Below, piece after piece: positions 1 to 64,000 of a stretch of 64,000 nt of DNA. The position numbers were made by a program, and so were the translations under genes. The notes under the pieces are model-generated. The model did not search any database, had not been told where the DNA came from, and was given only the letters and a program-made list of their open reading frames with translations. Location: contig NZ_CP013854.1 in the NCBI RefSeq assembly GCF_001698125.1, positions 2,480,001 through 2,544,000 of the forward strand, in the 5' to 3' direction. The DNA comes from Pseudonocardia sp. HH130630-07 (GTDB taxonomy: Bacteria; Actinomycetota; Actinomycetes; Mycobacteriales; Pseudonocardiaceae). Position 1 is the first letter of the stretch, and the number at the start of each line of letters is the position of its first letter.

Positions 1-1
1 C

Positions 2-1708
2 CCGGACGACGCCCTGCAGCGGCGCAACGTCGTGATCGACCAGATGCGCCAGCAGGGCATGATCGACGACGCGCAGGCCCGGCAGGCCACGGCGGCGCCG
101 CTCGGGGTGGCGGACCCGCTGGTCCGGGTGCCGAACGGCTGCCTCGGGGCCGGTGACCGCGGCTTCTTCTGCAAGTACGTCGTCCAGTACCTCACCGAGG
201 CCGGCTTCTCCGAGGAGCAGATCAACCGGGGCGGCTACACGATCAAGACCAGCCTGGACCCGCGGGCGATGAACGAGGTCAAGCGGTCGCTGGACGCCGA
301 GGTCCCGCCGGACACCCCGAACGTCGCGAACGTGATGTCGCTGGTGCAGCCGGGCAAGGACAAGCACCGCGTGCTCGCGATGGGATCGAGCCGCACCTTC
401 GGCCTGGACGCCGACGCCGAGGAGACCAGCTACGGGCTGCCGTACCAGCCGGTCAACCTGGGCGCCGGTTCGACGTACAAGATCTTCACGGCGGCGACCG
501 CCCTGGAGAAGGGCCTCGGCATCAACTACTCGATGCAGGTCCCGCCGTCCGGGTACGCGTCCCCGATCTACGTCGACGGCAGCGGGCGCCCGATCCCGGT
601 CGGCAACGCCAGCGAGGGCCTGCCGCCGCGGATGAGCATGACCGATGCGCTGGCCCAGTCGCCGAACACCGCGTTCATCAAGCTGGAGGAGTTCACCGGG
701 GTCCCGGACGTCGTCGACATGGCGGTCCGGCTCGGGATGAAGTCGCTGGCCACGACGCCGTTCGTAGACCCGGGCAGCGGGGAGCGGACCGACCGCTCGA
801 TCGCCGAGGTGATCAAGGAGCAGAAGCTCGCGTCGTTCACCCTCGGCGTGACGCCGACGTCGGTGATGGAGCTCGCGAACGTCGGGGCGACGCTGTTCTC
901 CGGCGGTACCTGGTGCCCGCCGTCGCCGATCGACTCGATCACCGATGCGAACGGCAAGGACGTCCCGATCACCGAGGAGCCGTGCCAGCAGGCGGTGGAC
1001 CCGGCGCTGGCGAACACCCTGGTCACCGGCATGAGCAAGGACGACATCTCCGGCACGTCCGCGGCCGCGGCCCGGGCGGCGGGCTGGAACCGGCCGATGG
1101 CGGGCAAGACCGGGACGACCCAGCAGCACAAGTCGGCGGCGTTCGTCGGCGGGGTGCCGGAGATGTCCGGCGCGGTGATCACCTTCGACAACTCGAACTC
1201 GCCGCGACCGCTGTGCGACGGCGGCGGTGCCCCGTTCGCCTGCGGGAACGGCAACATCTTCGGCGGCAAGACCCCGGCCAGGACCTGGTACGGCGCCGTG
1301 GGGCCGCTGCTGGCGGGCACCCCGCCGACGCCGCTGCCCCCGACCGACCCGCGCTTCCTCGACGGTGGCGCCGAGTCCCGGATCCCGGACGTCGTCGGCC
1401 GCCCGCTGCGCGACGCGCGCGGCGAGCTGGAGGGCCAGGGCTGGCAGGTCACCACGCGCACGGTGGACAACCGGGCCGCGGAGGGCACCGTCGTCGGGCA
1501 GGAGCCGCGGGGTGCCGCGCTGCCGGGCGAGCAGGTGACGCTGCAGGTGAGCAGCGGCAGCGTGCCCGCGCCGCCCCCGCCGCCCGGCGCCGGCCCGCCG
1601 CCGGGCGGTCCGCCGCCTCCCGGTGGCCCGCCGCCGGGTGAGGGCGACGGCGGTGGTGACGGCGACGGCGGGGACGACGGCGGCGGACCTCCGCCCGGCG
1701 ACGGCTGA
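2..1708 (+). CDS. Class A penicillin-binding protein, C-terminal part (5' truncated)
   Basis: The frame is open to the window edge, so the N-terminal glycosyltransferase part lies upstream. What remains is a peptidoglycan transpeptidase. Counting from the internal GTG at 32, the SxxK nucleophile motif STYK starts at residue 147, SPN at 210-212 and the KTG motif (KTGTT) at 359. A single PASTA-like domain follows (from about RIPDVVGRPL), then a Pro/Gly/Asp-rich low-complexity tail. These are the penicillin-binding domain and serine/threonine-kinase-style cell-wall sensor module of actinobacterial PonA-type enzymes that cross-link peptidoglycan outside the membrane. The tail is very Pro-Gly rich, as is common in this phylum. 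The true start cannot be seen. Confidence 0.9.
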   Translation, partial: PDDALQRRNVVIDQMRQQGMIDDAQARQATAAPLGVADPLVRVPNGCLGAGDRGFFCKYVVQYLTEAGFSEEQINRGGYTIKTSLDPRAMNEVKRSLDAEVPPDTPNVANVMSLVQPGKDKHRVLAMGSSRTFGLDADAEETSYGLPYQPVNLGAGSTYKIFTAATALEKGLGINYSMQVPPSGYASPIYVDGSGRPIPVGNASEGLPPRMSMTDALAQSPNTAFIKLEEFTGVPDVVDMAVRLGMKSLATTPFVDPGSGERTDRSIAEVIKEQKLASFTLGVTPTSVMELANVGATLFSGGTWCPPSPIDSITDANGKDVPITEEPCQQAVDPALANTLVTGMSKDDISGTSAAAARAAGWNRPMAGKTGTTQQHKSAAFVGGVPEMSGAVITFDNSNSPRPLCDGGGAPFACGNGNIFGGKTPARTWYGAVGPLLAGTPPTPLPPTDPRFLDGGAESRIPDVVGRPLRDARGELEGQGWQVTTRTVDNRAAEGTVVGQEPRGAALPGEQVTLQVSSGSVPAPPPPPGAGPPPGGPPPPGGPPPGEGDGGGDGDGGDDGGGPPPGDG

Positions 1709-1825
1709 GCCGTTCCGCTCCGGTCGGTGACCGTCGCCCGCACCGGGTCACCCGGCCGGGGACGACCCGCCCGCGAGGGGTGTCGAAAGGACGCGTCATC
1801 GCTGGTCCGGGCCTAGCATGCGGAC

Positions 1826-2296
1826 ATGGCCGTGCGGTGGAGGAGCAGGCGTACCGCGCCCGGCCCCACCGACGACGAGCGCTGGGGCGTGGCGCGGCTG
1901 GTCGCGCAGCGGGAGGCGGAGCGCCGCGCGGGCCGGGTGCCGCACGCCCCCGTCGAACGCACCGAGACTGACGGGCCCAGGAACTCCGCCGGGCCCGCGG
2001 ATCCTGCCGGGCCCACGGATCCTGCCGAGCCGACGGGGCCCGCCGAGCCGACCGGGCCCGCCGAGCCGACCGGGCCCGCCGAGCCCGCCGTGGTCCCCAG
2101 CCAGCGGCGGCCCCGGCCGTCCGGCGTCGTCTACCGGCCCCCGGCCGTGTCGGCCCGCCCGCGGGTCGACCTCGACAACGGGCTGCTGGGTTTCTCCCGC
2201 CTCACCCGGGGCCGCAACGGGTCGCGGGCGTTCGCACTCGTCTTCGCGGCGATCTACCTGGTGATCATCATCCAGACGTTGTCCACGATCGTCTGA
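1826..2296 (+). CDS. Small Pro-repeat protein with C-terminal membrane anchor
   Basis: This 156-residue protein has no family I recognise. It has a basic N-terminus (RWRSRR), a central run of near-identical six-residue GPAEPT repeats encoded by an 18-bp tandem DNA repeat (about 2036-2090), and one hydrophobic C-terminal segment (FALVFAAIYLVIIIQTL) that looks like a tail anchor or single membrane helix. It lies between the penicillin-binding protein gene and an MFS gene on the same strand, so a cell-envelope role is possible but unproven. The ATG at 1826 is chosen because it opens the basic N-terminus. No strong ribosome-binding site is visible. Confidence 0.6.
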   Translation: MAVRWRSRRTAPGPTDDERWGVARLVAQREAERRAGRVPHAPVERTETDGPRNSAGPADPAGPTDPAEPTGPAEPTGPAEPTGPAEPAVVPSQRRPRPSGVVYRPPAVSARPRVDLDNGLLGFSRLTRGRNGSRAFALVFAAIYLVIIIQTLSTIV

Positions 2297-2400
2297 GGTG
2301 TCCGCCGGGGGAGTCGGTGCCCCCGATTACTGTGGCCGGAGCCGGGTGGGTCCTTCTCCGGCGTCCCCCGCGGAGGAGGTGAGCGGCGATCACCGCACCC

Positions 2401-3759
2401 GTGTCCCCGGAGGCACCGCGCGCCGAGCACGGCGGGTCGTCGGTGCTCTCGATCCCGGCGTTCCGCCGCCTGTGGTCGGTCACCATCCTCACCTCGACCG
2501 GCGAGTGGATGTCCCTGCTCGCCCTGACCTCGCTGGCCACGCACCTGACCGCCGGGGCGGGGTACACCGCGCAGAGCTTCGCGCTCGGCGGCGTCGTCGC
2601 GACCAAGCTCGTCCCGTCGTTGCTGCTCGGGCCGCTCGCCGGGGTGCTGGCCGACCGGTTCGACCGGCGCACCGTGATGGTCGTCTGCGACCTGGCGAAG
2701 TTCGGGCTGCTGGTGTCGGTCCCGTTCGCGGGGTCGCTGTGGTGGCTGCTCGTGGTCACGCTGCTGATCGAGCTGTGCACCATGTTCTGGATCCCCGCGA
2801 AGGATGCCGCGGTCCCCAACCTGCTGCGCCGCCCGGACCAGATGGAGGCCGCCGCCCAGCTCGGGCTGGTGGTCACCTACGGGGTCGCGGTGCTGGCCGG
2901 AGCCGGGCTGTTCGCGCTGGTCACCAAGGCCGCGCCGCTGATCGACGAGACCCACCCGATCGCCGCGGTCAACGTGGCGCTGTTCCTCAACTCGTTCGTC
3001 TTCCTGATCTCCGCGGTCGTGGTGGCGCTGCGGATCCCGGAGATCTCCGGCCGGCCCGCCGCGGCCGACCGGCGGGCGGTGCCGCCGTCGATGCTGTTCC
3101 TGCTCCGCGACGGGTTCCGGTTCGTCGTCGCCACCCCGCTGGTGCGCGGGCTGGCCGTCGGGATCGTCGGGGCCTTCACCGCGGGCGGTGCGGTGATCGC
3201 CACGGCGAAGCTCTACGCGTCGAGCCTCGGTGGTGGCGACGCCGCGTACTCGGTGCTGTTCGTGGCCGTGTTCGCCGGGCTGGCGGCCGGGATGGGGATC
3301 GGGCCGCGGCTCGCCCGCCGGCTGCCGCACGACCGGCTGTTCGGCACCGCGATCGTCGCCGCCGGGCTCTCGCTGGTGCTCGTCGCGGTCGCGGTGCACC
3401 TGTTCATGGCGATCGCCACGGTGCTGCTGGTGAGCTGCTTCGCCGGCATCGCCTTCCTCACCGGGCTGACGATCATCGGGACCCGGGTCGCCGACGAGGT
3501 CCGCGGTCGGATCAACGCGTTCGTCCAGTCGCTGGTGCGGCTGGTACTGCTCGGGTCGATGTCGCTGGTGCCGGTGATCGTCGGGATCGTCGCGACCCGG
3601 ACGGTCACGATCGCGGACCTGACGGTCGTCGTCGACGGGACCCGGTTCGTCCTGGCCGGGGGCGGGATCGTGGCCGCGGTCGTCGGTGCGGTCGCCCACC
3701 GTCAGATGGCCGGCCGCCGGTCCGAGCGGACCGGGAGCACACCGGAGGGAGTGTCGTGA
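2401..3759 (+). CDS. MFS transporter
   Basis: The 452-residue protein has about twelve hydrophobic segments. The MFS loop 2-3 signature appears as GVLADRFDRRTVM after helix 2, and a cytoplasmic linker sits in the middle. It resembles the MFS_3/enterobactin-exporter-like group, whose members export siderophores, drugs or other small molecules, but the substrate cannot be read from sequence. The GTG at 2401 is taken as the start. GGAGGAGG lies about 21 bases upstream, farther than usual, so a non-standard nearer start cannot be excluded. Its stop overlaps the start of holB (GTGA), implying translational coupling. Confidence 0.85.
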   Translation: MSPEAPRAEHGGSSVLSIPAFRRLWSVTILTSTGEWMSLLALTSLATHLTAGAGYTAQSFALGGVVATKLVPSLLLGPLAGVLADRFDRRTVMVVCDLAKFGLLVSVPFAGSLWWLLVVTLLIELCTMFWIPAKDAAVPNLLRRPDQMEAAAQLGLVVTYGVAVLAGAGLFALVTKAAPLIDETHPIAAVNVALFLNSFVFLISAVVVALRIPEISGRPAAADRRAVPPSMLFLLRDGFRFVVATPLVRGLAVGIVGAFTAGGAVIATAKLYASSLGGGDAAYSVLFVAVFAGLAAGMGIGPRLARRLPHDRLFGTAIVAAGLSLVLVAVAVHLFMAIATVLLVSCFAGIAFLTGLTIIGTRVADEVRGRINAFVQSLVRLVLLGSMSLVPVIVGIVATRTVTIADLTVVVDGTRFVLAGGGIVAAVVGAVAHRQMAGRRSERTGSTPEGVS

Positions 3760-4907
3760 GCGTCTGGAGCGATGTCGTGGGGCAGCCGGCGGCCGTCGCC
3801 GAGCTGGGGGCCGCCGCCGCGGACCCGGCCGCGATGACGCACGCCTGGCTGTTCACCGGGCCACCCGGGTCCGGCCGGTCGAACGCGGCGCGCGCGTTCG
3901 CCGCCGCGCTGCAGTGCCGCTACGACGGCTGCGGTGAGTGCGCGGCCTGCCGGACCACGCTCGCGGGGACCCACGCCGACGTCCGGGAGATCAACCCGGA
4001 GGGACTGTCGATCAAGGTCGACGAGATGCGCGCGCTGGTGCAGCTGGCCGCGCGGCGCCCGGCCACCGGCTCCTGGCAGGTCGTGATCATCGCCGACGCC
4101 GACCGGCTCACCGAGGGCGCGTCGAACGCGCTGCTCAAGGCGGTCGAGGAACCCGCGCCGGAGACGGTGTGGCTGCTCTGCGCGCCGTCGGACCACCCGG
4201 AGGACGTGCCGGTCACGATCCGCTCCCGGTGCCGCCCGGTGCACCTGCGCAGCCCTTCGGCGGAGGCCGTCGCCGGCGTGCTGCGCGAACGCGACGGGAT
4301 CGACCCGGAACAGGCCCGGTGGGCGGCCTCGGTGTGCGGCGGCCACGTCGGCCGGGCGCGCCGGCTGGCCCGTGACGCCGGGGCCAGGGCCCGCCGGGAG
4401 CAGATCCTCGGCGTCCCGACCAGCCTGCGCCGCCTCGGTGACGCGTTCTCCCACGCCGACGTCCTGATCCGGTCCGCGGAGGGCGAGGCGGACGAGCTGC
4501 GCGCCTCGCGGGACGGTGCCGAGCGCGAGGAGCTCGCCGTCGCGATGGGGGCCGGCGGTACCGGCAAGGGTGCGGCCGCCGCGGCGCGGTCGGCGAAGGC
4601 CGCCGAGCGGGACCTGGAGAAGCGGCAGAAGAGCCGGGCCACGCGCACCCAGCGCGACGCGTTGGACCGGGCCCTGGTGGACCTCGCCGGGTTCTACCGG
4701 GACGTGATCGTCGCCGCGTCCGGGGCCGAGGTGCCGCTGACCAACCCCGACCGGGAACGGGAGATCCGCGGCGCCGCCGCCGAGTGGGGTGCCGACTCGG
4801 CACTGCGCCGGCTGGAGGCGGTGCTGTCCTGCCGCGAGGGCCTGGAGCAGAACGTGAAGCCGCGGATCGCGGTCGAGGCGATGATGACGGCGCTGCACCG
4901 TGGCTGA
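3756..4907 (+). CDS. holB: DNA polymerase III subunit delta'
   Basis: This is the clamp-loader delta' subunit (383 residues), part of the complex that loads the beta sliding clamp at the replication fork. The start is the GTG overlapping the MFS stop. The N-terminal AAA+ domain has a P-loop GPPGSGRS (35-42) in which Arg replaces the Walker A Lys. This is usual for delta', which binds but does not hydrolyse ATP. A zinc module follows with Cys54, 59, 62 and 65. The sensor region SNALLKAVEEP and a C-terminal collar domain are present. A charged, Ala/Lys-rich insertion (around GAGGTGKG) precedes the collar domain, as often seen in actinobacteria. The gene also overlaps the next one by 8 bases. 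Confidence 0.93.
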   Translation: MSVWSDVVGQPAAVAELGAAAADPAAMTHAWLFTGPPGSGRSNAARAFAAALQCRYDGCGECAACRTTLAGTHADVREINPEGLSIKVDEMRALVQLAARRPATGSWQVVIIADADRLTEGASNALLKAVEEPAPETVWLLCAPSDHPEDVPVTIRSRCRPVHLRSPSAEAVAGVLRERDGIDPEQARWAASVCGGHVGRARRLARDAGARARREQILGVPTSLRRLGDAFSHADVLIRSAEGEADELRASRDGAEREELAVAMGAGGTGKGAAAAARSAKAAERDLEKRQKSRATRTQRDALDRALVDLAGFYRDVIVAASGAEVPLTNPDREREIRGAAAEWGADSALRRLEAVLSCREGLEQNVKPRIAVEAMMTALHRG

Positions 4908-5415
4908 TCCCGACGACCGGCCGCTCGTCCTGACCGCGCTGCTCGACGACGACACCCAGGGCCGCCTCGACGACCTGCGGGAGCGCCACTTCCCGCCGGA
5001 GCGCAACCACCTCGCCGCGCACCTCACGCTGTTCCACGCGCTCCCCGGCGACGCCGCGACCGAGGTGGCCGCGGACGTGCTGGCCGCCGCGGAACGGGTG
5101 CCGCTGCCGGCCCGGGTGGACGGTCTGCGGCTGCTGGGGCGCGGCGTCGCGTACACGGTGGCCTGCCCGGACCTGGTCGCACTGCGCCGCGGGCTCGCGT
5201 CGCGCTGGGCCGCGCGCCTGTCCCGGCAGGACACCGGGAAGTCCGATCTGCACGTCACCGTCCAGAACAAGGTGGACCCGGCCGTCGCCAGGGCGCTGCA
5301 CGACGACCTCGCCGCGGCGTTCACGCCGTGGACCGCGACGGTCACCGGGCTGGCCCTGTGGCGCTACGCCGGGGGCCCGTGGGAGCCCGGCCCGCGGTTC
5401 ACGTTCAGCCGCTGA
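4900..5415 (+). CDS. 2'-5' RNA ligase / 2H phosphoesterase family protein
   Basis: The 171-residue protein carries both HxTx motifs that define the 2H phosphoesterase fold: HLTL at residues 41-44 and HVTV at 118-121. Members hydrolyse or ligate 2',5'- or cyclic phosphodiester bonds in RNA or nucleotide derivatives; the substrate here is unknown. The GTG start lies inside the end of holB, so the two are translationally coupled. The 3' end overlaps the convergent peptidase gene by 11 bases. Confidence 0.85.
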   Translation: MADPDDRPLVLTALLDDDTQGRLDDLRERHFPPERNHLAAHLTLFHALPGDAATEVAADVLAAAERVPLPARVDGLRLLGRGVAYTVACPDLVALRRGLASRWAARLSRQDTGKSDLHVTVQNKVDPAVARALHDDLAAAFTPWTATVTGLALWRYAGGPWEPGPRFTFSR

Positions 5416-7663
5416 CCGTCCGGCTCAGCGCCACCTGGTCGCTGCTCCACTGCCCGGATCCCCGCAGCTCCGGCGGCCGGGGCCGGAAACCGGGGGCTCC
5501 GGTGAGCCCGGGTGTCAGATCGGTGACGGTCAGCGCGACCGGCTCCGGCCCCGGCCGGGTCAGCTCGACCCGCATCCCGGACGCCGGGACGGCGTGCAGC
5601 CGGATCTCGTCGATCGCCCCGTCCCGGCGCACCGCCGGGCGCCCGTCCGGCGCCACGACGACGGACGGCACCGGCCGATCGGAGTGCAGCGTGACCGACG
5701 TGGCTCCGCGGGCGCTCACGACCCGGACGACCAGCCGTTCCGGACCCCGTTCGAGGATCTCCACCACCGGGCCCGGCCGGTCGAGCGGCGTCGCCGGCCC
5801 GGACCGCACCGGCGCGTCGTCCGGCCACGGCAGGGCCCGGGCGGGCCCGTCGTCCAGGTACCCGGCGGTCCACGGGGCCGGGGCGGTGTCGGCGCTGATC
5901 CAGTGGGCCCCACCGGTGCCGGTGTCCTGCAGGAACGCCAGGTGCGACGCCTGCGGCCGGTCCGCGGACGGGCGGTCCAGCACCAGCCCGGTCCCGGCGA
6001 GGACGACGGCGAGCACCGCCGCGGTCACGGGCACCGGCCATCCCCGCCCGGCACCGGCGTCGGCGGTCGGCACGAGCACCACCGCGAGCAGCGCCAGGAC
6101 GACGACCTGCACCAGCACCGCGACACCGTCGGAGATCCCGGAGAGGGCGAACAGCTCCCAGCTCAGCGGGGCCAGCAGGACGGCGGCCGGTACCGCGCCG
6201 AGGGCGGCCACCGCCGTCCCGGCGACCGGGGTGCGGACGATCAGCACGGTGGCGACGAGCCCCAGCCCGGCACCGATCGCCGGCAGCGCGAACAGGAAGG
6301 ACACCCCGGGCACCGTCGCGGCGGTCAGCACGCCCAGCAGCGCGACGACCACGCCCGCCCCGGTGGCGGCCGCGGCGGCACCGGCCCACCGCCGCACCGC
6401 CAGGTACCAGAGCGCGGTGACCAGCACCGCCGTCGCCACGGCCGCGGACTGGAACGGGACCGGACGGTGCAGGAACGGCCCGACGTCGGCGTAGGCGGGC
6501 CGCAGCGCGACCAGCAGCTCCCACAGCCCGACCGACAGCACCGCCCCGACGACGGCCGCCACCGGCACCGAGACCACGACACCCAGCAGCCGGGGCACGG
6601 TCAGGACGCCACGTCGGCGCCCCGCCACGACCGCCCCGGCGACCGCGGCCAGCCCCAGTCCGGCCAGCGGCCACACCAGCCAGGCCGGGTACACCACGAG
6701 CAGCCCGAGGAACCGGAAGTAGGTGACGTCGTCCTCCGGCGCGGCGCCGGACGCGGCCGGATCGAGCGGTCCGAGATCACGCGCGCCGAGCACCTGCGCG
6801 AGGCCGAGCGCGGCCTCGCCGTGCCCCTGCACGCTCGCCGCGTCGAGGTTGACCGGGGAGTCCCCGGTGGTGTGGTAGTTCACCGGCTGCTCGATGAAGG
6901 CGAAGTTCAGGCCGGGCCGGCCGGCGTCGAGCACCCGGCTCAGATCGGTGTCGTTGTCCAGCAGGCGGTAGGCCTCGACGAGCGAGGAGTCCCCGACCGG
7001 GTGCGGCACGGCCTCCGCGAACGCCCGGACCAGGCCCGCGTTGCCGGTGGACGTCTGGAACATCAGCGACGGCCCGGACGTCCCGCGGGCCTCGAAGTTC
7101 ACGACGACCGTCGGGCGCGATCCGAGCTCCTCGCGGACCCAGGCCTGCGCGCCGAGCAGGCCGGGCTCCTCGGCGTCGGTGAACAGCACGACCAGGTCGT
7201 TGCGCAGCGGCGGACCGGTCCGTAGGGCCCGCACCGCCTCCAGGATGGCGGCGACCGAGGACATGTCGTCGGCGGCCCCCGGGCCGTTCGCGACCGAGTC
7301 GTAGTGCGCGGCGAGGACGACGGTGCCCGTCGGGTCCGTGCCGGGCAGCGTCGCGACCAGGTTGTCCACCGGGGCGGCGACCATCCGGCGGTCCCGGCCG
7401 TCCACACCGGTGGACGCGTGCACCCGGGTGGTGAGCCCGGCCGCCGAGAGCCGGGCCGACAGCTCGTCGCGCGTCTGCCGGGCCGCCGGGCTCCCGACCG
7501 GCCTGGGCCCGGTGGCCAGCTCCTCGACCGTGCGCATCGCGCGGTCCGCGGCGAACACCTGCGCCGGTGCGTCGGACGGGAGCGGGGCCGGGGCGCGCCC
7601 GTCCGCCCAGGACAGGCACGCCACCCCGACCAGGACCAGAACCGCCACCCAGCGCGTCACCAT
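5405..7663 (-). CDS. M28-family membrane-bound zinc aminopeptidase
   Basis: This is a large (752-residue) exported peptidase. After a signal/anchor segment (AVLVLVGVACLSWADG) comes an M28 domain with the di-zinc ligands in AAHYDSVANGPGAADD, the catalytic/metal pair in DAEEPGLLGA, and a further His in NYHTTGDSP. The C-terminal half has about eight hydrophobic segments followed by a lumenal-type beta domain. That layout matches vacuolar-membrane-protease-like M28 proteins, with the catalytic part outside the cytoplasm. The ATG at 7663 is preferred because GGGAG lies 12 bases upstream and the hydrophobic signal follows directly. A GTG at 7705 would add 14 residues. Confidence 0.85.
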   Translation of the reverse strand: MVTRWVAVLVLVGVACLSWADGRAPAPLPSDAPAQVFAADRAMRTVEELATGPRPVGSPAARQTRDELSARLSAAGLTTRVHASTGVDGRDRRMVAAPVDNLVATLPGTDPTGTVVLAAHYDSVANGPGAADDMSSVAAILEAVRALRTGPPLRNDLVVLFTDAEEPGLLGAQAWVREELGSRPTVVVNFEARGTSGPSLMFQTSTGNAGLVRAFAEAVPHPVGDSSLVEAYRLLDNDTDLSRVLDAGRPGLNFAFIEQPVNYHTTGDSPVNLDAASVQGHGEAALGLAQVLGARDLGPLDPAASGAAPEDDVTYFRFLGLLVVYPAWLVWPLAGLGLAAVAGAVVAGRRRGVLTVPRLLGVVVSVPVAAVVGAVLSVGLWELLVALRPAYADVGPFLHRPVPFQSAAVATAVLVTALWYLAVRRWAGAAAAATGAGVVVALLGVLTAATVPGVSFLFALPAIGAGLGLVATVLIVRTPVAGTAVAALGAVPAAVLLAPLSWELFALSGISDGVAVLVQVVVLALLAVVLVPTADAGAGRGWPVPVTAAVLAVVLAGTGLVLDRPSADRPQASHLAFLQDTGTGGAHWISADTAPAPWTAGYLDDGPARALPWPDDAPVRSGPATPLDRPGPVVEILERGPERLVVRVVSARGATSVTLHSDRPVPSVVVAPDGRPAVRRDGAIDEIRLHAVPASGMRVELTRPGPEPVALTVTDLTPGLTGAPGFRPRPPELRGSGQWSSDQVALSRTVSG

Positions 7664-7779
7664 GACGAGGAGGATCTCCCGCCCGCCGCTGCGACCGCGT
7701 CCCACTTTCGATCGATCTGCGGTGGGGCGGGGGCTGTCGGGGGCGCCGGACGGGGTCGGTACACTTGCGCACGCACCAC

Positions 7780-7856
7780 GCCGCCTTAGCTCAGTCGGTT
7801 AGAGCGACGCACTCGTAATGCGTAGGTCTGGGGTTCGACTCCCCAAGGCGGCTCCA
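7780..7856 (+). tRNA. tRNA-Thr (anticodon CGT)
   Basis: A full cloverleaf can be folded. The acceptor stem is GCCGCCT/AGGCGGC with discriminator T and an encoded CCA. The D arm is GCTC..GAGC, the anticodon stem ACGCA/TGCGT has loop CTCGTAA, and the T arm TGGGG/CCCCA has TTCGACT. Anticodon CGT reads ACG (Thr). The 3' part, from 7811 onward, is the attachment core of the adjacent integrated element, so the tRNA stays intact after integration. Confidence 0.95.
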
Positions 7857-7857
7857 C
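7811..7857 (+). repeat. attL: 47-bp core shared with attR
   Basis: The 47 bases from the anticodon loop of tRNA-Thr to one base past its CCA recur without mismatch at 44161-44207. The similarity continues 9 bases further left with two mismatches. The integrase gene starts 88 bases away. This is the classic arrangement for tRNA-3'-end integration by a tyrosine recombinase. Confidence 0.92.
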
Positions 7858-7945
7858 GTCAGAGGCCCTTTCCGGGCCTTCTGACCAGCTCAGAGGCAAG
7901 ATCGTGGCACGGTTTGTGGCACGAGATCCGCGTTAGCTTCGGCGC

Positions 7946-9280
7946 ATGGCCTCCTCGAAGCCCCGCCGCACACGCGGCAACGTCACGTGGCTCCCCAGCG
8001 GTTCCGCCCGCGTGAGCGTGTACGGCGGCGTCGACCAGGTCACGGGGAAGCAGATCCGGCTCCGCGAGACGGTGCCCGCCCGTGCCACGAAGCGGGAGAC
8101 CGAGCGCGAGGCGGACAAGGCCGTGACGCGCCTGCTCAACCAGGTCGACGAGCGCCGGAGCCCGCGGACCGAGGCGACGGTGAACCAGCTCATCGACCGC
8201 TGGCTCGACGTGATCGAGGTCGAGCGCAAGACCCGCGCCGGGTACGTCGGGAAGATCGAGAAGCACATCCGGCCGACGATCGGCCGGCTCCAGGTCGGTC
8301 GGGTGACGGCGGAGACGCTGGACACCCTCTACGCACGCCTCCGCCGGTGCCGAGACCACTGCCACGGCGAGAAGTACATCCAGCACCGCACGACGGCCGA
8401 GCATGTCTGCGACGAGCACTCGACCCGACGGAAGTGCGTGAAGATCGCGACGGGTGATCTGGACGCGAAGTGCAAGTGGTGCAGCCGGATCTGTCGTCAG
8501 CACGTCTGCACGCCGCTGTCGGCCGGGAGCGTGCGAGTGGTCCACGCGATCCTGAGCGGTGCGTTCCAGCGCGCGATCCGCTGGGGTTGGATCGCCACGA
8601 GCCCGGTCGACCAGGTCGACCCGCCGTCCGTGCCGCGGCCGAACCCGAACCCGCCCACCGCGGAGGAGGCCGCGCAGATCATGCAGGCGGCCGAGAGCGA
8701 CCCGGACTGGTCCGCGCTGATTTGGCTGACGATGACGACCGGTGCACGGCGTGGGGAGATCTGCGGGCTGCGGTGGCCCGACGTCGACCTGGAGCGCGGG
8801 GTGGTGGTGTTCCGGTCGAGCATCGGGCAGATCGCCGGGGACGTGTGGGAGAAGGACACCAAGACCCACCAGCACCGGCGGGTCACCATCGACCCGGAGC
8901 TGGTCCTGGTCCTGATGGCGCACCGCGAGCGGTGCGAGGCCCGCGCGGCCGAGCTGGACACGACGGTCCGGCGGGACGGGTTCGTGTTCTCGCCAGCGAT
9001 CGACGGGGCAGTGCAGCTGAACCCGGACACGGTTACCCAGCGGTACGGGCGGATGGTGAAGCGGCTCGGAATCACGACGCACCTGCACTGCCTCCGGCAC
9101 TACTCGGCGACCGAGCTCATCGCGGCCGGGGTGGACATCCGGACCGTCGCCGGGCGGCTCGGGCACGCGGGTGGTGGGTCGACGACGCTGCGAACCTACA
9201 CCGCGTTCGTGCTGGAGTCCGAGCAGCGGTCGGCCGCTGCGCTGGCGAGCCGCCGGCCGTTCTCCGCGAGGAAGAAGTGA
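7946..9280 (+). CDS. int: Tyrosine recombinase (integrase)
   Basis: This site-specific recombinase (444 residues) integrates and excises the element at tRNA-Thr. Catalytic residues are visible: Arg268 in TGARRGE, the HxxR box H381-R384 (HCLRH), His407 in GRLGHAG, and nucleophile Tyr418 in LRTYTAF. An arm-binding region and a SAM-like core-binding domain (from about QLIDRWLDVIEVERKTRAGY) precede the catalytic domain. A Cys/His-rich insertion of about 60 residues (roughly 130-190: CRDHCHGEKY, HVCDEH, KCKWCSRICRQHVC) sits between them and looks like a zinc-binding insert. The ATG at 7946 is the first good start after attL. Confidence 0.95.
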   Translation: MASSKPRRTRGNVTWLPSGSARVSVYGGVDQVTGKQIRLRETVPARATKRETEREADKAVTRLLNQVDERRSPRTEATVNQLIDRWLDVIEVERKTRAGYVGKIEKHIRPTIGRLQVGRVTAETLDTLYARLRRCRDHCHGEKYIQHRTTAEHVCDEHSTRRKCVKIATGDLDAKCKWCSRICRQHVCTPLSAGSVRVVHAILSGAFQRAIRWGWIATSPVDQVDPPSVPRPNPNPPTAEEAAQIMQAAESDPDWSALIWLTMTTGARRGEICGLRWPDVDLERGVVVFRSSIGQIAGDVWEKDTKTHQHRRVTIDPELVLVLMAHRERCEARAAELDTTVRRDGFVFSPAIDGAVQLNPDTVTQRYGRMVKRLGITTHLHCLRHYSATELIAAGVDIRTVAGRLGHAGGGSTTLRTYTAFVLESEQRSAAALASRRPFSARKK

Positions 9281-9308
9281 GGCCGTCGGACGGCGTACCG
9301 CGGGCGCC

Positions 9309-10250
9309 GTGAGCGTCGTCCATCCGTACGGTTGCGCTGTGGCCGGTGCACCCAGCTCTCCGACCTTCGGACGCGACTCGACGACGCCCGTTCTGCGCGA
9401 GGCGTGCCGTCGGGCGGGTCTCTCGGCCGACGGTGCGGAGCTGCTCCGCCTCGGCGAGAACGCGATCTACCGACTTGCCGGTGCACCCGTCGTCGTACGG
9501 ATCGCGCGGTCGGCGCAGCGGTGGCCCGACGCGGTGAAGGAAGTCCGGATGTCGCGGTGGCTCGCTGAGCAGGGCGTCCGTGTCGTCCGGCTTGCGGACG
9601 TCGAGGACCAGCCATTCGATGTCGACGGCCACCCGGTGACGTTCTGGAAGTACATCGACGGTCGCCGCGGTCGCCCGAGCGACGTCGGGGATCTCGCCCG
9701 CATCTTGCGGTCCATCCACGAGCTGCCCGTCGACCAGGCGCCGGAGCTGCCGCAGTTCGACCCCTTCGCTCGGGTCGTGCACCGCATCGAGCAGTCGCCC
9801 ATCCCAGACGACGACCGTGCGTTTCTCGCCGACACTCTTAGCCAAGTCCGGGATCAGCTGCGGGACCTCGATTTCCCCCTCGCCCCTGCTGTGCTGCACG
9901 GCGACGCCCACGTGCAGAACCTCATGGTTCCGGCGGACGGGCGGCCGGTCGTCATCGACCTGGAGAACATGGCGCTCGGACAGCCCGAGTGGGATCTGAA
10001 CGTCACCGCAACCGAGTGGCAGGTCGCCGGATTCTGGCAGGACGAGCGATACAGGGAGTTTTCCGAGGAGTACGGATTTGATGTATCGAGATGGTCAGGT
10101 TTCGCAGTTCTAAGGCGAGTTCAGGCGATCAAGATGACCACCTGGATCATGCAGAACCTCAACGAGTCGCGCGAGATCCGCGATCAGTACGAGCGTCGGA
10201 TGCGGACCATTCGGGAGGGTGAGTCGTTACGCAGTTGGAGGCCGTTCTGA
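9309..10250 (+). CDS. Aminoglycoside phosphotransferase (APH)-fold kinase
   Basis: The protein has the APH/choline-kinase fold. The Brenner motif HGDAHVQN begins at His197 (Asp199 is the presumed catalytic base), followed by the metal-binding VIDLENMALG and the N-lobe beta-strand/Lys-equivalent region around VVVRIARS. Families with this fold phosphorylate antibiotics, sugars or amino alcohols; which of these applies here is unknown. It follows the integrase directly, an arrangement often seen in actinobacterial integrated elements. The start is uncertain: GTG at 9309 is used, and GTG at 9339 is equally possible. Neither has a good ribosome-binding site. Confidence 0.8.
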   Translation: MSVVHPYGCAVAGAPSSPTFGRDSTTPVLREACRRAGLSADGAELLRLGENAIYRLAGAPVVVRIARSAQRWPDAVKEVRMSRWLAEQGVRVVRLADVEDQPFDVDGHPVTFWKYIDGRRGRPSDVGDLARILRSIHELPVDQAPELPQFDPFARVVHRIEQSPIPDDDRAFLADTLSQVRDQLRDLDFPLAPAVLHGDAHVQNLMVPADGRPVVIDLENMALGQPEWDLNVTATEWQVAGFWQDERYREFSEEYGFDVSRWSGFAVLRRVQAIKMTTWIMQNLNESREIRDQYERRMRTIREGESLRSWRPF

Positions 10251-10285
10251 CGGATTCTGCAGCGGCTCGGTTCGCCTGCTAGGCA

Positions 10286-10301
10286 ATATATATATATATA
10301 T
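10286..10301 (+). repeat. (AT)8 microsatellite in promoter region
   Basis: This sixteen-base alternating AT run is exceptional in DNA of this GC content. It lies 20-36 bases upstream of the ATG at 10322 and just before GGAAGGA, so it probably forms or overlaps the -10 region of the disrupted gene that follows. Confidence 0.6.
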
Positions 10302-10321
10302 CTTCGGAAGGATGCGCTGTT

Positions 10322-11488
10322 ATGGCCGAGATCTCGACGCAAGGGCTGTGGTCCCAGACTCCGCGCACCATTGTCTATCAGAACGCCGACTTCGTTTCGG
10401 CAATGCTGCAAGAGATCTACCAGGTCGGCTTGATTCAGTCGCTGGAAAGCGATTCTTCCGGGAAGAACTCAGAGACCGGGAACAAGCAGAGGAAGACCTC
10501 TGCTGACGCAAACACCGAAGGGAGTGTGCCGCTCCTGTCCAAGGCTGGGGGCAAGCTAGACGGCGAATGGATACGCCAGCAGACCGAGGCCGACGAACGA
10601 TCGAGCGCTCAACGGCAGAAGTTCGTGTTCTCGCAAGCTCATTACCTCGACGCTGTGCATCGAGGGCTTGCCGAACGTAGTCAGATCGCCTCCGATGCGT
10701 TCACCGCGTCAGTCGGGGACATCGTGGAGTTCACTGAGCCTTTTTCAACCTGCCGTTCCGGCAGCTCAGGGGCCTGGTTGTGTGGGTGCAGACGCCGAGC
10801 TGGCGAGCCGGTGACCTGTGCAGCTGTGGTCAGAGCAGTTGCGCTGCAACCTTCGCGATCTCCTGACGCAGAAGCTCGCTGGTCAGGTTGAAAAAGGCTC
10901 ACTGCCCGCACGGTGCGCCCGAACGAGATCAACGCCCTCTTGGACATCGCGACCCCTATTCTGGTCAGGGAGGTCGCTCGGTTCGTCGTCCGGAGCCGAA
11001 ATCGGGCCGAGATTAAGGACATGATGGACCAGGCCGAGGCTGCGGAGGTCAGCATAGGCGCGGAGAAGATCGCCGCGCAGCGTGCTATTCACGAGCTAGC
11101 AGCGTCTGATACAGCTGATGTCGCCGAGGCTGTCGCCGCGGCACTTCAAGTCGATGCACGACGGACGGACACCCGCGAGTACCACGCTACTGTCACCGAC
11201 GACCGTAATGCTATTCTTATCTGCGACACGGCACATTTTGTGACCGCGGATCCCGATCGGCTCCTTGATGGCCGATTCACCATCCTCGGGAAGGTCATCA
11301 AGCCGCTGACTTCGAGCACGTCGATTCTCGCCAACAACAAACTGCTGCGACGATTCCAGCCAAAGGCGATCGACGAGCTTCTTGATGCGTTGGTTCCCGA
11401 TGAAAAAGTAGCCGAGCACTTCGATTTATCCTTCGACGCGGAAATTGTCAACGCCGTCACTGTCATGCCCATCGCGATATACATCTGA
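10322..11488 (+). pseudogene. Hypothetical protein gene split by a 165-bp MITE
   Basis: Two frames, 10322-10891 and 10913-11488, are the halves of one gene. Removing the inverted-repeat element at 10736-10900 plus one copy of its ACT duplication (168 bases, exactly 56 codons) joins ...VEFT to ARTVRPNEINALLD in the same frame. The result is a 332-residue protein. In the present state a TGA inside the right inverted repeat ends translation after 189 residues. The restored N-terminus (TIVYQNADFVSAMLQEIYQ) and long mid-helices resemble DUF6414-type proteins, but that is a tentative memory-based match. Codon use is less GC-rich than that of its neighbours, in keeping with separate acquisition. GGAAGGA serves as ribosome-binding site. 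Confidence 0.85.
10736..10900. mobile_element. 165-bp MITE with 17-bp perfect terminal inverted repeats
   Basis: The ends are GAGCCTTTTTCAACCTG (10736-10752) and its exact reverse complement (10884-10900). A 3-bp target duplication ACT flanks it (10733-10735 and 10901-10903). It encodes nothing and must depend on a transposase elsewhere. The IS1380-family element in this window has different ends. A 3-bp duplication is known for some IS5-group and IS3-family elements. Confidence 0.9.
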
Positions 11489-11642
11489 ACCACAGCCCCG
11501 TCCTGGGGCGACTGTGGATCGCCACTCCTCCACTGCGCCTGACGGAGCTGCCGGCCTGGCAACATCAATCATGCGGCGATCATCACGGTCGCTCGCCTGT
11601 CTCCTGTGTCTCGCCGCCACTGTGGTTGCAGGACGTAGACCC

Positions 11643-13013
11643 CTACGTCGTTCGAAGCAACGGTTCGGTGAGCACGGCGAGTTCGACGACCCGCCGGTCG
11701 CGCGGATGCGCTGCGGTCACCTGTCGGACGAAATCAGCGACGTAACGCCGATACCGGCTGGATTGCAGAGGTCCGGCAAGCTCAATCGCCGATCGGGCGG
11801 CGGCCACAGCTTCGTCTAGTGATCCCCCTTGCAGCGCCCCGGCTGCGGTGACCATGTTGATAAAAGCTCGTGTCCGGGGCGGAGTCGCGTCCGAGGCAAC
11901 GGCCAGGCCGGCGAAGTGGCGGGTCTCCTCGCCGTGGCCGAGGTCGCGGAAGCAGTGTGCGGCCTCGCCCGCCAGCTCGGCCGGGTCGAAGTAGCCGATC
12001 CACGCAGGATCGGCGTCTCCGCCCTGGTGCAGCGAGGCCTCCGCTCGTCCGAGTGCCCGCTCGGCTCCGGGGCCGTCGGACAGCGACGCGAGGGCTCGCG
12101 CCTCCATCGCGTGCAGCATCGCGAGCGTGGCCGGTGCCGGGATGCCGGTGCTGGTGGTGATCGCTGCGCGGGAGAGCTGGACCGCGTCGCGGTAGCGGCC
12201 GAGGTAGTTGGCCTGGTGGCTGAGGTTGGCGAGGAGCCGCGCGCCGAGCAGGACGTCTCCGGCGTCGCGGGCGAGGCGCAGTCCGTAGGTGAGGTAGCGC
12301 TGTGCGGCGGCGTGGCGTCCGGCGTCGTACGCGCTCCACCCGAGCATCTGGGCGAGTTCCGCTGTGGCGGACAGGATATCCGCGCGCCCGGCCCCCCGGG
12401 GTAGCGAGCGGAGCAGCGGAAGTACCTGGCTGCGGAAGTAGAACAGCAGCAGCTCGCGGGTGTGCCCGCCGCCGAGCTGGAAGTCCAGCTCCATGAGCCG
12501 TGCGGTCGTAAGCCGGATCGCTTCGGCGTCGACCGGGACATCGTCGGTGTCGGGTCGGCGGTACTCGCTCTGGTCGTCGAACAGGTACCCGGTGATGATC
12601 GACGGGGTCGCGAACCCGTCCCAGGCGTGTGGGCCGGGGACGAGGACGCCGGCGGTGTCGGCTGCGGCGACGGAGTCGAGCCGTGCGGTCGCGGTGTCGG
12701 CGTCGTCGGGATAGACGACCGGCTCGACGGCGGCGGCGGGTTCTGCCTCGGCGGTGACGACGGCGGTGAAGCCGAGTCCGGCCGGGGTGAGGGTGCGTCC
12801 GAGCTTCTCCGACAGGCAGGTCGCGATCAGGACCGCGGTCTCGGCCTTGGGTTGTGTGCCGTCGAGCCACCGCTTGACGGCGACGTGGTCGGCGGCGCTG
12901 CGGACGCCGCGACGTGCGGCGAGGTCACGGACCCGGCGTGCGAGCCCGTTGTTGGTCATCTCGGCTTCGGCCATCGCGCGACCGAGCGCGACGTTCGGCG
13001 TCGTTCCGCCCAT
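11643..13013 (-). CDS. TPR-type transcriptional regulator
   Basis: The 456-residue protein has an N-terminal helix-turn-helix-like part (NVALGRAMAEAEM, VAVKRWLDGTQPKAETA, where the 'KRWLDG..' segment fits XRE-like repressors). It is followed by a long alpha-helical TPR-like region (AYDAGRHAAAQRYLTYGLRLARDAGD, YRDAVQLSRAAI). Such HTH-TPR regulators are common in actinomycete mobile elements and may sense peptides or small ligands; the ligand is unknown. The ATG at 13013 is preferred over an upstream in-frame start at 13145 because the latter would run through the TGCAC repeats that look like operators. It is transcribed away from the GntR gene. Confidence 0.75.
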   Translation of the reverse strand: MGGTTPNVALGRAMAEAEMTNNGLARRVRDLAARRGVRSAADHVAVKRWLDGTQPKAETAVLIATCLSEKLGRTLTPAGLGFTAVVTAEAEPAAAVEPVVYPDDADTATARLDSVAAADTAGVLVPGPHAWDGFATPSIITGYLFDDQSEYRRPDTDDVPVDAEAIRLTTARLMELDFQLGGGHTRELLLFYFRSQVLPLLRSLPRGAGRADILSATAELAQMLGWSAYDAGRHAAAQRYLTYGLRLARDAGDVLLGARLLANLSHQANYLGRYRDAVQLSRAAITTSTGIPAPATLAMLHAMEARALASLSDGPGAERALGRAEASLHQGGDADPAWIGYFDPAELAGEAAHCFRDLGHGEETRHFAGLAVASDATPPRTRAFINMVTAAGALQGGSLDEAVAAARSAIELAGPLQSSRYRRYVADFVRQVTAAHPRDRRVVELAVLTEPLLRTT

Positions 13014-13039
13014 CCGTTCCACCGCCCGGAGGGGCTGTC

Positions 13040-13074
13040 TGCACCCCGTGTGCACCCGCTGTGCACGGATGCAC
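13040..13074. promoter_or_regulatory. Four TGCAC repeats at ~11-bp spacing
   Basis: TGCAC occurs at 13040, 13051, 13062 and 13070 (two exact 11-bp steps, then 8), directly upstream of the TPR regulator start at 13013. The helical spacing suggests cooperative binding of a regulator on one DNA face. The same TGCAC/GTGCA word forms the arms of the palindrome at 13605-13634. Confidence 0.5.
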
Positions 13075-13162
13075 CCCCCGAGCACACTGTAGGTAGGGGC
13101 ACCGACATTGTTTGCTGATTCGCATGGAGAGCATCGCAGAAGCAAACAGGCGGTTCAGGGAG

Positions 13163-13522
13163 CTACTGCTCCGAGGTCCGGCCCTCCAGCTCGGCCACCC
13201 GGGCTTCGAGCGCGGCGAGAGCGGTCGAGGTGCGGTCCTCCAGCTCGCGCAGTCGGACGGCGAGGTCGGAGCGATCGGCATCAGGCTCGTCGCCGGGCTC
13301 GGCGGTGACGTACACGGCCTTGCCGGGCTGCCCCTGGACGACGCCCTCCTGGCGCAGTTCGCGGACCGCGGCGCGTACGACGGTCGTCGACACCTCGTAG
13401 GTGCGGGTGAGCTGCGACGTCGAGGGCAGCTCGCTCCCGACGGGGTAGGAGCCGGCGCGGATCGCGCGGCGTAGCTCGTCGGCCACCTGTAGGTACTTCG
13501 GGCGCCCCGTGTGCTCGGTCAT
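13163..13522 (-). CDS. GntR-family regulator (KorSA-like)
   Basis: The 119-residue protein starts with a GntR winged helix (YLQVADELRRAIRAGSYPVG ... LTRTYEVSTTVVRAAVREL). In place of a large effector domain it has a short C-terminal coiled coil (DLAVRLRELEDRTSTALAALEARVAELE). Small GntR repressors of this form control transfer and excision genes in actinomycete integrative elements (for example KorSA of pSAM2). It is divergent from the excisionase-like gene, with a perfect palindrome between them that is the natural candidate operator. Confidence 0.85.
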   Translation of the reverse strand: MTEHTGRPKYLQVADELRRAIRAGSYPVGSELPSTSQLTRTYEVSTTVVRAAVRELRQEGVVQGQPGKAVYVTAEPGDEPDADRSDLAVRLRELEDRTSTALAALEARVAELEGRTSEQ

Positions 13523-13604
13523 CGGCCTCCTCCGGTCGGGAGCCTACGCAGCCCGGTGACGGGCGCGTAGCTGCCACGCACGGCGGGAGCCATCGCAATG
13601 CAGC

Positions 13605-13634
13605 ATTGTGCACCATGTGCATATGGTGCACAAT
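13605..13634. promoter_or_regulatory. 30-bp perfect inverted repeat (12-6-12) upstream of excisionase-like gene
   Basis: The arms ATTGTGCACCAT (13605-13616) and ATGGTGCACAAT (13623-13634) are exact reverse complements around GTGCAT. The site lies between the divergent GntR gene and the excisionase-like gene, 30 bases before the ATG at 13664. It is therefore a likely operator that can switch the transfer operon. Confidence 0.75.
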
Positions 13635-13663
13635 GTGTGTATGGATACGAACGGAGAGCAGAG

Positions 13664-13888
13664 ATGACGACGACCGGAGCCCCGAGTGCGGGGCCGACCT
13701 TCTACGACGTCCAGGAGGTGGCCGCGATGCTGAAGATGTCGCGGATGACCGTCTACCGGGCGATCTCGACCGGGGAGCTGCGGGCGGTCCGCGTGCGGGG
13801 CCGCTGGCTGGTCCCGGCGCAGGTCATCGAGACCCTCGTCGAGAACGCCGTCGCCGGTGTCCCCGCCGACCTGCGGGGCGGTGCGTGA
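13664..13888 (+). CDS. Excisionase-like helix-turn-helix protein
   Basis: The 74-residue protein is one MerR/excisionase-type winged helix: FYDVQEVAAMLKMSRMTVYRAISTGELRAVRVRGRWLVP (seen here at residues 12-50). In integrative elements such proteins bend attachment-site DNA to favour excision, or act as small regulators. The start is the ATG after AACGGAGAGCAGAG. It heads a chain of seven more genes joined by start/stop overlaps, so it is likely the first gene of the transfer operon under the palindrome at 13605. Confidence 0.82.
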   Translation: MTTTGAPSAGPTFYDVQEVAAMLKMSRMTVYRAISTGELRAVRVRGRWLVPAQVIETLVENAVAGVPADLRGGA

Positions 13889-14127
13889 TGGGCAGCGTCG
13901 GAGTGCTGATCCTCGTCGCGCTGGTCGGGGCGTTCATCTGCGCCAAGGCCCGCTCGGCCGGTGGCGCGGTTGCGTTCGCCGCGCTGGCCCTGGTGCTGTT
14001 CATCGCCACGCCGGTCGGGGCCGGGGTGCCGGCGGCGGTCGGGACGTTCATGTCCGCGTTCGACCAGGCTGCGACCCCCGCGCTGAACGGAACACAGCAG
14101 GCCGGGACCTCTGGGAGCGGGTCGTGA
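13888..14127 (+). CDS. Small two-helix membrane protein
   Basis: The 79-residue protein has two hydrophobic segments (VLILVALVGAFICA and AVAFAALALVLFIATPVGAG) and a short Thr/Gly/Ser tail. It has no recognised domain. It begins on the stop of the excisionase-like gene (TGATG; a GTG one codon earlier is possible) and ends overlapping the next start. Small membrane proteins at this position in actinomycete transfer operons are thought to help DNA spread or mating contact. That is inference from position only. Confidence 0.7.
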   Translation: MGSVGVLILVALVGAFICAKARSAGGAVAFAALALVLFIATPVGAGVPAAVGTFMSAFDQAATPALNGTQQAGTSGSGS

Positions 14128-14414
14128 GCGCGGCGGCCGAGTACCCGGTGGACCACGTGCTCGGCGACGACGTCGTCGACGTCGCGGACCTGGTGTGCCC
14201 GGGCTGCTGGTCCCCGGTGGTCGACGTCCCGCCGACGGGCTGGCCCGCGCGGGCTGGGCACCTGCCCACGTTCTCCCACGAGGACGGCTCGGTGCTGTGC
14301 CCGGACGAGGCCGGACGCGTTCCGGATCCGGTCGAGGCGGGCGGGCTGCGCTACGCGCTCACCGAGCAGGGCTCCGGGGCGTCGCTCGACGTCGACCGGG
14401 AGTGGTGGGCGTGA
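14124..14414 (+). CDS. Hypothetical transfer-operon protein
   Basis: The 96-residue protein is acidic and has a single CPGC pair (DLVCPGCWSPVVDV) and a further Cys (VLCPDEAG), which could bind a metal. I do not recognise a family. It starts with a GTG overlapping the preceding stop and ends overlapping the next GTG, so it is translated as part of the coupled operon. Confidence 0.65.
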   Translation: MSAAAEYPVDHVLGDDVVDVADLVCPGCWSPVVDVPPTGWPARAGHLPTFSHEDGSVLCPDEAGRVPDPVEAGGLRYALTEQGSGASLDVDREWWA

Positions 14415-14797
14415 GCCCCGGGCCGAGCCCGGAGCGGCTGGTCCGGGACCCGGTCGCGCAGCCCGACGACCTGGACCCACGGCTGCTGTCGCCGACCGGA
14501 CGCACGGAACGACTGCGGATGGTCGTCGAACACTACGTCCCGACCGCCGGACGGTGCCCGAGTTGCCGGTGGACGGTACAGCGCCGTGAGGAGTGCCCGT
14601 CGCGGCAGGTGGCGCTCGCGCTGCTGGAGAACCGGCCGTTGCCGGCGCGGCTGGGGCACCTGGCCGACGTCGTCCCCGGGGCCCGGGCCGGCCGCGACAG
14701 CGCCGCGGACCGGGACCGGCGGCGCGACGAGCTGGACGCGATGTCGGGGCTGTTCGCCGCCCCGGCCCGCACCCCGGAACGGGAGGACACGCGATGA
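14411..14797 (+). CDS. Hypothetical transfer-operon protein with CxxC
   Basis: The 128-residue protein carries CPSC and a following Cys (GRCPSCRWTVQRREECPSRQ), suggesting a small zinc-binding knuckle, and a charged C-terminal helix rich in Asp/Arg. No family is recognised. It overlaps its neighbours at both ends (GTGA, ATGA), consistent with one polycistronic message. Confidence 0.65.
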   Translation: MSPGPSPERLVRDPVAQPDDLDPRLLSPTGRTERLRMVVEHYVPTAGRCPSCRWTVQRREECPSRQVALALLENRPLPARLGHLADVVPGARAGRDSAADRDRRRDELDAMSGLFAAPARTPEREDTR

Positions 14798-15381
14798 ACC
14801 ACGGGAGCACACACCACGAGGGACGGCCCGGCGACGGGTTCTTGGCGGGACACAGCCGCCGGGCCGCTCTCACCGCACATCAGCAGAAGGCAGGAGAGGT
14901 GACGATGGTAGAGCGCGAGGACGACCGGTGGCGCGACCGCGCCGGATGCCGGTCGGTGGACCCCGAGCTGTTCTTCCCGGTCGCGGAGAACGGCGCTGCG
15001 TACGCCCGGCAGGTCACCCGTGCGAAGCGGGTCTGCGGCCGGTGCCCGGTGCAGGCCGCGTGCCTGGAGTGGGCGATCGAGTCCCAGCCGCACGGCATCG
15101 CCGGCGGGATGACGGCCGCCGAGCGCCGCCGGGCCCGCGCGGTCCGGCCCGCCCGGCGCGTCACCGCGTGCCGAGGTGAGGTCGCCTTCAAGGTTCCGGT
15201 CGGAGTCCGGCAGGTCCCATCCCGGAGCCGGTCCCCGATCGTCGCCGACGGTCGGGCCGCCCTCGCGGGGGGCGTCCCGCGACGCGAGGTCGCGGCGGCT
15301 TTCGGGGTGTCGCGACGCACGGTCGACCGCTGGGCCGCGACCCTGTCCGTCGCCGACACGACCCCGGGTGGTGGTCGGTGA
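14794..15381 (+). CDS. WhiB-family iron-sulfur regulator with C-terminal HTH
   Basis: The protein has the four conserved WhiB cysteines, in AGCRSVDP, the CGRC pair and QAACLEW, together with DPELFFPV and the GIAGGM turn. It is expected to bind a [4Fe-4S] cluster and control transcription by contacting the sigma factor. Unusually, it continues about 60 residues past the basic WhiB end into a second helix-turn-helix (GVPRREVAAAFGVSRRTVDRW). That gives 195 residues against roughly 85-120 for most WhiB proteins. Two starts are credible. ATG 14794 (GGGAGG upstream, coupled to the previous stop) is used here; ATG 14905 also has a good GGAGAGG. Confidence 0.88.
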   Translation: MNHGSTHHEGRPGDGFLAGHSRRAALTAHQQKAGEVTMVEREDDRWRDRAGCRSVDPELFFPVAENGAAYARQVTRAKRVCGRCPVQAACLEWAIESQPHGIAGGMTAAERRRARAVRPARRVTACRGEVAFKVPVGVRQVPSRSRSPIVADGRAALAGGVPRREVAAAFGVSRRTVDRWAATLSVADTTPGGGR

Positions 15382-15914
15382 TGGCCCGGTTCGACGTCGC
15401 CCCGAGGACCGCCGTGTCCGGTCGGGTCCGTGAGCTTGTGCGCTGGATCGCCGTCGAGGTGTTCGCCGCGACCGAGACCGAGGTCCCGATCCCGGGATTC
15501 ACGGCGTTCACCGACCGCCGCCTCGACGACCCGCTGGCCGGCATCCGGGCCGCGCTGCTGGTGCACACGGTGGCGGAGTCGCAGCTGACCGAGTACGCCC
15601 GGGCCGCCCGTGCGGCGGGCCGGTCCTGGGACCAGATCGCCGACGCGCTCGGCATCACCACTGACGAGGTCGCGGTGGTGGGGGAGGCGGCGTTCGACTG
15701 GCTGGTCTGCGGCCGTGCCCCGGATCCGGAGCCGGACGGGGTGCGTTCGTTCCGGACGCCGTGTGCGTACTGGCGCTGCTCGACCTGCGACGGCCTGGTC
15801 ACCGACCACGGCCCGTTCGAGGGCAACCCGGCCAACAGAGAGGACGGCCACACGAAGGGCTGCACGCGGCACGCGGCCGAGGTGCAGGCGTGGAACGAGG
15901 GGTGGGAGCTCTGA
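15381..15914 (+). CDS. HTH / zinc-knuckle hypothetical protein
   Basis: The 177-residue protein has a possible helix-turn-helix (AGRSWDQIADALGITTDEVA) and a C-terminal Cys/His cluster (CAYWRCSTCDGLVTDHG ... HTKGCTRH) that could bind zinc. Similar small proteins sit upstream of TraG-like genes in actinomycete elements, but no function is known to me. The ATG overlaps the WhiB stop. A GTG one codon earlier is also possible. Confidence 0.7.
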   Translation: MARFDVAPRTAVSGRVRELVRWIAVEVFAATETEVPIPGFTAFTDRRLDDPLAGIRAALLVHTVAESQLTEYARAARAAGRSWDQIADALGITTDEVAVVGEAAFDWLVCGRAPDPEPDGVRSFRTPCAYWRCSTCDGLVTDHGPFEGNPANREDGHTKGCTRHAAEVQAWNEGWEL

Positions 15915-17848
15915 TGGAGATCCTGTTCAGCTCCACCGCGCTCGTGCTGGCGGTGTTCGCCGCGGGCGCGCTGCTCGCCTGGGCGCGCGGCGCCCGCGCC
16001 CTGGCGGCCGGCCTCGCCGTGGTCGCGCTGCTCCCGGCGGCGACGATCGTCACCGCCCTGTCCTGGCCCGCGCTTGTCGCGGTGGTCGGTCTGGCGGGGG
16101 TGATCGTGTGGCACCGCTGGTCGCGCTCCTCGGCCACGGTGTCCCGATGGGCGGCCCGGTCGCGCCGCAAGGTCGGCGTGGCCTCGTCGCTGGACATCGT
16201 CCGCCACGCCGGAACCCTCGCCGTCCGGCGCCGCACCGGCACCGTCCGGCCGTCCCTGGCCGCTCTGTCGCGGTGGCAGCGGGCCCGGCTCGCCACCAGC
16301 GAGGCCGCCGTCGAGCTGTGCCGCACCGGCGTGCTGCGGGTGTGGGCGCTGGTCGAGGACGTCGTGATCGTCGTCGGCGGCCCCCGCACCGGCAAGACAG
16401 GCTGGCTCGCCGGGCGCGTCCTCGACGCCCCCGGCGCCGCCCTGGTCACCTCCACCCGCACCGACCTGCTCGACCTCTGCGCGCCGCTGCGCCGTCAGGA
16501 CCGGGGTGAGGTGTTCGTGTTCAACCCGGCCGGCCTCGGGGCACGGGCCAGCACGATAACGTTCGATCCGCTGACCGGCTGCTCGGATCCGGTGACTGCG
16601 ACCGAGCGGGCGACGGACATGCTCGCCGCCGTCGCCTCTGGCAGTGGTGGGGATCGGGAGTTCTGGGACGGTCAGGCCCGCCGCGTGCTGGCCGCGCTGT
16701 TGCACGCCGCCGCTCTCGGCGGTCGGCGGATGGCCGATGTGCTCGGGTGGGTCGCCGACCCCGACGCCGCCGGCCGCGAGGTCCCCGCGCTGCTGCGCCG
16801 CTCCGGGGTGACCGCGTTCGAACAGGACGCCATGCAGTTCATCACCACCAACGAACGCACCCGCTCCTCGATCACCTCCTCGGTGATGCCCGCCCTCGGG
16901 TGGCTGACCCACCCGGCTGCCGCCGCGGCGGCCAAGCCGGGGGACGGCTTCGACGTCGCCCGACTCCTCGACGACCGGGCGACGGTGTTCCTGCTCGGCG
17001 CCGAGGAGGCCCAGACCGCACCCCTGGTCTGCGCTCTCACGGGGCACATCGCCCGCGAAGCCCGACGCCTCGCCGCCGGGCAGTCCAAGGGCCGGTTGGA
17101 CCCGCCGCTGGGGTTGTTCCTGGACGAGGCCGCCCTGATCAGCCCGGTCCCGCTGGAGTCGTGGACTGCAGACATGGGCGGGCGCGGGGTCACGATCCTG
17201 TGCGCGTTCCAGTCCCGCGCCCAGCTCCTCGCACGGTGGGGCGAGCACAAGGCCGCGACGATCCTGAACAACACCGCCGCCGTGATGATCTTCGGTGGGA
17301 CCCGGGACAAGGCGGATCTGGAGTTCTGGTCCACCCTCGCGGGTGAGCGGGACGAGCGGGTCACCACGACCGACGACCACGGCCGAGTCGCCTCCCGCAG
17401 TGTGCGGAAGGTGCCGGTGTTGGCGCCGGCGCAGATCGCGAACCTGCCCGCTGGCCGGGTGGTCGTGATCCGGCGTGGGATCGCCCCGGTGATCGGCCGG
17501 GCGCAGATGGCGTGGCGCCGCCGCGATGTCCGGCGTCGGGCCCGGCTGCTGGCCCGGATCGAGGCGGAGACCCGCTGGCACCGCCGCAGCGAGACGGCCC
17601 GGGCGTGGGCGGACCTCCAGCTCGAACATGCCCTCACCGTGCTCGCCGGCCGTTGGCCGGGGCGGTTCGGGGAGGCGGCGGAGCGGGTGCGGTCGTCGAA
17701 CCGGATGTTCGCCGAGCTGCGCGCGATCCGCCGCGGTGGGGAGCAGGGCCAGGCCGCCGAGGCGACGGCGCTGCAAGATCCCGGCCCCGACGTCGCACCG
17801 CCCGGCCCACCGGCAGGCGGCGCAGATGACGGGCGGTGGCAGCGATGA
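15914..17848 (+). CDS. TraG/VirD4-type conjugative coupling protein (T4CP)
   Basis: The 644-residue ATPase has two N-terminal membrane helices, a Walker A motif GGPRTGKT at 155-162 and a Walker B motif LFLDEAA with Asp404-Glu405. This matches the VirD4/TraG coupling proteins that carry the relaxase-DNA complex to the cell-envelope channel. The C-terminal part lists HTH-free basic/alpha-helical sequence that may bind the substrate. It starts on the preceding stop (TGATG) and overlaps the next ATG. The usual channel ATPase VirB4 is absent from the window. Confidence 0.9.
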   Translation: MEILFSSTALVLAVFAAGALLAWARGARALAAGLAVVALLPAATIVTALSWPALVAVVGLAGVIVWHRWSRSSATVSRWAARSRRKVGVASSLDIVRHAGTLAVRRRTGTVRPSLAALSRWQRARLATSEAAVELCRTGVLRVWALVEDVVIVVGGPRTGKTGWLAGRVLDAPGAALVTSTRTDLLDLCAPLRRQDRGEVFVFNPAGLGARASTITFDPLTGCSDPVTATERATDMLAAVASGSGGDREFWDGQARRVLAALLHAAALGGRRMADVLGWVADPDAAGREVPALLRRSGVTAFEQDAMQFITTNERTRSSITSSVMPALGWLTHPAAAAAAKPGDGFDVARLLDDRATVFLLGAEEAQTAPLVCALTGHIAREARRLAAGQSKGRLDPPLGLFLDEAALISPVPLESWTADMGGRGVTILCAFQSRAQLLARWGEHKAATILNNTAAVMIFGGTRDKADLEFWSTLAGERDERVTTTDDHGRVASRSVRKVPVLAPAQIANLPAGRVVVIRRGIAPVIGRAQMAWRRRDVRRRARLLARIEAETRWHRRSETARAWADLQLEHALTVLAGRWPGRFGEAAERVRSSNRMFAELRAIRRGGEQGQAAEATALQDPGPDVAPPGPPAGGADDGRWQR

Positions 17849-18852
17849 GCGGCCGCTACGAGCTGCTGACCCCGGTCGAGGCGGTCGACCGGCTCGCCGT
17901 CGACCTGCCGGGTGGGCGGGCGGATGCGGAACAGGTCATCGCGTCCTACCTGCGGGACGCGACCGGTGTGCACGGTCGTCCGTCGTCGGGGTGGCGGATG
18001 GACGAGTTCGATCTCGACGACGCCCGTGCCCGGTTCGGGTGGGTCGACTTCGCGGGCGGGGAGACCGTCGCCGCCGCCCGCACCCGTGCCGATGCCGCCG
18101 CGGTCGCGGCGCTGCGGGACGCGCGGGGGACGTCGGCGATCACCGAGCGGGCCCGGCTGTTTGGGCTGCACTCCGACGCAGAGATGTGGGGCTACCGCGC
18201 CCACAGCATGGGGCTCGACGAGCTGACCAACACCGCGGCGTGTGACCCGCAGCCGCGGCTCGTGACCGTCGCCCGGGAGGGGCGGGAGCGCTCGCACCGC
18301 GAGGCCACCGCCGCCCACGACACCTGGGTCCTGGCGGCCGAAGCCGCCGCCGCCGCGTCGGCGACCACCGCCGATCACCACCACCAGCAGACCGACCGCG
18401 ACCCGCGTGAGCAGCGGAGCGGCGACCACGAGGCGGACGACACGATGCGCGGCGCGGACGACCGCAACCAGGACGAGGGGTGGTCGCTTGCCCCGGACGG
18501 GCGGCGGATGCGGATGTTGTCCGACGAGCACCCGTCGATGCGTGCCCTGCGCGCGGAGATGGAGGCGGCCGCGCGCACCGACGACGGTCCCGACCTGGTC
18601 CGCGAGGACGAGCGTGGGGACCGCGAACGGGTCCTCGACGAGGGGCCCGGTGCGTTCGTCGGTGGGATGTGGTTCACCCCGGACCCGGCCGTGGAGGGCG
18701 GGATCCGGCCGCTGACCGATACCGAGATGCGGCGGGTCTCGGACATGGTCCGTGCGACGCAGGCCGAGGCGCTGGCCGACGATCTGGCACCCCACGACAT
18801 CCCGTCGTCCGCCCCGCGGGCCGACGACGACGCGACGGAGTGGGGCCGATGA
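17845..18852 (+). CDS. Hypothetical transfer-operon protein
   Basis: The 335-residue protein is highly charged (Asp/Arg/Ala-rich) and carries no membrane segment. The central part has a His-rich run (ADHHHQQTDRD) and the C-terminal half has regularly spaced acidic helices. I recognise no catalytic motif. It lies between the coupling protein and a DUF4913-like gene with ATGA overlaps on both sides, so it may act as an accessory in DNA processing. That role is only positional. Confidence 0.65.
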   Translation: MSGRYELLTPVEAVDRLAVDLPGGRADAEQVIASYLRDATGVHGRPSSGWRMDEFDLDDARARFGWVDFAGGETVAAARTRADAAAVAALRDARGTSAITERARLFGLHSDAEMWGYRAHSMGLDELTNTAACDPQPRLVTVAREGRERSHREATAAHDTWVLAAEAAAAASATTADHHHQQTDRDPREQRSGDHEADDTMRGADDRNQDEGWSLAPDGRRMRMLSDEHPSMRALRAEMEAAARTDDGPDLVREDERGDRERVLDEGPGAFVGGMWFTPDPAVEGGIRPLTDTEMRRVSDMVRATQAEALADDLAPHDIPSSAPRADDDATEWGR

Positions 18853-19532
18853 ACACGCCCCCGCACCCCGACACCCCCTCGAAGGCGGAGGGGCCGACCG
18901 GTGTCGCGGTCGCCGGGTTGGCCCGGCAGGTCGACGACCTGAACCGCAGGCTCGATGCGCTCGGTCCTGTCAACGGCCGGGTCGACGAGCTGACCCAGGT
19001 CGTGGCGGAGCTGAGCCAGACCCTTGCGACGGTCGCCGCCCGGCGGCGGCCGGCCCCGGCCCCGTCGTGGCTGCTTGCCCCGACCGAGTCGGAGAAGGTC
19101 GCGGCGCTGCTCGACGAGCTGGCCGGGTGGCTGCGTCTGGTGTTCCTGCGCTACCCCGACGGCGCCGGGGTAGTGCCGGAGTGCTGGGCCTGGCACGCCG
19201 ACGTCGTCGAGGAGCTGCTGTGGCTCATGCACGCCTGGTGCGCGGCCTACCAGGGCCCCGACGCCTCGGTGCAGCTCGCGGGGGACTGGCACGACCGCCA
19301 GCGCCCTGGGGTGGTCAACCGGCTCCGCAAGTCCGTCGGGTCGTGCTCGATCGAGAGGCACCAGACCCGACCCGGGTGGGGTGCCCCGCCCGGGGCTCCG
19401 CCGACTGTGCCGGGGGAGCAGCACGCGTCGCTGATCACCGCGTGGTGGGCGGACGGGCGCGAGCAGGCTCCACCCGAGCCGGCGAGCACCGCCGCCGCGG
19501 GGGCCGGTCCGATCGGCGGTGCGCTCGGATGA
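18849..19532 (+). CDS. DUF4913-like protein
   Basis: The 227-residue protein has an N-terminal coiled coil (LARQVDDLNRRLDAL ... VDELTQVVAELSQTLA). It is followed by the Trp-rich block PECWAWHADVVEELLWLMHA and AGDWHDRQRPGVV, which I associate with DUF4913, a domain found in actinomycete plasmids and integrative elements. The molecular function is unknown. It is coupled to both neighbours by ATGA overlaps. The family assignment is from memory of the motif pattern. Confidence 0.75.
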   Translation: MNTPPHPDTPSKAEGPTGVAVAGLARQVDDLNRRLDALGPVNGRVDELTQVVAELSQTLATVAARRRPAPAPSWLLAPTESEKVAALLDELAGWLRLVFLRYPDGAGVVPECWAWHADVVEELLWLMHAWCAAYQGPDASVQLAGDWHDRQRPGVVNRLRKSVGSCSIERHQTRPGWGAPPGAPPTVPGEQHASLITAWWADGREQAPPEPASTAAAGAGPIGGALG

Positions 19533-20416
19533 CGATCACCGGAACACGGAGCGGTCGCGCCGGCCGGGCCGCGATCTGGCTGCCGGGCCTGGCCGTCGCG
19601 ATCGGGGCCGCGGTCGCGACGGCGCACGGTCTGTTCGAGGTCGCGCTGGCCGCGCGGGTCCCGGCCGGGATCGCCTGGATCTACCCGCTGATCACCGACG
19701 GCCTCGCGCTGGTCGCCTACACCGCCACGGCCCGGCTGTCCGGGTCGGCGGCCCGCTACGCCTGGTCGGTGGTGATCGTCTCGGCCGGGCTGTCGGGGCT
19801 CGCGCAGGCGGTCTACCTCGCTTCTGACACCGTCACCGCGGGTGGGGAGCTGGCCGTGAGCGCCGCGCTGCGGTTCGGGGTCGGGGCGTGGCCCGCGGTC
19901 GCCGCCGCCGTCGTCGCGCACCTGCTCTACCTCCTTGCCGAGACCGACACCGACGAGCAGCCCGAGCACCACGATCGGCAGGCGCCTGAGGTCGCGGCCG
20001 AACCCCGTGTCCGAGCGACGATCACCGTCCCGCCGTCCGGCCGGACACCGGCGGGACACCCCGACGAGGTGGGACACGGGCCGGCTGTCCCGCCCGCCCT
20101 CGACGGGCCGGTGATCCCGGGCCCGCCGCGGCCGGTGTCCCACCCCGCTCCGCGCCCCGCCGTCCGGCCGGACGGCTCCGGCCCGGGTGGGACGGGCGGG
20201 TCGGGTGCGGGCGCGCAGGAGCGCGCCCGCACCACCGCCGCGACCCACCGCGACCGCCACGGCGACCTCCCCACGGTGCGCGAGCTGCAGGAGATGGCCG
20301 ACGTCGGCCGGGGCACCGCCGCCCGAGCACTCCAACAGCTCCGCGACACCCCACCGCAGACCGCGAGCGGTCTTCACCTCGTCCCCGACGAGCCCCAGAA
20401 CAGGACCACCCGATGA
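19529..20416 (+). CDS. DUF2637-like membrane protein with C-terminal HTH
   Basis: The 295-residue protein has four N-terminal hydrophobic segments, including WIYPLITDGLALVAYTATA, which fits DUF2637 membrane proteins of actinomycete conjugative elements. A Pro-rich linker leads to a C-terminal helix-turn-helix (TVRELQEMADVGRGTAARAL). A membrane-tethered DNA-binding protein could anchor the element's DNA near the coupling protein. That is inference. It overlaps the upstream gene (ATGA). Confidence 0.75.
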   Translation: MTITGTRSGRAGRAAIWLPGLAVAIGAAVATAHGLFEVALAARVPAGIAWIYPLITDGLALVAYTATARLSGSAARYAWSVVIVSAGLSGLAQAVYLASDTVTAGGELAVSAALRFGVGAWPAVAAAVVAHLLYLLAETDTDEQPEHHDRQAPEVAAEPRVRATITVPPSGRTPAGHPDEVGHGPAVPPALDGPVIPGPPRPVSHPAPRPAVRPDGSGPGGTGGSGAGAQERARTTAATHRDRHGDLPTVRELQEMADVGRGTAARALQQLRDTPPQTASGLHLVPDEPQNRTTR

Positions 20417-20634
20417 GCACCAGCAGCGAGAAGACCACCGCGACCGAGCAGAACGCCAGAACCGAGAGCGACTACCCCGAACAGAGCAACAAGAGCCCAA
20501 GATCAAAAGCAGCACACCGATGCATCACGATCCGAGGGGGCTGGCCGGCCTCCGGCCGGCCACGCCGGACCCCGTGCGCTGTCGATCTCGACGGGACCCG
20601 TCGGAAGATCATTTCGAGGTGGTCGGGGTGCTGA
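20413..20634 (+). CDS. Possible small ORF before the relaxase
   Basis: This 73-codon frame begins on the stop of the DUF2637-like gene (ATGA) and runs into the relaxase start. The first half is polar (Thr/Ser/Glu/Asn) and the second half basic. It contains the palindrome at 20542-20562 in its middle, so the stretch may instead be a non-coding origin or regulatory region. No homology is recognised. Confidence 0.3.
   Translation: MSTSSEKTTATEQNARTESDYPEQSNKSPRSKAAHRCITIRGGWPASGRPRRTPCAVDLDGTRRKIISRWSGC
20542..20562. repeat. Hairpin 57 bp upstream of relaxase gene (possible oriT element)
   Basis: TGGCCGG (20542-20548) and CCGGCCA (20556-20562) are exact inverted repeats around seven bases, just before the relaxase start. 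Hairpins at this position are typical of the nic-proximal region recognised by MobF relaxases. It could also be a weak terminator or chance GC palindrome. Confidence 0.35.
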
Positions 20635-23600
20635 GCATCGCGTCCGGGTACAGCCCGGAGTACCTGTTGAAGGAGGTCGCGGCCGGGCGGGAGAACTACT
20701 ACACCGGCGCGGTCGCCGAGGGGGAGCCACCGGGGCGCTGGTGGGGTGCCGGGGCGGAGAAGCTGGGGCTGCGTGGGCTGGTCGAGGCCCAGGACATGCG
20801 CGCGGTCTATGAGCGGTTCCTCGACCCGCGGGACGAGGGGTTCCACGACCCGTCCCGGTGGGACGAGGTCGGGACACTGGGACACACGGGACGCAAGTAC
20901 CTGTCCGAGGACGAGATCTACACCGCCGCGCTGGAACGCGAACCGGACGCCTCGGCGGAACGCCGGGCCGAGCTGCGTACCGAAGCCGGGAAGTCGGCCC
21001 GGCACAACGTCGCCTTCCTCGACGTCACGTTCTCCGTGCAGAAGTCGGTGACGATGCTGCACACCGCGTTCGAGGCCCGCGAGGTCGCCGCCCGCAACGC
21101 CGGCGACGAGGCCACCGCCGTGGCGTGGGGCGAGTTCCGCCAGGCCGTCGAGGACGCGATCTGGGCGGGCAACAACGCCGCCCTGGCCTACCTGCAGGAC
21201 AAGGCCGGCTACTCCCGCGTCGGGCACCACGGCGGCGCCGCGGGCCGGTGGGTCGACGCGCACAACTTCGTCGTCGCGTCGTTCTTCCAGCACGACTCCC
21301 GCGACCGGGACCCGCAGCTGCACATCCACGACACGATCCTCAACCGCGTCGAGGGCCCCGACGGGGTGTGGCGGACCCTGGACGGGCGCAGCCTCTACCG
21401 GTGGCGCCCGGCCGCCGCCGCGGTCGCGGAGCGGACGTGCGAGGAGCGGATCACCCACTCGCTCGGGATGCTGCTCGCGACCCGTCCGGACGGGAAGTCC
21501 CGCGAGGTCGTCGGCATCGCCGAGGAGACGATGGCGCTGTTCTCCCAGCGCCGCCGCGCGGTCACCGCCAAGACCGGCGAGCTGTTCGAGCTGTTCGAGC
21601 AGCGCTACGGGCGCGCCCCGAACTCCGCCGAGCGCGACCGGATCTCCCGGCAGGCCACGTTCGCCACGCGGGCGTCGAAGTCGCACGACGGGGAGACCCG
21701 CGAGGAGTTCCTCGACCGGATCAACGACCGGATGCGCGCCGACATCGACGGCGGCCTGGCCGCGGTCGCCGACGCCGTCCTGGCCGCCCGCCCCGGGGAC
21801 GTCGCGCCACAGGCGTTCAACCCGCAGGTGGTCATCGAGCTCGCGCTGTCCGACGTCGCCTCCCGCAAAGCCGGCTGGACCCGCGCGGACCTCACCCGCG
21901 CGGTCAACGCCGCCCTGCCCGACTACCTCGGGATCCCCGACGGAACCGACGTCGCGACCCTGCTCGACCAGCTCACCGACGAGGCCATCCTGTACGCGGT
22001 CGCGATGGACGCCGAACGCCCCGGGGAGTCGCTGCTGCCGCCCGACCTGCTGCTGGCCAACGGCGAGTCCGCGATGCGCGCCCCGGGCGGGCGGATCTAC
22101 TCCACCCCCGACCAGGTCCGCTCCGAACGCATCCTGCTCGCCGCCGTCACCGCCCGCGACGGCGCCGCACTCACCGAGCAGGCCGCGGCCGCGTTCCTGA
22201 CCCGCCTCGACGACGAGGAAGTCCACCTCGGAGCCGACCAGGCCGCCGCGGTCCGCGGGGTCCTCACCTCAGGTGCCCGGGTCGAGACCCTCGTCGGGCC
22301 GGCCGGGACCGGGAAGTCCTTCGTCGTCGGCACCGTCGCCCGCGCCTGGACCGACACCAGTGCCACACCGGACGAGCCCGGTCGACGGGTGTTCGGGCTG
22401 GCGACCAGCCAGGTCGCCACCGACGTCCTCACCGGAGAAGGACTGACCGCGCGCAACGTCACCCGATGGCTCGTGACGCAGGACCGGCTCGCCGCCGCGC
22501 CCGCCGAGCGCCGCACCGTCGACGGCGACGAGGCGTGGCGGCTGCGCGCCGGGGACCTCGTCGTCGTCGACGAGTCCGCGATGACCGACACCGCCGCCCT
22601 GGCCGCGATCCACGGCCACACCGCGGCGGCCGGGGCGAAGCTGCTTTTGGTCGGGGACCACAAGCAGCTCGCCGCTGTCGGCGCCGGCGGCGGCATGGAC
22701 ATGCTCGCCGCGGCCGGGTCGCGCTACGAGCTCACCGACGCCCGCCGCTTCACCGACGGCTGGGAGCGCGCCGCGTCCCTGCGGCTGCGCGCCGGGGACG
22801 AGACGGTCCTGCGCGAGTACCACCAGCAGGGCCGACTCATCGACTCCGGCACCCGCGACGACGCCGAAGCGTCCGCCGCACGGGGATGGCTGGCCGACAC
22901 CCTCGACGGCCGCCGGTCCCTGCTCCTGGTCGACACCAACGACCAGGCCGCCCGGCTGTCCGCCCAGCTGCGGACCGAGCTGGTCCGACTCGGGCGGGTC
23001 GACGAGCACGGGGCCCCGCTCGGGATGCAGGGCACCTTCGCCGGGGTCGGAGACCTGGTGCAGGCCCGACGCAACGGCTGGAACCTGGTCGGCGTCGAGG
23101 GCAACCGCCGCGGCCCGATCAACCGCGAGACCTACCGCGTCACCGCCGTCCGCGACGACGGCGCCCTGGAAGTGACCACCGACCCCATCGGGGACGGAGG
23201 GGAGCGGCTGGTCCTGCCCGCGGACTACGTCGCCGAGCACCTCGCGCTCGGCTACGCCTCCACCGTGCACGCCGCGCAGGGCGCCACCGTCGACACCACC
23301 CACACCGTCGCCACCCCGAACACCGCCGCCGCCGCGCTGTACGTCGGCATGTCCCGCGGCCGAAGCTCCAACACCGCGCACGTCGCCACCCGCACCGGAC
23401 CGCAGGACGCGGCCGAGGGCACCACCCACGAACACGGCGTGCACCGCGACCCCGTAGCCACCCTCGCCGGGATCCTCGACACCAGTGAGCAGGCCGTCGA
23501 GCGTTCCTCGCTCACATTCGCCGCCGACTCCGTGGCCGAAGCCCTCAGCACCCGCACCGCGGCCGACCTGCTCTCCGAGGGCGCCCAGCTCGCCGCGACC

Positions 23601-24940
23601 GAGCGCACCAACGCCGCCCTCGACCGGCTCGTCGACACCGGCGCGCTGACCGTCGAGCAGCGCACCCGCATCGCCGCCGAGGACGGCACCGGCGCTCTGA
23701 CCCGCATCCTGCGCCGCGCCGAACTCGCCGGGCACGACCCCGACACCGTCCTGGGCGACGCCGTCGAACGCGGCCCGCTCACCGGCGCCCGCACCGTGTC
23801 CAACGTCCTCTACTCCCGCATCCGCGACGGCCACCGCTTCGACCCCGTCGGACAGAGCTGGACCGACTGGACCCCCCGGGTCGAGGACAAGGAGTGGGAC
23901 ACCTACCTGAGCGCGCTCGCCGAGGCCGCCGACGACCGCGCCCACACCCTCGGCGCCGAGCTGGCCGACGCCCCGCAGCCCTGGGCGCTCGCCGCGTTCG
24001 GAGAGGCCCCCGACGACGGCCCCGCCCGCGCCGCCTGGGCCGACAGGGTCGGGCGGGTCGCGGCCTACCGCGAGGCCCGCGGCCACGACGACCCCGACGA
24101 CGCCCTCGGACCGGCCCGCAGCCCGGGCAGGTCGAGCAGTTCGCCGCCTACCGCGCGGCGTGGCGCGACCTCGGACGGCCCGAGATCGACCGCGAGCACC
24201 TGGAGCTGTCCAACGGCCAGCTCCGGATGCGCGTGCGTGCCTACGACCGCGAGCTGGCCGCCGCGCCCCGCTACGTCGCCAACGAGCTCGCCGCCACCCA
24301 CCAGGCCGCGACCCGCCACCAGCAGGACGCCGCCCTGCGCCGCGCCGAAGCCGACGCGGCGACCGACCCGGCCGAGCAGCAGCGCCTCACCGAGGAGGCC
24401 GCCCAGGCCGCGGCGCTCGCCGCGGTCCTGGAACAGCGCGCGACCGAGCTGGCCGAGGTCGACGACGCCCGCAGCCGCTGGCTCGCCCACACCGCCCAGA
24501 CCCGCGCGCAGGCCGAGTTGTCCAAGGCCGAGCTGTTCGCCCGCGACGCCGACGACGACCCCGACGACCGGATCACCGCCGCCGAGTGGAAGGCCGCCCA
24601 CGACGCCGCCGTCGCCGACGACGACCGACACCGCGAGATCACCGAGGGCGACATCGCCGACCACCTCGACGACACCCGACCCGACGAGGACCGGGATGTG
24701 GCCGAGTCGCGGCGGGAGGACGCGCGCGAGGCCCCGCCGGTCCAGACCGGGGAGGATGTCGTGCGGGTCCCGGACGCCGAGCAGACCGAGCAGTCGGTCC
24801 AGCACGCCCGCCGGATGCTCGACGAGATCGCCTACCGCGACGCCGTCGACGAACCCGAGGACGAGCGCGCCGACCAGCTCATCCGCTGGCACACCGACGA
24901 CGCCGCGACTGAAGGCTTCGACGACGTAGAAGACTCGTGA
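20619..24940 (+). pseudogene. MobF/TrwC-type relaxase-helicase, one-base frameshift near its 3' end
   Basis: The protein nicks and unwinds element DNA for transfer. The N-terminal relaxase has tandem Tyr27-Tyr28 (ENYYTGAV) and the three-His metal site (His225 in FFQHD, His235 and His237 in LHIHD). A RecD/TraI-like helicase follows with GPAGTGKS at 560-567 and LVVVDESAMTD. Around 24115 one C appears lost. The present frame degrades into Ser/Pro/Thr-rich sequence ending at 24929. The neighbouring frame carries the expected charged tail (QVEQFAAYRAAWRDLGRPEI ...) to 24940. Adding one C in the CCC at 24115-24117 restores PAPQPGQVEQ. The start is GTG 20619, or GTG 20628 (VLSIASGYSPEYLLKEV). If the indel is an assembly error the gene is intact. 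Confidence 0.88.
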
Positions 24941-24980
24941 AGTACCTATGCGGTGCCGTAACCGGTACGTCGCTGCCGCA

Positions 24981-25013
24981 CCGACGACAGGGCCGGATGA
25001 GTCGGCCCGTCGG
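24981..25013 (+). terminator. Hairpin after relaxase operon
   Basis: GGGCCG and CGGCCC pair around GATGAGT, with flanking CCGAC/GTCGG, 40 bases past the relaxase stop. It is followed by a short T-containing stretch. The position fits a transcription terminator for the transfer operon. The gap 24941-25124 holds nothing else that I can see. Confidence 0.4.
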
Positions 25014-25124
25014 CCTGTCTTTCCAGAGCCGATTCTCCACGCTCGCAGTGTGCGGTGCGTGGTTGCCGGTCGACCGCGGAAGGGCAGAGACAGCGCAACT
25101 GGGCCGTCGCGAGGACGGTAACGG

Positions 25125-26360
25125 TCAGGAGGGCGATTCGGGCTTGCGCACGGACAGCGGCCATCGGGCGTCGACGGCCACGGTCGAGAGGGCGAGAATC
25201 GCGCCGGCTATGCCCACCCACGCGATCGCGGTGAGGCGGCCGGTTGCGGTGATCGCGACGCCGCCGACGGCGGCGGCCAGCGTGATGCCGACCTGGAAGG
25301 CGGAGACGTTGACCGCACCGGCCAGGGTCGGAGCGTCGGCGCCGATGGCGAACACCCGGCCGTGAACCGCAGGATTGAGCACGAACGCCGCGAATCCGAG
25401 CAGGAAGAACAGCACCACCATGATCGTGGAGTTCGACGCCCAGATCAGCATGGCGCCGGACAGGACCGTGATGCTCGCCAGCCCGCCCGCGAGCAGCGGG
25501 AACGGGTATCGGTCTGCTATCCGGCCGCCGACGGTCAAGCCAGCCACGGCACCGATGCCGAACAACGCCAGGACGGCAGGCACCAGGCGTTGATCCAGTC
25601 GGCTCACGTCGGTCAGGATTCCGGCGATGTAGCTGTAGGTGACCATGTACGAGCCGGTACTGAGAACGGTTGTGCCATAGGCGATCCAGAGCCGCGGACG
25701 CAGCATCGTGCGAAGTTCACCCCGCACATCGCGTGGCGGTCCCTGATCCGCTCCGGCGGGGAGGACGATCGCGGTGGCGACGGCGGTGGCGGCGGTGGCG
25801 GCGGCAAGAGCCCAGAATCCAGCCCGCCAGCCAGCGACGTCGCTGATCAGGGTGCCCAGTGGTCCGCCGAGCACCATGGCCAGGCTCAGGCCGCCGACGA
25901 CGACGGCGAGTGCGCGTGCGGCGCGGTCCGGGGTGACCAAGTGCAGCGCGGTCACCATCGCAGCGGCCCAGAACCCGGCATAGGCCAGACCAACCACGAC
26001 GCGTGAGATCAGCAGGGGCCAGTAGCCCTCGACGAGCATCCCCGCTGTGGTGGCGGCGACGAACACGACCTGGCTGGCGATGAGAGTCGTGCGTCGGGAC
26101 CATCGCAAGGTCAGCAGCGCCAGCGGCGGGGCCCCGACGACGACGCCCATGGCGTAGGCCGAGATCAGGGTTCCGGCGGCCGGTAAGGACACGTCGAGGT
26201 CGGCGGCGACCGGTGGGAGGACGCCGGCGATGAGGAACTCGGAGCTTCCGATGGCGAACAGGCTCAGCCCCAGCAGGTACACCGCTCCGGGTAGTCGCGT
26301 TGTCGCACGCGGCGTGCCGCGGTCGTCGTCGGGTCGGGTCGGGGTGGTTCCGGTGCTCAT
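25125..26360 (-). CDS. MFS efflux transporter (DHA1, AraJ/Cmx-like)
   Basis: The 411-residue protein has twelve hydrophobic segments with the DHA1 signature (SAYAMGVVVGAPPLALLTLRWSRR after helix 2, and the motif around RVVVGLAYAGFWAAAM). It resembles the chloramphenicol/arabinose-efflux branch, exporters of small toxic molecules. Its ATG overlaps the stop of the upstream oxidoreductase gene, so the two form one operon. The operon is divergent from the XRE-cupin regulator. Together they look like a small stress- or xenobiotic-response unit. The substrate is unknown. Confidence 0.87.
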   Translation of the reverse strand: MSTGTTPTRPDDDRGTPRATTRLPGAVYLLGLSLFAIGSSEFLIAGVLPPVAADLDVSLPAAGTLISAYAMGVVVGAPPLALLTLRWSRRTTLIASQVVFVAATTAGMLVEGYWPLLISRVVVGLAYAGFWAAAMVTALHLVTPDRAARALAVVVGGLSLAMVLGGPLGTLISDVAGWRAGFWALAAATAATAVATAIVLPAGADQGPPRDVRGELRTMLRPRLWIAYGTTVLSTGSYMVTYSYIAGILTDVSRLDQRLVPAVLALFGIGAVAGLTVGGRIADRYPFPLLAGGLASITVLSGAMLIWASNSTIMVVLFFLLGFAAFVLNPAVHGRVFAIGADAPTLAGAVNVSAFQVGITLAAAVGGVAITATGRLTAIAWVGIAGAILALSTVAVDARWPLSVRKPESPS

Positions 26361-27364
26361 CGACGGACTGCCTCTTCTTCGGGGCCTTCGGGAATCGGGG
26401 CCCAGGGTCCCGATGGAGGGAGCGCGGCTGCGGTGTCCTCGGTGACCAGGTCGGAGTTGATCGAGATTCCGGCTTGTACGCCCTGGGCGGCGGCCTGCAC
26501 GACCTGGGCCATCAGGTTGGTGATGTTTCCGGCCGCCCACACGCCAGGCGCTGCCTGCAGCGTGGTGGGGTCGGTGACCACCATCGATCCGGTGCCTGCT
26601 GGGTGCTCGGCGACGCGCGCGCCGAGAGCGACCGCCAGGTCGCTACGCGCTTCGAATCGAGGTGTCACGACCAGTGCACGGCAGGGAACTACTCGACCGT
26701 CGGTGAGGCGGACCGCACTGAGGGCGTCGCCGGTGATGTCGAGTCCGGCGGCGTCGCCGACGACGAGCCCGATACCTCGCGCGTCGAGCTGGGCGCGCTG
26801 GGCATGGTCGAGGGAGAAGTCCTCAGGCTGAATGAACGTCACGTTCGAGGTCCACTGCCGCATGAGCAGCGCGAGGTGTGCTGCAGCCGGTCCGGTGGCC
26901 AGTACGGCTACCGGCTGATCGCGGACCTCATAGCCGTGGCAGTAGGGACAGTGCAGAACGTCTCGCCCCCAACGCTCCCGCACCCCGTCGACCGCGGGCA
27001 GGCGGTCGACGAGCCCACAGGCCAGCAGGACCCGCCGGGCCCGTACTCGGCCACCGTCGTCGAGGCCGAGGTCAAATACCGGTGATCCGTCGGTCCTCCT
27101 GACCGGGCCGACCTCTGTCACTCGTGCACGGCGGATAACGGCGCCGTAGTGCTCCACTTCCCGACGGCCTTCGGTCAGCACCCTGTCCGGTGCAGCTCCA
27201 TCAAGGGTCAGGAATCCGTGCATGGCGGCCGCCGGAGCGTTGCGCGGCTCTCCCGCATCGACCACCAAGACGGACCGCCGGGCCCGGGCGAGGGTGAGCG
27301 CTCCGCTGAGCCCGGCCGCGCCGGCTCCCACGACAACAACGTCATATGTCGGTTCTTCGATCAT
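26357..27364 (-). CDS. Thioredoxin-reductase-like FAD/NAD(P) oxidoreductase
   Basis: The 335-residue flavoprotein has an N-terminal FAD Rossmann motif (VVVVGAGAAGLSGA), a redox-active CPYC pair (HCPYCHGYE), and a C-terminal FAD motif (GVWAAGNI). This is the layout of low-molecular-weight thioredoxin reductases and related disulfide oxidoreductases, including those that close disulfides in natural products. It is first in an operon with the MFS gene and divergent from the XRE-cupin gene. The ATG at 27364 is chosen because it directly precedes the FAD motif. Confidence 0.85.
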   Translation of the reverse strand: MIEEPTYDVVVVGAGAAGLSGALTLARARRSVLVVDAGEPRNAPAAAMHGFLTLDGAAPDRVLTEGRREVEHYGAVIRRARVTEVGPVRRTDGSPVFDLGLDDGGRVRARRVLLACGLVDRLPAVDGVRERWGRDVLHCPYCHGYEVRDQPVAVLATGPAAAHLALLMRQWTSNVTFIQPEDFSLDHAQRAQLDARGIGLVVGDAAGLDITGDALSAVRLTDGRVVPCRALVVTPRFEARSDLAVALGARVAEHPAGTGSMVVTDPTTLQAAPGVWAAGNITNLMAQVVQAAAQGVQAGISINSDLVTEDTAAALPPSGPWAPIPEGPEEEAVRR

Positions 27365-27418
27365 TACAGCACCTCCGCCGCTCACGATCGCCGCCGTCGA
27401 GAACGGTGGCAAAGATCG

Positions 27419-27433
27419 TTGCGGATACTGCAA
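27419..27433. promoter_or_regulatory. XRE-cupin operator/promoter palindrome TTGC-N7-GCAA
   Basis: TTGCGGATACTGCAA is an inverted repeat (TTGC/GCAA) with a -10-like core. It ends 9 bases before the GTG of the XRE-cupin gene and lies 55 bases upstream of the divergent oxidoreductase start. A near-identical site, also ending exactly 9 bases before the start, precedes the paralogous regulator at 52.8 kb. Both regulator messages therefore look leaderless or nearly so, and autoregulated. Confidence 0.7.
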
Positions 27434-27442
27434 AATGCAGGA

Positions 27443-28060
27443 GTGGAGGGCGAAGAGCTGGCGAGGCAGGTGGGTCCACGGCTGCGGGAGCTACGCCGGC
27501 GCCGAGGGACGACCCTCGCCGATCTCGCGGAGCTGACCGGCTTCTCGATCAGCACCCTGTCGCGTCTCGAGTCGGGCAAGCGCCGCCCGACCCTGGAGTT
27601 CCTCGTCCCGCTCGCCCGGGCCTACCGAGTGCCGCTCGACGACCTCGTCGGCGCACCCGAGACCGGCGACCCGCGCGTGCACCTGCGACCACGGAACCAC
27701 CGCGGGCGAACGATCGTGCCACTGACCCGCTACCCGGGTCCGCTCCAGGCCTACAAGCAGATCCTGCCCGGCCGAGACCCCGATCAGCCGCTTCCCGAGC
27801 CCGTCGTCCACGACGGGTACGAGTGGCTCTACGTGCTGAGCGGAGAACTACGGCTGATCCTCGGCGACCACGACGTCGTCCTGAGGCCCGGTGAGGTCGC
27901 CGAGTTCGACACCCACGTTCCGCACTGGTTCGCCAGCGCCAGCCCTCGACCGACCGAGATCTTGAACCTGTTCGGGCCCCAGGGAGAACGGGCGCACATT
28001 ACGGCGGTCACTGGTCGTCGGCAGTCTCCAGTCGGAACGGATGACGTCGACCTGGACTGA
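27443..28060 (+). CDS. XRE-cupin transcriptional regulator
   Basis: The 205-residue protein has an N-terminal XRE helix-turn-helix (LADLAELTGFSISTLSRLES) and a C-terminal cupin (HDGYEWLYVLSGELRLILGDHD ... FDTHVPHWF). The cupin half is expected to bind a small ligand. It is clearly homologous to the regulator at 52177-52776. Shared blocks include STLSRLESG, VPLDDLVGAP and TGDPRVHL. The GTG start is supported by the conserved operator spacing. It most likely controls the divergent oxidoreductase-MFS operon. Confidence 0.87.
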   Translation: MEGEELARQVGPRLRELRRRRGTTLADLAELTGFSISTLSRLESGKRRPTLEFLVPLARAYRVPLDDLVGAPETGDPRVHLRPRNHRGRTIVPLTRYPGPLQAYKQILPGRDPDQPLPEPVVHDGYEWLYVLSGELRLILGDHDVVLRPGEVAEFDTHVPHWFASASPRPTEILNLFGPQGERAHITAVTGRRQSPVGTDDVDLD

Positions 28061-28126
28061 ACTGTCGGTGCCCGGTGTCATCATCGGAGCGGGCAGGTCC
28101 ACGACCGCCGGCGTCGAGGAGCGCAG

Positions 28127-28888
28127 ATGACGACGAACGAGACCAAGACGGGCCCGCGGGCGCGGGCGTGGCTGGACGTGCCGTTCAGCGAGAAGGACCA
28201 GGCCAAGGCGCACGGCGCCCGCTGGGATCCGGCCGCGAAGCGCTGGTTCGACCCTCGCCCGCCCACGCCCGGGCTGCAGCCGTGGGCGGCGCTGCCCGAC
28301 GTCCCGGACCTGTTGCCGGGCGAGGACCGGTCATTCGGGTCCGGGTTGTTCGTCGACATGATCCCGAGGACCTGCTGGTTCACCAACGTCCGTACCTGCG
28401 TCTCGCCGCAGGACTGGGAGCGCCTGCGCCAGATGGTCTTCGCCCGTGCCGGGCACCGCTGCGAGGCGTGCGGTGCGATCGAGGACCGTGCTGTGCGCCG
28501 GTGGTTGGAGGCGCACGAGCGTTGGAGCTACGACGACCGCACCGGCACCCAGACCCTGCGCCGGCTGATCTGCCTGTGTTCGCCGTGCCACCTGACGACC
28601 CACCTCGGGCACGCCAACGTCACCGGTCGCGCCGACGAGGCCCTGACCCACCTGCGTCGGGTCACCGGCATGAGCGACCAGCAGGTGTCTCGCCACGTCG
28701 ATGAGGCCGGTCGGCTCTGGACCGAGCGTTCCGCGCGAACCTGGCACCTGGACCTGCGGATGCTCACCGCCGCCGGTGTGACGCTGCGCCGTCCCGAGGC
28801 GCCGGCCCAGAGGTCCCGGACCGCCGACCGGAGCCTGGACCGGACCCGCGCGGCCGACCAGTCCACCGCGGCCCGGCCGGGCGGGTGA
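28127..28888 (+). CDS. DUF5710 domain protein with HNH-like zinc module
   Basis: The 253-residue protein begins with a DUF5710 domain (WLDVPFSEKDQAKAHGARWD at about 15-34). A region with an HNH-endonuclease look follows: GHRCEACG, a central EAHERWSYD, and CLCSPCHLTTH, which pairs four Cys with conserved His residues. DUF5710 occurs in plasmid and phage proteins alongside primases or nucleases. A DNA- or RNA-cutting role is plausible but not shown. It ends overlapping the next GTG. Confidence 0.75.
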   Translation: MTTNETKTGPRARAWLDVPFSEKDQAKAHGARWDPAAKRWFDPRPPTPGLQPWAALPDVPDLLPGEDRSFGSGLFVDMIPRTCWFTNVRTCVSPQDWERLRQMVFARAGHRCEACGAIEDRAVRRWLEAHERWSYDDRTGTQTLRRLICLCSPCHLTTHLGHANVTGRADEALTHLRRVTGMSDQQVSRHVDEAGRLWTERSARTWHLDLRMLTAAGVTLRRPEAPAQRSRTADRSLDRTRAADQSTAARPGG

Positions 28889-29238
28889 CGGCCGTGAGCA
28901 TCTACGCCTTCTTGCTCGACGGCTGGGACTACGCGAGCACCTGGGGACTCGACGGCGATCACTACTACGCCCAGCTCACCCCGAACGGCGTCGACGACGC
29001 GGACGGCCCACAGGTCTGGATCGGCCCACCCACGCACTTGGTCGGCACCGTGACCGAGATGGTCCACGGCATCGCCGCGGCCCTCGACCTGCCCCTCGAT
29101 CTGGTCGACGAGGCGATGGCTCGCGGTTCGGCGGCGTGCCGCGGTGAACCCGTCATGCCGGTCCCGGTCTCGGGGGCAGCGGTGTGCCCGCCGACACCGT
29201 TCCGGCAACCACCGACCCGCTTTGGACCGCGACCATGA
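28885..29238 (+). CDS. Hypothetical protein coupled to the DUF5710 gene
   Basis: The 117-residue protein has no recognised family. The N-terminus (SIYAFLLDGWDYASTWGLDGDHYYAQL) reads like a small folded domain, and the C-terminus is Pro-rich. The GTG overlaps the previous stop, so it is expressed with the DUF5710 protein. The next 217 bases (29239-29455) contain only a broken frame (EDRQRRLEAQVRDVL, then in another frame IIRGYEQIKLASVERFRTRL), apparently a gene remnant. Confidence 0.6.
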   Translation: MTAVSIYAFLLDGWDYASTWGLDGDHYYAQLTPNGVDDADGPQVWIGPPTHLVGTVTEMVHGIAAALDLPLDLVDEAMARGSAACRGEPVMPVPVSGAAVCPPTPFRQPPTRFGPRP

Positions 29239-29455
29239 CCGAAGACCGGCAGCGGCGGCTCGAAGCGCAGGTCCGTGACGTCCTCGGGGGACATCATCCG
29301 TGGCTACGAACAGATCAAGCTCGCCAGCGTCGAGCGGTTCCGCACCCGGCTGATGTAGTTGCTCGCCGAGCTCGATGCCTCGTTGATCAATCGTTCGTTC
29401 CTGAGCGGATAGCCGGACGTCCTCGAAGGGACGCTGAAGGAGTCATGCTTCTTGG

Positions 29456-30901
29456 TCAGGCTGACTGCTCGCAGCCCGGCGCCCCTGTCAACGTCGGCCG
29501 GGCGTCGCCGATCCCGACCGTCTGTTCGACGTAGCAGGTGGGCGACGAGCGGTGGTCCAGGTGTTCGAGAGAGTGGGTGGACAGGCTGAAGCGCAGCGGG
29601 CCGGGGTCGGGCTCGCCGCCGGGTGCGGCGATCAGGCTGACGAACAGGTTGAGCAGTCCGACGCTGACGTTCGGCGAGAGTAGTGCGACGTTCTCGTGGC
29701 CGCCGCCGATGTCAGGACCGGCGCCAGCGATGTAGTGGGGGTCATCGAGCAGGCCTTGGCGGTCGATCTGGACCAGGGCGGGATCGAGCTGCTTGTTGCA
29801 CACCATGCAGGGCCGCCCGGGCCGCAGCGCGTGCGTGCGAACGGTGGCGTTGCGCATGCCCGTGCCGTCGTCGAAGGCGTCGATGCCGATGCCGCCGTCG
29901 AGGACCGGGATGAGGTCGGTGTAGGCGAGGGAGTTGAGGACTGCGCGGGCCCAGGGGCGGTCGACGCAGCTGAAGATGACGTCGTAGTCCAGCGCGATCG
30001 CGTGCGCCTCCGGGTCGCACACGCTCATGCGGTGGCCGACGATGTCGGGCTGCTCGGCGGTCGCCGCCGCGCGCATCAGCTGGACCGCGACGTCGACCTT
30101 CGGGCGGCCCAAGCTGGCGTCGCGGCGCGTGGCGCCGATGAGCCGGTCCAGGTTGAGGCGCTTGACGATGTCGGGGTCCATGACGGCGATGTGCTGCACG
30201 CCGGCTGCGGCGAGGCGGACAGCGACGTCGAGTCCGACGCTACCGACCCCGACAACGAGGATGCGCAGCCGGGAGAAGTCGGCCTGGATGGTGGTGCCCC
30301 ACGCGGAGATGGTGCGCTGCTGGGTGTCCTGGGCGCGCGGCGACGGGCGCAAGTGGTCGTTCCAGCTCACGCGCAACTGCCCGCCGTCGATGCGGACGCC
30401 CTCCGCCCAGACCGGGGTGCCGGTGCTGGTCCAGGTGCGCGCGGACCACGCCTGGTCGACCCCGGCGAGGGTCATGCCGAGCAGCGGCAGGCCGGTGATC
30501 GCCTCGACGAGGTGTGCGTAGGACTGCTCGGCGTCGGCGTCCCAGGGGCTCATGCGCTGCCAGCCGCGCCCGCGGAGGTGGGAGTGCAGGATGGCGACAC
30601 CGAGCCCGGCGGCGGCGGCCTGGACCGCCGCGCGCACCATGTAGTCGCCGGTGAACGAAACGTTGCGGTGCACGGTGCGCTCGCCGGGCTTCGGCGTGAC
30701 GACGTCGCGCAGCAGCGCGGTCCAGCGCCGGCTGCCGGTGGAGGGGGCGTAAGTGGCCAGGCACAGGTCTTCCTGCCCGTCGGCTCGTAGCAAGTGCTGG
30801 TGCAGCAGCTCGTCGATGGTCTCGGTCATCGCCACCGAGACGGTCGGCGCGGAGTTCGTAGACCCCGGAATGATCCGGGTCGGGACGTTCGACATCGTCA
30901 T
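29456..30901 (-). CDS. Fused JAB isopeptidase - E1-like (ThiF) adenylyltransferase
   Basis: This 481-residue protein joins the activating and processing enzymes of a ubiquitin-like pathway. The N-terminal JAB/MPN+ domain has the full JAMM set: Glu44, His106 and His108 (HSH), Ser118 and Asp121. It should therefore be an active zinc isopeptidase. The C-terminal ThiF domain has the nucleotide loop GVGSVG (218-223), the following acidic residue in AVMDPDIVKRLNLDRL, and a CMVC pair near the catalytic/zinc region (RPGRPCMVCNKQLD). It lies 2 bases after the E2-like gene in the operon Ubl - E2-like - JAB/E1. In most bacterial systems these two activities are separate genes. No CD-NTase is nearby, so this is not CBASS. 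Confidence 0.88.
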   Translation of the reverse strand: MTMSNVPTRIIPGSTNSAPTVSVAMTETIDELLHQHLLRADGQEDLCLATYAPSTGSRRWTALLRDVVTPKPGERTVHRNVSFTGDYMVRAAVQAAAAGLGVAILHSHLRGRGWQRMSPWDADAEQSYAHLVEAITGLPLLGMTLAGVDQAWSARTWTSTGTPVWAEGVRIDGGQLRVSWNDHLRPSPRAQDTQQRTISAWGTTIQADFSRLRILVVGVGSVGLDVAVRLAAAGVQHIAVMDPDIVKRLNLDRLIGATRRDASLGRPKVDVAVQLMRAAATAEQPDIVGHRMSVCDPEAHAIALDYDVIFSCVDRPWARAVLNSLAYTDLIPVLDGGIGIDAFDDGTGMRNATVRTHALRPGRPCMVCNKQLDPALVQIDRQGLLDDPHYIAGAGPDIGGGHENVALLSPNVSVGLLNLFVSLIAAPGGEPDPGPLRFSLSTHSLEHLDHRSSPTCYVEQTVGIGDARPTLTGAPGCEQSA

Positions 30902-30903
30902 GG

Positions 30904-31275
30904 TCAGCTCGCCGTCTCAAGAACGGACCTGACGTGCGCGATCCACGCCTGAGCCGGTTCGGTGGCGTCCCCCCAACCGGCGATCTGCCGGGAGTGGCGA
31001 ACCCAGCCCGGCAGGGTCTCGTCGACGTTCGCGTTGGTTGCGGCGAACCCGACATCCGCGGGGAAGTGAACCCAGTGCGGTGGGCACTGCGGCCACATCG
31101 ACAGCTCGTCGATCTGTACCCCGGTAGGGGTTGCGCGGCCGGCGCGGGCGCCGGCCACCGCCTCGACCGTGAAGGTGATGACCGACCCCTGCACGACCGC
31201 AGTGATGCCACATCGGTCGAGGCCAGCGAGGAAATCGGTCACCGTGTCCGGCACGGTCGAGGCGGTGTCCATCAT
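30904..31275 (-). CDS. E2-like (prokaryotic UBC family E type) protein
   Basis: The 123-residue protein lies between the ubiquitin-like gene (ATGA overlap) and the JAB/E1 gene. Its sequence around MWPQCPPHWVHFP and the C-terminal helix (TEPAQAWIAHVRSVLETA) matches the compact E2-fold proteins that accompany multiubiquitin proteins in bacteria (Prok-E2_E type). Only two cysteines are present, in DRCGIT and WPQCPP; the latter lies in the Trp/Pro/His-rich motif and is the more likely functional residue. The assignment rests on motif and gene order, not on a search. Confidence 0.75.
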   Translation of the reverse strand: MMDTASTVPDTVTDFLAGLDRCGITAVVQGSVITFTVEAVAGARAGRATPTGVQIDELSMWPQCPPHWVHFPADVGFAATNANVDETLPGWVRHSRQIAGWGDATEPAQAWIAHVRSVLETAS

Positions 31276-31523
31276 GCGACCGTGGCGGTCTGGCGGACGC
31301 TGACGAACTTGTCGCCGTTGGAGATGGCAACCTCGTCAGTGTCGGCGTAGCCGATCGGCTCGCGGTGCCCGGGGCGAACCTGCTTGAGGTCGTAGCCGGC
31401 GGGGTCGAGACCGCCAAGCCGCAGGATCGCGGCGGCGGGCATCCGGCTGGCGTCGGTGACGAGCTTGCGCCCGTCGAGGGTGAAGTGCACCTGGCGCGGC
31501 TTGCGGTTCGAGACGTCGGTCAT
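31272..31523 (-). CDS. Ubiquitin-like protein (multiubiquitin-domain type)
   Basis: The 83-residue protein fits one beta-grasp domain of the Multiubiquitin family: VHFTLDGRKLV, then AAAILRLGGLDPAGYDLKQV, then DEVAISNGDKFVSV. It ends ...VRQTATVA with no C-terminal di-Gly, so if it is conjugated the chemistry or processing differs from ubiquitin, or the JAB domain trims it. It is first in a three-gene operon with E2-like and JAB/E1 genes. AGAAGGACGG precedes the ATG. The promoter region is shared with the divergent XRE gene. Confidence 0.8.
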   Translation of the reverse strand: MTDVSNRKPRQVHFTLDGRKLVTDASRMPAAAILRLGGLDPAGYDLKQVRPGHREPIGYADTDEVAISNGDKFVSVRQTATVA

Positions 31524-31577
31524 GACCGTCCTTCTCTACTGCTTGGCTGCTGGGGAGTTGCACCAAGGACGGTACGT

Positions 31578-31635
31578 GTTGCAGTAAAGCGTCACAAGTG
31601 ATCGGCTGCTGCAGCGCGCCGTGTTGCAGCAAAGC
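31578..31635. promoter_or_regulatory. Two direct repeats GTTGCAGYAAAGC between Ubl operon and XRE gene
   Basis: GTTGCAGTAAAGC (31578-31590) and GTTGCAGCAAAGC (31623-31635) differ by one base and are 45 bp apart in the divergent promoter region. Related fragments (GTTGCACCAAG at 31557, TGCTGCAGCG) lie between or beside them. They are candidate operators for the adjacent XRE repressor and could control both directions. Confidence 0.6.
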
Positions 31636-31683
31636 TGCGACGAGCGGCTACCCTCGCGGCGTGGCCGAGCCGAGAAACCCACG

Positions 31684-32205
31684 ATGACCCGTGCTGTCGA
31701 CGACGAGCGGGATCCGCGCGGTGGCGATGTCGAGCGTCTCGACGTCTCCCAGCTTGGCCGACTCGTCCGGGAGCGACGGGGCGCGCAGTCACTGCGACAG
31801 GCCGCGACCGACGCCGGGGTCAGCTTCTCCACGATGTCGCGCGTCGAGGGGGGTGCCCAGCCCGACCTGGCGTCGTTCACCGCCCTGTGTGCTTGGTTGG
31901 GGATGCCGCCGAGCAGATTCTTTACCCCGGTCACCGAGCGTCCGCAGCAGCCGCTGGAGCAGGCGATCGCCCACATCTCCGCAGACCCGGCGCTGACAAC
32001 CGACGCAGCCGCGGCGATCAGCAGTGTGCTCAAGGAGATGTACGCGACCCTGGCCCAGGCCAACCCGCTCGCGAAGCCGGTCGTCGCCTGCCACCTTCGT
32101 GCGGCTTCGGTGATGCGTCCCGGGGTGCCGCAGCGGCTCGGGGCGCTGCTCGACGACATGCACGCCGCGCTCGTCGCGCGGGTCGAGAAGGAGGGTGCGC
32201 AGTGA
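31684..32205 (+). CDS. XRE-family repressor (ImmR-like)
   Basis: The 173-residue protein has an XRE helix-turn-helix (LVRERRGAQSLRQAATDAGVSFSTMSRVEGG, about residues 25-55) and an alpha-helical C-terminus. The ATG at 31684 is taken as start. It is translationally coupled (GTGA) to an ImmA/IrrE-type protease gene. This is the repressor/anti-repressor-protease pair known from ICEBs1, where the protease cleaves the repressor after a signal such as DNA damage. Here it faces the ubiquitin-like operon, so it may gate that operon. Confidence 0.82.
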   Translation: MTRAVDDERDPRGGDVERLDVSQLGRLVRERRGAQSLRQAATDAGVSFSTMSRVEGGAQPDLASFTALCAWLGMPPSRFFTPVTERPQQPLEQAIAHISADPALTTDAAAAISSVLKEMYATLAQANPLAKPVVACHLRAASVMRPGVPQRLGALLDDMHAALVARVEKEGAQ

Positions 32206-32759
32206 CCCTGCCGCGGGGCTTCAAGGCCAAGGCCGAGCGCGAGGCCGAACGTCTGCGCGGTGAACTCGGCCTCGGTGCGGCCGCCGCACTGCCGCTCGAT
32301 CGTCTCGCCGAGCACCTCGGAGTCACGCTGGTCAGTGGTGAGGAGCTCGTCGCTCGCGACCGCCTGGAGGAGATCGAGCGTCTTCAGGCTTTTGCGTTCT
32401 CTGCCGCGACGTTCGTCGTCGGGGATCGGACGTTCGTGGTGACCAACCCCCTCCGCACTCCTGGTCGCCTCGCCAGCGACGTCGCGCACGAGTTCGCTCA
32501 TACCATCCTCGACCACGACCTCGCCGAGGTTCGCGAGATTGACGGCGTCCCGTTCCGGACCTGCCGACCCGACGAGGAGGAACAGGCCACCGCGTTCGGT
32601 GGGACGTTGTTGCTTCCGCGCCCACTGCTCATGCTGGCCGCCCGCCGCGGCGACGGACCCGCCGAGATCGCCGCGGACTGCGGCGTCACCATCGAGATGG
32701 CCCGTTTTCGCTACAACACCACGGGCGTGGCCCGTCAGGTGCAACGGCGTTCCGTGTAG
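32202..32759 (+). CDS. ImmA/IrrE-type zinc metallopeptidase
   Basis: The 185-residue protein contains the HExxH zinc-protease motif HEFAH (in SDVAHEFAHTILDHDL) with a downstream acidic cluster (DEEEQATAFGG) that can supply the third ligand. Relatives cleave partner XRE repressors. Its gene is coupled to such a repressor just upstream. The small size and the final helical segment match ImmA-like members. Confidence 0.87.
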   Translation: MTLPRGFKAKAEREAERLRGELGLGAAAALPLDRLAEHLGVTLVSGEELVARDRLEEIERLQAFAFSAATFVVGDRTFVVTNPLRTPGRLASDVAHEFAHTILDHDLAEVREIDGVPFRTCRPDEEEQATAFGGTLLLPRPLLMLAARRGDGPAEIAADCGVTIEMARFRYNTTGVARQVQRRSV

Positions 32760-33244
32760 CCGTGCTCCCAGGCGAGGTTGACTGGATGAGCCGTGCCGCA
32801 AGCGGGACTACCCGACTGTGGACCCCATGGCGCTAGCAATGGTCGCGCTCACACGCGGCCTCTTCGATGAGACTGCTCTAGACGTTCTGCGACCAGCCCG
32901 GTAACTCCGCTACTGCGGGAGATAGTCGCGTTCAAGTCTGCTAACGCGAATTTCTGTTCGGTGGCCATGAGTGGAGTGACGGGTTCAAAGACCCGCTCAG
33001 GGCCGCGCGGCCGTGAACCCCGGTGGAACGCCTGCGGCGTGGCCTGACGGCCCGGTGGCTTACCACGACCGGTCTCCCGGTCAAGGGCGCTGCGCGTCGC
33101 TGCGCGACCGGACTGCGTCCGGCCCGTAGTGACCGCGAGCCTCGCCGGCCTCGGTGGGACGCCTTGCGGCGGCGGGGAACAAGCGCCCCGCCACCCCAAG
33201 GGGTACCCGGGCCGACAGGCCCGACCGTCGATCGGGAGGCCAGC
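32760..33244 (+). other. Gene-free stretch ending in a dense tandem-hairpin tract
   Basis: No convincing gene is seen. A 39-codon minus-strand frame (32849-32968, starting MATEQKFALADLNATISRSS) is the only protein-like text. From 32980 to 33223 the sequence folds into about eleven consecutive short hairpins, most with 3-4-base loops, for example CGGGT..ACCCG (32980-32995), ACGCC-TGC-GGCGT (33028-33040), GTGG-CTTA-CCAC (33055-33066), GACCGG..CCGGTC (33067-33082), GTCGC-TGC-GCGAC (33096-33108), CCGGAC-TGC-GTCCGG (33108-33122), GGCGGGG..CCCCGCC (33171-33192) and CGGGCC-GACA-GGCCCG (33208-33223). This may be a structured RNA or a replication/transfer origin. Confidence 0.5.
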
Positions 33245-33781
33245 GTGAACACCAGCCAGCACACCGCCCACAAGGCCGGGCGCAGCGACGCAGAGCAGGC
33301 CGCGCGCGAGGGCGCCGCTGGCGCGGTCGCGATGATGGGGATGGTCCTGCGGGTCGCCGGGCCGGTCGCGGTGCGGGTCGACATGCGCTTCGCCGGGACC
33401 CCGGAGCGCCAGCTCGGGTTGTCGCTGGGGCCGGTGCTGGTCTACATGCGCTCGCACTTCGTCGCGGCACGGATCGCACGGCAGTGGGCCGCGGCGGCGC
33501 CGCTGGTCGCGCCGCTGCCGACCGTCCTGGCGGGGCGGAAGCGGGAGGTGATGGCACCGACCGGGCCGTGGTCGACCGCGGTCATGGTGCGGCTCAACGG
33601 GGTCCCGAACGTCACCGGCGGGGTGATCGAGCCGCAGGCGGGTACGGAGGCGTCGCGGATGCTGCGGATGCGGGTCGGGCCGCTGGTGTGGGAGGTGTGC
33701 GACGCCGAGGCGTACGCGGCGCTGCTGCGGGGGTGGAAGTTGGCCGAGCAGATGTTGTCTGTGGACAGCGACGACCTGTAG
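33245..33781 (+). CDS. Hypothetical protein after the hairpin tract
   Basis: The 178-residue protein has no family that I recognise. It starts at a GTG with GGGAGG 9 bases upstream, and immediately follows the tandem hairpin tract. The sequence has no membrane segment. The middle (LGLSLGPVLVYMRSHFVAARIARQWAAAAP) is helical and a final helix-like tail reads KLAEQMLSVDSDD. The same-strand neighbour follows after 10 bases. Confidence 0.65.
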   Translation: MNTSQHTAHKAGRSDAEQAAREGAAGAVAMMGMVLRVAGPVAVRVDMRFAGTPERQLGLSLGPVLVYMRSHFVAARIARQWAAAAPLVAPLPTVLAGRKREVMAPTGPWSTAVMVRLNGVPNVTGGVIEPQAGTEASRMLRMRVGPLVWEVCDAEAYAALLRGWKLAEQMLSVDSDDL

Positions 33782-33790
33782 CGGCCGGCT

Positions 33791-34099
33791 GTGGACAATC
33801 GGGGGCCCGTCATCGTCGCGGGCATGAGATGGCAGGTGGGCGTCCTGCGGGACGGCGCGGAGAACATCGACTGGACCGCCGCCGGCGACGAGCCGGACTG
33901 GGCCCGCGCGCGCCGCCACGCGCTCGACGAGCTGCACGCGCTGATCGCGGCCGAGGACTGCTGCCAGGAGTACCGGCTCCTGGTCGACTCGGTGCCGGCG
34001 ATCGTGTTCCCTGGCATCAACGACGACGGAACCCTCGACCTGGCGCATGTTAACGACGTACTCGCTGCCGACCGCTATGGCGAGACGGCAACAACGTAA
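33791..34099 (+). CDS. Small hypothetical protein
   Basis: The frame encodes up to 102 residues from GTG 33791, or 91 from ATG 33824, with no clear ribosome-binding site for either. The ATG version begins MRWQVGVLRDGAENIDW. It contains a CC pair (AAEDCCQEYRLL). No family is recognised. It is probably expressed with the preceding gene. Confidence 0.5.
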   Translation: MDNRGPVIVAGMRWQVGVLRDGAENIDWTAAGDEPDWARARRHALDELHALIAAEDCCQEYRLLVDSVPAIVFPGINDDGTLDLAHVNDVLAADRYGETATT

Positions 34100-34153
34100 T
34101 CTAGGTTCGTAGCTGCCAGCCGCTGGATCTTCGAGCCTGAGCTGGCCGAGCTG

Positions 34154-34432
34154 CTACGACTGGCTGAACTCACCGAGCGCTTCTTGGTGCTCCGGGGTCA
34201 GGCCGTCCGGTGCCGGCTCGGGGGCGTTCCACAGGGGACCTCCGACCTGGGTCGCGGACCCGCGGCGCAGGTCGTCGGGGACATGCGTGTAGCGCGTCGC
34301 CGTCGAGGCTTCCGACCAGCCCATCATGGCGCGGACGGGGACCCAGAGGACCATGAGCGCAGTCGCGGCAGTGTGGCGGGCGTCGTGGAGCCGGGCCGTG
34401 AGCTTCCCCCGGTTCGCCGGAGTGCGGGTCAT
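34154..34432 (-). pseudogene. Tyrosine-recombinase C-terminal remnant
   Basis: The minus-strand frame contains the recombinase end LHDARHTAATALMVLW (HxxR box) and MMGWSEASTATRYTHV (catalytic Tyr), followed by a short tail. The N-terminal two thirds are missing: upstream of about 34432 the frame no longer resembles an integrase. This is a dead second integrase. It lies at the junction to the peptide cluster and marks an earlier integration event. Confidence 0.75.
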
Positions 34433-34512
34433 CTGTCGGTGTCGCGCTGACGGCCAGCGTGCTACGGGTGGAACGGCGGCTGAATCGGACGGGGCGCCGC
34501 CGGTTACGTGGC

Positions 34513-35511
34513 TCAAGGGGCGACGACACCGAAGAACTGCGCCGCGACGACCACCTCCGCGGATCGGGTGGCCGGGAGGCGGTGGTGCGGGACGGTCTGC
34601 CCGGACATCAGGAACGGTGTCGGGCCGATGTCGAATCCGATACCACCGTCGGGATGTCCGTGGGTCCGCCCGGACAGCGCCCCGATGTCTTCGAGCGGTG
34701 TCGTCGCGAGTTCGGGCTGCAAGTACAGCGGCTCGACGGGCCCGTCGAGCAGGGTGAGGACAACGAGCTCGGTGGCGACGGGGTCGGTGTGCAGCGGGCT
34801 GGCGTCCCCGTCGCGGTGGAAGTTGTAGAACACCCCCGTCGGGGCCACCGCGACACCGGTCTCCGCACGGATGCGGCGGGCCAGCGAACCGGACCAATGC
34901 CGATTCAGCAGGGCCGGTCCCGCGTCGGCGTAGCAGAAGCCGCCGTATCCGCCGGTCACGCAACCGCGCTCGATCGTCGACACCCCCGAGTGGCCCTCGA
35001 TCGCTCCCGAACGCAGTGCGAGCGCCTCACGTCGCAGACCGTCACGGGTCCCGTCGTCGACGGCCCCGTCGAGTCGAGTGTGGATGATCCCGAGTCCGGG
35101 GGCCGCGACGCGCGGGTACGACTGCGGTGCGGGCCAGCCCCAGAGGTCGGTGTCCCCGCCGGGGAACATGTGCCGGTAGAGGTGGTGGATCCGCTCGTCG
35201 GGCGGGGGGCCGCCTGGGTGCGGCGGGGGAGCGAGCCGTCCAGGATCGACACCGGTTCCGGCGACGAGCCCGGCGCAGTCGGTGGTGAACCGCGGCCGGC
35301 CGGCGTGCAGGCGCCGGAAGCGTCCGACCGGCCCGCCTGGCTGCACGTCGAGCTCCGGATGCGTCACGGCGAGGAGTAGGAAGCGGCGGTACTCCAGCGC
35401 AGTGGCCTCGCGGTGGTGGTAGGGGGCGTCCGGGGCGACGCCGACGGCGAACCGGGACTGGACGTCCGCGAGATCGAGATCGGCCACCCGCGCCGCCAGC
35501 GTGTCGTCCAC
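34513..35511 (-). CDS. Possible 2OG-Fe(II)-oxygenase-like protein with GRDP-like N-terminus
   Basis: The 332-residue protein is divergent from the peptide gene. The N-terminal part (EYRRFLLLAVTHPELDVQP ... GRFRRLHAGRPRFTTDC) resembles glycine-rich-domain-type proteins. The C-terminal half has features of the 2-oxoglutarate/Fe(II) fold: a candidate HxD (PLHTD) after FYNFHRDGD and a distal His/Arg (TVPHHRLPATR). Position next to a RiPP-type cluster suggests a tailoring hydroxylase. This is a weak assignment from pattern only, and the protein could be something new. Confidence 0.55.
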   Translation of the reverse strand: MDDTLAARVADLDLADVQSRFAVGVAPDAPYHHREATALEYRRFLLLAVTHPELDVQPGGPVGRFRRLHAGRPRFTTDCAGLVAGTGVDPGRLAPPPHPGGPPPDERIHHLYRHMFPGGDTDLWGWPAPQSYPRVAAPGLGIIHTRLDGAVDDGTRDGLRREALALRSGAIEGHSGVSTIERGCVTGGYGGFCYADAGPALLNRHWSGSLARRIRAETGVAVAPTGVFYNFHRDGDASPLHTDPVATELVVLTLLDGPVEPLYLQPELATTPLEDIGALSGRTHGHPDGGIGFDIGPTPFLMSGQTVPHHRLPATRSAEVVVAAQFFGVVAP

Positions 35512-35549
35512 GAAGCCCCTTCCGCCTACCCAGACGGTCTAGCAACAAA

Positions 35550-35595
35550 TGAATGACTGTTCAAGTGTTGATTTGGTACTTAGATGCATTAGCAT
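35550..35595 (+). promoter_or_regulatory. Candidate promoter with SmtB/ArsR-like palindrome for the peptide operon
   Basis: TGAATGACTGTTCA (35550-35563) is an imperfect palindrome of the TGAnCAnnTGnTCA type used by ArsR/SmtB metal sensors. It abuts TTGATT (35568-35573) and, after 16 bases, TAGCAT (35590-35595), a plausible -35/-10 pair. An 18-of-27 match to the same stretch recurs at 40167-40193 in front of the ABC importer genes. Confidence 0.55.
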
Positions 35596-35641
35596 CACAA
35601 CGGGCGCCCGGACCGTCAATTCCGACACGGAGGAGCAGGTC

Positions 35642-35770
35642 ATGAATCACCACGGCTACGAGTACGAGGAGAGCGACGATGCTGCGCCGCGCCGGCTCCG
35701 GGCCCACACCCCGGCCGTCGAGGACACCTTCAGCTGGCTGATCGGCGACCTGGCCGACACCGAGAAGTGA
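35642..35770 (+). CDS. Putative RiPP precursor peptide
   Basis: The 42-residue peptide starts at an ATG with an excellent ribosome-binding site (ACGGAGGAGCAGGTC) and lies just before an E1-like/YcaO gene. The N-terminal half is acidic (YEYEESDD), with a basic patch PRRLR, then AHTPAVEDTFSWLIGDLADT. It has no Cys. The only hydroxyl residues are Ser11, Thr23, Thr29, Ser31 and Thr40. If it is the YcaO substrate, the product would be an oxazoline/oxazole, amidine or thioamide rather than a thiazole. A strong hairpin directly after the stop would make the peptide more abundant than the enzymes, as in other RiPP operons. Confidence 0.7.
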   Translation: MNHHGYEYEESDDAAPRRLRAHTPAVEDTFSWLIGDLADTEK

Positions 35771-35775
35771 GTCGC

Positions 35776-35806
35776 CGGGGTGGGGAGATGCGTTCTCCCC
35801 GCCCCG
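35776..35806 (+). terminator. Attenuator hairpin between peptide and YcaO gene
   Basis: CGGGGTGGGGAGA (35776-35788) pairs with TCTCCCCGCCCCG (35794-35806) across a TGCGT loop, with one T-G wobble. It begins 6 bases after the peptide stop. Partial termination here would raise peptide mRNA relative to downstream genes. It also argues against the early in-frame GTG (35767) as the YcaO start. Confidence 0.75.
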
Positions 35807-35844
35807 TGCCTCGACCGGGACGTGGGCGCGACAGGGGGACTCCG

Positions 35845-37785
35845 GTGGTGATCGCCAAGGCGACAACCGTCGCACATCACCAGGGACCTGACGCGACGAC
35901 CGCGTCGATCTCGCTGGTCACCGCACCGTCCGGCTCCGATCCGATCGCGGACGAGGTCCGGCGGCTGCTGAGCGAGCGGGCCGACGTTCGGGCGGAGATC
36001 GGGGACCGGCCGGACCCGGCTGTGCATGACGTCGTCGTCGCCTGCGCGAACGCTCTGCCCGATGATCGGTGGCAGGACCTCGACGCCCTCTGCGAGGGTG
36101 CGGGCCTCGCCTGGCACCGCGTGCACGTCGAGGGGCCGGTGGTCTGCGTCGGCCCGTTCACCATGCCCGGCGTCTCTGCCGGCTACCGGGACTGGCGTGC
36201 CCGGCGCCTGGCCGCGAGCCGGAACCCCGACGGCCTTCTCGACCGCTGGTCTCGCGCGGACCGGGTTCCGGGTCCCCGGCCGAACTCGGAGACCGTGGTG
36301 ACGGCGGCGCAGCTGGTCGTCGACGACGTGCTCGCCCACCTGCGCGGCGAACGCGCGCCCGGGGCCGATCACGAGGTCCGCATCAGCGGCGCGACCCTCA
36401 CTCGCCACCCGGTGCTGCCGCTCCCCGGAAAGCACTCCGCCGGGACCGCGACGGGAACGAGCCCCGAGGATCGCCTCGTGGACGCCCGCACCGGGATCGT
36501 CACCGCGCTCCGTGCGTCGCGACCCGGTCCCTACTCGTCCTCACTGGCCTGCGTCGAGGCCGAGGTCTGCGACACGCGGGTCTTCGCGCCGTGGCGGGCG
36601 GACCCCGCGGCCGGTGGGGCGACACTCGGAGACCCGGACGCGGCCCGCCGCGCTGCCCTCGGGGAAGCCGTCGAGCGCTACTGCGGCAACGCCATACCTC
36701 CGGACCTGCCGCGCGGCACCGCCCGGGACCTCCGCGCGCTCGGCCACCGGGTCGTGTCACCCGGTGCGCTGACGCTGTACTCGGCGGCGCAGTACGCAAC
36801 GCCGGGCTTCCCGTTCGTCCCGCTGCACGACGACCTGACGCTCGACTGGGCCCGGGGCTGCGACCTCGTGACCGGTGACCCGATGCTCGTGCCCGCGGCG
36901 GCGGTCCACCTCAACGGGCCGGGTACCCGGCCCGGAGGCCCGGCCCCGGTATCGCCGCCGGCCCTGGCCGGCATCGCGGCAGGGGAGACGGCGACGGCGG
37001 CACAGCGGGCGGCGATGGAGGAGGTCCTGGAGCGCGATGCCGTCACGGTGTGGTGGGCGACCGGCGACCACGCGACCGCCCTTGATGTCACGGGTGACCC
37101 GGTGATCGCGGACACCCTGTCGGGGCCCGTCTGTGGCCGGCTCGACGCGCGGTTCCTCCTGCTGCCCTGCCTGGTCGACGTCCCGGTCGCCGCCGTGCTG
37201 CTCCACGACCCGCACCGCGGGCTGATCGGCGTCGGGACCGCCTGCCGTCCGACCACGACCGCGGCCGCGCACAAGGCGCTGACCGAGGCTCTCGTATCCC
37301 TGGAGGTCGCTCGAGAGCTGGCCGACCCGGACAGCCCGTTCTGGACCGACGTCCGTGCCGGGCGCCTGCCCGCCGCGCCCTACCGCCCGTTCCACGACGA
37401 CCGGTCCTACCGGGACCTGTACCGGGCGGACTGGCGGGACCTCACGTCGCTCGAACCGAACGTTCAGCTCTACCTGGACCCGCGGATGCAGGCCGTCGCC
37501 CTGGCTCGGACCCGCCCCGCGACGCCCGCGATCCCCCTCGGCGCGGGGCCCACCGTGACCGGCGACCCGCGGTCGGCGTATCTGCGGGAGCTGACCGGCG
37601 CCGGGCTGTCCGCGGTCGGCGTCGACCTGACGACCGACGACGTCGCGCGGGCGGGGCTGCGCGTGAGCCGGGTCGTCGTCCCCGGCCTCTACCAGCTCGC
37701 GCCGGCGGCGTTCCCGCTGCTCGGCGGTACTCGCCTGGACCGGGACCCCGACATCCCGGTGCCCCCGCCGCTGCCGTTCTCGTGA
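35845..37785 (+). CDS. E1-like/YcaO fusion cyclodehydratase
   Basis: The 646-residue protein (longer if read from GTG 35767) has an N-terminal part like the leader-binding/ocin-ThiF partner of azoline synthetases (WHRVHVEGPVVCVGPFTMPG). A C-terminal YcaO domain follows. ATP/Mg residues are visible in LGEAVERYCGN (Glu274, Glu277, Arg278) and in AAMEEVLERDAV (from Glu392). The C-terminus ends in the Pro-rich signature IPVPPPLPFS typical of azoline-forming YcaO enzymes. It would activate peptide backbone amides with ATP to install azolines or related changes. The start is GTG 35845, after AGGGGGA and after the attenuator hairpin. It is followed after 19 bases by the flavin/F420 enzyme. Confidence 0.87.
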   Translation: MVIAKATTVAHHQGPDATTASISLVTAPSGSDPIADEVRRLLSERADVRAEIGDRPDPAVHDVVVACANALPDDRWQDLDALCEGAGLAWHRVHVEGPVVCVGPFTMPGVSAGYRDWRARRLAASRNPDGLLDRWSRADRVPGPRPNSETVVTAAQLVVDDVLAHLRGERAPGADHEVRISGATLTRHPVLPLPGKHSAGTATGTSPEDRLVDARTGIVTALRASRPGPYSSSLACVEAEVCDTRVFAPWRADPAAGGATLGDPDAARRAALGEAVERYCGNAIPPDLPRGTARDLRALGHRVVSPGALTLYSAAQYATPGFPFVPLHDDLTLDWARGCDLVTGDPMLVPAAAVHLNGPGTRPGGPAPVSPPALAGIAAGETATAAQRAAMEEVLERDAVTVWWATGDHATALDVTGDPVIADTLSGPVCGRLDARFLLLPCLVDVPVAAVLLHDPHRGLIGVGTACRPTTTAAAHKALTEALVSLEVARELADPDSPFWTDVRAGRLPAAPYRPFHDDRSYRDLYRADWRDLTSLEPNVQLYLDPRMQAVALARTRPATPAIPLGAGPTVTGDPRSAYLRELTGAGLSAVGVDLTTDDVARAGLRVSRVVVPGLYQLAPAAFPLLGGTRLDRDPDIPVPPPLPFS

Positions 37786-37804
37786 ACCGTCCACTGGAGG
37801 TCGG

Positions 37805-38830
37805 ATGAAGCTGGGCCTTGCCCTCGGATACGGGGGCGAACCGATGGGCGAGGTACTGCCCGCCGTGCGGGCCGCGGACCGCTGCGGGTTCGACTCGGTC
37901 TGGAGCCTGGAGGAGTTCGGCGCGGACGGCGTCTCCATCCTCGGCTATCTCGCCGGGCAGACCGACCGGATCCGGCTCGGTACCGGAATCCTGCAGATCG
38001 GGGCCCGCACGCCCGCCCTGACCGCCATGACGGCGGCGACCCTGGACATACTCAGCGAGGGGCGGGCGCTGCTCGGGCTCGGAGTATCGCAGCCCTGGTT
38101 GATGGAGGGATGGCACGGCGTCCCGTTCACCCCGCCCGTCGACACGATCCGCGAGTACGTCGCGGTCGTACGGGCAGCCGTCGCGCGCGAGGCACCGCTG
38201 GAGTTCGACGGCCGCCACTACACCGTCCCGTACCGGGGGCCGGACGCCCGTGGGCCCGGCCGGTCGATCCGGTCCCAGATGAAGCCCCTGCGGCCGTCGG
38301 TGCCGATCTACCTCGGGACCACCGGACCTCGCGCCGTCCGACTCACCGGTGAGATCGCCGACGGCTGGATCGCCGGCGGCCTCTACCTCCCGGAGCACGA
38401 GAAGGTCTGCCTCGCCCCGCTCGACGAGGGGCTCGCCCGCAGTGGACGGGAAGCGGACGCCGTCGCCGTCACGAAGATCGTCGACGTGCTGGTCGACGAC
38501 GACCTGGACGCGGCGCGGGACGAGGTCCGCCCGGTCCTCGCGTCCTACATCGGCCCGCGCGGTGTCGGCGTGGAGAACACCCACTTTGCGCAGGCCTGTG
38601 AGATGGGGTGGGAGGAGGCAGCGCACCGGATCCGCGAGCACCACGTCGAGGGCAGGCGGTCCGATGCCTGGGCCGCCGTGCCGGACGACCTGGTGGACGC
38701 ATTCGCGCTCATCGGGTCCAGGGAGCGCATCCTGGACCGGCTCGGTGCGTGGGCCGGGTCGCGTGTGGACACCCTGATCCTGCTGACCCGCGACGTCGAA
38801 CTCATCGAGGCCGCGTCGGGCGTGCTGTGA
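37805..38830 (+). CDS. LLM-class flavin/F420-dependent oxidoreductase
   Basis: The 341-residue protein has the luciferase-like TIM-barrel pattern of F420-dependent oxidoreductases (MKLGLALGYGG, AADRCGFDSVWSLEEF, LGTGILQIGARTPALTAMTAATLD, GRALLGLGVS). TGGAGG lies 8 bases before the ATG. In a RiPP setting such an enzyme could oxidise azolines to azoles or reduce a dehydro residue. Its stop overlaps the MATE start (GTGA), so peptide, YcaO, oxidoreductase and exporter form one transcription unit. Confidence 0.87.
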   Translation: MKLGLALGYGGEPMGEVLPAVRAADRCGFDSVWSLEEFGADGVSILGYLAGQTDRIRLGTGILQIGARTPALTAMTAATLDILSEGRALLGLGVSQPWLMEGWHGVPFTPPVDTIREYVAVVRAAVAREAPLEFDGRHYTVPYRGPDARGPGRSIRSQMKPLRPSVPIYLGTTGPRAVRLTGEIADGWIAGGLYLPEHEKVCLAPLDEGLARSGREADAVAVTKIVDVLVDDDLDAARDEVRPVLASYIGPRGVGVENTHFAQACEMGWEEAAHRIREHHVEGRRSDAWAAVPDDLVDAFALIGSRERILDRLGAWAGSRVDTLILLTRDVELIEAASGVL

Positions 38831-40170
38831 CGCTCACCCGTGACGCGTCACCGCTGCGCGAGCTGTGGCGGCTGGTCGTTCCGCTGATCGTCACCATGTT
38901 CGCGCAGGTCGCGATCGTCCTGACGGACACCGCGCTGGTGGCCCGCTACTCCACCGCGGCGCTGGCCTCGGTCGCCCTGGCTGCGCCCGTCTATCTCATC
39001 GCGGTCATGGTCGTCCGGGGCTGGGCTACCGCCGCCCAGATCGTCGTGGCGCGGCGCTTCGGGTCCGGCGACGTCCCGGCGGTTGCCGGGGCGACCGCCG
39101 TTGCGCTCCTCGCCGGAGTCGTGACGGGTGTCGTGTTCTCCGGCTCGTTGATCCTGACGGCGGGTCCGGTGCTGGGGGCGTTAAGTGATGACCCGGCCGT
39201 CGTCGCGGGCAGTGTCGACTACCTGCGCATCGTCGCCGTCGGCGTGCCGTTCGCGGCGGCGTCGGCGGTGCTCCAGGCCGCGTTCGCCGGCCTCGGCGCC
39301 ACTCGGATCGCGATGGTGTCGACACTGCTCATGATCATCGTGAATCTGGTGCTGGGCGTGACGCTGGTCTTCGGAGCAGGGTTCGGGGTCGTCGGGGCCG
39401 GTTTGTCCACCGTGGTGTCGACGGTCGTCGGTACCGCCTACCTCATCTGGTTCGCCCGCAGCCGTATCGGCTCGGTCGTGCCCGGCGCGGTGCTGCTGGC
39501 CCGCGGTGATCTCGCGCGTGGCCGGGTCGCCGTGCCGGTGCTCGCCCGCCTGGCGTGGCCGGAGGCCGCTCTGCTGTTCTTCGGCTACCTCAACGAGGTC
39601 CTGGTGGTGGGGTTCGCCGCGCAGGTCGGGAGCGTGGACCTGGCGGCGTACCGTCTCCTGGACAACCTCACGCTGGTGATCTATAACCTGCTCGCCGCGG
39701 TCGGTGCGGGGATCGCGATCCTGGCCGGTCAGTGCCTTGGGGCGGGGGATGTCGCGGCCGTCCGGACCTACCAGCGGACAGGGGTCGTACTGGCTCTCGT
39801 GCTCGCCACGCCGCCGGCGGTGCTGGCCGCCCTGTTCCCCGGGACGCTGTTCTCGCTCGCGACGGCGGACACGGCCGTCGTCGACCTCGCGGCGTCCACC
39901 GCGCCGCTCGCCGTCGTGACGCTGGTTCCGATCGTGCTGTCGCTGAACATCGCGGGCGTACTGCGTGCGTCCGGCGACAATGTCACCGTGATGATCGCGT
40001 CGCTGGTGGCCGACTACGCGGTGCTGGTGCCGCTGGCCTGGTTCCTCGGGCTGGTCCTCGGCTGGGGGCTGACCGGGATCTACGTCGCGTGGCTGGGCTT
40101 CGGTCTCACGATGCTCGCGATCACGGGGTGGCGGTACGCGACGGGCCGATGGCGGACCCAAATCGTATGA
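38827..40170 (+). CDS. MATE-family efflux transporter
   Basis: The 447-residue membrane protein has twelve hydrophobic segments in the two-lobed MATE arrangement (PLIVTMFAQVAIVLTDTALV at the start; the second half begins near LAWPEAALLFFGYLNEVLVV). MATE proteins export organic cations and natural products by H+ or Na+ antiport. As the last gene of the peptide/YcaO/oxidoreductase unit it is the likely product exporter. The stop lies inside the SmtB-like palindrome that precedes the importer genes. Confidence 0.87.
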   Translation: MTLTRDASPLRELWRLVVPLIVTMFAQVAIVLTDTALVARYSTAALASVALAAPVYLIAVMVVRGWATAAQIVVARRFGSGDVPAVAGATAVALLAGVVTGVVFSGSLILTAGPVLGALSDDPAVVAGSVDYLRIVAVGVPFAAASAVLQAAFAGLGATRIAMVSTLLMIIVNLVLGVTLVFGAGFGVVGAGLSTVVSTVVGTAYLIWFARSRIGSVVPGAVLLARGDLARGRVAVPVLARLAWPEAALLFFGYLNEVLVVGFAAQVGSVDLAAYRLLDNLTLVIYNLLAAVGAGIAILAGQCLGAGDVAAVRTYQRTGVVLALVLATPPAVLAALFPGTLFSLATADTAVVDLAASTAPLAVVTLVPIVLSLNIAGVLRASGDNVTVMIASLVADYAVLVPLAWFLGLVLGWGLTGIYVAWLGFGLTMLAITGWRYATGRWRTQIV

Positions 40171-40181
40171 GCACTTGCTCA
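40168..40181 (+). promoter_or_regulatory. SmtB/ArsR-like palindrome before the ABC importer
   Basis: TGAGCACTTGCTCA is a perfect 6-2-6 inverted repeat in the TGAnCAnnTGnTCA pattern. It overlaps the MATE stop and sits 56 bases before the binding-protein start. The 27-base window 40167-40193 matches 35549-35575 at 18 positions. The importer operon therefore probably has its own promoter, co-regulated with the peptide operon. Confidence 0.6.
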
Positions 40182-40236
40182 ACTGTCGATTCGATCCATA
40201 CAGTTCGGGCTCCACAAGAGACCCCAGGAGGCAGCG

Positions 40237-41271
40237 GTGTCGAGTCCGGAGACGATCGCGGCATCCGCCGTTGGCACCCGCCGTCGGTCGGCGATGCTGC
40301 GCCTCTGCACAGTGGCGATGGCCGTCGCGCTCGCTGCGGGTTGCTCCGCGGCGCCGTCGACCGAGGCGCCGCCACAGACGCCCGCGGCTGCACCCGGCTT
40401 CCCGATGACGATTGACAACTGCGGTGTGCAGGTCCGCCTGGACGCCCCGCCGCAGCGCGTCGTGACGATCTACCAGCACCCGGCGGAGATCATGTACGCG
40501 CTCGGACTCGAGCGCTCGATGGTCGGGACGGCCTACCCGGACAACCCCTATCTGCCACAGTTCGCGGCCGCGAACGCGTCGGTGCCGCAGATCTCGGACA
40601 AGGACGCGTCGTTCGAGCAGGTGCTCGTCACCGGACCGGACATGGTCTACGGCGGCTACGACTCGGCGTTCTCCGCGGACAAGGGCACCGCCCGGGAGCG
40701 CTACCAGCAGTCCGGCGTCGCGACCTACCAGAATTCGGAGGCCTGCACGCCAAAGGTCACGATGGACACCGTCTGGTCCGAGATCCGGACGGTCGCGCGC
40801 ATGTTCGGCGTCCCGGAGCGCGGCGAGTCGCTCGTCGGTGACCTGCAGCGACGGGTGGACGCGTCGAGCGCCCGCGTCGCCGGTGCCCCGCCGGTGAGCG
40901 TGTTCGTCTACGACAGCGGCGAGGACACCGCGTTCACCGCCGGCGGGCGCGGGATCAGCAACGACGTGATCGCCCGCGCCGGCGGGCGCAACGTGTTCGG
41001 GGACCTGGACGACCTCTTCGGCGACGTCTCGTTCGAGCAGGTCGCGCAGCGGGCCCCGGACGTGATCGTGATCTACGACTACGTCGACGGCAGCGGCGGC
41101 GTCGAGGCGAAGAAGCGGTTCTTGCTCGGGCGTCCGGAGCTGGCCAGCGTGCCGGCGATCCGCAACCAGCGCTTCACCACGCTCACCCTGCAGGACGGCG
41201 TCGTCGGTGTCCGTCCGCCGATGGCCGTGGAGACCCTCGCCCGCGCCCTGCACCCCGACCGCTTCCGGTGA
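40237..41271 (+). CDS. ABC importer substrate-binding lipoprotein (Fe-chelate/cobalamin/F420-0 class)
   Basis: The 344-residue protein has a lipobox (ALAAGCS), so it is an outer-face lipoprotein. The fold is the type III periplasmic-binding class: DNCGVQVRLDAPPQRVVTIY at the start, AEIMYALGLERSMVGTAY, and PDMVYGGYDS. The family binds iron chelates, heme or cobalamin. Actinobacterial three-gene cassettes of this type have also been proposed to import F420-0, which is of interest next to an F420-type enzyme. AGGAGG lies before the GTG. It is coupled to the permease by GTGA. Confidence 0.87.
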   Translation: MSSPETIAASAVGTRRRSAMLRLCTVAMAVALAAGCSAAPSTEAPPQTPAAAPGFPMTIDNCGVQVRLDAPPQRVVTIYQHPAEIMYALGLERSMVGTAYPDNPYLPQFAAANASVPQISDKDASFEQVLVTGPDMVYGGYDSAFSADKGTARERYQQSGVATYQNSEACTPKVTMDTVWSEIRTVARMFGVPERGESLVGDLQRRVDASSARVAGAPPVSVFVYDSGEDTAFTAGGRGISNDVIARAGGRNVFGDLDDLFGDVSFEQVAQRAPDVIVIYDYVDGSGGVEAKKRFLLGRPELASVPAIRNQRFTTLTLQDGVVGVRPPMAVETLARALHPDRFR

Positions 41272-42356
41272 CGATCGCGCCCCGCCGACCGGCCACGGCG
41301 GATCTCGCTCCCGGCTCGCACTGGCGCCAGCCCGCGGTGCTCGTCGTGCTGACGGCCGTGCTGGTCGTCTCGGTCACCGCCGGGATCTCGATCGGCTCGG
41401 TCAGGATCCCGCCCGGGCAGGTCTGGTCCAACCTTGCGGCCGCGGTGACCGGCGGGCGGATCGATGCGACCGGGCCACCTTTCGTGCAGGCGATCGTCAC
41501 CCAGAGCCGCGCTCCGCGGGTTCTGCTCGCCGTCGTCGTCGGTGCCGGCCTCGCCGTCGTCGGCGCCGCGCTGCAGGCGCTGGTGCGCAACATGCTCGCC
41601 GACCCGTTCCTGCTCGGCGTCTCGTCCGGCGCCTCGGTCGCCGCGGTGCTCGTCATCATCTCCGGCGCCACCGCCGTCCTCGGCCTCACGACGCCGGTCG
41701 CGGCGTTCCTCGGCGCGTTGCTGGCGCTGTTCGTGGTCTACGCGATGTCGCGGTCCGGCGGGCAGGTCACGCCTACCCGGCTGGTGCTCTCCGGCGTCGC
41801 CGTCGCCTACGTCCTGTCCGCCCTGACCAGCCTGCTCCTGATCCTCGCGGCCCGCCCGGACGCCTACCGCGAGGTCCTGGCGTGGCTGCTAGGCAGCCTC
41901 GGCCGAGCCACCTGGGACCTGCTGTGGCTGCCCACGGGGGCGGTCGTGGTCGGTGTGGCGATCCTGCTCGCCGCGGCCCGCCCGTTGAACCTGTTGCTCG
42001 CGGGCGACGAGGCCGCGACGACGATGGGTGTCGACGTCCCGCGGTTCCGCGCGGGGATGTTCGTCCTGACCTCGCTCGTCACCGGCGTCCTGGTCTCGGT
42101 GTCCGGACCGATCGGCTTCGTCGGGCTGATCGTCCCGCACGCGGTGCGCCTGGTCGTCGGCAGCGACCACCGCAGGCTCCTCCCGGCCGCCGCCCTGAGC
42201 GGCGCGTCGTTCCTGGTGTGGGCCGACATCGCCGCCCGCACGGTCGCGTCGCCGATCGAGGTCCCGGTCGGGGTGCTGACCGCGCTGTGCGGCGGGCCGT
42301 TCTTTCTGTGGCTCGTGCGGCGCGAGGCTCGCCGCGGTACCCGGACCAGCGCATGA
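41268..42356 (+). CDS. FecCD-type ABC permease
   Basis: The 362-residue permease has nine to ten hydrophobic segments with BtuC/FecCD family signatures (SRAPRVLLAVVVGAGLAVVGAALQ, RNMLADPFLLGVSSGAS, and GPIGFVGLIVPH near the C-terminus). It pairs with the binding protein upstream and the ATPase downstream in overlapping reading frames. It is intact, unlike the related permease at 60.6-61.7 kb. Confidence 0.88.
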   Translation: MTIAPRRPATADLAPGSHWRQPAVLVVLTAVLVVSVTAGISIGSVRIPPGQVWSNLAAAVTGGRIDATGPPFVQAIVTQSRAPRVLLAVVVGAGLAVVGAALQALVRNMLADPFLLGVSSGASVAAVLVIISGATAVLGLTTPVAAFLGALLALFVVYAMSRSGGQVTPTRLVLSGVAVAYVLSALTSLLLILAARPDAYREVLAWLLGSLGRATWDLLWLPTGAVVVGVAILLAAARPLNLLLAGDEAATTMGVDVPRFRAGMFVLTSLVTGVLVSVSGPIGFVGLIVPHAVRLVVGSDHRRLLPAAALSGASFLVWADIAARTVASPIEVPVGVLTALCGGPFFLWLVRREARRGTRTSA

Positions 42357-43156
42357 GCGACCCGGCCGGGCTGGCCGTGTCCGACCTGGCGGTCCGGCTC
42401 GGCGGACGGACCGTCGTCGACGGCGTGTCGTTCGCCCTGGACCCGGGCCGCACGCTCTGCCTCGTCGGGCCGAACGGCAGCGGCAAGTCGACGCTGCTGC
42501 GCGCCGTCCTACGGATCCTGCCCGCGGAGCACGGGACGGTCGCACTCGACGGTCAGGCAGCGGGGGAGTTCTCCGCCCGCGAGTTCGCCCGCAACGTCGC
42601 CGCGGTCCTGCAGGACCCCGGAGCCGAGTTCGACATGTCGGTGCGCGAGGTCGTCGGCATGGGGCGCTCGCCGTTCCAGCGCCTGCTCGTCTCCACCGAG
42701 TCCGACGACGAGGAGACCGTCGCCGCAGCACTGGCCGCAGCCGGCGTCGCGCACCTGTCCGAGCGGTCGTATCGGACGCTGTCCGGTGGAGAGCGTCAGC
42801 GCGTGGTCATCGCCCGTGCCTTCGCGCAACGCCCCCGGCTCCTGGTGCTCGACGAACCGACCAACCACCTCGACGTCCGCCACCAGTTCGACGTGCTGGA
42901 CGCCGCGCGGCGCCGGGGCGTCACCACCGTGATGGCCCTGCACGACCTCAACCTCGCTGCGCACTACGGCGACGACGTCGCCGTCCTGCACGACGGTCGT
43001 CTGCACGCCCACGGCCCGCCCGCGGACGTGATCACCGAGGAGATGGTGCGCGACGTCTACGGCGTACGGGCCGAGGTCGCCCCCGACGCCGACACCGGCC
43101 GCCCGCACATCCGCTTCCGACCCCCTGCCCCCGACCGCCGAGGAGTCACCCCGTGA
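42353..43156 (+). CDS. FecE/BtuD-type ABC ATPase
   Basis: The 267-residue protein has Walker A GPNGSGKST, the ABC signature LSGGERQRV, and Walker B LLVLDEPTNHLD, followed by a His-loop (ALHDLNLAAHYGD). It powers the importer encoded by the two preceding genes (ATGA overlap) and ends overlapping the ferredoxin-like gene, indicating that all four are co-translated. Confidence 0.9.
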   Translation: MSDPAGLAVSDLAVRLGGRTVVDGVSFALDPGRTLCLVGPNGSGKSTLLRAVLRILPAEHGTVALDGQAAGEFSAREFARNVAAVLQDPGAEFDMSVREVVGMGRSPFQRLLVSTESDDEETVAAALAAAGVAHLSERSYRTLSGGERQRVVIARAFAQRPRLLVLDEPTNHLDVRHQFDVLDAARRRGVTTVMALHDLNLAAHYGDDVAVLHDGRLHAHGPPADVITEEMVRDVYGVRAEVAPDADTGRPHIRFRPPAPDRRGVTP

Positions 43157-43818
43157 CCCACCCGACCGACCGGGCCGTCGTGCTGGTCGCCCGACCGACT
43201 CCCGCCGGCCTCGATGAGCGGGCCTTGCGCCGGCTCGCCGGAGCCGTCGCCGGCCGGGTGCCGGATTCCGTTCATGTCGCGCACCTCGACCACGAGGCGC
43301 CCTCTTTGCACGACGTCCTGGACGAGCTGGCTGCAGCTGGGGCGGCTTCCGTACTGGTCCTGGCGCTCGCGGTGCCCGCAGACCGCTACCTCACGAGCTG
43401 GATTGCGAAAGCCGTCGCCAACTGGCGCGAGACCCGGGCGTCCACCCTCGCGATCCGCCAGGCCGACGGGCTGACGGACCTGCCCGGCGTTGCCGACGCC
43501 GTCTCCGATCTCGTCGCGTCCGGCGGCCGGCCGGTCACCGCCTCCCCGGCCGGGTTCCGCAGCCCGGCCTGGTCGGACCTGGAGATCCCGGACCGCCACC
43601 TGCTCGTCTGCCGCGGTCCCCGCTGCACCGCACACGGAGCCGGTGCCACACAACGCGCGCTGGCGGACGCCTCCCGCGGAACGGGCACGCAGGTCACCGG
43701 CATGTCCTGCATCGGACCCTGCAACCTCGGACCGCTGGTCATCGAGCACCCGACCGGGCAGTGGCACCAGCACGTCGACACGAAGCGAGCGGAAGCGCTG
43801 GCGGCGGACCTGCCCTGA
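43153..43818 (+). CDS. Chelatase-like / (2Fe-2S) ferredoxin-like fusion
   Basis: The 221-residue protein has an N-terminal half reminiscent of class II chelatases (CbiX-like: RLAGAVAGRVPDSVHVAHLD, SVLVLALAVPADRYL). The C-terminal half is a thioredoxin-like 2Fe-2S ferredoxin with four cysteines in two pairs: LLVCRGPRC and SCIGPC. It is the last gene of the importer operon. A redox protein with a metal-chelatase-like domain would suit reductive release of a metal from an imported chelate. That is inference from domain and context. Confidence 0.78.
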   Translation: MTHPTDRAVVLVARPTPAGLDERALRRLAGAVAGRVPDSVHVAHLDHEAPSLHDVLDELAAAGAASVLVLALAVPADRYLTSWIAKAVANWRETRASTLAIRQADGLTDLPGVADAVSDLVASGGRPVTASPAGFRSPAWSDLEIPDRHLLVCRGPRCTAHGAGATQRALADASRGTGTQVTGMSCIGPCNLGPLVIEHPTGQWHQHVDTKRAEALAADLP

Positions 43819-44160
43819 CAGCCGGCGCAGGCGGCGAGTGAGGACAGATCAGTACGCTCCATGGTCGGCCGCCTGGGAGAGCTGCTCGGACTCCGCGCTC
43901 AGTGATGGTCCGACGACGTAGCCGTCCGGGTCTAGTCGGTCATCCAGGCCGGACGAGTCCGCCCGGGAGCAGGCGCCACGCCGCTGCTTTCGGTGCTGAT
44001 CGAGACCGCGTTCGACGAGCAGTTGCACGCGTCGACGACCTCCATCGTGGTACGGCTCGTGGCACGAAACGGTGCTGCACAGCGGTACGCGGTGCGCACC
44101 GCGAACGTCACGACGTGAACGGCGGTCCTCGTCGAGCATGCCGAACCCGGTGAGCGACCT
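43819..44160. other. Non-coding right end of the element
   Basis: No convincing gene, promoter or terminator is visible between the ferredoxin-like gene and attR. Frames here are short and lack family-like sequence. Sites for the integrase or excisionase arms would be expected in this stretch, but I cannot identify them by eye. Confidence 0.5.
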
Positions 44161-44207
44161 ACTCGTAATGCGTAGGTCTGGGGTTCGACTCCCCAAGGCG
44201 GCTCCAC
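44161..44207 (+). repeat. attR: 47-bp copy of the tRNA-Thr 3' part
   Basis: This is an exact copy of 7811-7857 (anticodon loop through CCA plus one base). The preceding nine bases match the tRNA with two changes, so the 5' half of a tRNA is absent and the copy is not a functional tRNA gene. It marks the right junction of the integrated element. Confidence 0.92.
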
Positions 44208-44869
44208 ACTCTCCGGCAGTTCGGCCGGGTTCGCCGACACCATGTGTAGTCCGGCTGAACCCGTCCGCATCGGCTTCCAGCCTCGCGTGATGACCGCGCT
44301 GCACCCGATGATCTTCGCTGCCTCCGGCGGTCCCGTGGCTGTCCCGGGAGATCGACCGCCGGCCCAGCACGCCGTCGCACTCGCCCAGATGCCAGGCCGC
44401 GCCGGGATTCGTCACCGACGACAGCGCCGGGCCGTACTACCGCGGGACGGAGCGGCCCGACGTGGTCACGGCGACCCAGGGCGCGTACGGCTACGAGATC
44501 GAGCGGGCGTCCGACGGGACCGTGACCGAGACGCGGCTGCCGGTCCGCGAACACGTGGCTGGAAGCGAGGACGATCATCGGCTTCCCTCCGGTGGGACAC
44601 GTGCGGTCGGAAACGATCTCGTGCAGACAGATCCGGCGCACAGCCGGCAGCTGAGCCGGATGCCGCCGCGCTCGGAGAGTCAGCCTTCCAGCGAACGCTT
44701 GTAAAGACTACAGACGAGTGATTGACAGACGATAGCTCACTGCGCGACTCGGCGGCTTGTGCTCCATGCCGGTGATGATGTGAATCAAGGCTGACTCCGC
44801 GCTCGTGCAGTGATAGTAAAGAATGACCAATCGCAAACATGGTTAACGACTCGCGAATGGGGTAGACGC
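44208..44869. other. Intergenic stretch with a probable gene remnant
   Basis: No intact gene is supported. In one frame (about 44402-44600) the text GFVTDDSAGPYYRGTERPDV followed by VTATQGAYGYEIERAS reads like real protein, but has neither a matching start nor a continued downstream frame. It is likely a decayed chromosomal gene next to the attachment site. Confidence 0.4.
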
Positions 44870-45178
44870 ATGTCTCTTGCTCGCATGTCCGCTGCGATCA
44901 TCATCGCTCTTGTGGCACTCCTCGGATCAGCAGGTCCCGCCATGGCTGCTCATGCCTCATCGCCGTCCGATGCAGCCACCTCACTGTCAGCGCCCGTCAC
45001 TGTCAGTGCTCCAACTCAGGAACCACCGGTGATGCCCTACTCGGTGCACAAGACGATGGACGAGTGCATCGCGGCACAGAAGCGACTTCACGCCGAGAAG
45101 CCCGGCCTGTTCTCGCAGTGCTTCGAAGATAGGTACGGCCCCAAGAAGGGCATGTTCACGCTGTGGGCGAAGGGCTGA
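44870..45178 (+). CDS. Small secreted protein (tandem paralogue A)
   Basis: The 102-residue protein has a clear signal peptide (MSAAIIIALVALLGSAGPAMAAH) and a mature part with MDECIAAQKRLHAEKPGLFS and two cysteines (DECI, SQCF). The family is not recognised. The following gene has the same design, so the pair probably arose by duplication. The local base composition is less GC-rich than that of the flanking chromosome. Confidence 0.65.
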   Translation: MSLARMSAAIIIALVALLGSAGPAMAAHASSPSDAATSLSAPVTVSAPTQEPPVMPYSVHKTMDECIAAQKRLHAEKPGLFSQCFEDRYGPKKGMFTLWAKG

Positions 45179-45183
45179 TCGAC

Positions 45184-45471
45184 GTGGCTGAAGTATCTGC
45201 TATCGGTCGCGCGGTGGCCGCTGGACTCCTGGCTGGCTCGGCAGCCCTGCTGGTTCCGGCCGCTGGCCCGTCACCTGTGGAGAGCCAGGGCCTCATCCTG
45301 CAGTCAGGCGTGCAGCTTGCCGGGCACGTCATCATCGGCCGATACCAATCCATGAACGAGTGCCTCGATGCAGCAGCAAGAGAGCAGAAGAAGCGACCCG
45401 GCCTCACTAGCTGCCAGGAGCAACCGGACGGTCGACACTTTCTGTACGCCGATGACGGGCTGACAGACTAA
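45184..45471 (+). CDS. Small secreted protein (tandem paralogue B)
   Basis: The 95-residue protein has a hydrophobic signal-like N-terminus (AVAAGLLAGSAALLVPAAG) and a mature part MNECLDAAAREQKKRPGLTS with Cys residues in the same positions as paralogue A (NECL, TSCQ). The GTG at 45184 is preferred because GAAGGG precedes it; GTG 45163 would overlap the upstream gene. The function is unknown. Confidence 0.6.
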   Translation: MAEVSAIGRAVAAGLLAGSAALLVPAAGPSPVESQGLILQSGVQLAGHVIIGRYQSMNECLDAAAREQKKRPGLTSCQEQPDGRHFLYADDGLTD

Positions 45472-45540
45472 CCCACAGCTTTTCTCGATCGCGGCCGCGC
45501 CCTACCCGGACGTGGCCGCGATAGGGTATCATGTACAAGT

Positions 45541-45825
45541 ATGACCACTCTCGCGACCGTTCATTTTATAGTACCGCGCGATTCTATGCAGAATTACATC
45601 GAGGCGCTCAGGTCTGCAGGCTACCTCGTTGAGGAAACTCCCTTGCAGGGAATCGATGTATGCCAGATAGCAAGCGGGTTCACTCCTCAGGTCGACGGAT
45701 CCGTCAAAGATCAGTTGGAGCAGTACGACCAGATTCGTAAGGAGCTCGTCGACGCCTTCACGTCAGCCGGGCTGAATGATTGGGAATGGTCCGGATACGG
45801 AGCGGACAGTCGCTCTGTCGCATAG
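45541..45825 (+). CDS. Small hypothetical protein, probably leaderless
   Basis: The 94-residue protein (MTTLATVHFIVPRDSMQNYI ...) has no recognised family. TATCAT at 45527-45532 lies 8 bases before the ATG. That is the spacing of a -10 box to a leaderless start, and no ribosome-binding site is present. An inverted repeat ATCGCGGCC/GGCCGCGAT (45488-45496 and 45514-45522) lies just upstream and may act as a terminator for the secreted pair or as an operator. Confidence 0.6.
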   Translation: MTTLATVHFIVPRDSMQNYIEALRSAGYLVEETPLQGIDVCQIASGFTPQVDGSVKDQLEQYDQIRKELVDAFTSAGLNDWEWSGYGADSRSVA

Positions 45826-45925
45826 CGGCCAACTGCACCCTGTTGCTCGCACTCGCGGACTTTCGCGACTCGGCTCCACGGATCAGCGGATCCACACCGC
45901 GGTCAGCACGAGCCGCGCGCCCTCT

Positions 45926-47667
45926 GACCCGAATCCGCGAGTAGGCTATGAGCTGATCTTGGTCGGCCAAAGTTGATGTTGCTTGGGTCGGGAGTGGGGT
46001 GGTGGGCAAGCGGGCGGCCCGAGTGTCGCCTCGGGTGGCGGGTTCCTGTGCTGGTCGGGGCCGGTGCGGCCGGGTCAGGACGGAGCGGGCAGGGCGCGGA
46101 CGCGGGCGAGGACCTCGGCGAGTAGGTGCTCGCCGGGTGGTAGGCGCAGGGTGAGGCCGCGGGCGTGGCGCACGAGGCGGGCGGGGATGGTGATCAGCCG
46201 CCGGCGCAGGGTGGCGATCATGGCCTGGCCGCCGCGGACGCCGTGCCCGACCAGGCGCCCGTCGCGGGTGCGGGCGGTGAGGTGGTGCAGCCACCCGCTG
46301 GTGGTGGCGGCCAGGAGTGCGCCCCACATCCAGGCTCGGTTCACCGCGAGGTGTCCGGAGGGGAGGTGGCGCAGCGCGGCGCCGTGCTTGGTGTCGCGGA
46401 ACAGGTTCTCCACCTTCGTGCGGTGGCGGTACCAGTACTCGGCCTGCGCGGCTGCGGCAGGTGTGGAGACGTCGAGGTTGGTCACGATGAACGAGTAGGC
46501 GAACACCCCGTCGACCTTGGCCACCGTAGCGAGGTCGTCGAGCGGGAGCGCCCGCTGGGCGGGGTGCAGGGTGCGTCGGCGCCGCGCTCGCGGGTCACCG
46601 GAGACCTGGCCGTGGTCCAGGTCGAGCCGGACCCGACGGATCAGCAGCTGGGTCGCTGCGGGCCACCAGTTCGGGCAATAGTCGGCCACCGCGACCTGCG
46701 CGCCGGTCATGTCGATCGCGTCGGTCCACCCGTCGGCCGCGACGCCGTCGAGGATGCGCCACAGCGGCGCGATGCGTCGGGCGCCGATGGCGAACTCCAC
46801 GCCGACGAACAGGGCTGCGCGGGCGAGCTGCCCGGCGAAGTAGCCCGCGTCCGCACGCACGCGGACTCGCCCCGCCCGCGCCTGCGCGGGGAGCGCGGCC
46901 AGCGCCCGGTGGAACAGCTCGGCGCTGGTGGCGCGGGGGTCATCCCGGCCCGAACCGAGGTCAGCGGCCAGCACCACCGCGGTGTCGGCCCAGGTCGCGA
47001 CGTGCGGGCGGGCGACCCGCTGGCCTTGGTGGTTGAACGCCACGCCCTGCTTGAGCCGGCCGTAAACCTCGACATCGGTGGTGTCCAGATCGATCGTCAC
47101 GTCCGCCGTCAGCTGCTCGGCCCGGTCCGGGTCGACCTGGGCGAGCAGGTCCAGCGCGGTGGTGTGCACGTCACCGAGCCCGGTCTCCACCGCCGCCCAC
47201 TGCCCCTCGATGAACTTGCGCGCGAGCCCGGCGGCGGTCGTGGACGCCAACCCCGGCACCGGCGTGAGTGCCTGCCCGGCGGTGTCGGCGCGGTGCCGGT
47301 CCAGCCCGACCAGGAAGTCCTCCCCGCACAGCTGCGCCGCCGACATGCCGACCAGCATCTGCCCGGCGCTGCACCCGCGGTCGCGGTCCTTGATGGGCCC
47401 GACCGCGGCGTCGAGCTTGTCGATGATCCCGAGCCGGTCGATCAGCTCGGTCACCGCGGCCAGCCCGGAGAACCTGGTCAGCGCCGCGTCCGGCGCGCCG
47501 AGACGCACCCGCGCACACCGCGGGCGTCGCTTGCGTACTGTTCGCACCTGATAGGTGTCCTCTCAACCCGCAATGTCGTGTCGTCGCAAACACGATCATC
47601 GCAGGTCAGCGGGCACCTATCGCCATCTCCCCAGTCCGGCCACCAGCGCAACTCGCGGATTCGGGTC
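45926..47667 (-). mobile_element. IS1380-family insertion sequence
   Basis: A transposase gene is flanked by perfect 17-bp inverted ends GACCCGAATCCGCGAGT (45926-45942) and its reverse complement (47651-47667), giving about 1.74 kb. No target duplication can be recognised beside these ends, so the exact boundary or an old rearrangement is open. Confidence 0.85.
46075..47547 (-). CDS. IS1380-family transposase
   Basis: The 490-residue DDE transposase shows catalytic blocks at DLDTTDVEVYGRLKQGVAFN (first Asp), RVRADAGYFAGQLARAALF (second Asp) and YRHRTKVENLFRDTKHG (Glu). This layout and the N-terminal FSGLAAVTELIDRLGIIDKL fit the IS1380 group. The frame is full length and looks functional. It starts from a GTG just inside the right inverted end. 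Confidence 0.9.
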   Translation of the reverse strand: MRTVRKRRPRCARVRLGAPDAALTRFSGLAAVTELIDRLGIIDKLDAAVGPIKDRDRGCSAGQMLVGMSAAQLCGEDFLVGLDRHRADTAGQALTPVPGLASTTAAGLARKFIEGQWAAVETGLGDVHTTALDLLAQVDPDRAEQLTADVTIDLDTTDVEVYGRLKQGVAFNHQGQRVARPHVATWADTAVVLAADLGSGRDDPRATSAELFHRALAALPAQARAGRVRVRADAGYFAGQLARAALFVGVEFAIGARRIAPLWRILDGVAADGWTDAIDMTGAQVAVADYCPNWWPAATQLLIRRVRLDLDHGQVSGDPRARRRRTLHPAQRALPLDDLATVAKVDGVFAYSFIVTNLDVSTPAAAAQAEYWYRHRTKVENLFRDTKHGAALRHLPSGHLAVNRAWMWGALLAATTSGWLHHLTARTRDGRLVGHGVRGGQAMIATLRRRLITIPARLVRHARGLTLRLPPGEHLLAEVLARVRALPAPS

Positions 47668-47736
47668 TGACGCGTGGATCGCCTGGGCCCAGTCACCTGA
47701 CGTGCTCGTCAACAGATTGTGGGTGGAGCAGTAGTC

Positions 47737-48174
47737 ATGTCCCACGACAACCATGTCGCGATCGCGCCGGCCGCACCGGTCGAGGCCGTCTACCGACTCA
47801 GGGACGGCCGAGAGTGGAGTGATCCGGTGCACGGCTTCACCTATGACGGACGTGCTCTGGTAGCTCATTCGCCGTCCGGCAGCCTGATCCCGGCGACACA
47901 TCCGCAGAAGCAGTTCGTCGGACTCCGCGCGAGCCTGCCCTCCCACCCGGAGGGACCGTTCACGCCTGCCCCGGACGGGATGGTCGCCCACTTCCGCGAC
48001 GGCGGGGTCCAGCAGCTCCGCTGGTACGACCGGTACGGCCGCCCCGTGCTGCTCGACAACCAGCCGACCAGCCGCGCGTTCTACCTGGCCGCCGACGATG
48101 AGAACCTGCAGGCCATCGTCGGCCCCCAGGACGACATCGACCTGAACCGGCCGAGCACGCCGGATCCGCAGTGA
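47737..48174 (+). CDS. Hypothetical protein
   Basis: The 145-residue protein has no recognised family. GGAG lies 10 bases before the ATG. The sequence reads as a beta-rich single domain (VYRLRDGREWSDPVHGFTYD, QQLRWYDRYGRPVLL) without membrane segments. It lies between the IS1380 element and the XRE-TPR regulator. Its neighbourhood gives no hint of role. Confidence 0.55.
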   Translation: MSHDNHVAIAPAAPVEAVYRLRDGREWSDPVHGFTYDGRALVAHSPSGSLIPATHPQKQFVGLRASLPSHPEGPFTPAPDGMVAHFRDGGVQQLRWYDRYGRPVLLDNQPTSRAFYLAADDENLQAIVGPQDDIDLNRPSTPDPQ

Positions 48175-48322
48175 CGCTCTGACGACTGGCCGATCCGAGA
48201 TCACCGTCATGGCGGGGCGGTGCATGATCGGACTCGGCACGCCGATGGTCGCAGAGCCGTTGCTGTCGGCCGCCATCGAGTCCTACATGCGGGAAGTGGC
48301 GCTTTACCGGAGTGCCGCGGGC

Positions 48323-49507
48323 TCAGGTCGTGCCGTAGTGGTCGGCGACGAACGCGAGCCGGCCCGTGCGCCGTGCGCGCTGCTCGATGACCTGCTGCGC
48401 GATGGTGCGGCCCAGCGGCTGGACTCGGGACCACTGTGGAGCGATCTTCGCCGCCTCGACGAGGTGCTCCAGCACGTCGTTCCAGTGTCCGAGATCGGCG
48501 CACGCGGCAGCGAGATGGATGCGGTGCCCGGACTCCCAGAAGGCCGGGACCGGGCCGGTGGCGTCGGGGACGTGCCCGGCCAGTCGCAGGGCATCGTCCG
48601 GACGCCCCGAGCGCACCGCCGAGTCCACGGCCTGCATCCCGGCCACCCGGGGGCCGAACACTCCTGCCTCGGCCGAGGTGTCCCGCCCGGAACGGACGGC
48701 GGCCGCCCGAGCGACGGCGACGTGGTCGTCCGAGCCGCCGCTGTTGCCCTGCCGCGCAGCAGCGGACGCGGCGTTCATCATCAGCGCACCGAACACCGCG
48801 GCGGTGTCGAGGTCGGGGCGGCTCATCAGCCCGGCGTCCAGACGGGCGGCGGTCTGCACGGCAAGCCGCTCGGCGCCTGCGAGATCACCTTGCCGAACGA
48901 GCACCCAGGCGAAATAGCGCAACGCGGCGGCCTCGTCGAGGTCGGGACGACTCGTGTGCCGGGCGACGTCGAGTGCCCGGTGCGCGCTGTGCGCCGCCAG
49001 GTCGGTCAGTCCGATGCGCCCGGCCAGCCCGGCCGTGAGCCGGTAGGAGGTGGCGAGCAGACCCGCTGCCTCCGCCCGTCGGTCGTCGGTCAGAGCGGAG
49101 ACCGCACGCCGGGTGTCGACCATCAGAGCCGGCAGCCCGGCGAGGAGTTCTGCGTGCCGTCCGGCCAGGTAGTCGCGCCATGCGGTCGAGGCGGCGTCGC
49201 GTAGCTCATCGATCGGGGGGACGTCGTCGGGTTCGGCCTGGTCGGGGAGGTCGAGGGCGTGGACGGCGCGGCGGAGCTGATCGGCGCCGGTCGTGTCCTG
49301 CTCGGGGGCGGCCATACCGAGCAGGCGCGTCGAGTCCACCCCCAGCGCATTCGCGAGCGCCTGCAACGTGCCGCGGCGCGCCCGGTCGTGGGTGCCGCGC
49401 TCGAGCCGGGAGATCGTGTCCACGGAGACGCCGCTGGCCTGGGCCAGCGCTTCCTGCGTGTACTCGCGGGCCGCCCGGATCCGAGCGAGGTTCTCGCCGA
49501 ACAGCAT
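48323..49507 (-). CDS. XRE-TPR transcriptional regulator
   Basis: The 394-residue protein has an N-terminal XRE domain (NLARIRAAREYTQEALAQAS followed by GVSVDTISRLERG) and a long alpha-helical TPR-like C-terminus (LAAHSAHRALDVARHTSRPD and similar repeats). Actinomycetes carry many such orphan regulators, often beside small proteins like the one that follows. Its ligand and targets are unknown. Confidence 0.8.
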   Translation of the reverse strand: MLFGENLARIRAAREYTQEALAQASGVSVDTISRLERGTHDRARRGTLQALANALGVDSTRLLGMAAPEQDTTGADQLRRAVHALDLPDQAEPDDVPPIDELRDAASTAWRDYLAGRHAELLAGLPALMVDTRRAVSALTDDRRAEAAGLLATSYRLTAGLAGRIGLTDLAAHSAHRALDVARHTSRPDLDEAAALRYFAWVLVRQGDLAGAERLAVQTAARLDAGLMSRPDLDTAAVFGALMMNAASAAARQGNSGGSDDHVAVARAAAVRSGRDTSAEAGVFGPRVAGMQAVDSAVRSGRPDDALRLAGHVPDATGPVPAFWESGHRIHLAAACADLGHWNDVLEHLVEAAKIAPQWSRVQPLGRTIAQQVIEQRARRTGRLAFVADHYGTT

Positions 49508-49618
49508 GCACCGATCGTGACACGACCCGGCGTAAAACGCCTAGATGAGTTTGCGATACCTGGTAAGTGCCGGGCTTGTGCAGTTCAGTGGCAGCAGCCG
49601 AGGCGACACTCTGTGCCG

Positions 49619-49879
49619 GTGCAGATACCGAACGCATCCGAACCTGTGTGGCGGGGCCCGATCAACGAGGTCGCCGACGACGATGCCGTCGCGTTCCTCG
49701 TGGCCGAGCCCGGGCTGCTCGACATCGTGATCACGGAGCACGTCAGTGACGACCACGGATGCTGCCGGGTGTGCTCCACCGTCTCGGCCGGCCGTGCGCG
49801 GTGGCCGTGCAACGTCCGTCTGCTGGCCAGTCGGGCGGTCCGAGTGCGCGACCGCCGTGACGGAGACGCCCCGTCGTAG
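49619..49879 (+). CDS. Small Cys-containing protein next to XRE-TPR gene
   Basis: The 86-residue protein ends in a conserved-looking Cys block: GCCRVCSTVSAGRARWPCNV. A CxxC plus Trp-Pro-Cys could bind a metal. Short proteins of this form often sit divergently beside HTH-TPR regulators in actinomycetes. The function is unknown. A GTG is taken as start. Confidence 0.55.
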   Translation: MQIPNASEPVWRGPINEVADDDAVAFLVAEPGLLDIVITEHVSDDHGCCRVCSTVSAGRARWPCNVRLLASRAVRVRDRRDGDAPS

Positions 49880-50008
49880 CCTTGACGAGGAATCCAGGAA
49901 GCCTGTTCTCCATGAGGTGCCGGCAGGTGATGCTCCATCGGACCGGGTGACGAGATCTGCGCCTTCGACGTTGCGCACGCCTTCCGGGACATCGCGCTGA
50001 AGCACGCG

Positions 50009-50320
50009 GTGCCCGGTGTGTCGAGCGTCTGGCTGGCCGCCGACGGTGCGCTCCTCGTCGAGTACGAGATCGGGTCGGCGCTGCTGGGAGCGCGGTTCGA
50101 CCTCACGGTCGATCCGACCTCCGGACTGCCTGCGACAGATCCGGGGAGGCTGGCCTCGGACCTCTACCACGATCTGCACACGGATCCCGGTGATCAAGCG
50201 TGGGTGGATGCGACCGGCCGGACCTGGTGGGGCGACGAGCCCGAGGACGGGTGGCGGACCGTGCTCCTGCCTGAGCGGGTGCACACCGTTCTGCGGGACG
50301 GTGCCCCGCTCATCCCGTGA
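50009..50320 (+). CDS. Hypothetical protein, possibly N-terminally shortened
   Basis: From the GTG at 50009 the frame gives 103 residues (MPGVSSVWLAADGALLVEYE ...). Protein-like sequence continues upstream in the same frame (EICAFDVAHAFRDIALKHAV) without a usable start. The gene may therefore be truncated, or frameshifted near 49926-50009. No family is recognised. It converges on the TetR gene. Confidence 0.5.
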   Translation: MPGVSSVWLAADGALLVEYEIGSALLGARFDLTVDPTSGLPATDPGRLASDLYHDLHTDPGDQAWVDATGRTWWGDEPEDGWRTVLLPERVHTVLRDGAPLIP

Positions 50321-50921
50321 ACAGCCGCTCCAGGTGGTAGTCGAGCAGGTCGAGCACCGCGTCGCGGTCCTTCGTCCCCAGCAGCATCTCCGTCCCCAGC
50401 TCGATCGCGACGCACAGCAGCGTGTCCGCCTCCCGCCGGGGATCGACCCGGGGATCGACCTGTCCGGAGCGTTGCGCCCCCGCCAGCTCGTCCGCCACGT
50501 AGCCGGCGAGCAGCGGCGTCTCGTCCCGGAAGAGCGAGGCGATGGCCGGGTCGAACAGGGCCCGGGAGAAGTACGCGTGGTGCACGAGGAGCACGAGCCG
50601 GCGTTCGTCGTCGAGCGGGAGACACTCGATCAGGACGGCCCGCAGCGTCGTCCGGACGGGTGATGCCCCGGGGTCCCGGGCGACGAGGGCGCGAACGCGT
50701 TCCTGCGCGGCCTGCTGGCCGCGCGCCGTGACGTCGGTGATCGCGAAGCGCAGCATCTCGTTCTTCTCGGGGAAGTAACGCTGCACCAGCGGGGACGACA
50801 GGCCCGCCGCCCCCGCCACCCGGCGTACCGAGACCGCCTCCAGCCCCTCCGCGGCGGCGATGCGGCACACCGCGTCGGCGATCTGACGGCGGCGGGCGTC
50901 GTGGTCGACGACCTTCGGCAC
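50310..50921 (-). CDS. TetR-family repressor
   Basis: The 203-residue protein has a TetR helix-turn-helix (GLEAVSVRRVAGAAGLSSPLVQRYF) and a helical ligand-binding C-terminus. The GTG at 50921 is preferred: GGAAGGAG lies just upstream, and it directly precedes the family start (KVVDHDARRRQIADAV). It is divergent from a membrane acyltransferase gene with a palindrome between them, the typical autoregulated pair. Confidence 0.87.
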   Translation of the reverse strand: MPKVVDHDARRRQIADAVCRIAAAEGLEAVSVRRVAGAAGLSSPLVQRYFPEKNEMLRFAITDVTARGQQAAQERVRALVARDPGASPVRTTLRAVLIECLPLDDERRLVLLVHHAYFSRALFDPAIASLFRDETPLLAGYVADELAGAQRSGQVDPRVDPRREADTLLCVAIELGTEMLLGTKDRDAVLDLLDYHLERLFTG

Positions 50922-50959
50922 GGGCTGCTCCTTCCGGGGCGGGGCTGGTGCTGATCGAT

Positions 50960-50975
50960 CGTACAAGATTGTACG
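50960..50975. promoter_or_regulatory. TetR operator palindrome
   Basis: CGTACAAGATTGTACG is a perfect 7-2-7 inverted repeat between the divergent TetR and acyltransferase genes, 39 bases from the repressor start and 26 from the acyltransferase start. Its size and place fit the operator of the adjacent repressor. Confidence 0.72.
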
Positions 50976-51000
50976 GTCGTATCGGAACGGTGATGGGAGC

Positions 51001-52182
51001 GTGCCGATGGACGGCCACACACCGGGCGCGGCGGGCGGCCGCCGGGTGCACGGACTCGACGCGCTGCGCGGCGGCGCGTTGCTGCTGGGGATCGTGCTGC
51101 ACTCGCTGATGCCGTTCCTGCCGGGCGGGTTCTGGGTGCCCGACGACGTGCACGACAGCACCGTCGCGTCCGTGGCGGTCACGGTGATCCACCTGTTCCG
51201 GATGGTCCTGTTCGTGATGCTCGCCGGGTACTTCGGCCGGATGGTGCTGCGCCGCCGCGGGACCCGGGCCTACCTGCGCGACCGGGGACTGCGGATCCTG
51301 CTCCCGCTGGTCGTCCTCGGTCCGCTGGTGCTCGCGTCACTCGCGGGAGTGTTCGAGCTCGACCGGGTCGTGCGCGGTACGCCGCTGCCGGCCGAGCTCG
51401 GCGGCCCGCCGTGGCTGCTGCTGCTCGCGGCGCCCGGCCATCTCTGGTTCCTCGATGTGCTGGTGCAGTGCATCGTGCTCGTCGTCGGGGTCCGCGCGGT
51501 CCTGGTCCGGACGGCCGGACCGGAGCGGCTCGACGCGTGGGCGGCGCGGGCCGGTGACCTGCTCGCCGTCCCCGGGGCCGGGGTGGTCGTCGCGGCACTG
51601 CCCTACCTGGTGACGGTGCTGCTGCAGGGGCACGCCGGCGGCGGCATCGACCAGCCGACGACCGTGCTGCCCGAGCCGGTCCCGCTCGTCGGCTACCTCG
51701 GCGCGTTCCTGGTCGGCTGGTGCCTGCACGCCGGTACCGACGCCCTGCGCCGGATCACCGGGGCGTGGACGGTGAACCTGGTCGCGGCCGTCGTGCTGAC
51801 GGCTGTGGGCGTGTTCGCGGGGGACGCGCCGCCGTTCGTGGTGCAGGCGGTCGTCGTCGCCGTCGCCGGGTGGACGTGGACGTTCGGCCTGGTCGGCGCG
51901 TGTGTCCGGTTCCTGCACCGGGACCGGGCGTGGGTGCGCTACCTCGCCGACGCGTCGTACTGGATGTACCTGGCGCACCTGCCGGTCGTCATGGTGACCG
52001 GGGTGTTCCTCGCCGATCTCGGGTGGCCGGTCCCGGTCAAGCTGCTGGTCGTCTGGGCCGTGGCCGCGGTGACCCTGCTGGGGAGCTACGACCTGCTGGT
52101 CCGTGACACCTGGATCGGGAGGTGGCTGGGCGGTCGCCGGCGTCCGTCGGTGCTGCGCGGCACCGAGCGGGTCGCCTCATGA
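51001..52182 (+). CDS. Acyltransferase-3 family membrane protein
   Basis: The 393-residue protein has about ten membrane helices. The acyltransferase-3 N-terminus (RVHGLDALRGGALLLGIVLH) contains the conserved R/G and His residues. The family O-acylates cell-surface glycans, glucans or antibiotics. The start is GTG 51001, or ATG 51007. Control by the divergent TetR repressor suggests that it answers to a small ligand. Confidence 0.83.
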   Translation: MPMDGHTPGAAGGRRVHGLDALRGGALLLGIVLHSLMPFLPGGFWVPDDVHDSTVASVAVTVIHLFRMVLFVMLAGYFGRMVLRRRGTRAYLRDRGLRILLPLVVLGPLVLASLAGVFELDRVVRGTPLPAELGGPPWLLLLAAPGHLWFLDVLVQCIVLVVGVRAVLVRTAGPERLDAWAARAGDLLAVPGAGVVVAALPYLVTVLLQGHAGGGIDQPTTVLPEPVPLVGYLGAFLVGWCLHAGTDALRRITGAWTVNLVAAVVLTAVGVFAGDAPPFVVQAVVVAVAGWTWTFGLVGACVRFLHRDRAWVRYLADASYWMYLAHLPVVMVTGVFLADLGWPVPVKLLVVWAVAAVTLLGSYDLLVRDTWIGRWLGGRRRPSVLRGTERVAS

Positions 52183-52776
52183 CCGCCGCGTGCTGGCCCG
52201 GACGTGGGCGCGCTCGCCCTGCTTGCCGAACAGGATGAGCAGCTCGACCGCGCCGCCGTCGGCGCTGCCGAGCCAGTGCGGCAGCAGCGTGTCGAACTCG
52301 GCGGCCTCGCCGGGCGGCAGGACCAGGTCGTGCTCGCCGAGCACGAGGCGCAGCCGGCCGTCGAGCACGTAGAGCCACTCGAAGCCCTCGTGGGTCTGCG
52401 GGGTGGGTTCCGGCGGCACCCCGTCCGGCCGGGCCGGGATGATCATCTTGTACGACTGGGTGCCGCCGGGGCGGCGGGACAGCGGCACGAACGTCATCCC
52501 GAACCGGTGGATCGGCTTGAGGTGCACCCGCGGGTCGCCGGTCCGGGGCGCACCGACGAGATCGTCGAGCGGGACGTCGTACACCCGGGCGAGCGGGAGC
52601 AGCAGCTCCAGCGTGGCCCGGCGCTGCCCGCTCTCCAGCCGGGACAGCGTGCTCTCCGAGACGCCGGTGGCCGCCGTGACGTCGGCGAGGGTGTGCTCGC
52701 GGGCCTGTCGCAGTGCGCGCAGCCGGGGCCCGACCGCGTCGAGGACCTCGTCGGTCTGGTCACCGTCGTTCTGCAC
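52177..52776 (-). CDS. XRE-cupin transcriptional regulator (paralogue of the element-borne one)
   Basis: The 199-residue protein has an XRE domain (LADVTAATGVSESTLSRLES) and a cupin (HEGFEWLYVLDGRLRLVLGEHD). It matches the regulator at 27443-28060 throughout, including VPLDDLVGAP and TGDPRVHLKP. The GTG start lies exactly 9 bases after the palindromic operator, the same spacing as in the paralogue. It follows the VOC gene on the same strand but has its own promoter/operator between them. Confidence 0.87.
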   Translation of the reverse strand: MQNDGDQTDEVLDAVGPRLRALRQAREHTLADVTAATGVSESTLSRLESGQRRATLELLLPLARVYDVPLDDLVGAPRTGDPRVHLKPIHRFGMTFVPLSRRPGGTQSYKMIIPARPDGVPPEPTPQTHEGFEWLYVLDGRLRLVLGEHDLVLPPGEAAEFDTLLPHWLGSADGGAVELLILFGKQGERAHVRASTRRS

Positions 52777-52785
52777 GGGTGCAGC

Positions 52786-52800
52786 TTGCCGTAACCGCAA
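52786..52800. promoter_or_regulatory. XRE-cupin operator TTGC-N7-GCAA (regulator promoter)
   Basis: On the minus strand the site reads TTGCGGTTACGGCAA, matching the element-borne site TTGCGGATACTGCAA at 13 of 15 bases, with the start codon 9 bases downstream in both. It also differs by only one base from the site at 53300-53314. This defines a small regulon around this regulator. Confidence 0.7.
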
Positions 52801-52803
52801 GGT

Positions 52804-53250
52804 TCACGGGATGTCGAGCGTCGGCATGGGCGCCGCCGCCGGGCTCCAGGTCTCGCGGAAGCCCGGCTGGACGGAGACGTCGACCAGCTCGATCCGTGCA
52901 CCCAGGCCCGGGAGCCGGTGGTAGGTGAAGGACCGGCCGTAGGGGCACGAGTCGAACTCGATCGGTGCTCCGCGCCGGGCGAGTGCGTGCTTGCCGGTGT
53001 GCACGTCGTCGGCCCAGTAGCCGATGTGGTGGAAGTGCGACCCGCCGGTCGCGTCCCACGGGCTGCCCGGTGGACCCTCGATGACCTCGAAGAACGGCGG
53101 CCCACCGGCGGAGAAGACGATGCGGTAGTCCCAGTCCCCGAGGTGGCCGTCCCGGGCCGGGTTCCAGGTGACGCCCAGGACCGCCGAGAGCTCGTCGGTG
53201 GCCCGGTCGAGATCGGTGACGGCGAAGCACAGGTGGTAGAAGTCGCTCAC
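52804..53250 (-). CDS. VOC (glyoxalase-fold) protein
   Basis: The 148-residue protein follows the vicinal-oxygen-chelate pattern (YHLCFAVTDLDRATDELSAV, SHFHHIGYWADDVH, and a final GLGARIELVD with the metal-binding Glu). Members are dioxygenases, isomerases, lyases or binding proteins. The GTG start is used. It precedes the XRE-cupin gene, and an operator like that of the regulator lies 50 bases upstream of its start. It is therefore a likely regulon member. Confidence 0.82.
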   Translation of the reverse strand: MSDFYHLCFAVTDLDRATDELSAVLGVTWNPARDGHLGDWDYRIVFSAGGPPFFEVIEGPPGSPWDATGGSHFHHIGYWADDVHTGKHALARRGAPIEFDSCPYGRSFTYHRLPGLGARIELVDVSVQPGFRETWSPAAAPMPTLDIP

Positions 53251-53299
53251 CGTCGACGGTGATAGCAGCTCTGCTCCGGTCCGGGAAGCCGGTTCCCTC

Positions 53300-53314
53300 T
53301 TGCCGGAACCGCAA
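53300..53314. promoter_or_regulatory. Second XRE-cupin operator (upstream of VOC gene)
   Basis: TTGCCGGAACCGCAA is a TTGC-N7-GCAA palindrome that differs by one base from the regulator's own site (TTGCCGTAACCGCAA on this strand). It lies between the divergent VOC and DinB-like genes, 49 bases before the VOC start and 68 bases before the DinB-like start. Confidence 0.65.
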
Positions 53315-53382
53315 GATCCCGTGCCGGACGCGCGCCCGTCGTTGCAGGATGGCGGCCCCCGAGCGGCACCGCCGCTCCCACG

Positions 53383-53886
53383 ATGGAGGTCACCGTGCCC
53401 AGCACCGCCCGCCGCCGCGACACCCCGCCCCCGCGCACCGGATCCTCGGAACCCGAGGTCCTGCGGGGCTTCCTCGACTACCTGCGCACCTCGGTCGCCG
53501 CCAAGGTCGACGGCGCCCCCGAACCCGCGGTCCGGACGGCGGCGGTGCCGTCCGGCACCACCCTGCTCGGCCTGCTGCACCACCTGACCCACGTGGAGCG
53601 GGCGCTGTTCCTCGGCGAGCGCGTCACGGACTGGCCGGCCACCTTCCGGACGAGCGCGGACGACACGGTCGGCTCCGTCGTCGCCGGGTACCGCGCGGCC
53701 GTCTCGGCGGCGAACGACGTCCTCGACGGGTGCACCGATCTCGCTGCCCCGCTGCCCCGGTCGCAGCCGGGCCGGACCGCACCGACGGTGCGCTGGGCGC
53801 TGGCGCACATGATCGAGGAGACGGGGCGGCACGCCGGGCACGCCGACATCGTGCGCGAGCTGATCGACGGGAGCACGGGGCGATGA
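53383..53886 (+). CDS. DinB/DUF664-like protein
   Basis: The 167-residue protein has the four-helix DinB/DUF664 pattern with the metal His set: LHHLTHVERALF, MIEETGRHAGHADIVRELID. In actinomycetes this superfamily includes mycothiol-dependent enzymes. The specific reaction is unknown. The ATG at 53383 is used. Its stop overlaps the hydrolase start (ATGA). Confidence 0.8.
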   Translation: MEVTVPSTARRRDTPPPRTGSSEPEVLRGFLDYLRTSVAAKVDGAPEPAVRTAAVPSGTTLLGLLHHLTHVERALFLGERVTDWPATFRTSADDTVGSVVAGYRAAVSAANDVLDGCTDLAAPLPRSQPGRTAPTVRWALAHMIEETGRHAGHADIVRELIDGSTGR

Positions 53887-54878
53887 CCGCGCCGATCTCC
53901 GGGCGGCTGCTCGCCGTCCTCCTGAGTGCGGTCGTCGTCCTGCTCGGGTGCGGAGGCCCGGTCGCGGAGAGCGGACCGGAGCCGTACGCGGCGGCCACCC
54001 ACGACGATCCGGAGTTCGGCGGCACGTTCCGGCACGGCTTCGCCGACGTCGACGGCGTCCGCATGCACTACGTCGCCGGTGGCAGCGGGCCGCCGCTCGT
54101 GCTCCTGCACGGCTGGCCGCAGACCTGGTACGGCTGGTGGCCGATCATGCCGGAGCTCGCCGAGCACCACACCGTCTACGCGATCGACCTGCCCGGACTC
54201 GGCGACAGCACCGGCACGCCGGACGGGTTCGACAAGGCGACGCTGGCGCGCTACGTCCACACCCTCGTCACCGGGGAGCTCGGGCTGAGTGCCCCCGCGG
54301 TCGTCGGGCACGACCTCGGGGCCGCCGTCGCCTTCCAGTACGCGGCCGCGCACCCGGCCGACGTCTCCCGGCTCGGCTACCTCGACCTGCCGCTGCCCGG
54401 TCCGGCCGTCGACGCGGCCACCTACCGGTCGCTGAGCTGGCACATCGCCTTCCACTCCCAGCCCGAGGTGCCGGAGGCGGTGGTCGGCGACGACGTCCGC
54501 GAGTACCTCGCGCTGTTCTACCCGCAGGTCGCCTTCGGCGGCAGCGCGTTCGGCGGGACGTCGCGCGACTCGCCGTTCACCGACGAGGAGATCGACGAGT
54601 ACGCGCGGACCTACGGCCGTCCGGAGGTGCTGGCCGGCGGGTTCGAGCTGTATCGGTCCCTCGACGAGGACGTGCGGGACGCGGTCGCGGCGCCACCGGT
54701 GCGGACCCCCGCCCTGCTGCTGACCGCCCAGGGTCAGCTCGACGGCGTCCGCGGCACGGTCGCACCGCGGCTGACGGCGATCGAGCGGGCGGCGGAGGTC
54801 CCGGGCGCGGGGCACTGGCTGGTCGAGGAGAACCCGGAGTTCGTGACCGCGGAGCTGCTGCGGTTCCTCGACGGGTGA
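53883..54878 (+). CDS. Alpha/beta-hydrolase lipoprotein (epoxide-hydrolase-like)
   Basis: The 331-residue protein has a lipobox (VVVLLGCGG), so it is exported and membrane-anchored. The fold follows epoxide hydrolase/dehalogenase relatives: HGWPQTWYGWWP (oxyanion HGxP), nucleophile Asp in VVGHDLGAAVAF, and the C-terminal His in GAGHWLVEENPE. An extracytoplasmic epoxide or ester hydrolase is the best guess. It is coupled to the DinB-like gene. Confidence 0.83.
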   Translation: MTAPISGRLLAVLLSAVVVLLGCGGPVAESGPEPYAAATHDDPEFGGTFRHGFADVDGVRMHYVAGGSGPPLVLLHGWPQTWYGWWPIMPELAEHHTVYAIDLPGLGDSTGTPDGFDKATLARYVHTLVTGELGLSAPAVVGHDLGAAVAFQYAAAHPADVSRLGYLDLPLPGPAVDAATYRSLSWHIAFHSQPEVPEAVVGDDVREYLALFYPQVAFGGSAFGGTSRDSPFTDEEIDEYARTYGRPEVLAGGFELYRSLDEDVRDAVAAPPVRTPALLLTAQGQLDGVRGTVAPRLTAIERAAEVPGAGHWLVEENPEFVTAELLRFLDG

Positions 54879-55002
54879 CCCCCCGGGCGGCTGCGGAGCG
54901 TACCGGACTCCGTAGCGTGTCCGGTCGGATCGATCCTCCGACACCGTGCCGCCCGGACCCCGCGGTACCGGTACGGCCGGTACACGAGGACGTGCAGTGC
55001 GC

Positions 55003-55182
55003 ATGGGGTACCAGGGGATCGGTCTCGAGGTCCACATCCGCCTGGTCGACGAGCTGCCCCATCGCGTCCTCCCGGCGGTCGCCGCGGGGGTGCTGAGCCC
55101 CGAGGAGGCGCGCGAGCTCGTGCTCCGGGCGCGGCTCGTCCTGCAGGCCCGGCTCGCGGTAGACGCCACCCGGCTGCGCTGA
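55003..55182 (+). CDS. Small hypothetical protein
   Basis: The 59-residue helical protein (MGYQGIGLEVHIRLVDELPH ...) has GAGGA 13 bases before its ATG. No family is recognised. Its charged amphipathic helices (SPEEARELVLRARLVLQARL) suggest a real small protein, but the call rests on composition only. Confidence 0.4.
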   Translation: MGYQGIGLEVHIRLVDELPHRVLPAVAAGVLSPEEARELVLRARLVLQARLAVDATRLR

Positions 55183-55342
55183 GGACCACCCCACCGCAAA
55201 CGTCACCCGAACGGGTGGTGTCCGCGCAGTGGTGGCTCGTTGATCCCCGTACGGGTGCCGGTGCGGTGCTCGTCACCGCCCGATCGTGTCTCGACGGCCC
55301 CGGACCCCGGCCGTCGCCGTCGGGCCGGCACGGGGAGACCTC

Positions 55343-56323
55343 GTGTTCCACGGCTTCACCAAGAAGTTCCTGAACGACTCGATCGAGCGCAGCTCGGAGA
55401 ACGCGATGGACCGTCGTCGCTTCCTGCGTGCCGCCGGTCTGACCGGCGCCGGAGTGGCGGGCCTCGGAGTCCTCGGCAGCGGCGTCGCCTCCGCCAGCGA
55501 GGACGGTCTGCTCGGCGGGATCCTCGGCGGCAGCAGCGACGACGAGGGCGCCGTGTCCGACGCGGCGGTGCTGAACTTCGCGCTCAACCTGGAGTACCTG
55601 GAGGCCGAGTTCTACCTGCGTGCCGTCACCGGCAACGGGCTCGCGGACTCCCAGATCGACGGCGCCGGGAAGCTCGGCGGCGTCACCGGCGGCTACGCGG
55701 TCAAGTTCGAGACCAAGATCGGCCGCCAGTACGCCGAGGAGATCGCCCAGGACGAGAAGGCGCACGTCGACTTCCTGCGCACCGCACTGGGCGACGCGAA
55801 GGTGGCCCGCCCGGAGATCAACCTGCAGGACGCCTTCACCGCCGCCGCCCAGGCCGCCGGCGTCATCGGGCCGAACGAGACCTTCGACCCGTTCAAGGAC
55901 GAGACCAGCTTCCTGCTGGGCGCGTTCATCTTCGAAGACGTGGGCGTCACCGCCTACAAGGGCGCCGCTCCCCTGGTCGCGAACAAGACGTTCCTCGAGG
56001 CCGCGGCCGGCATCCTGGCCGTCGAGGCCTACCACGCCGGGCTGGTCCGGACCCTGCTGCTCCAGGGCGGCGCCGCCGACACGGTCGGGAAGATCTCCGA
56101 CGCCCGCGACTCCCTCGACGGCCCGGACGACCTCGACCAGGGCATCGTCGACCGCAACGGCAACGCCAACATCGTGCCGACCGACGAGAACTCGATCGCC
56201 TTCTCCCGCACCCCCGGCCAGGTACTCAACATCGCCTACCTCAACCCGGCCTCGGTCACCTCGGGCGGATTCTTCCCCGCCGGCGTCAACGGCGAGGTCG
56301 CCACCAGCGACGCCAACGACTGA
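55343..56323 (+). CDS. Tat-exported ferritin-like protein
   Basis: The protein has a Tat signal ([20 protein letters not shown]) and a four-helix ferritin-like domain ([19 protein letters not shown] and [18 protein letters not shown] supply the Glu/His metal ligands), resembling desiccation-related PCC13-62-type proteins. Iron binding or storage in the cell envelope is possible. GTG 55343 (GGGGAGA upstream) would put [15 protein letters not shown] before the Tat motif. ATG 55406 (GGAGA upstream) would start directly at it. Two hairpins follow the stop. Confidence 0.83.
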
Positions 56324-56344
56324 CCAGCCCTCCCCGCACGACCC

Positions 56345-56380
56345 GGTGCCGCCGCCCCCACACGTGGGAGCGGCGGCACC
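56345..56380 (+). terminator. Hairpin after ferritin-like gene
   Basis: GGTGCCGCCGC (56345-56355) pairs exactly with GCGGCGGCACC (56370-56380), with a further inner CCCA/TGGG stem. It lies 22 bases past the ferritin-like stop and is a likely terminator. Confidence 0.6.
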
Positions 56381-56406
56381 GTCGTGTCCGGGCACCCGAC
56401 AACGAC

Positions 56407-56445
56407 GTCGGGCCGGCCCGCACGGAGTGTGCGGACCGGCCCGAC
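56407..56445 (-). terminator. Hairpin after acidic secreted protein gene
   Basis: GTCGGGCCGGCCCGCAC (56407-56423) pairs with 56429-56445 with one mismatch around a GGAGT loop. It lies 21 bases beyond the stop of the minus-strand acidic protein gene. With the neighbouring hairpin it forms a convergent terminator pair. Confidence 0.6.
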
Positions 56446-56465
56446 GGTCGGTGGTGCTGAGGAGA

Positions 56466-56894
56466 TCAGTCGTCCAGGTCGACGATGCGGTCGAGAACGT
56501 TGTCCCGGTCGTCGTCGTTGTCGCGGTCGCTGATCCGGTCGAAGAGACCGTCGCGGTCCCCGTCGTCGTCGCGGTCGCTCTCGGTCCGCGACTCGAACGA
56601 GCTGTCCAGGTCCAGGCCCAGCGACGAGGAGGAGTCGCTCTCGAAGTCCTCGTCGTCGAACTCGCTGAAGCTGTCGAGGTTCAGGCCGAGCGAGGAGTCG
56701 GACCGGCTGGACGAGTCGAAGCGGTCGCCGTCCCGGTCGAACGAGGAGCTCTGCTCGGAGACCAGGGAGCCCTCGAGGGACTTGTTCAGCCCGAAGCTGG
56801 AGTCGCCCTCGTCGGCGAACGCCATTCCGGTCACGCCGAGGGTCATCGGAACGGCCATCGCCGAGACGAGCAGGGTACGCACGGACTTGCGCAT
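56466..56894 (-). CDS. Secreted Asp/Ser-rich low-complexity protein
   Basis: The 142-residue protein has a signal peptide (RTLLVSAMAVPMTLGVTGMAFA). A very acidic mature part follows, with alternating Ser-rich (DSSSRSDSSLGLNLDS) and Asp-rich (DRDDDGDRDGLFDRI) runs and repeated SLGL(N/D)LD units. TGGAGG lies 8 bases before the ATG. No family is recognised. The Asp repeats resemble calcium- or cation-binding spacers in extracellular proteins. Confidence 0.7.
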   Translation of the reverse strand: MRKSVRTLLVSAMAVPMTLGVTGMAFADEGDSSFGLNKSLEGSLVSEQSSSFDRDGDRFDSSSRSDSSLGLNLDSFSEFDDEDFESDSSSSLGLDLDSSFESRTESDRDDDGDRDGLFDRISDRDNDDDRDNVLDRIVDLDD

Positions 56895-57213
56895 GGGAAT
56901 CCTCCAGTGGTTCGCCGGCACATTTCGGGATGGTCCGACTGTGCTGTTCCGGACGCTATCCCGGCGATGTACGGCGAGTACTCACGGGGGGTGGCCCGAA
57001 TTCACTCTTCCGGTACTGAACCCCGGCGCGCCCGGTTCCGAAGCGCTCTGTGTCCGTAGGCCGTTCACCTGCGACGATGAAGATCGAACCAGCTCGCTCG
57101 CCGGTCTCGGACCGGTCTCCCGGCGACCCCGACGGATGATCACTCGATCGAGTGAAAACCGCACCGCCGATAAATTCGTAGATCGTGTTCGTCGGCAATT
57201 CGGGTGGCGCGCG
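56895..57213. other. Intergenic region with a 16-bp perfect palindrome
   Basis: No gene is seen between the acidic protein and the ANTAR regulator. TCACTCGATCGAGTGA at 57140-57155 is a perfect 16-base palindrome and a candidate operator. It lies about 245 bases upstream of the acidic protein start and 59 bases beyond the ANTAR stop. Confidence 0.45.
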
Positions 57214-57909
57214 TCACGATCCATCGACAAATGCGCTCCGGTCGATGTCACCCGAGACGACATCGGCGGCGACCTCGGCCAGCGGGCGCCCGTTGCGCCG
57301 GGCGTGCGAGCGCAGGAGGTCGAACGCGGTGTCGACGTCGCGCCCGGTCCAGACCGACAGCACGCCCTTGGCCTGCTCGATCGGGATCCTGCTGTGCAGG
57401 GCCGCGCGGAGCTGACCGGTCTCGGCCTCGACCCGGTCCCGCTCGCGCCGGTCGCTGACCCGGACGGCCGCGGCCTCGGCCAGTATCCCGGCGACCCCGA
57501 GGTTCGGCGGCTCGGTACCGCGCCCGAGCAGGAGCAGCGCCCCGAGCGGCCCGGACCCGCCGGGTACCGGCAGCGCCCAGGCGCCGGTGATCCCGAACTG
57601 CGCGGCCCGCGCCGTGAACGACAACCACCGGGGGCGGACCGCGGCGAGATCGGTGCACACGATCGGCCGTCCGGTGCGGGCGCACTCGCCGCCGGGGCCC
57701 TGCCCGAACCCCGCGGATAGGACCGAGCGCGGCCCGTCCGGACCGGCGGAGACGAGGCCGTGCACCGCGCCGTCGGAGACCAGCGCGGCGCCCGCCGTCA
57801 CGTCGAGGATCAGTGCCGACCGCCGGACCAGCTCGTCGAGGGCACCGGCCGGTGACGTGATCACGGCGAGGACCGCTCCGGCGACATCGAGATCCACACC
57901 GTTGCTCAT
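57214..57909 (-). CDS. GAF-ANTAR RNA-binding antiterminator
   Basis: The 231-residue protein has an N-terminal GAF-like sensor region (VLAVITSPAGALDELVRRSA) and a C-terminal ANTAR domain (SRIPIEQAKGVLSVWTGRDV, AFDLLRSHARRNGRPLAEVA). ANTAR proteins bind paired hairpins in nascent RNA and stop terminators forming. The combination is very common in actinomycetes and usually responds to stress. The target RNA is unknown. Confidence 0.88.
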   Translation of the reverse strand: MSNGVDLDVAGAVLAVITSPAGALDELVRRSALILDVTAGAALVSDGAVHGLVSAGPDGPRSVLSAGFGQGPGGECARTGRPIVCTDLAAVRPRWLSFTARAAQFGITGAWALPVPGGSGPLGALLLLGRGTEPPNLGVAGILAEAAAVRVSDRRERDRVEAETGQLRAALHSRIPIEQAKGVLSVWTGRDVDTAFDLLRSHARRNGRPLAEVAADVVSGDIDRSAFVDGS

Positions 57910-57977
57910 GTCCGGTGTTCGGGGCTACCGCTGTTCCGGTTCCCGGTGGGTCCGGACCTACCGCGGAGTACGGGTGC

Positions 57978-58602
57978 TCAGCTGCCCAGCCGGGCGGCGA
58001 GGACGTCCACACCGGGGCCGGACAGACCGGTGACGGCGTCGGCCCGCCCGGCCATCACCATCAGCAGGGCCTCCCCCGGACCCGCGACGGCGGGGCCCGT
58101 CCCGGTGCGCCAGCCGATGTCGGTCGCCAGCAGGGTCAGCCCGCGGATCCGGGAGCGGGCCCCGATCGGTGGCGCGAACCGGGCGAACTCCAGTGCCGTG
58201 ACCAACCGGCCCGCCGGGACGGCCCGGGGCCGCCCGAGCGGGCGCCGGATGTCCTGGTGGTGGATCAGGCCGTCGGTCAGCGCGATCCGCCCGCCGAACC
58301 CGGCGGTCAGGCCGCGTGGGGTCAGGCGCTCGCGGACGAGTGCGACGAGCTCGCACGGGGTGCGGTCGCGCAGCTCGGCGACCCCGGCCTCGTTCGCGCC
58401 GGTGGGCCCGGCGGCGAGCCGGCGGGCGAGCGCGAGCGGGCGCAGCCCGTCGTAGCTGATCGTGTGGGCGACGACGTCGCGCACCCGCCAGCCGGTGCAG
58501 AGGGTGGGTGCGTCCCACTCGGCGGGGGGTGAGGGTGTCGAGGAACTCCGCCAGGTCGGCGCGTTCCGCGCGGGCCATCGCCGTGACATCGGTTCTCGCC
58601 AT
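57978..58602 (-). pseudogene. DinB/maleylpyruvate-isomerase-like (TIGR03083-type) gene with frameshift
   Basis: The start is clear: ATG 58602 with GGAGGAG upstream, reading MARTDVTAMARAERADLAEF. The body in another frame, DAPTLCTGWRVRDVVAHTIS ... GLIHHQDIRRPLG, is the mycothiol-dependent maleylpyruvate isomerase/TIGR03083 pattern. The frames join if one G is removed from GGGGGG at 58524-58529. Either the gene is dead or the indel is an assembly error. The reconstructed length of about 207 residues is normal. Confidence 0.75.
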
Positions 58603-58945
58603 GTCCGCTCCTCCGGTGTGCTGCGCGTGCGGTCCCCGCGTCGGAACCGTCGGAGGAGTATCGCGCCACCCACACCGATGCCGACGACGAGGACGACCGG
58701 GACCCCGAGTGCGAACGTCAGCCGCTCCCGGGCGCCCGCGCTCAGCAGGTGCCCGGCGGTGGTCAGGACGGTCGCCCAGCTCGTCGCCGACAGCGCGTGC
58801 ACGACGGCGAACCGGCCGGGTGCCATCGAGGTCCAGCCCGCGATCCGGGGGACCACGACCCGCCCGTAGGACGCCCACTGGCCGAGCGCGACCGTCGTGA
58901 CCGGACGGTGGGTGAGCAGGTCCGCAGCCCGGCCCCAGGAGGTGC
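58603..58945 (-). pseudogene. DedA-like membrane protein remnant
   Basis: The minus-strand text YGRVVVPRIAGWTSMAPGRF followed by AVVHALSATSWATVLTTAGH and a last hydrophobic segment (VPVVLVVGIGVGGAILLRRF) looks like the C-terminal part of a DedA/SNARE-associated protein (R..P..AG...M...F). It has no N-terminal half and no clear own stop. The assignment is tentative. Confidence 0.35.
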
Positions 58946-59002
58946 GGGTGCACCGCGGTGCGACGGCGAACGGTGCCGGCCGGCCCCGCAGCCGCCGGCC
59001 GG

Positions 59003-59131
59003 CTGTCCGTGTCGCCGAAGGCCGTCAGCAAGAACATCAACAGCATCTTCGACAAGCTCGGCCTCGCCCCGAGCGACGACGACAACCGCCGGGTCCTGGC
59101 GATCCTGGCCTACCTGGAGCACCGGGGCTGA
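59003..59131 (+). pseudogene. LuxR-type HTH remnant
   Basis: This 42-residue plus-strand fragment (LSVSPKAVSKNINSIFDKLG ... DDDNRRVLAILAYLEHRG, then stop) is the recognition-helix end of a LuxR/NarL response regulator. The receiver domain and most of the HTH are missing. It abuts the DedA-like remnant, so two broken genes meet here. Confidence 0.6.
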
Positions 59132-59273
59132 GGCCGGGAGCCGCGGGGGCACCTCGTCGGGGCCTGCCGCATCCGGCGTGTGGGGCGCAGCGCGCCGGGC
59201 GGAGGTGCACGTGTCGGTCGGGGTGCGGGATCGGCGCGGGCGGGGCGCCCACGGCCCCGTCGGCTCCCGGACG

Positions 59274-59381
59274 GTGCCGAGATGCACGTGAGCGGGTCTC
59301 GGGTGCGTGCCCCGGCCCGCTGCGCTGCATCTCGGCACGTCGAGCCGCGGGATGGACCCCGGGCGGGCGAGCGGCCACCGA
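59274..59381 (+). repeat. 108-bp hairpin repeat, copy 1
   Basis: This is 98% identical to copy 2 (two mismatches). The first 65 bases form a hairpin: GTGCCGAGATGCA (59274-59286) pairs exactly with TGCATCTCGGCAC (59326-59338), with an inner AGCGGG/CCCGCT stem. It is non-coding. Confidence 0.85.
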
Positions 59382-59590
59382 CTTGTGGTCCTGCCGCGCC
59401 CCCGTGCTCGTGCGTGACCCCGCTGCGGCGTGCCGCACCCGCCGCGACGGGTGTGACATGCCGTGAGGGGGTGCACGACCCGGCCCGGGGTGCGACGGCG
59501 AGCCCGGGACCGCGCCGCATCCCGGCACCGCGTTCGCGCACGGGCCCGGCCTGCCGACCGCCGCGCGGGCTGCGTGGAGGCCCGGCTTCT

Positions 59591-59698
59591 GTGCCGAGAT
59601 GCACGTGAGCGGGTCTCGGGTGCGTGCCCCGGCCCGCTGCCCTGCATCTCGGCACATCGAGCCGCGGGATGGACCCCGGGCGGGCGAGCGGCCACCGA
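59591..59698 (+). repeat. 108-bp hairpin repeat, copy 2
   Basis: This is the second copy, 317 bases downstream in the same orientation. The only differences are one base in the hairpin loop side (G to C) and one just after it (G to A). Such near-identity in decayed DNA suggests recent duplication or selection, perhaps as a REP-like family dispersed in the genome. Confidence 0.85.
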
Positions 59699-59757
59699 GC
59701 GTGGTCCCGCCGAACCCCGGCCCTCGTACGGCGCCCTCCCCTCCTCCGCCATGGCCC

Positions 59758-59804
59758 ACTCATGGAGCAAGAGCACCGCGACACGAGGCTCTAGCTCCAT
59801 GAGT
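59758..59804. repeat. 47-bp long inverted repeat
   Basis: ACTCATGGAGC (59758-59768) pairs exactly with GCTCCATGAGT (59794-59804), with an inner AGAGC/GCTCT pair. It lies just beyond the 3' end of the minus-strand ABC ATPase gene and may end that operon's transcript. Confidence 0.6.
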
Positions 59805-59865
59805 GACCGGTGGGGTGGGGGTGGAGTGGGTGATGAGGTGGGTGAGGTCGGTGAGGTGCGTGGGG

Positions 59866-60645
59866 TCAGGGCGGGTCGAGTTCGCGCAGCAGGACCCGCG
59901 GACGTCCGTCGACGGGGTCGGGGACCACGCGGCCGTCGACCCGGAAGTGCTCCGCCAGCAGTGTGCGGGTGAAGACCTCCGCCGGGGGCCCCACCGCGAC
60001 GACCCGGCCCCCGGACAGGACCGCGGCGAGATCGGCGTAGCGGGCGGCGAGATCGAGCGAGTGCAGGGCGGCGACGACGGTCGTCCCCAGTTCCCGGGCC
60101 AGGCGCAGTACGCCCAGCTGGTGCTGCGGGTCCAGGTGGTTGGTCGGCTCGTCGAGCACCAGCACCCGCGGCTGCTGGGCGAGCGCCCGCGCGAGCAGCA
60201 CCCGCTGGCGCTCCCCGCCGGACAGCTCGGACAGCGGCCGGGCGGCGAACCCGGTGCACCCGGTGCGTTCCAGCGCCGCCGCGACGACGGCGGCGTCGGC
60301 CGGGCCCGGCCGGCCGAAGGTGCCGAGGTGCGGTGCGCGCCCGAGCATCACCGACTCGTGCACGGTGAAGCCGAACCCGCCGTCGGTGTGCTGGGCGAGC
60401 ACGCCGACCGCGCGGGCGTTGTCGCGGTGCGGCACCGCCCAGAGGTCGTCGGCGCCGAGGACCAGGTGCCCGCGTTGCGGGCGCAGCGCCCGGAACAGCG
60501 TCCGGAGCAGGGTGGACTTGCCGGAGCCGTTCGGGCCGACCAGGGCGAGGAAGGCCCCGTCCGGGACGGTGAGGTCGACGTCGTGCACGACCGGCGGTCC
60601 GCCGTGGCCGACCGTGACGCCGTCGAGCGTGAGCGTCGCGTTCAC
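59866..60645 (-). CDS. FecE/BtuD-type ABC ATPase (second importer)
   Basis: The 259-residue protein has Walker A GPNGSGKST, signature LSGGERQRV, Walker B VLVLDEPTNHLD and the His loop (AALHSLDLAARYAD). The GTG start overlaps the permease stop. It is the last gene of a binding protein - permease - ATPase operon of the iron-chelate/cobalamin class, parallel to the one in the integrated element. Confidence 0.9.
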   Translation of the reverse strand: MNATLTLDGVTVGHGGPPVVHDVDLTVPDGAFLALVGPNGSGKSTLLRTLFRALRPQRGHLVLGADDLWAVPHRDNARAVGVLAQHTDGGFGFTVHESVMLGRAPHLGTFGRPGPADAAVVAAALERTGCTGFAARPLSELSGGERQRVLLARALAQQPRVLVLDEPTNHLDPQHQLGVLRLARELGTTVVAALHSLDLAARYADLAAVLSGGRVVAVGPPAEVFTRTLLAEHFRVDGRVVPDPVDGRPRVLLRELDPP

Positions 60646-61714
60646 CCGCCGACCGCTCCGGTGGCGCTGCGGCGCAGCAGGACCAGGAAGAACGGCACCC
60701 CGACCGCGGCGGTGAGGATCCCGATCGGCAGCTCGGTCGGCGCCAGCAGCAGCCGGGCCGCGGTGTCCGACCAGACGACGAGCAGCGCCCCCAGCAGCAC
60801 GCACGCCGCCACGGTGCGGCGGTGGTCGGCCCCGAACAGCAGGCGGGCCGTGTTCGGGACGACCAGCCCGACGAACCCGATGCTCCCGGACACCGCGACG
60901 ACCGTGCCGGTGAGCAGCCCGGTCAGCAGGAACACCGCGGCCCGGACCCGGGTCGGGTCGGCACCGAGCGCGGACGCCGCGTCCTCCCGAGCACGAGCAG
61001 GTTCACCCGGCTCGCACCGAGCACCGTCGCCACGACGAGCAGCGCGACGACCGCGGCGGCCGTCGCCAGCAGGTCCCAGCGGGCCCCGGCGAGGCTGCCG
61101 AGCATCCAGAACAGGACCTGCCGGGTCGCGTCGGGGTCGCGTGTGGACAGCAGCAGGAACGACGTCACCCCGGCCAGCAGCTGTCCGACGGCGACGCCGG
61201 CCAGCACCATCCGGGCCGCCTGCAGCCGTCCGCGGACCCGGGCGACGGCGAACACCAGCAGGCCGGTGACCGTCGCCCCGGCGAAGGCCGCCGCCGGCAG
61301 GACGAGCAGCCCGGCCGCCGTCCCGACGGTGGTGATGACCAGCACCGCGCCCACCGACGCCCCGGACGACAGCCCCAGCACGTACGGATCGCCGATGGGG
61401 TTGCGGACCATCGCCTGCACCAGCAGGCCGGCGACCGACAGCCCGGCCCCGACGACGACCCCCAGCAGCACCCGCGGCACGCGCAGCTCCCACACGATGA
61501 AGTCCGTCGCGGGCCGGACGGCGGGGCCGGCGCCGCCGAGGTGCGCCCCGACGGAGGCGAGCACCGTCCCCGGCGGGATCCACACCGGACCGAGCCCGAC
61601 CGCGACGACGACCGAGCCGATCAGCGCGACCGCCCCGGCCGCGAGCACCGCGCCGAAGGGCACCCGGCCGAGCAGGCCACCGGCCGGGATCTCCCGCCGC
61701 ACCGTGAGCGTCAC
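60642..61714 (-). pseudogene. FecCD-type ABC permease with one-base frameshift
   Basis: The N-terminal two thirds (from GTG 61714: PRVLLGVVVGAGLSVAGLLV, RNPIGDPYVLGLSSGAS) and the last third (GSIGFVGLVVPNTARLLFGA, ILTAAVGVPFFLVLL) are in different frames. The frames join as ...NLLVLGEDAASALG if one C is added in the CCC at 60986-60988. Everything else about the gene, including overlaps with both neighbours, looks normal. A sequencing or assembly indel is therefore as likely as real inactivation. Confidence 0.82.
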
Positions 61715-62703
61715 GGGGCGGGGTGGATGCCGCGGGCGACCGTCGCGACCGCCTGTCCGTTGAGGACGCTCGGCGACAGGGTGATCGACTGCGGCACGGC
61801 GACGATCCGGTTCTCCCGCACGGCCGTCGTGGCGGCCAGCACCGGGCTGGACCGGACGGCGCCGAGGAGCTCGGCGTCGCCCTGCGGAGCGAAGCCGGTG
61901 ATCACGACGATCGCCTGCGGGTCCCGGGCCGCGACCTCCTCGGCGCTGAGCGCGGCGAAGTCGGCGCCGGTGTCCTGCGCGATGTTGGTGCCCCCGGCCA
62001 GCGTGACGATCCCGTTCGCCAGCCCGCCGCCGCCCAGGGTGCTCAGCGGCTGGCCGGGCTGGGGCGCGGACGACAGCATCAGCACCCGCACCGGGGCCGT
62101 ACCGGGGGCGGGTGCGGCCGCCTCGACCGCTGAACGGATCTCCGCGACCAGCTCCGCGCCCCGCTCGGGGACCCCGAACACCCGCGCCGCCCGCTCGACG
62201 AAGGCGTAGGTGTCGTCGATCCCGGTGACCGGCGCCGGGGCGTCGTCGCAGGCCACGAGGCTCGCAGCGCCCGCGTCGCGGAGCCGCTGCACCGTCGGGG
62301 TCCCGTCGAAACCGCCGAAGCTGTAGGCGGAGATCCCGACCACGAGATCGGGCTCGGCGGCGATGACGGCCTCCGCGTTGCCCTGCCCGGGATCGAGGAC
62401 CGGGATGCGGTCGAGCGCAGTGCGCCGCGGCCCGGTGAAGGCGTCGAGGAAGTCGGGTGCGGCGGTCCCGACGATCCGGTCGCCCACCCCGAGCCGTTCC
62501 AGCACCGCGGCCGCGCCGCCGTCCATGGTCACGACCCGCTGCGGCGGCCCGGCGAGCTCCGGGGCCGGCGGGCAGGCGGGTGCGGCGGCGTGGCCGGCAC
62601 CGTCGTCCGCATCCCCGCCCGCACCCCCGCCCGCACAGCCGGTGAGTGCCAGCACCGCCAGTACGGCCACCGCCACCACCGTGATCCGTCCGTGTCGTCG
62701 CAC
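61711..62703 (-). CDS. Fe-chelate/cobalamin-type ABC binding lipoprotein (second importer)
   Basis: The 330-residue protein has a signal with lipobox (AVLAVLALTGCAGG) and a type III binding-protein fold (GPPQRVVTMDGGAAAVLERLGV, EPDLVVGISAYSFGG, DPQAIVVITGF). The GTG at 62703 with GGGAGAGG upstream is preferred to the longer frame starting at 62853. It overlaps the permease start. The ligand is probably an iron or corrinoid chelate. Confidence 0.86.
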   Translation of the reverse strand: MRRHGRITVVAVAVLAVLALTGCAGGGAGGDADDGAGHAAAPACPPAPELAGPPQRVVTMDGGAAAVLERLGVGDRIVGTAAPDFLDAFTGPRRTALDRIPVLDPGQGNAEAVIAAEPDLVVGISAYSFGGFDGTPTVQRLRDAGAASLVACDDAPAPVTGIDDTYAFVERAARVFGVPERGAELVAEIRSAVEAAAPAPGTAPVRVLMLSSAPQPGQPLSTLGGGGLANGIVTLAGGTNIAQDTGADFAALSAEEVAARDPQAIVVITGFAPQGDAELLGAVRSSPVLAATTAVRENRIVAVPQSITLSPSVLNGQAVATVARGIHPAP

Positions 62704-62880
62704 CGCGCACCTCTCCCGTCCGGTTGCCGTCCGGTGCTCCAGTCGTCGCCCGGCGGGTGGCGGTTCCGCGGATCGGATGTGACGTGCGCCCGGCCGGATC
62801 GGCGCGGGGGCTTGACCGTGCCGCGACGGCACGGCGTCTGATCGGTGGAGCACCCGAACCGAGAAGGAGCAGACCTCGAT

Positions 62881-64000
62881 GAACGCCTCCGGTACCCCCG
62901 ACGCGACCGAGCCCGCCGCCGGTGCGACCCACCGGCCGCCCGCCGGGGCCTCGACGACCGCCGTCTGGAACGGGATCGGCTACCGGGCCACCGCCGGTTG
63001 GGAGGTCCTGCGCACGAAGGAGAAGCCGACGGCGGAGATCTTCTCGGTCTCCTACGTCGCGCAGGGCGCCACCGGGACCGGTCCGGCCGACCGGCCGGTC
63101 ACCTTCGTCTTCAACGGCGGCCCCGGAGCCTCGTCGGCGTACCTGCACGTCGGGGCGGCCGGCCCGGAGCGCGTCGACCTGAACGACGACGGGACCGTGC
63201 GGCCCGCCCCGGCCCGGCTGGTGCACAACGAGGAGTCCTGGCTCGCGTTCACCGACCTCGTGTTCGTCGACCCGGTCGGCACCGGGTTCAGCCGGATGAT
63301 CGAGACCGGGAAGGACGACGACGCTCCCGATCCGCACGCCTACTTCGGCACGGACCGCGACCTGCAGTCGTTGTGCGAGTTCATCGGCCGCTGGCTCACC
63401 GCGAACGACCGCTGGGGATCGCCGCTGTTCCTCGCCGGGGAGAGCTACGGCGGCTACCGCGTCGGCCGGCTGACCCGGATGCTGCAGGAGACCGCCGGGA
63501 TCAGCCTGAACGGCTCGATCCTGCTGTCCCCCGCGCTGGAGTTCGGCGGGATCGCCGCGATCGCCGGGCTGACCTGGGGCGACTACGAGGTCCTCCCGTG
63601 GGTCGACGTGCTGCCGACGATGGCGCTCGCCGCCGCGCACCACGGCCGGTCCTGCGCGTTCGCGCCGGGCACACCGGGTGCGGAGATCCGGCGGGCGGCC
63701 GAGGAGTTCGCCACCGGCGACCTGGCCGTGTACCTCGTCCGCGGGGCCGCGATGCCGGACGCGGAGCGGGAGCGGGTGGCCGGGCGGCTCGCGGACCTCA
63801 TCGGCCTGTCCCCCGAGGTCGTGGCCCGTGCGGAGGGCCGGATCCGGGTGATCGAGTTCGTCCGTGAGCTGCTGCGCGACGAGCGGACGGCGATCGGCAT
63901 GTACGACGCGACCGTCACCACGACCGACCCGTTCCCGGACCGGCCGCTGTTCATGGGCAGCGACCCGACGCTGATGGGGACGGCCTCGACGTTCACCACG
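62881..64000 (+). CDS. Serine carboxypeptidase (S10) family protein, 3' truncated
   Basis: The frame is open to the window end. S10 features are visible: FNGGPGASSAYLH (oxyanion region), NEESWLAFTDLVFVDPVGTG and the nucleophile GESYGG (in LAGESYGGYRVG). The Asp and His of the triad would lie beyond the window. Bacterial members are often periplasmic or cytoplasmic peptidases of unknown role. AAGGAG lies before the ATG. It is divergent from the second ABC operon. Confidence 0.88.

Follow-up and report, generated by a model that had tools for sequence, protein, structure and literature searches.

A divergent YcaO peptide operon, possibly of the streptamidine kind, with a chelate-class importer

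Within the window (the whole 64-kb stretch of DNA analysed) there are eight co-directional genes at 35642-43818 on the forward strand. They encode a 42-amino acid peptide, an E1-like/YcaO fusion, an LLM flavin/F420 oxidoreductase, a MATE protein, the three components of a FecB/BtuF-class importer and a CbiX-like/[2Fe-2S] protein. A sequence-only reading had recognised here a YcaO RiPP operon with a Cys-free peptide, LLM enzyme, MATE exporter and chelate-type importer, and all eight genes are confirmed. We give about even credence to the view that this is a divergent RiPP operon of the streptamidine kind, with two of the modifying proteins fused, and that its importer takes up the product, free or in a complex.

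In the mechanism that we favour, the E1-like/YcaO fusion would modify the peptide. The leader would be removed by a PepN-type aminopeptidase in three sister loci and by an unlinked protease in the window strain, after which the YcaO would close an amidine at the start of the short core, perhaps via an azoline. The LLM enzyme would stand in for AmiE, a flavin dehydrogenase, and export of the product would fall to the MATE protein. The FecB/BtuF-class importer would then take up the product or its complex, served inside the cell by the histidine-less CbiX/[2Fe-2S] protein. The kin of the importer cassette suggest a corrinoid or cobalt-type compound as the first candidate for the ligand.

The operon bears on two questions that date from 2021, what streptamidine-like peptides do and why their loci contain importers that production requires. 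It is a compact natural variant that brings together the peptide, its modifying enzymes, an exporter, an importer and a redox-type protein linked to the importer. Should the peptide, alone or in a complex, be what the importer takes up, the function of a widespread peptide family becomes testable.

The precursor peptide and its predicted core

The genes are closely packed. Five junctions are four-base overlaps, and the other two are gaps of 19 nt (YcaO to LLM) and 66 nt (MATE to binding protein). A scan for promoters and terminators gave nothing useful. The divergent neighbour (34513-35511, reverse strand) is of uncertain membership. It contains an HTD...VPHHR pattern that we take to be a 2OG-oxygenase-like motif, has no Pfam match, and gives an uninformative structure model (mean pLDDT 31). 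Among 297 genomes it occurs at full length only in the window and L020, plus one partial match of 35%.

The first gene (35642-35770, forward) encodes a peptide of 42 amino acids (MNHHGYEYEE...LADTEK) without Cys, with GGAGGAGC immediately 5' of its start. It might have been that homologous loci lacked a conserved peptide, which would have told against the earlier proposal, but in each of the five loci that make up this YcaO clade, of which two are from Amycolatopsis, the peptide precedes the YcaO and LLM genes. The window peptide is 95, 78, 68 and 62% identical to those of L020, L021, L039 and L040, respectively. Moreover, the changes are of coding type. Over the first 33 codons of the window and L021 genes, 12 of 18 base changes fall at the third position, with nine codons changed synonymously and six non-synonymously, whereas the other two frames give 2/13 and 0/14. 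The peptide is a genuine gene.

A profile of these peptides aligns in register with an AmiA-like profile in hhalign, with P = 0.0015 although a probability of only 17%, and none of 150 column shuffles reached the real score. Taken alone, motif A gives P = 0.019 and motif B P = 0.032. When the peptides were taken as single sequences, the numbers of shuffles per 1000 that scored as well were 52 (window), 56 (L020), 74 (L021), 19 (L039) and 6 (L040). None of the five peptides matches any NCBIfam model at E 10, the AmiA models NF040714 and NF040715 included. The operon peptide may well be a distant cousin of streptamidine.

The register of the alignment places the AmiA core HLSATH opposite residues 17-22 of the peptide (35690-35707, forward), so that the core is most likely RRLRAH. 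An alternative core following PAV (EDTFSW) was dropped, given the position of HLSATH in the related peptides. The computed [M+H]+ of dehydrated RRLRAH is 790.491 and the mass of its L020 counterpart is 721.422; these exact masses provide search targets.

Scanning genome contigs with the peptide alignment found only L021, L039 and L040, and in a phylum sample of 396 genomes the window strain's own genome gave the only YcaO match at E 1e-85. Plasmids yielded two distant YcaOs (33% identity each), and viral contigs scanned with the YcaO and the peptide alignment yielded no relative. The peptide profile matched the own genome and G1196 among 246 genomes of the class. The G1196 match was rejected; it falls within an open frame of 1353 residues that resembles an NTPase, and the 3 kb examined contain no significant match to YcaO. 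We found no description of a peptide-YcaO-LLM system in titles and abstract openings of the open-licence literature with the terms used.

The modifying enzymes, exporter and sister loci

The YcaO fusion (35767-37785, forward; true start uncertain) matches Pfam YcaO with 163 bits and TIGR03604 with 228 bits (cut-off 219). It scores 20.6 bits on the leader-binding/E1-like model TIGR03882, below the cut-off of 36.9. In a tree that includes no experimentally studied AmiD, the five window-type YcaOs form a single clade (100/99) whose sister group (96/92) is the first YcaO in each of L022, L041 and L042, and L041 and L042 carry streptamidine-related peptides that match NF040715 far above its cut-off. 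The N-terminal half of the fusion aligns at 46% over 138 amino acids with the separate AmiB-like protein of L042. An N-terminal segment that is kept in L021, L039 and L040 is missing from the window and L020 fusions, and may be a leader binder. The sequence-only reading knew of no described product matching this peptide; the YcaO grouping and the register of the peptides now provide a described relative in the streptamidine family.

The LLM enzyme (37805-38830, forward) matches Bac_luciferase with 239 bits and TIGR03559 with 332 bits, slightly below the cut-off of 335. Its gene is present in all five loci, split over two frames in L040, and that of the MATE exporter (38827-40170, forward; assigned by family match) in four of the five. 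PepN is encoded in L021, in L039 and, in pieces, in L040. This fits the published requirement of streptamidine formation for a free N-terminus on the core (PMC8442711).

The importer cassette and its ligand

The importer comprises a FecB/BtuF-class binding protein (40237-41271, Peripla_BP_2), a BtuC/FecCD-class permease (41268-42356, FecCD) and an ABC ATPase (42353-43156, by family match), followed by the CbiX-like protein (43153-43818), all on the forward strand. The last has a CbiX match of 23.7 bits (cut-off 22) and a weak 2Fe-2S match at its C-terminus. In alignment with the CbiX of its own genome both chelatase histidine positions are replaced, by Arg and Tyr; that these two form the catalytic pair we infer from PMC7689651. 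It had been suggested that this protein carries out reductive release, but that role loses its footing with the loss of both histidines and with the occurrence of the protein beside importers elsewhere that have no YcaO.

The kinship of the cassette suggests a ligand of corrinoid or cobalt type. In L075, L076, L077 and L079 a cobalamin riboswitch lies ahead of an importer beside a CbiX/[2Fe-2S] protein, and in L079 the cassette lies inside a cobalamin gene cluster. Neither the window nor L020 has a cobalamin riboswitch, and the window CbiX-like protein is ~29-39% identical to the riboswitch-linked kin compared with 55-61% to kin without a riboswitch. The importer cassette looks to be of corrinoid or cobalt type, and to have been recruited, since the L040 importer belongs to another branch and two of the peptide loci have no importer nearby.

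Recruitment raises the question of whether importer and peptide act together at all. The cassette might have been inserted behind the RiPP operon, sharing its transcript while functioning separately. The cassette does exist elsewhere without peptide or YcaO, so that part of what would have told against the earlier proposal, an importer conserved without the peptide genes and binding an unrelated ligand, is observed: importers of this class do occur without the peptide. In the permease tree the window importer groups with L074 (84/81) and that of L040 with L077 (99/95), on different branches, and the 20 kb around L021 and around L039 yielded neither an importer permease nor a binding protein. 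These sister loci provide natural controls. Yet the operon genes all overlap or nearly abut, the gene order is kept in L020, and importers of this superfamily recur in streptamidine-type loci. Moreover, the streptamidine importer genes amiF1-F4 are essential for production (PMC8442711). We consider a separate function unlikely. The earlier suggestion of siderophore-type logic fares slightly less well. Here the modified peptide would be secreted, capture a free metal ion such as iron or copper, and return through the importer, after which the metal would be released. The export gene and FecB-class import genes are indeed present together, and FecCD-class permeases are enriched near related YcaO loci, in 10 of 15 YcaO regions of the order sample compared with ~2.5% expected from the own genome (not corrected for kinship), an enrichment that speaks for the favoured mechanism as well. 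Close CbiX/[2Fe-2S] relatives in L069 and L071 adjoin NikA-class importers, and in L021 a FhuF-like gene follows the MATE gene. However, that gene is preceded by a cobalamin riboswitch and may thus be a B12-regulated neighbour; 6 of 19 other FhuF-like loci also have such a riboswitch within the stretch examined. The predicted core is Arg-rich with a single His, no IdeR-type box was found in the window with up to three mismatches allowed, and two of the five peptide loci have no importer within 20 kb. For streptamidine itself, neither iron CAS nor LC-MS with Fe(II), Co(II), Cu(II), Mg(II), Mn(II), Ni(II) or Zn(II) revealed metal binding, and a YcaO mutant grew as the wild type under metal starvation (PMC8442711). 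We regard binding of a free metal ion as unlikely.

If product uptake is the importer's task, the negative result for free Co(II) (PMC8442711) speaks against a plain cobaltophore. In the accessible sections of that paper, corrinoids do not figure among the ligands named for the streptamidine assays. A broader idea is that amidine-type YcaO peptides accompanied by importers of the FecB/BtuF class carry corrinoids or another cobalt-type complex and not free metal ions; it starts from the union, in this one operon, of the peptide, a B12-type importer and the histidine-less CbiX-like/[2Fe-2S] protein, and is a long shot. It had also been proposed that F420-0 enters through the importer to supply the LLM enzyme. 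The importer components find their best NCBIfam models in TIGR03868, TIGR03869 and TIGR03873, which describe a putative F420-0 importer, but the scores (194, 327 and 279 bits) fall short of the cut-offs (392, 437 and 372), at 49-75% of them. The binding-protein model gives 269 and 293 bits to the counterparts in the riboswitch-led importers of L075 and L079, more than to the window protein, showing that it also catches B12-regulated importers. As the genome encodes its own cofD, above cut-off, F420-0 import as the purpose is very improbable.

Comparison with known systems

Methanobactin, a peptide of ribosomal origin whose genes include a MATE exporter and an importer, resembles the window operon to that extent. 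The window peptide, however, lacks Cys, and the MATE protein scores 25 bits on the MbnM model against a cut-off of 285. A methanobactin-like reading was rejected because there is no methanobactin-type modifying enzyme among the family matches of the operon proteins.

The BtuFCD-type importers led by B12 riboswitches (L075, L076, L077 and L079) share with the window a binding protein, single permease, ATPase and CbiX/[2Fe-2S] protein, and the binding proteins share their best NCBIfam model. These importers have the riboswitch with no peptide or YcaO seen, and the window operon has the reverse.

Streptamidine, the ami RiPP of Streptomyces albidoflavus J1074, has loci with FecBCDE-like importers, for which its discoverers proposed metal import in 2021 (PMC8442711). 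AmiB and AmiD are separate there and fused in the window, an AmiE-type dehydrogenase stands in place of the LLM enzyme, and two ABC exporters in place of the MATE protein. Streptamidine has an AmiC-type hydrolase, whereas AmiC-like and AmiE-like genes (queries L042 CocE/NonD and SagB-type) were found neither in the window nor in the 20 kb surrounding the four sister loci, three of which have PepN. The window operon further differs in its additional CbiX/[2Fe-2S] protein, its Arg-rich predicted core and the lack of a match to NF040714 or NF040715. What the two share is a short precursor poor in Ser, Thr and Cys that aligns in register, AmiB-like and AmiD-like parts, a flavin-type redox enzyme and a FecB/FecCD-class importer.

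The operon and its distribution

All eight genes described in the sequence-only reading are present at 35642-43818 (+), overlapping or near-abutting, in an actinobacterial genome of 6.68 Mb in three contigs, and the anatomy given there for the locus was correct. They encode a 42-residue peptide, an E1-like/YcaO fusion, an LLM enzyme, a MATE protein, a three-gene importer and a CbiX/[2Fe-2S] protein. Four sister loci encode peptides that are 95% (L020), 78% (L021), 68% (L039) and 62% (L040) identical to that of the window, and in every one YcaO and LLM genes of the same kind follow. Base changes between the peptide genes of the window and L021 lie mostly at third codon positions. Together with the recurrence in this gene context, that bias shows that the peptide gene is real.

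This is a real and rare RiPP operon. The YcaO matched in 7 of 390 family genomes at E 1e-90, five with a window-type peptide and two (G365 and G424) with streptamidine-related peptides; among the 396 genomes of the phylum sample its own genome alone matched at E 1e-85. A peptide scan of a species-level genome collection returned Amycolatopsis arida, Amycolatopsis sp. MtRt-6 and Pseudonocardia sp. CNS-139, none additional to the five loci. The scan depends on exact pattern matches, and it may miss the record of the window itself and its close kin.

Peptide, YcaO and LLM genes are found at all five loci. MATE genes are present at four, with none found in L040; the L021 and L039 MATE proteins share 65% identity, and either is 31-33% identical to that of the window. 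The importer is present at the window, L020 and L040. No match to the permease or binding protein was found within 20 kb around L021 and L039, and L021 has a generic ABC ATPase (31% match). A PepN aminopeptidase is intact in L021 and L039 (above the TIGR02412 cut-off) and lies in pieces spread across frames in L040, with nothing matching across the 64 kb of the window or in 20 kb around L020. The YcaO, LLM, binding-protein and PepN frames of L040 are all interrupted, by decay or assembly error.

Elsewhere in the window, at 29456-31523 (-), a ThiF/E1-like protein is followed by two small same-strand genes (30904-31275 and 31272-31523); read by eye, this is perhaps a separate ubiquitin-like cassette.

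The importer and its ligand

Of 15 YcaO regions drawn from the order sample, 10 contain FecCD-class permeases, against about 2.5% expected for a 20 kb stretch (from the 8 permease loci of the own genome, kinship uncorrected). Production of the RiPP streptamidine is reported to end on deletion of AmiB, AmiC, AmiD, AmiE or the FecBCDE-like importer AmiF1-F4 (PMC8442711). The enrichment and this published requirement for AmiF1-F4 support the importer as part of the system. Its absence from the surroundings searched at two of the five peptide loci argues the other way, as do separate partners in the permease tree, where the permease of the window pairs with an importer elsewhere in genome G247 (84/81) and that of L040 with a methyltransferase-linked importer in L077 (99/95). 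These different partners indicate that recruitment or replacement of the importer happened at least twice.

Importers adjoining a methyltransferase-like gene (39.8% identical to each other) lie at L040 3509-7283 and L077 12434-16293, the former a peptide locus and the latter without peptide. Streptamidine-type regions (L022, L023, L027 and L029-L034) have FecCD-class permeases of two types, paired versus single BtuC-like. A transposase-like gene at 46075-47547 (-) of the window has a start identical, over the part compared, to that of L074 12118-13590, which adjoins another FecB/BtuCD-class importer in G247. The window has a second FecB/BtuCD-class importer at 59866-62853 (-), its permease in two frames (60986-61651 and 60660-60995) through frameshift or assembly error.

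The CbiX/[2Fe-2S] protein was found at E 1e-15 in 12 of 200 family genomes, counting the own genome and G247. At the other ten loci (L049-L058) the gene adjoins a FecCD-class permease or same-type ATPase in five (L053, L054, L055, L057 and L058, with a CobN piece next in L057), a NikA-class importer is present in two (regions L069 and L071, scores below the NikA cut-offs), and three have neither. Within larger regions, a cobalamin riboswitch stands at the importer start in L075, L076, L077 and L079, the last additionally carrying CobA, CobO, CobBC, CobK and CobQ. L080, without importer, has a weak cobalamin riboswitch ahead of the CbiX/[2Fe-2S] gene (33.6 bits, threshold 31.5) and a strong one ahead of ribonucleotide reductase. 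None was found in the window, L020, the regions of the closest relatives of the window's CbiX/[2Fe-2S] protein (L069, L070, L071 and L072), two importer regions lacking that protein (L073 and L074), or L078, a 5.4 kb contig beginning inside the permease. A scan of 11 streptamidine-related regions likewise gave none, which argues against B12 as a theme common to that family. In the CbiX domain of the window, Arg and Tyr occupy the positions of the two histidines of the own genome's CbiX. In L021 a cobalamin riboswitch precedes a FhuF-like gene right after the MATE gene (FhuF_C above cut-off, whole-protein FhuF models below theirs); since 6 of 19 other FhuF-like loci share the riboswitch within the stretch scanned, this gene may be a neighbour and not part of the system.

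The siderophore-type logic of the sequence-only reading was fair, but it had already been raised for the relative streptamidine, for which metal import was proposed, and went unsupported in the tests made there (PMC8442711): an iron CAS assay was negative, LC-MS revealed no binding of Fe(II), Co(II), Cu(II), Mg(II), Mn(II), Ni(II) or Zn(II), and under metal starvation a YcaO mutant grew as wild type. The alternative offered in the sequence-only reading, F420-0 import for the LLM enzyme, fails on three counts: its model score, the higher scores of riboswitch-led relatives on the same model, and the cofD gene encoded in the genome. In L075, L076, L077 and L079 the best NCBIfam model of the binding protein is a putative F420-0 importer, yet these are cobalamin-riboswitch-led, and in this branch that name may be a misnomer.

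Relationship to streptamidine

In a YcaO tree of 24 rows the five window-type proteins group as a single clade (100/99). Its sister is formed by the first YcaO of L022, L041 and L042 (96/92), and the remaining fused YcaOs (L024-L026 and L028) fall elsewhere. The N-terminal half of the fusion is 46% identical over 138 aa to the separate AmiB-like protein of L042. Near the fused YcaO of L028, a short ORF at 11131-11421 (-) with five VVHNRA-type repeats is a candidate precursor of another RiPP.

The L041 and L042 peptides match NF040715, the streptamidine-related RiPP repeat, with 116-119 bits (cut-off 45), and a pattern search found more peptides ending NALVENPF, NALVEDLF or alike in L022, L027 and L029-L034. 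The window-type peptides have no match among NCBIfam models at E 10. Compared profile against profile, they align in register with AmiA-like peptides (P 0.0015, probability 17%); with the profiles cut to shared columns P is 0.0014, and of 150 column shuffles 0 score as high. Single motifs give P 0.019 (motif A) and 0.032 (motif B), and for single sequences 52 (window), 56 (L020), 74 (L021), 19 (L039) and 6 (L040) of 1000 shuffles score as well. On these comparisons the window-type and AmiA peptides probably share common descent, short of formal family membership.

In streptamidine the AmiA core HLSATH is converted to a six-membered amidine from the residue 1 amine and residue 2 carbonyl (PMC8442711). 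The in-register predicted core is RRLRAH in the window, L021 and L040 (there followed by Cys), SRLRAH in L020 and RRRLAAH in L039. Dehydrated RRLRAH has a computed [M+H]+ of 790.4907; the same sum on HLSATH yields the published 647.326 (PMC8442711). The SagB-type and CocE/NonD proteins of L042 have no match at the five peptide loci, and the LLM enzyme would take the place of AmiE; lexapeptide biosynthesis uses an F420H2-dependent LLM-type reductase (PMC8498797). The fusions of L021, L039 and L040 have an N-terminal segment resembling the start of AmiB-like proteins. In the window and L020 it was found in no frame, and a short Arg/Pro-rich stretch stands in its place; if this segment is the leader-binding element, recognition there must go another way.

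The survey in PMC8442711 took in standalone YcaOs, so that fused enzymes like that of the window lay outside it. The operon is a fused variant related to the streptamidine loci, with an added import cassette of apparent corrinoid/cobalt type.
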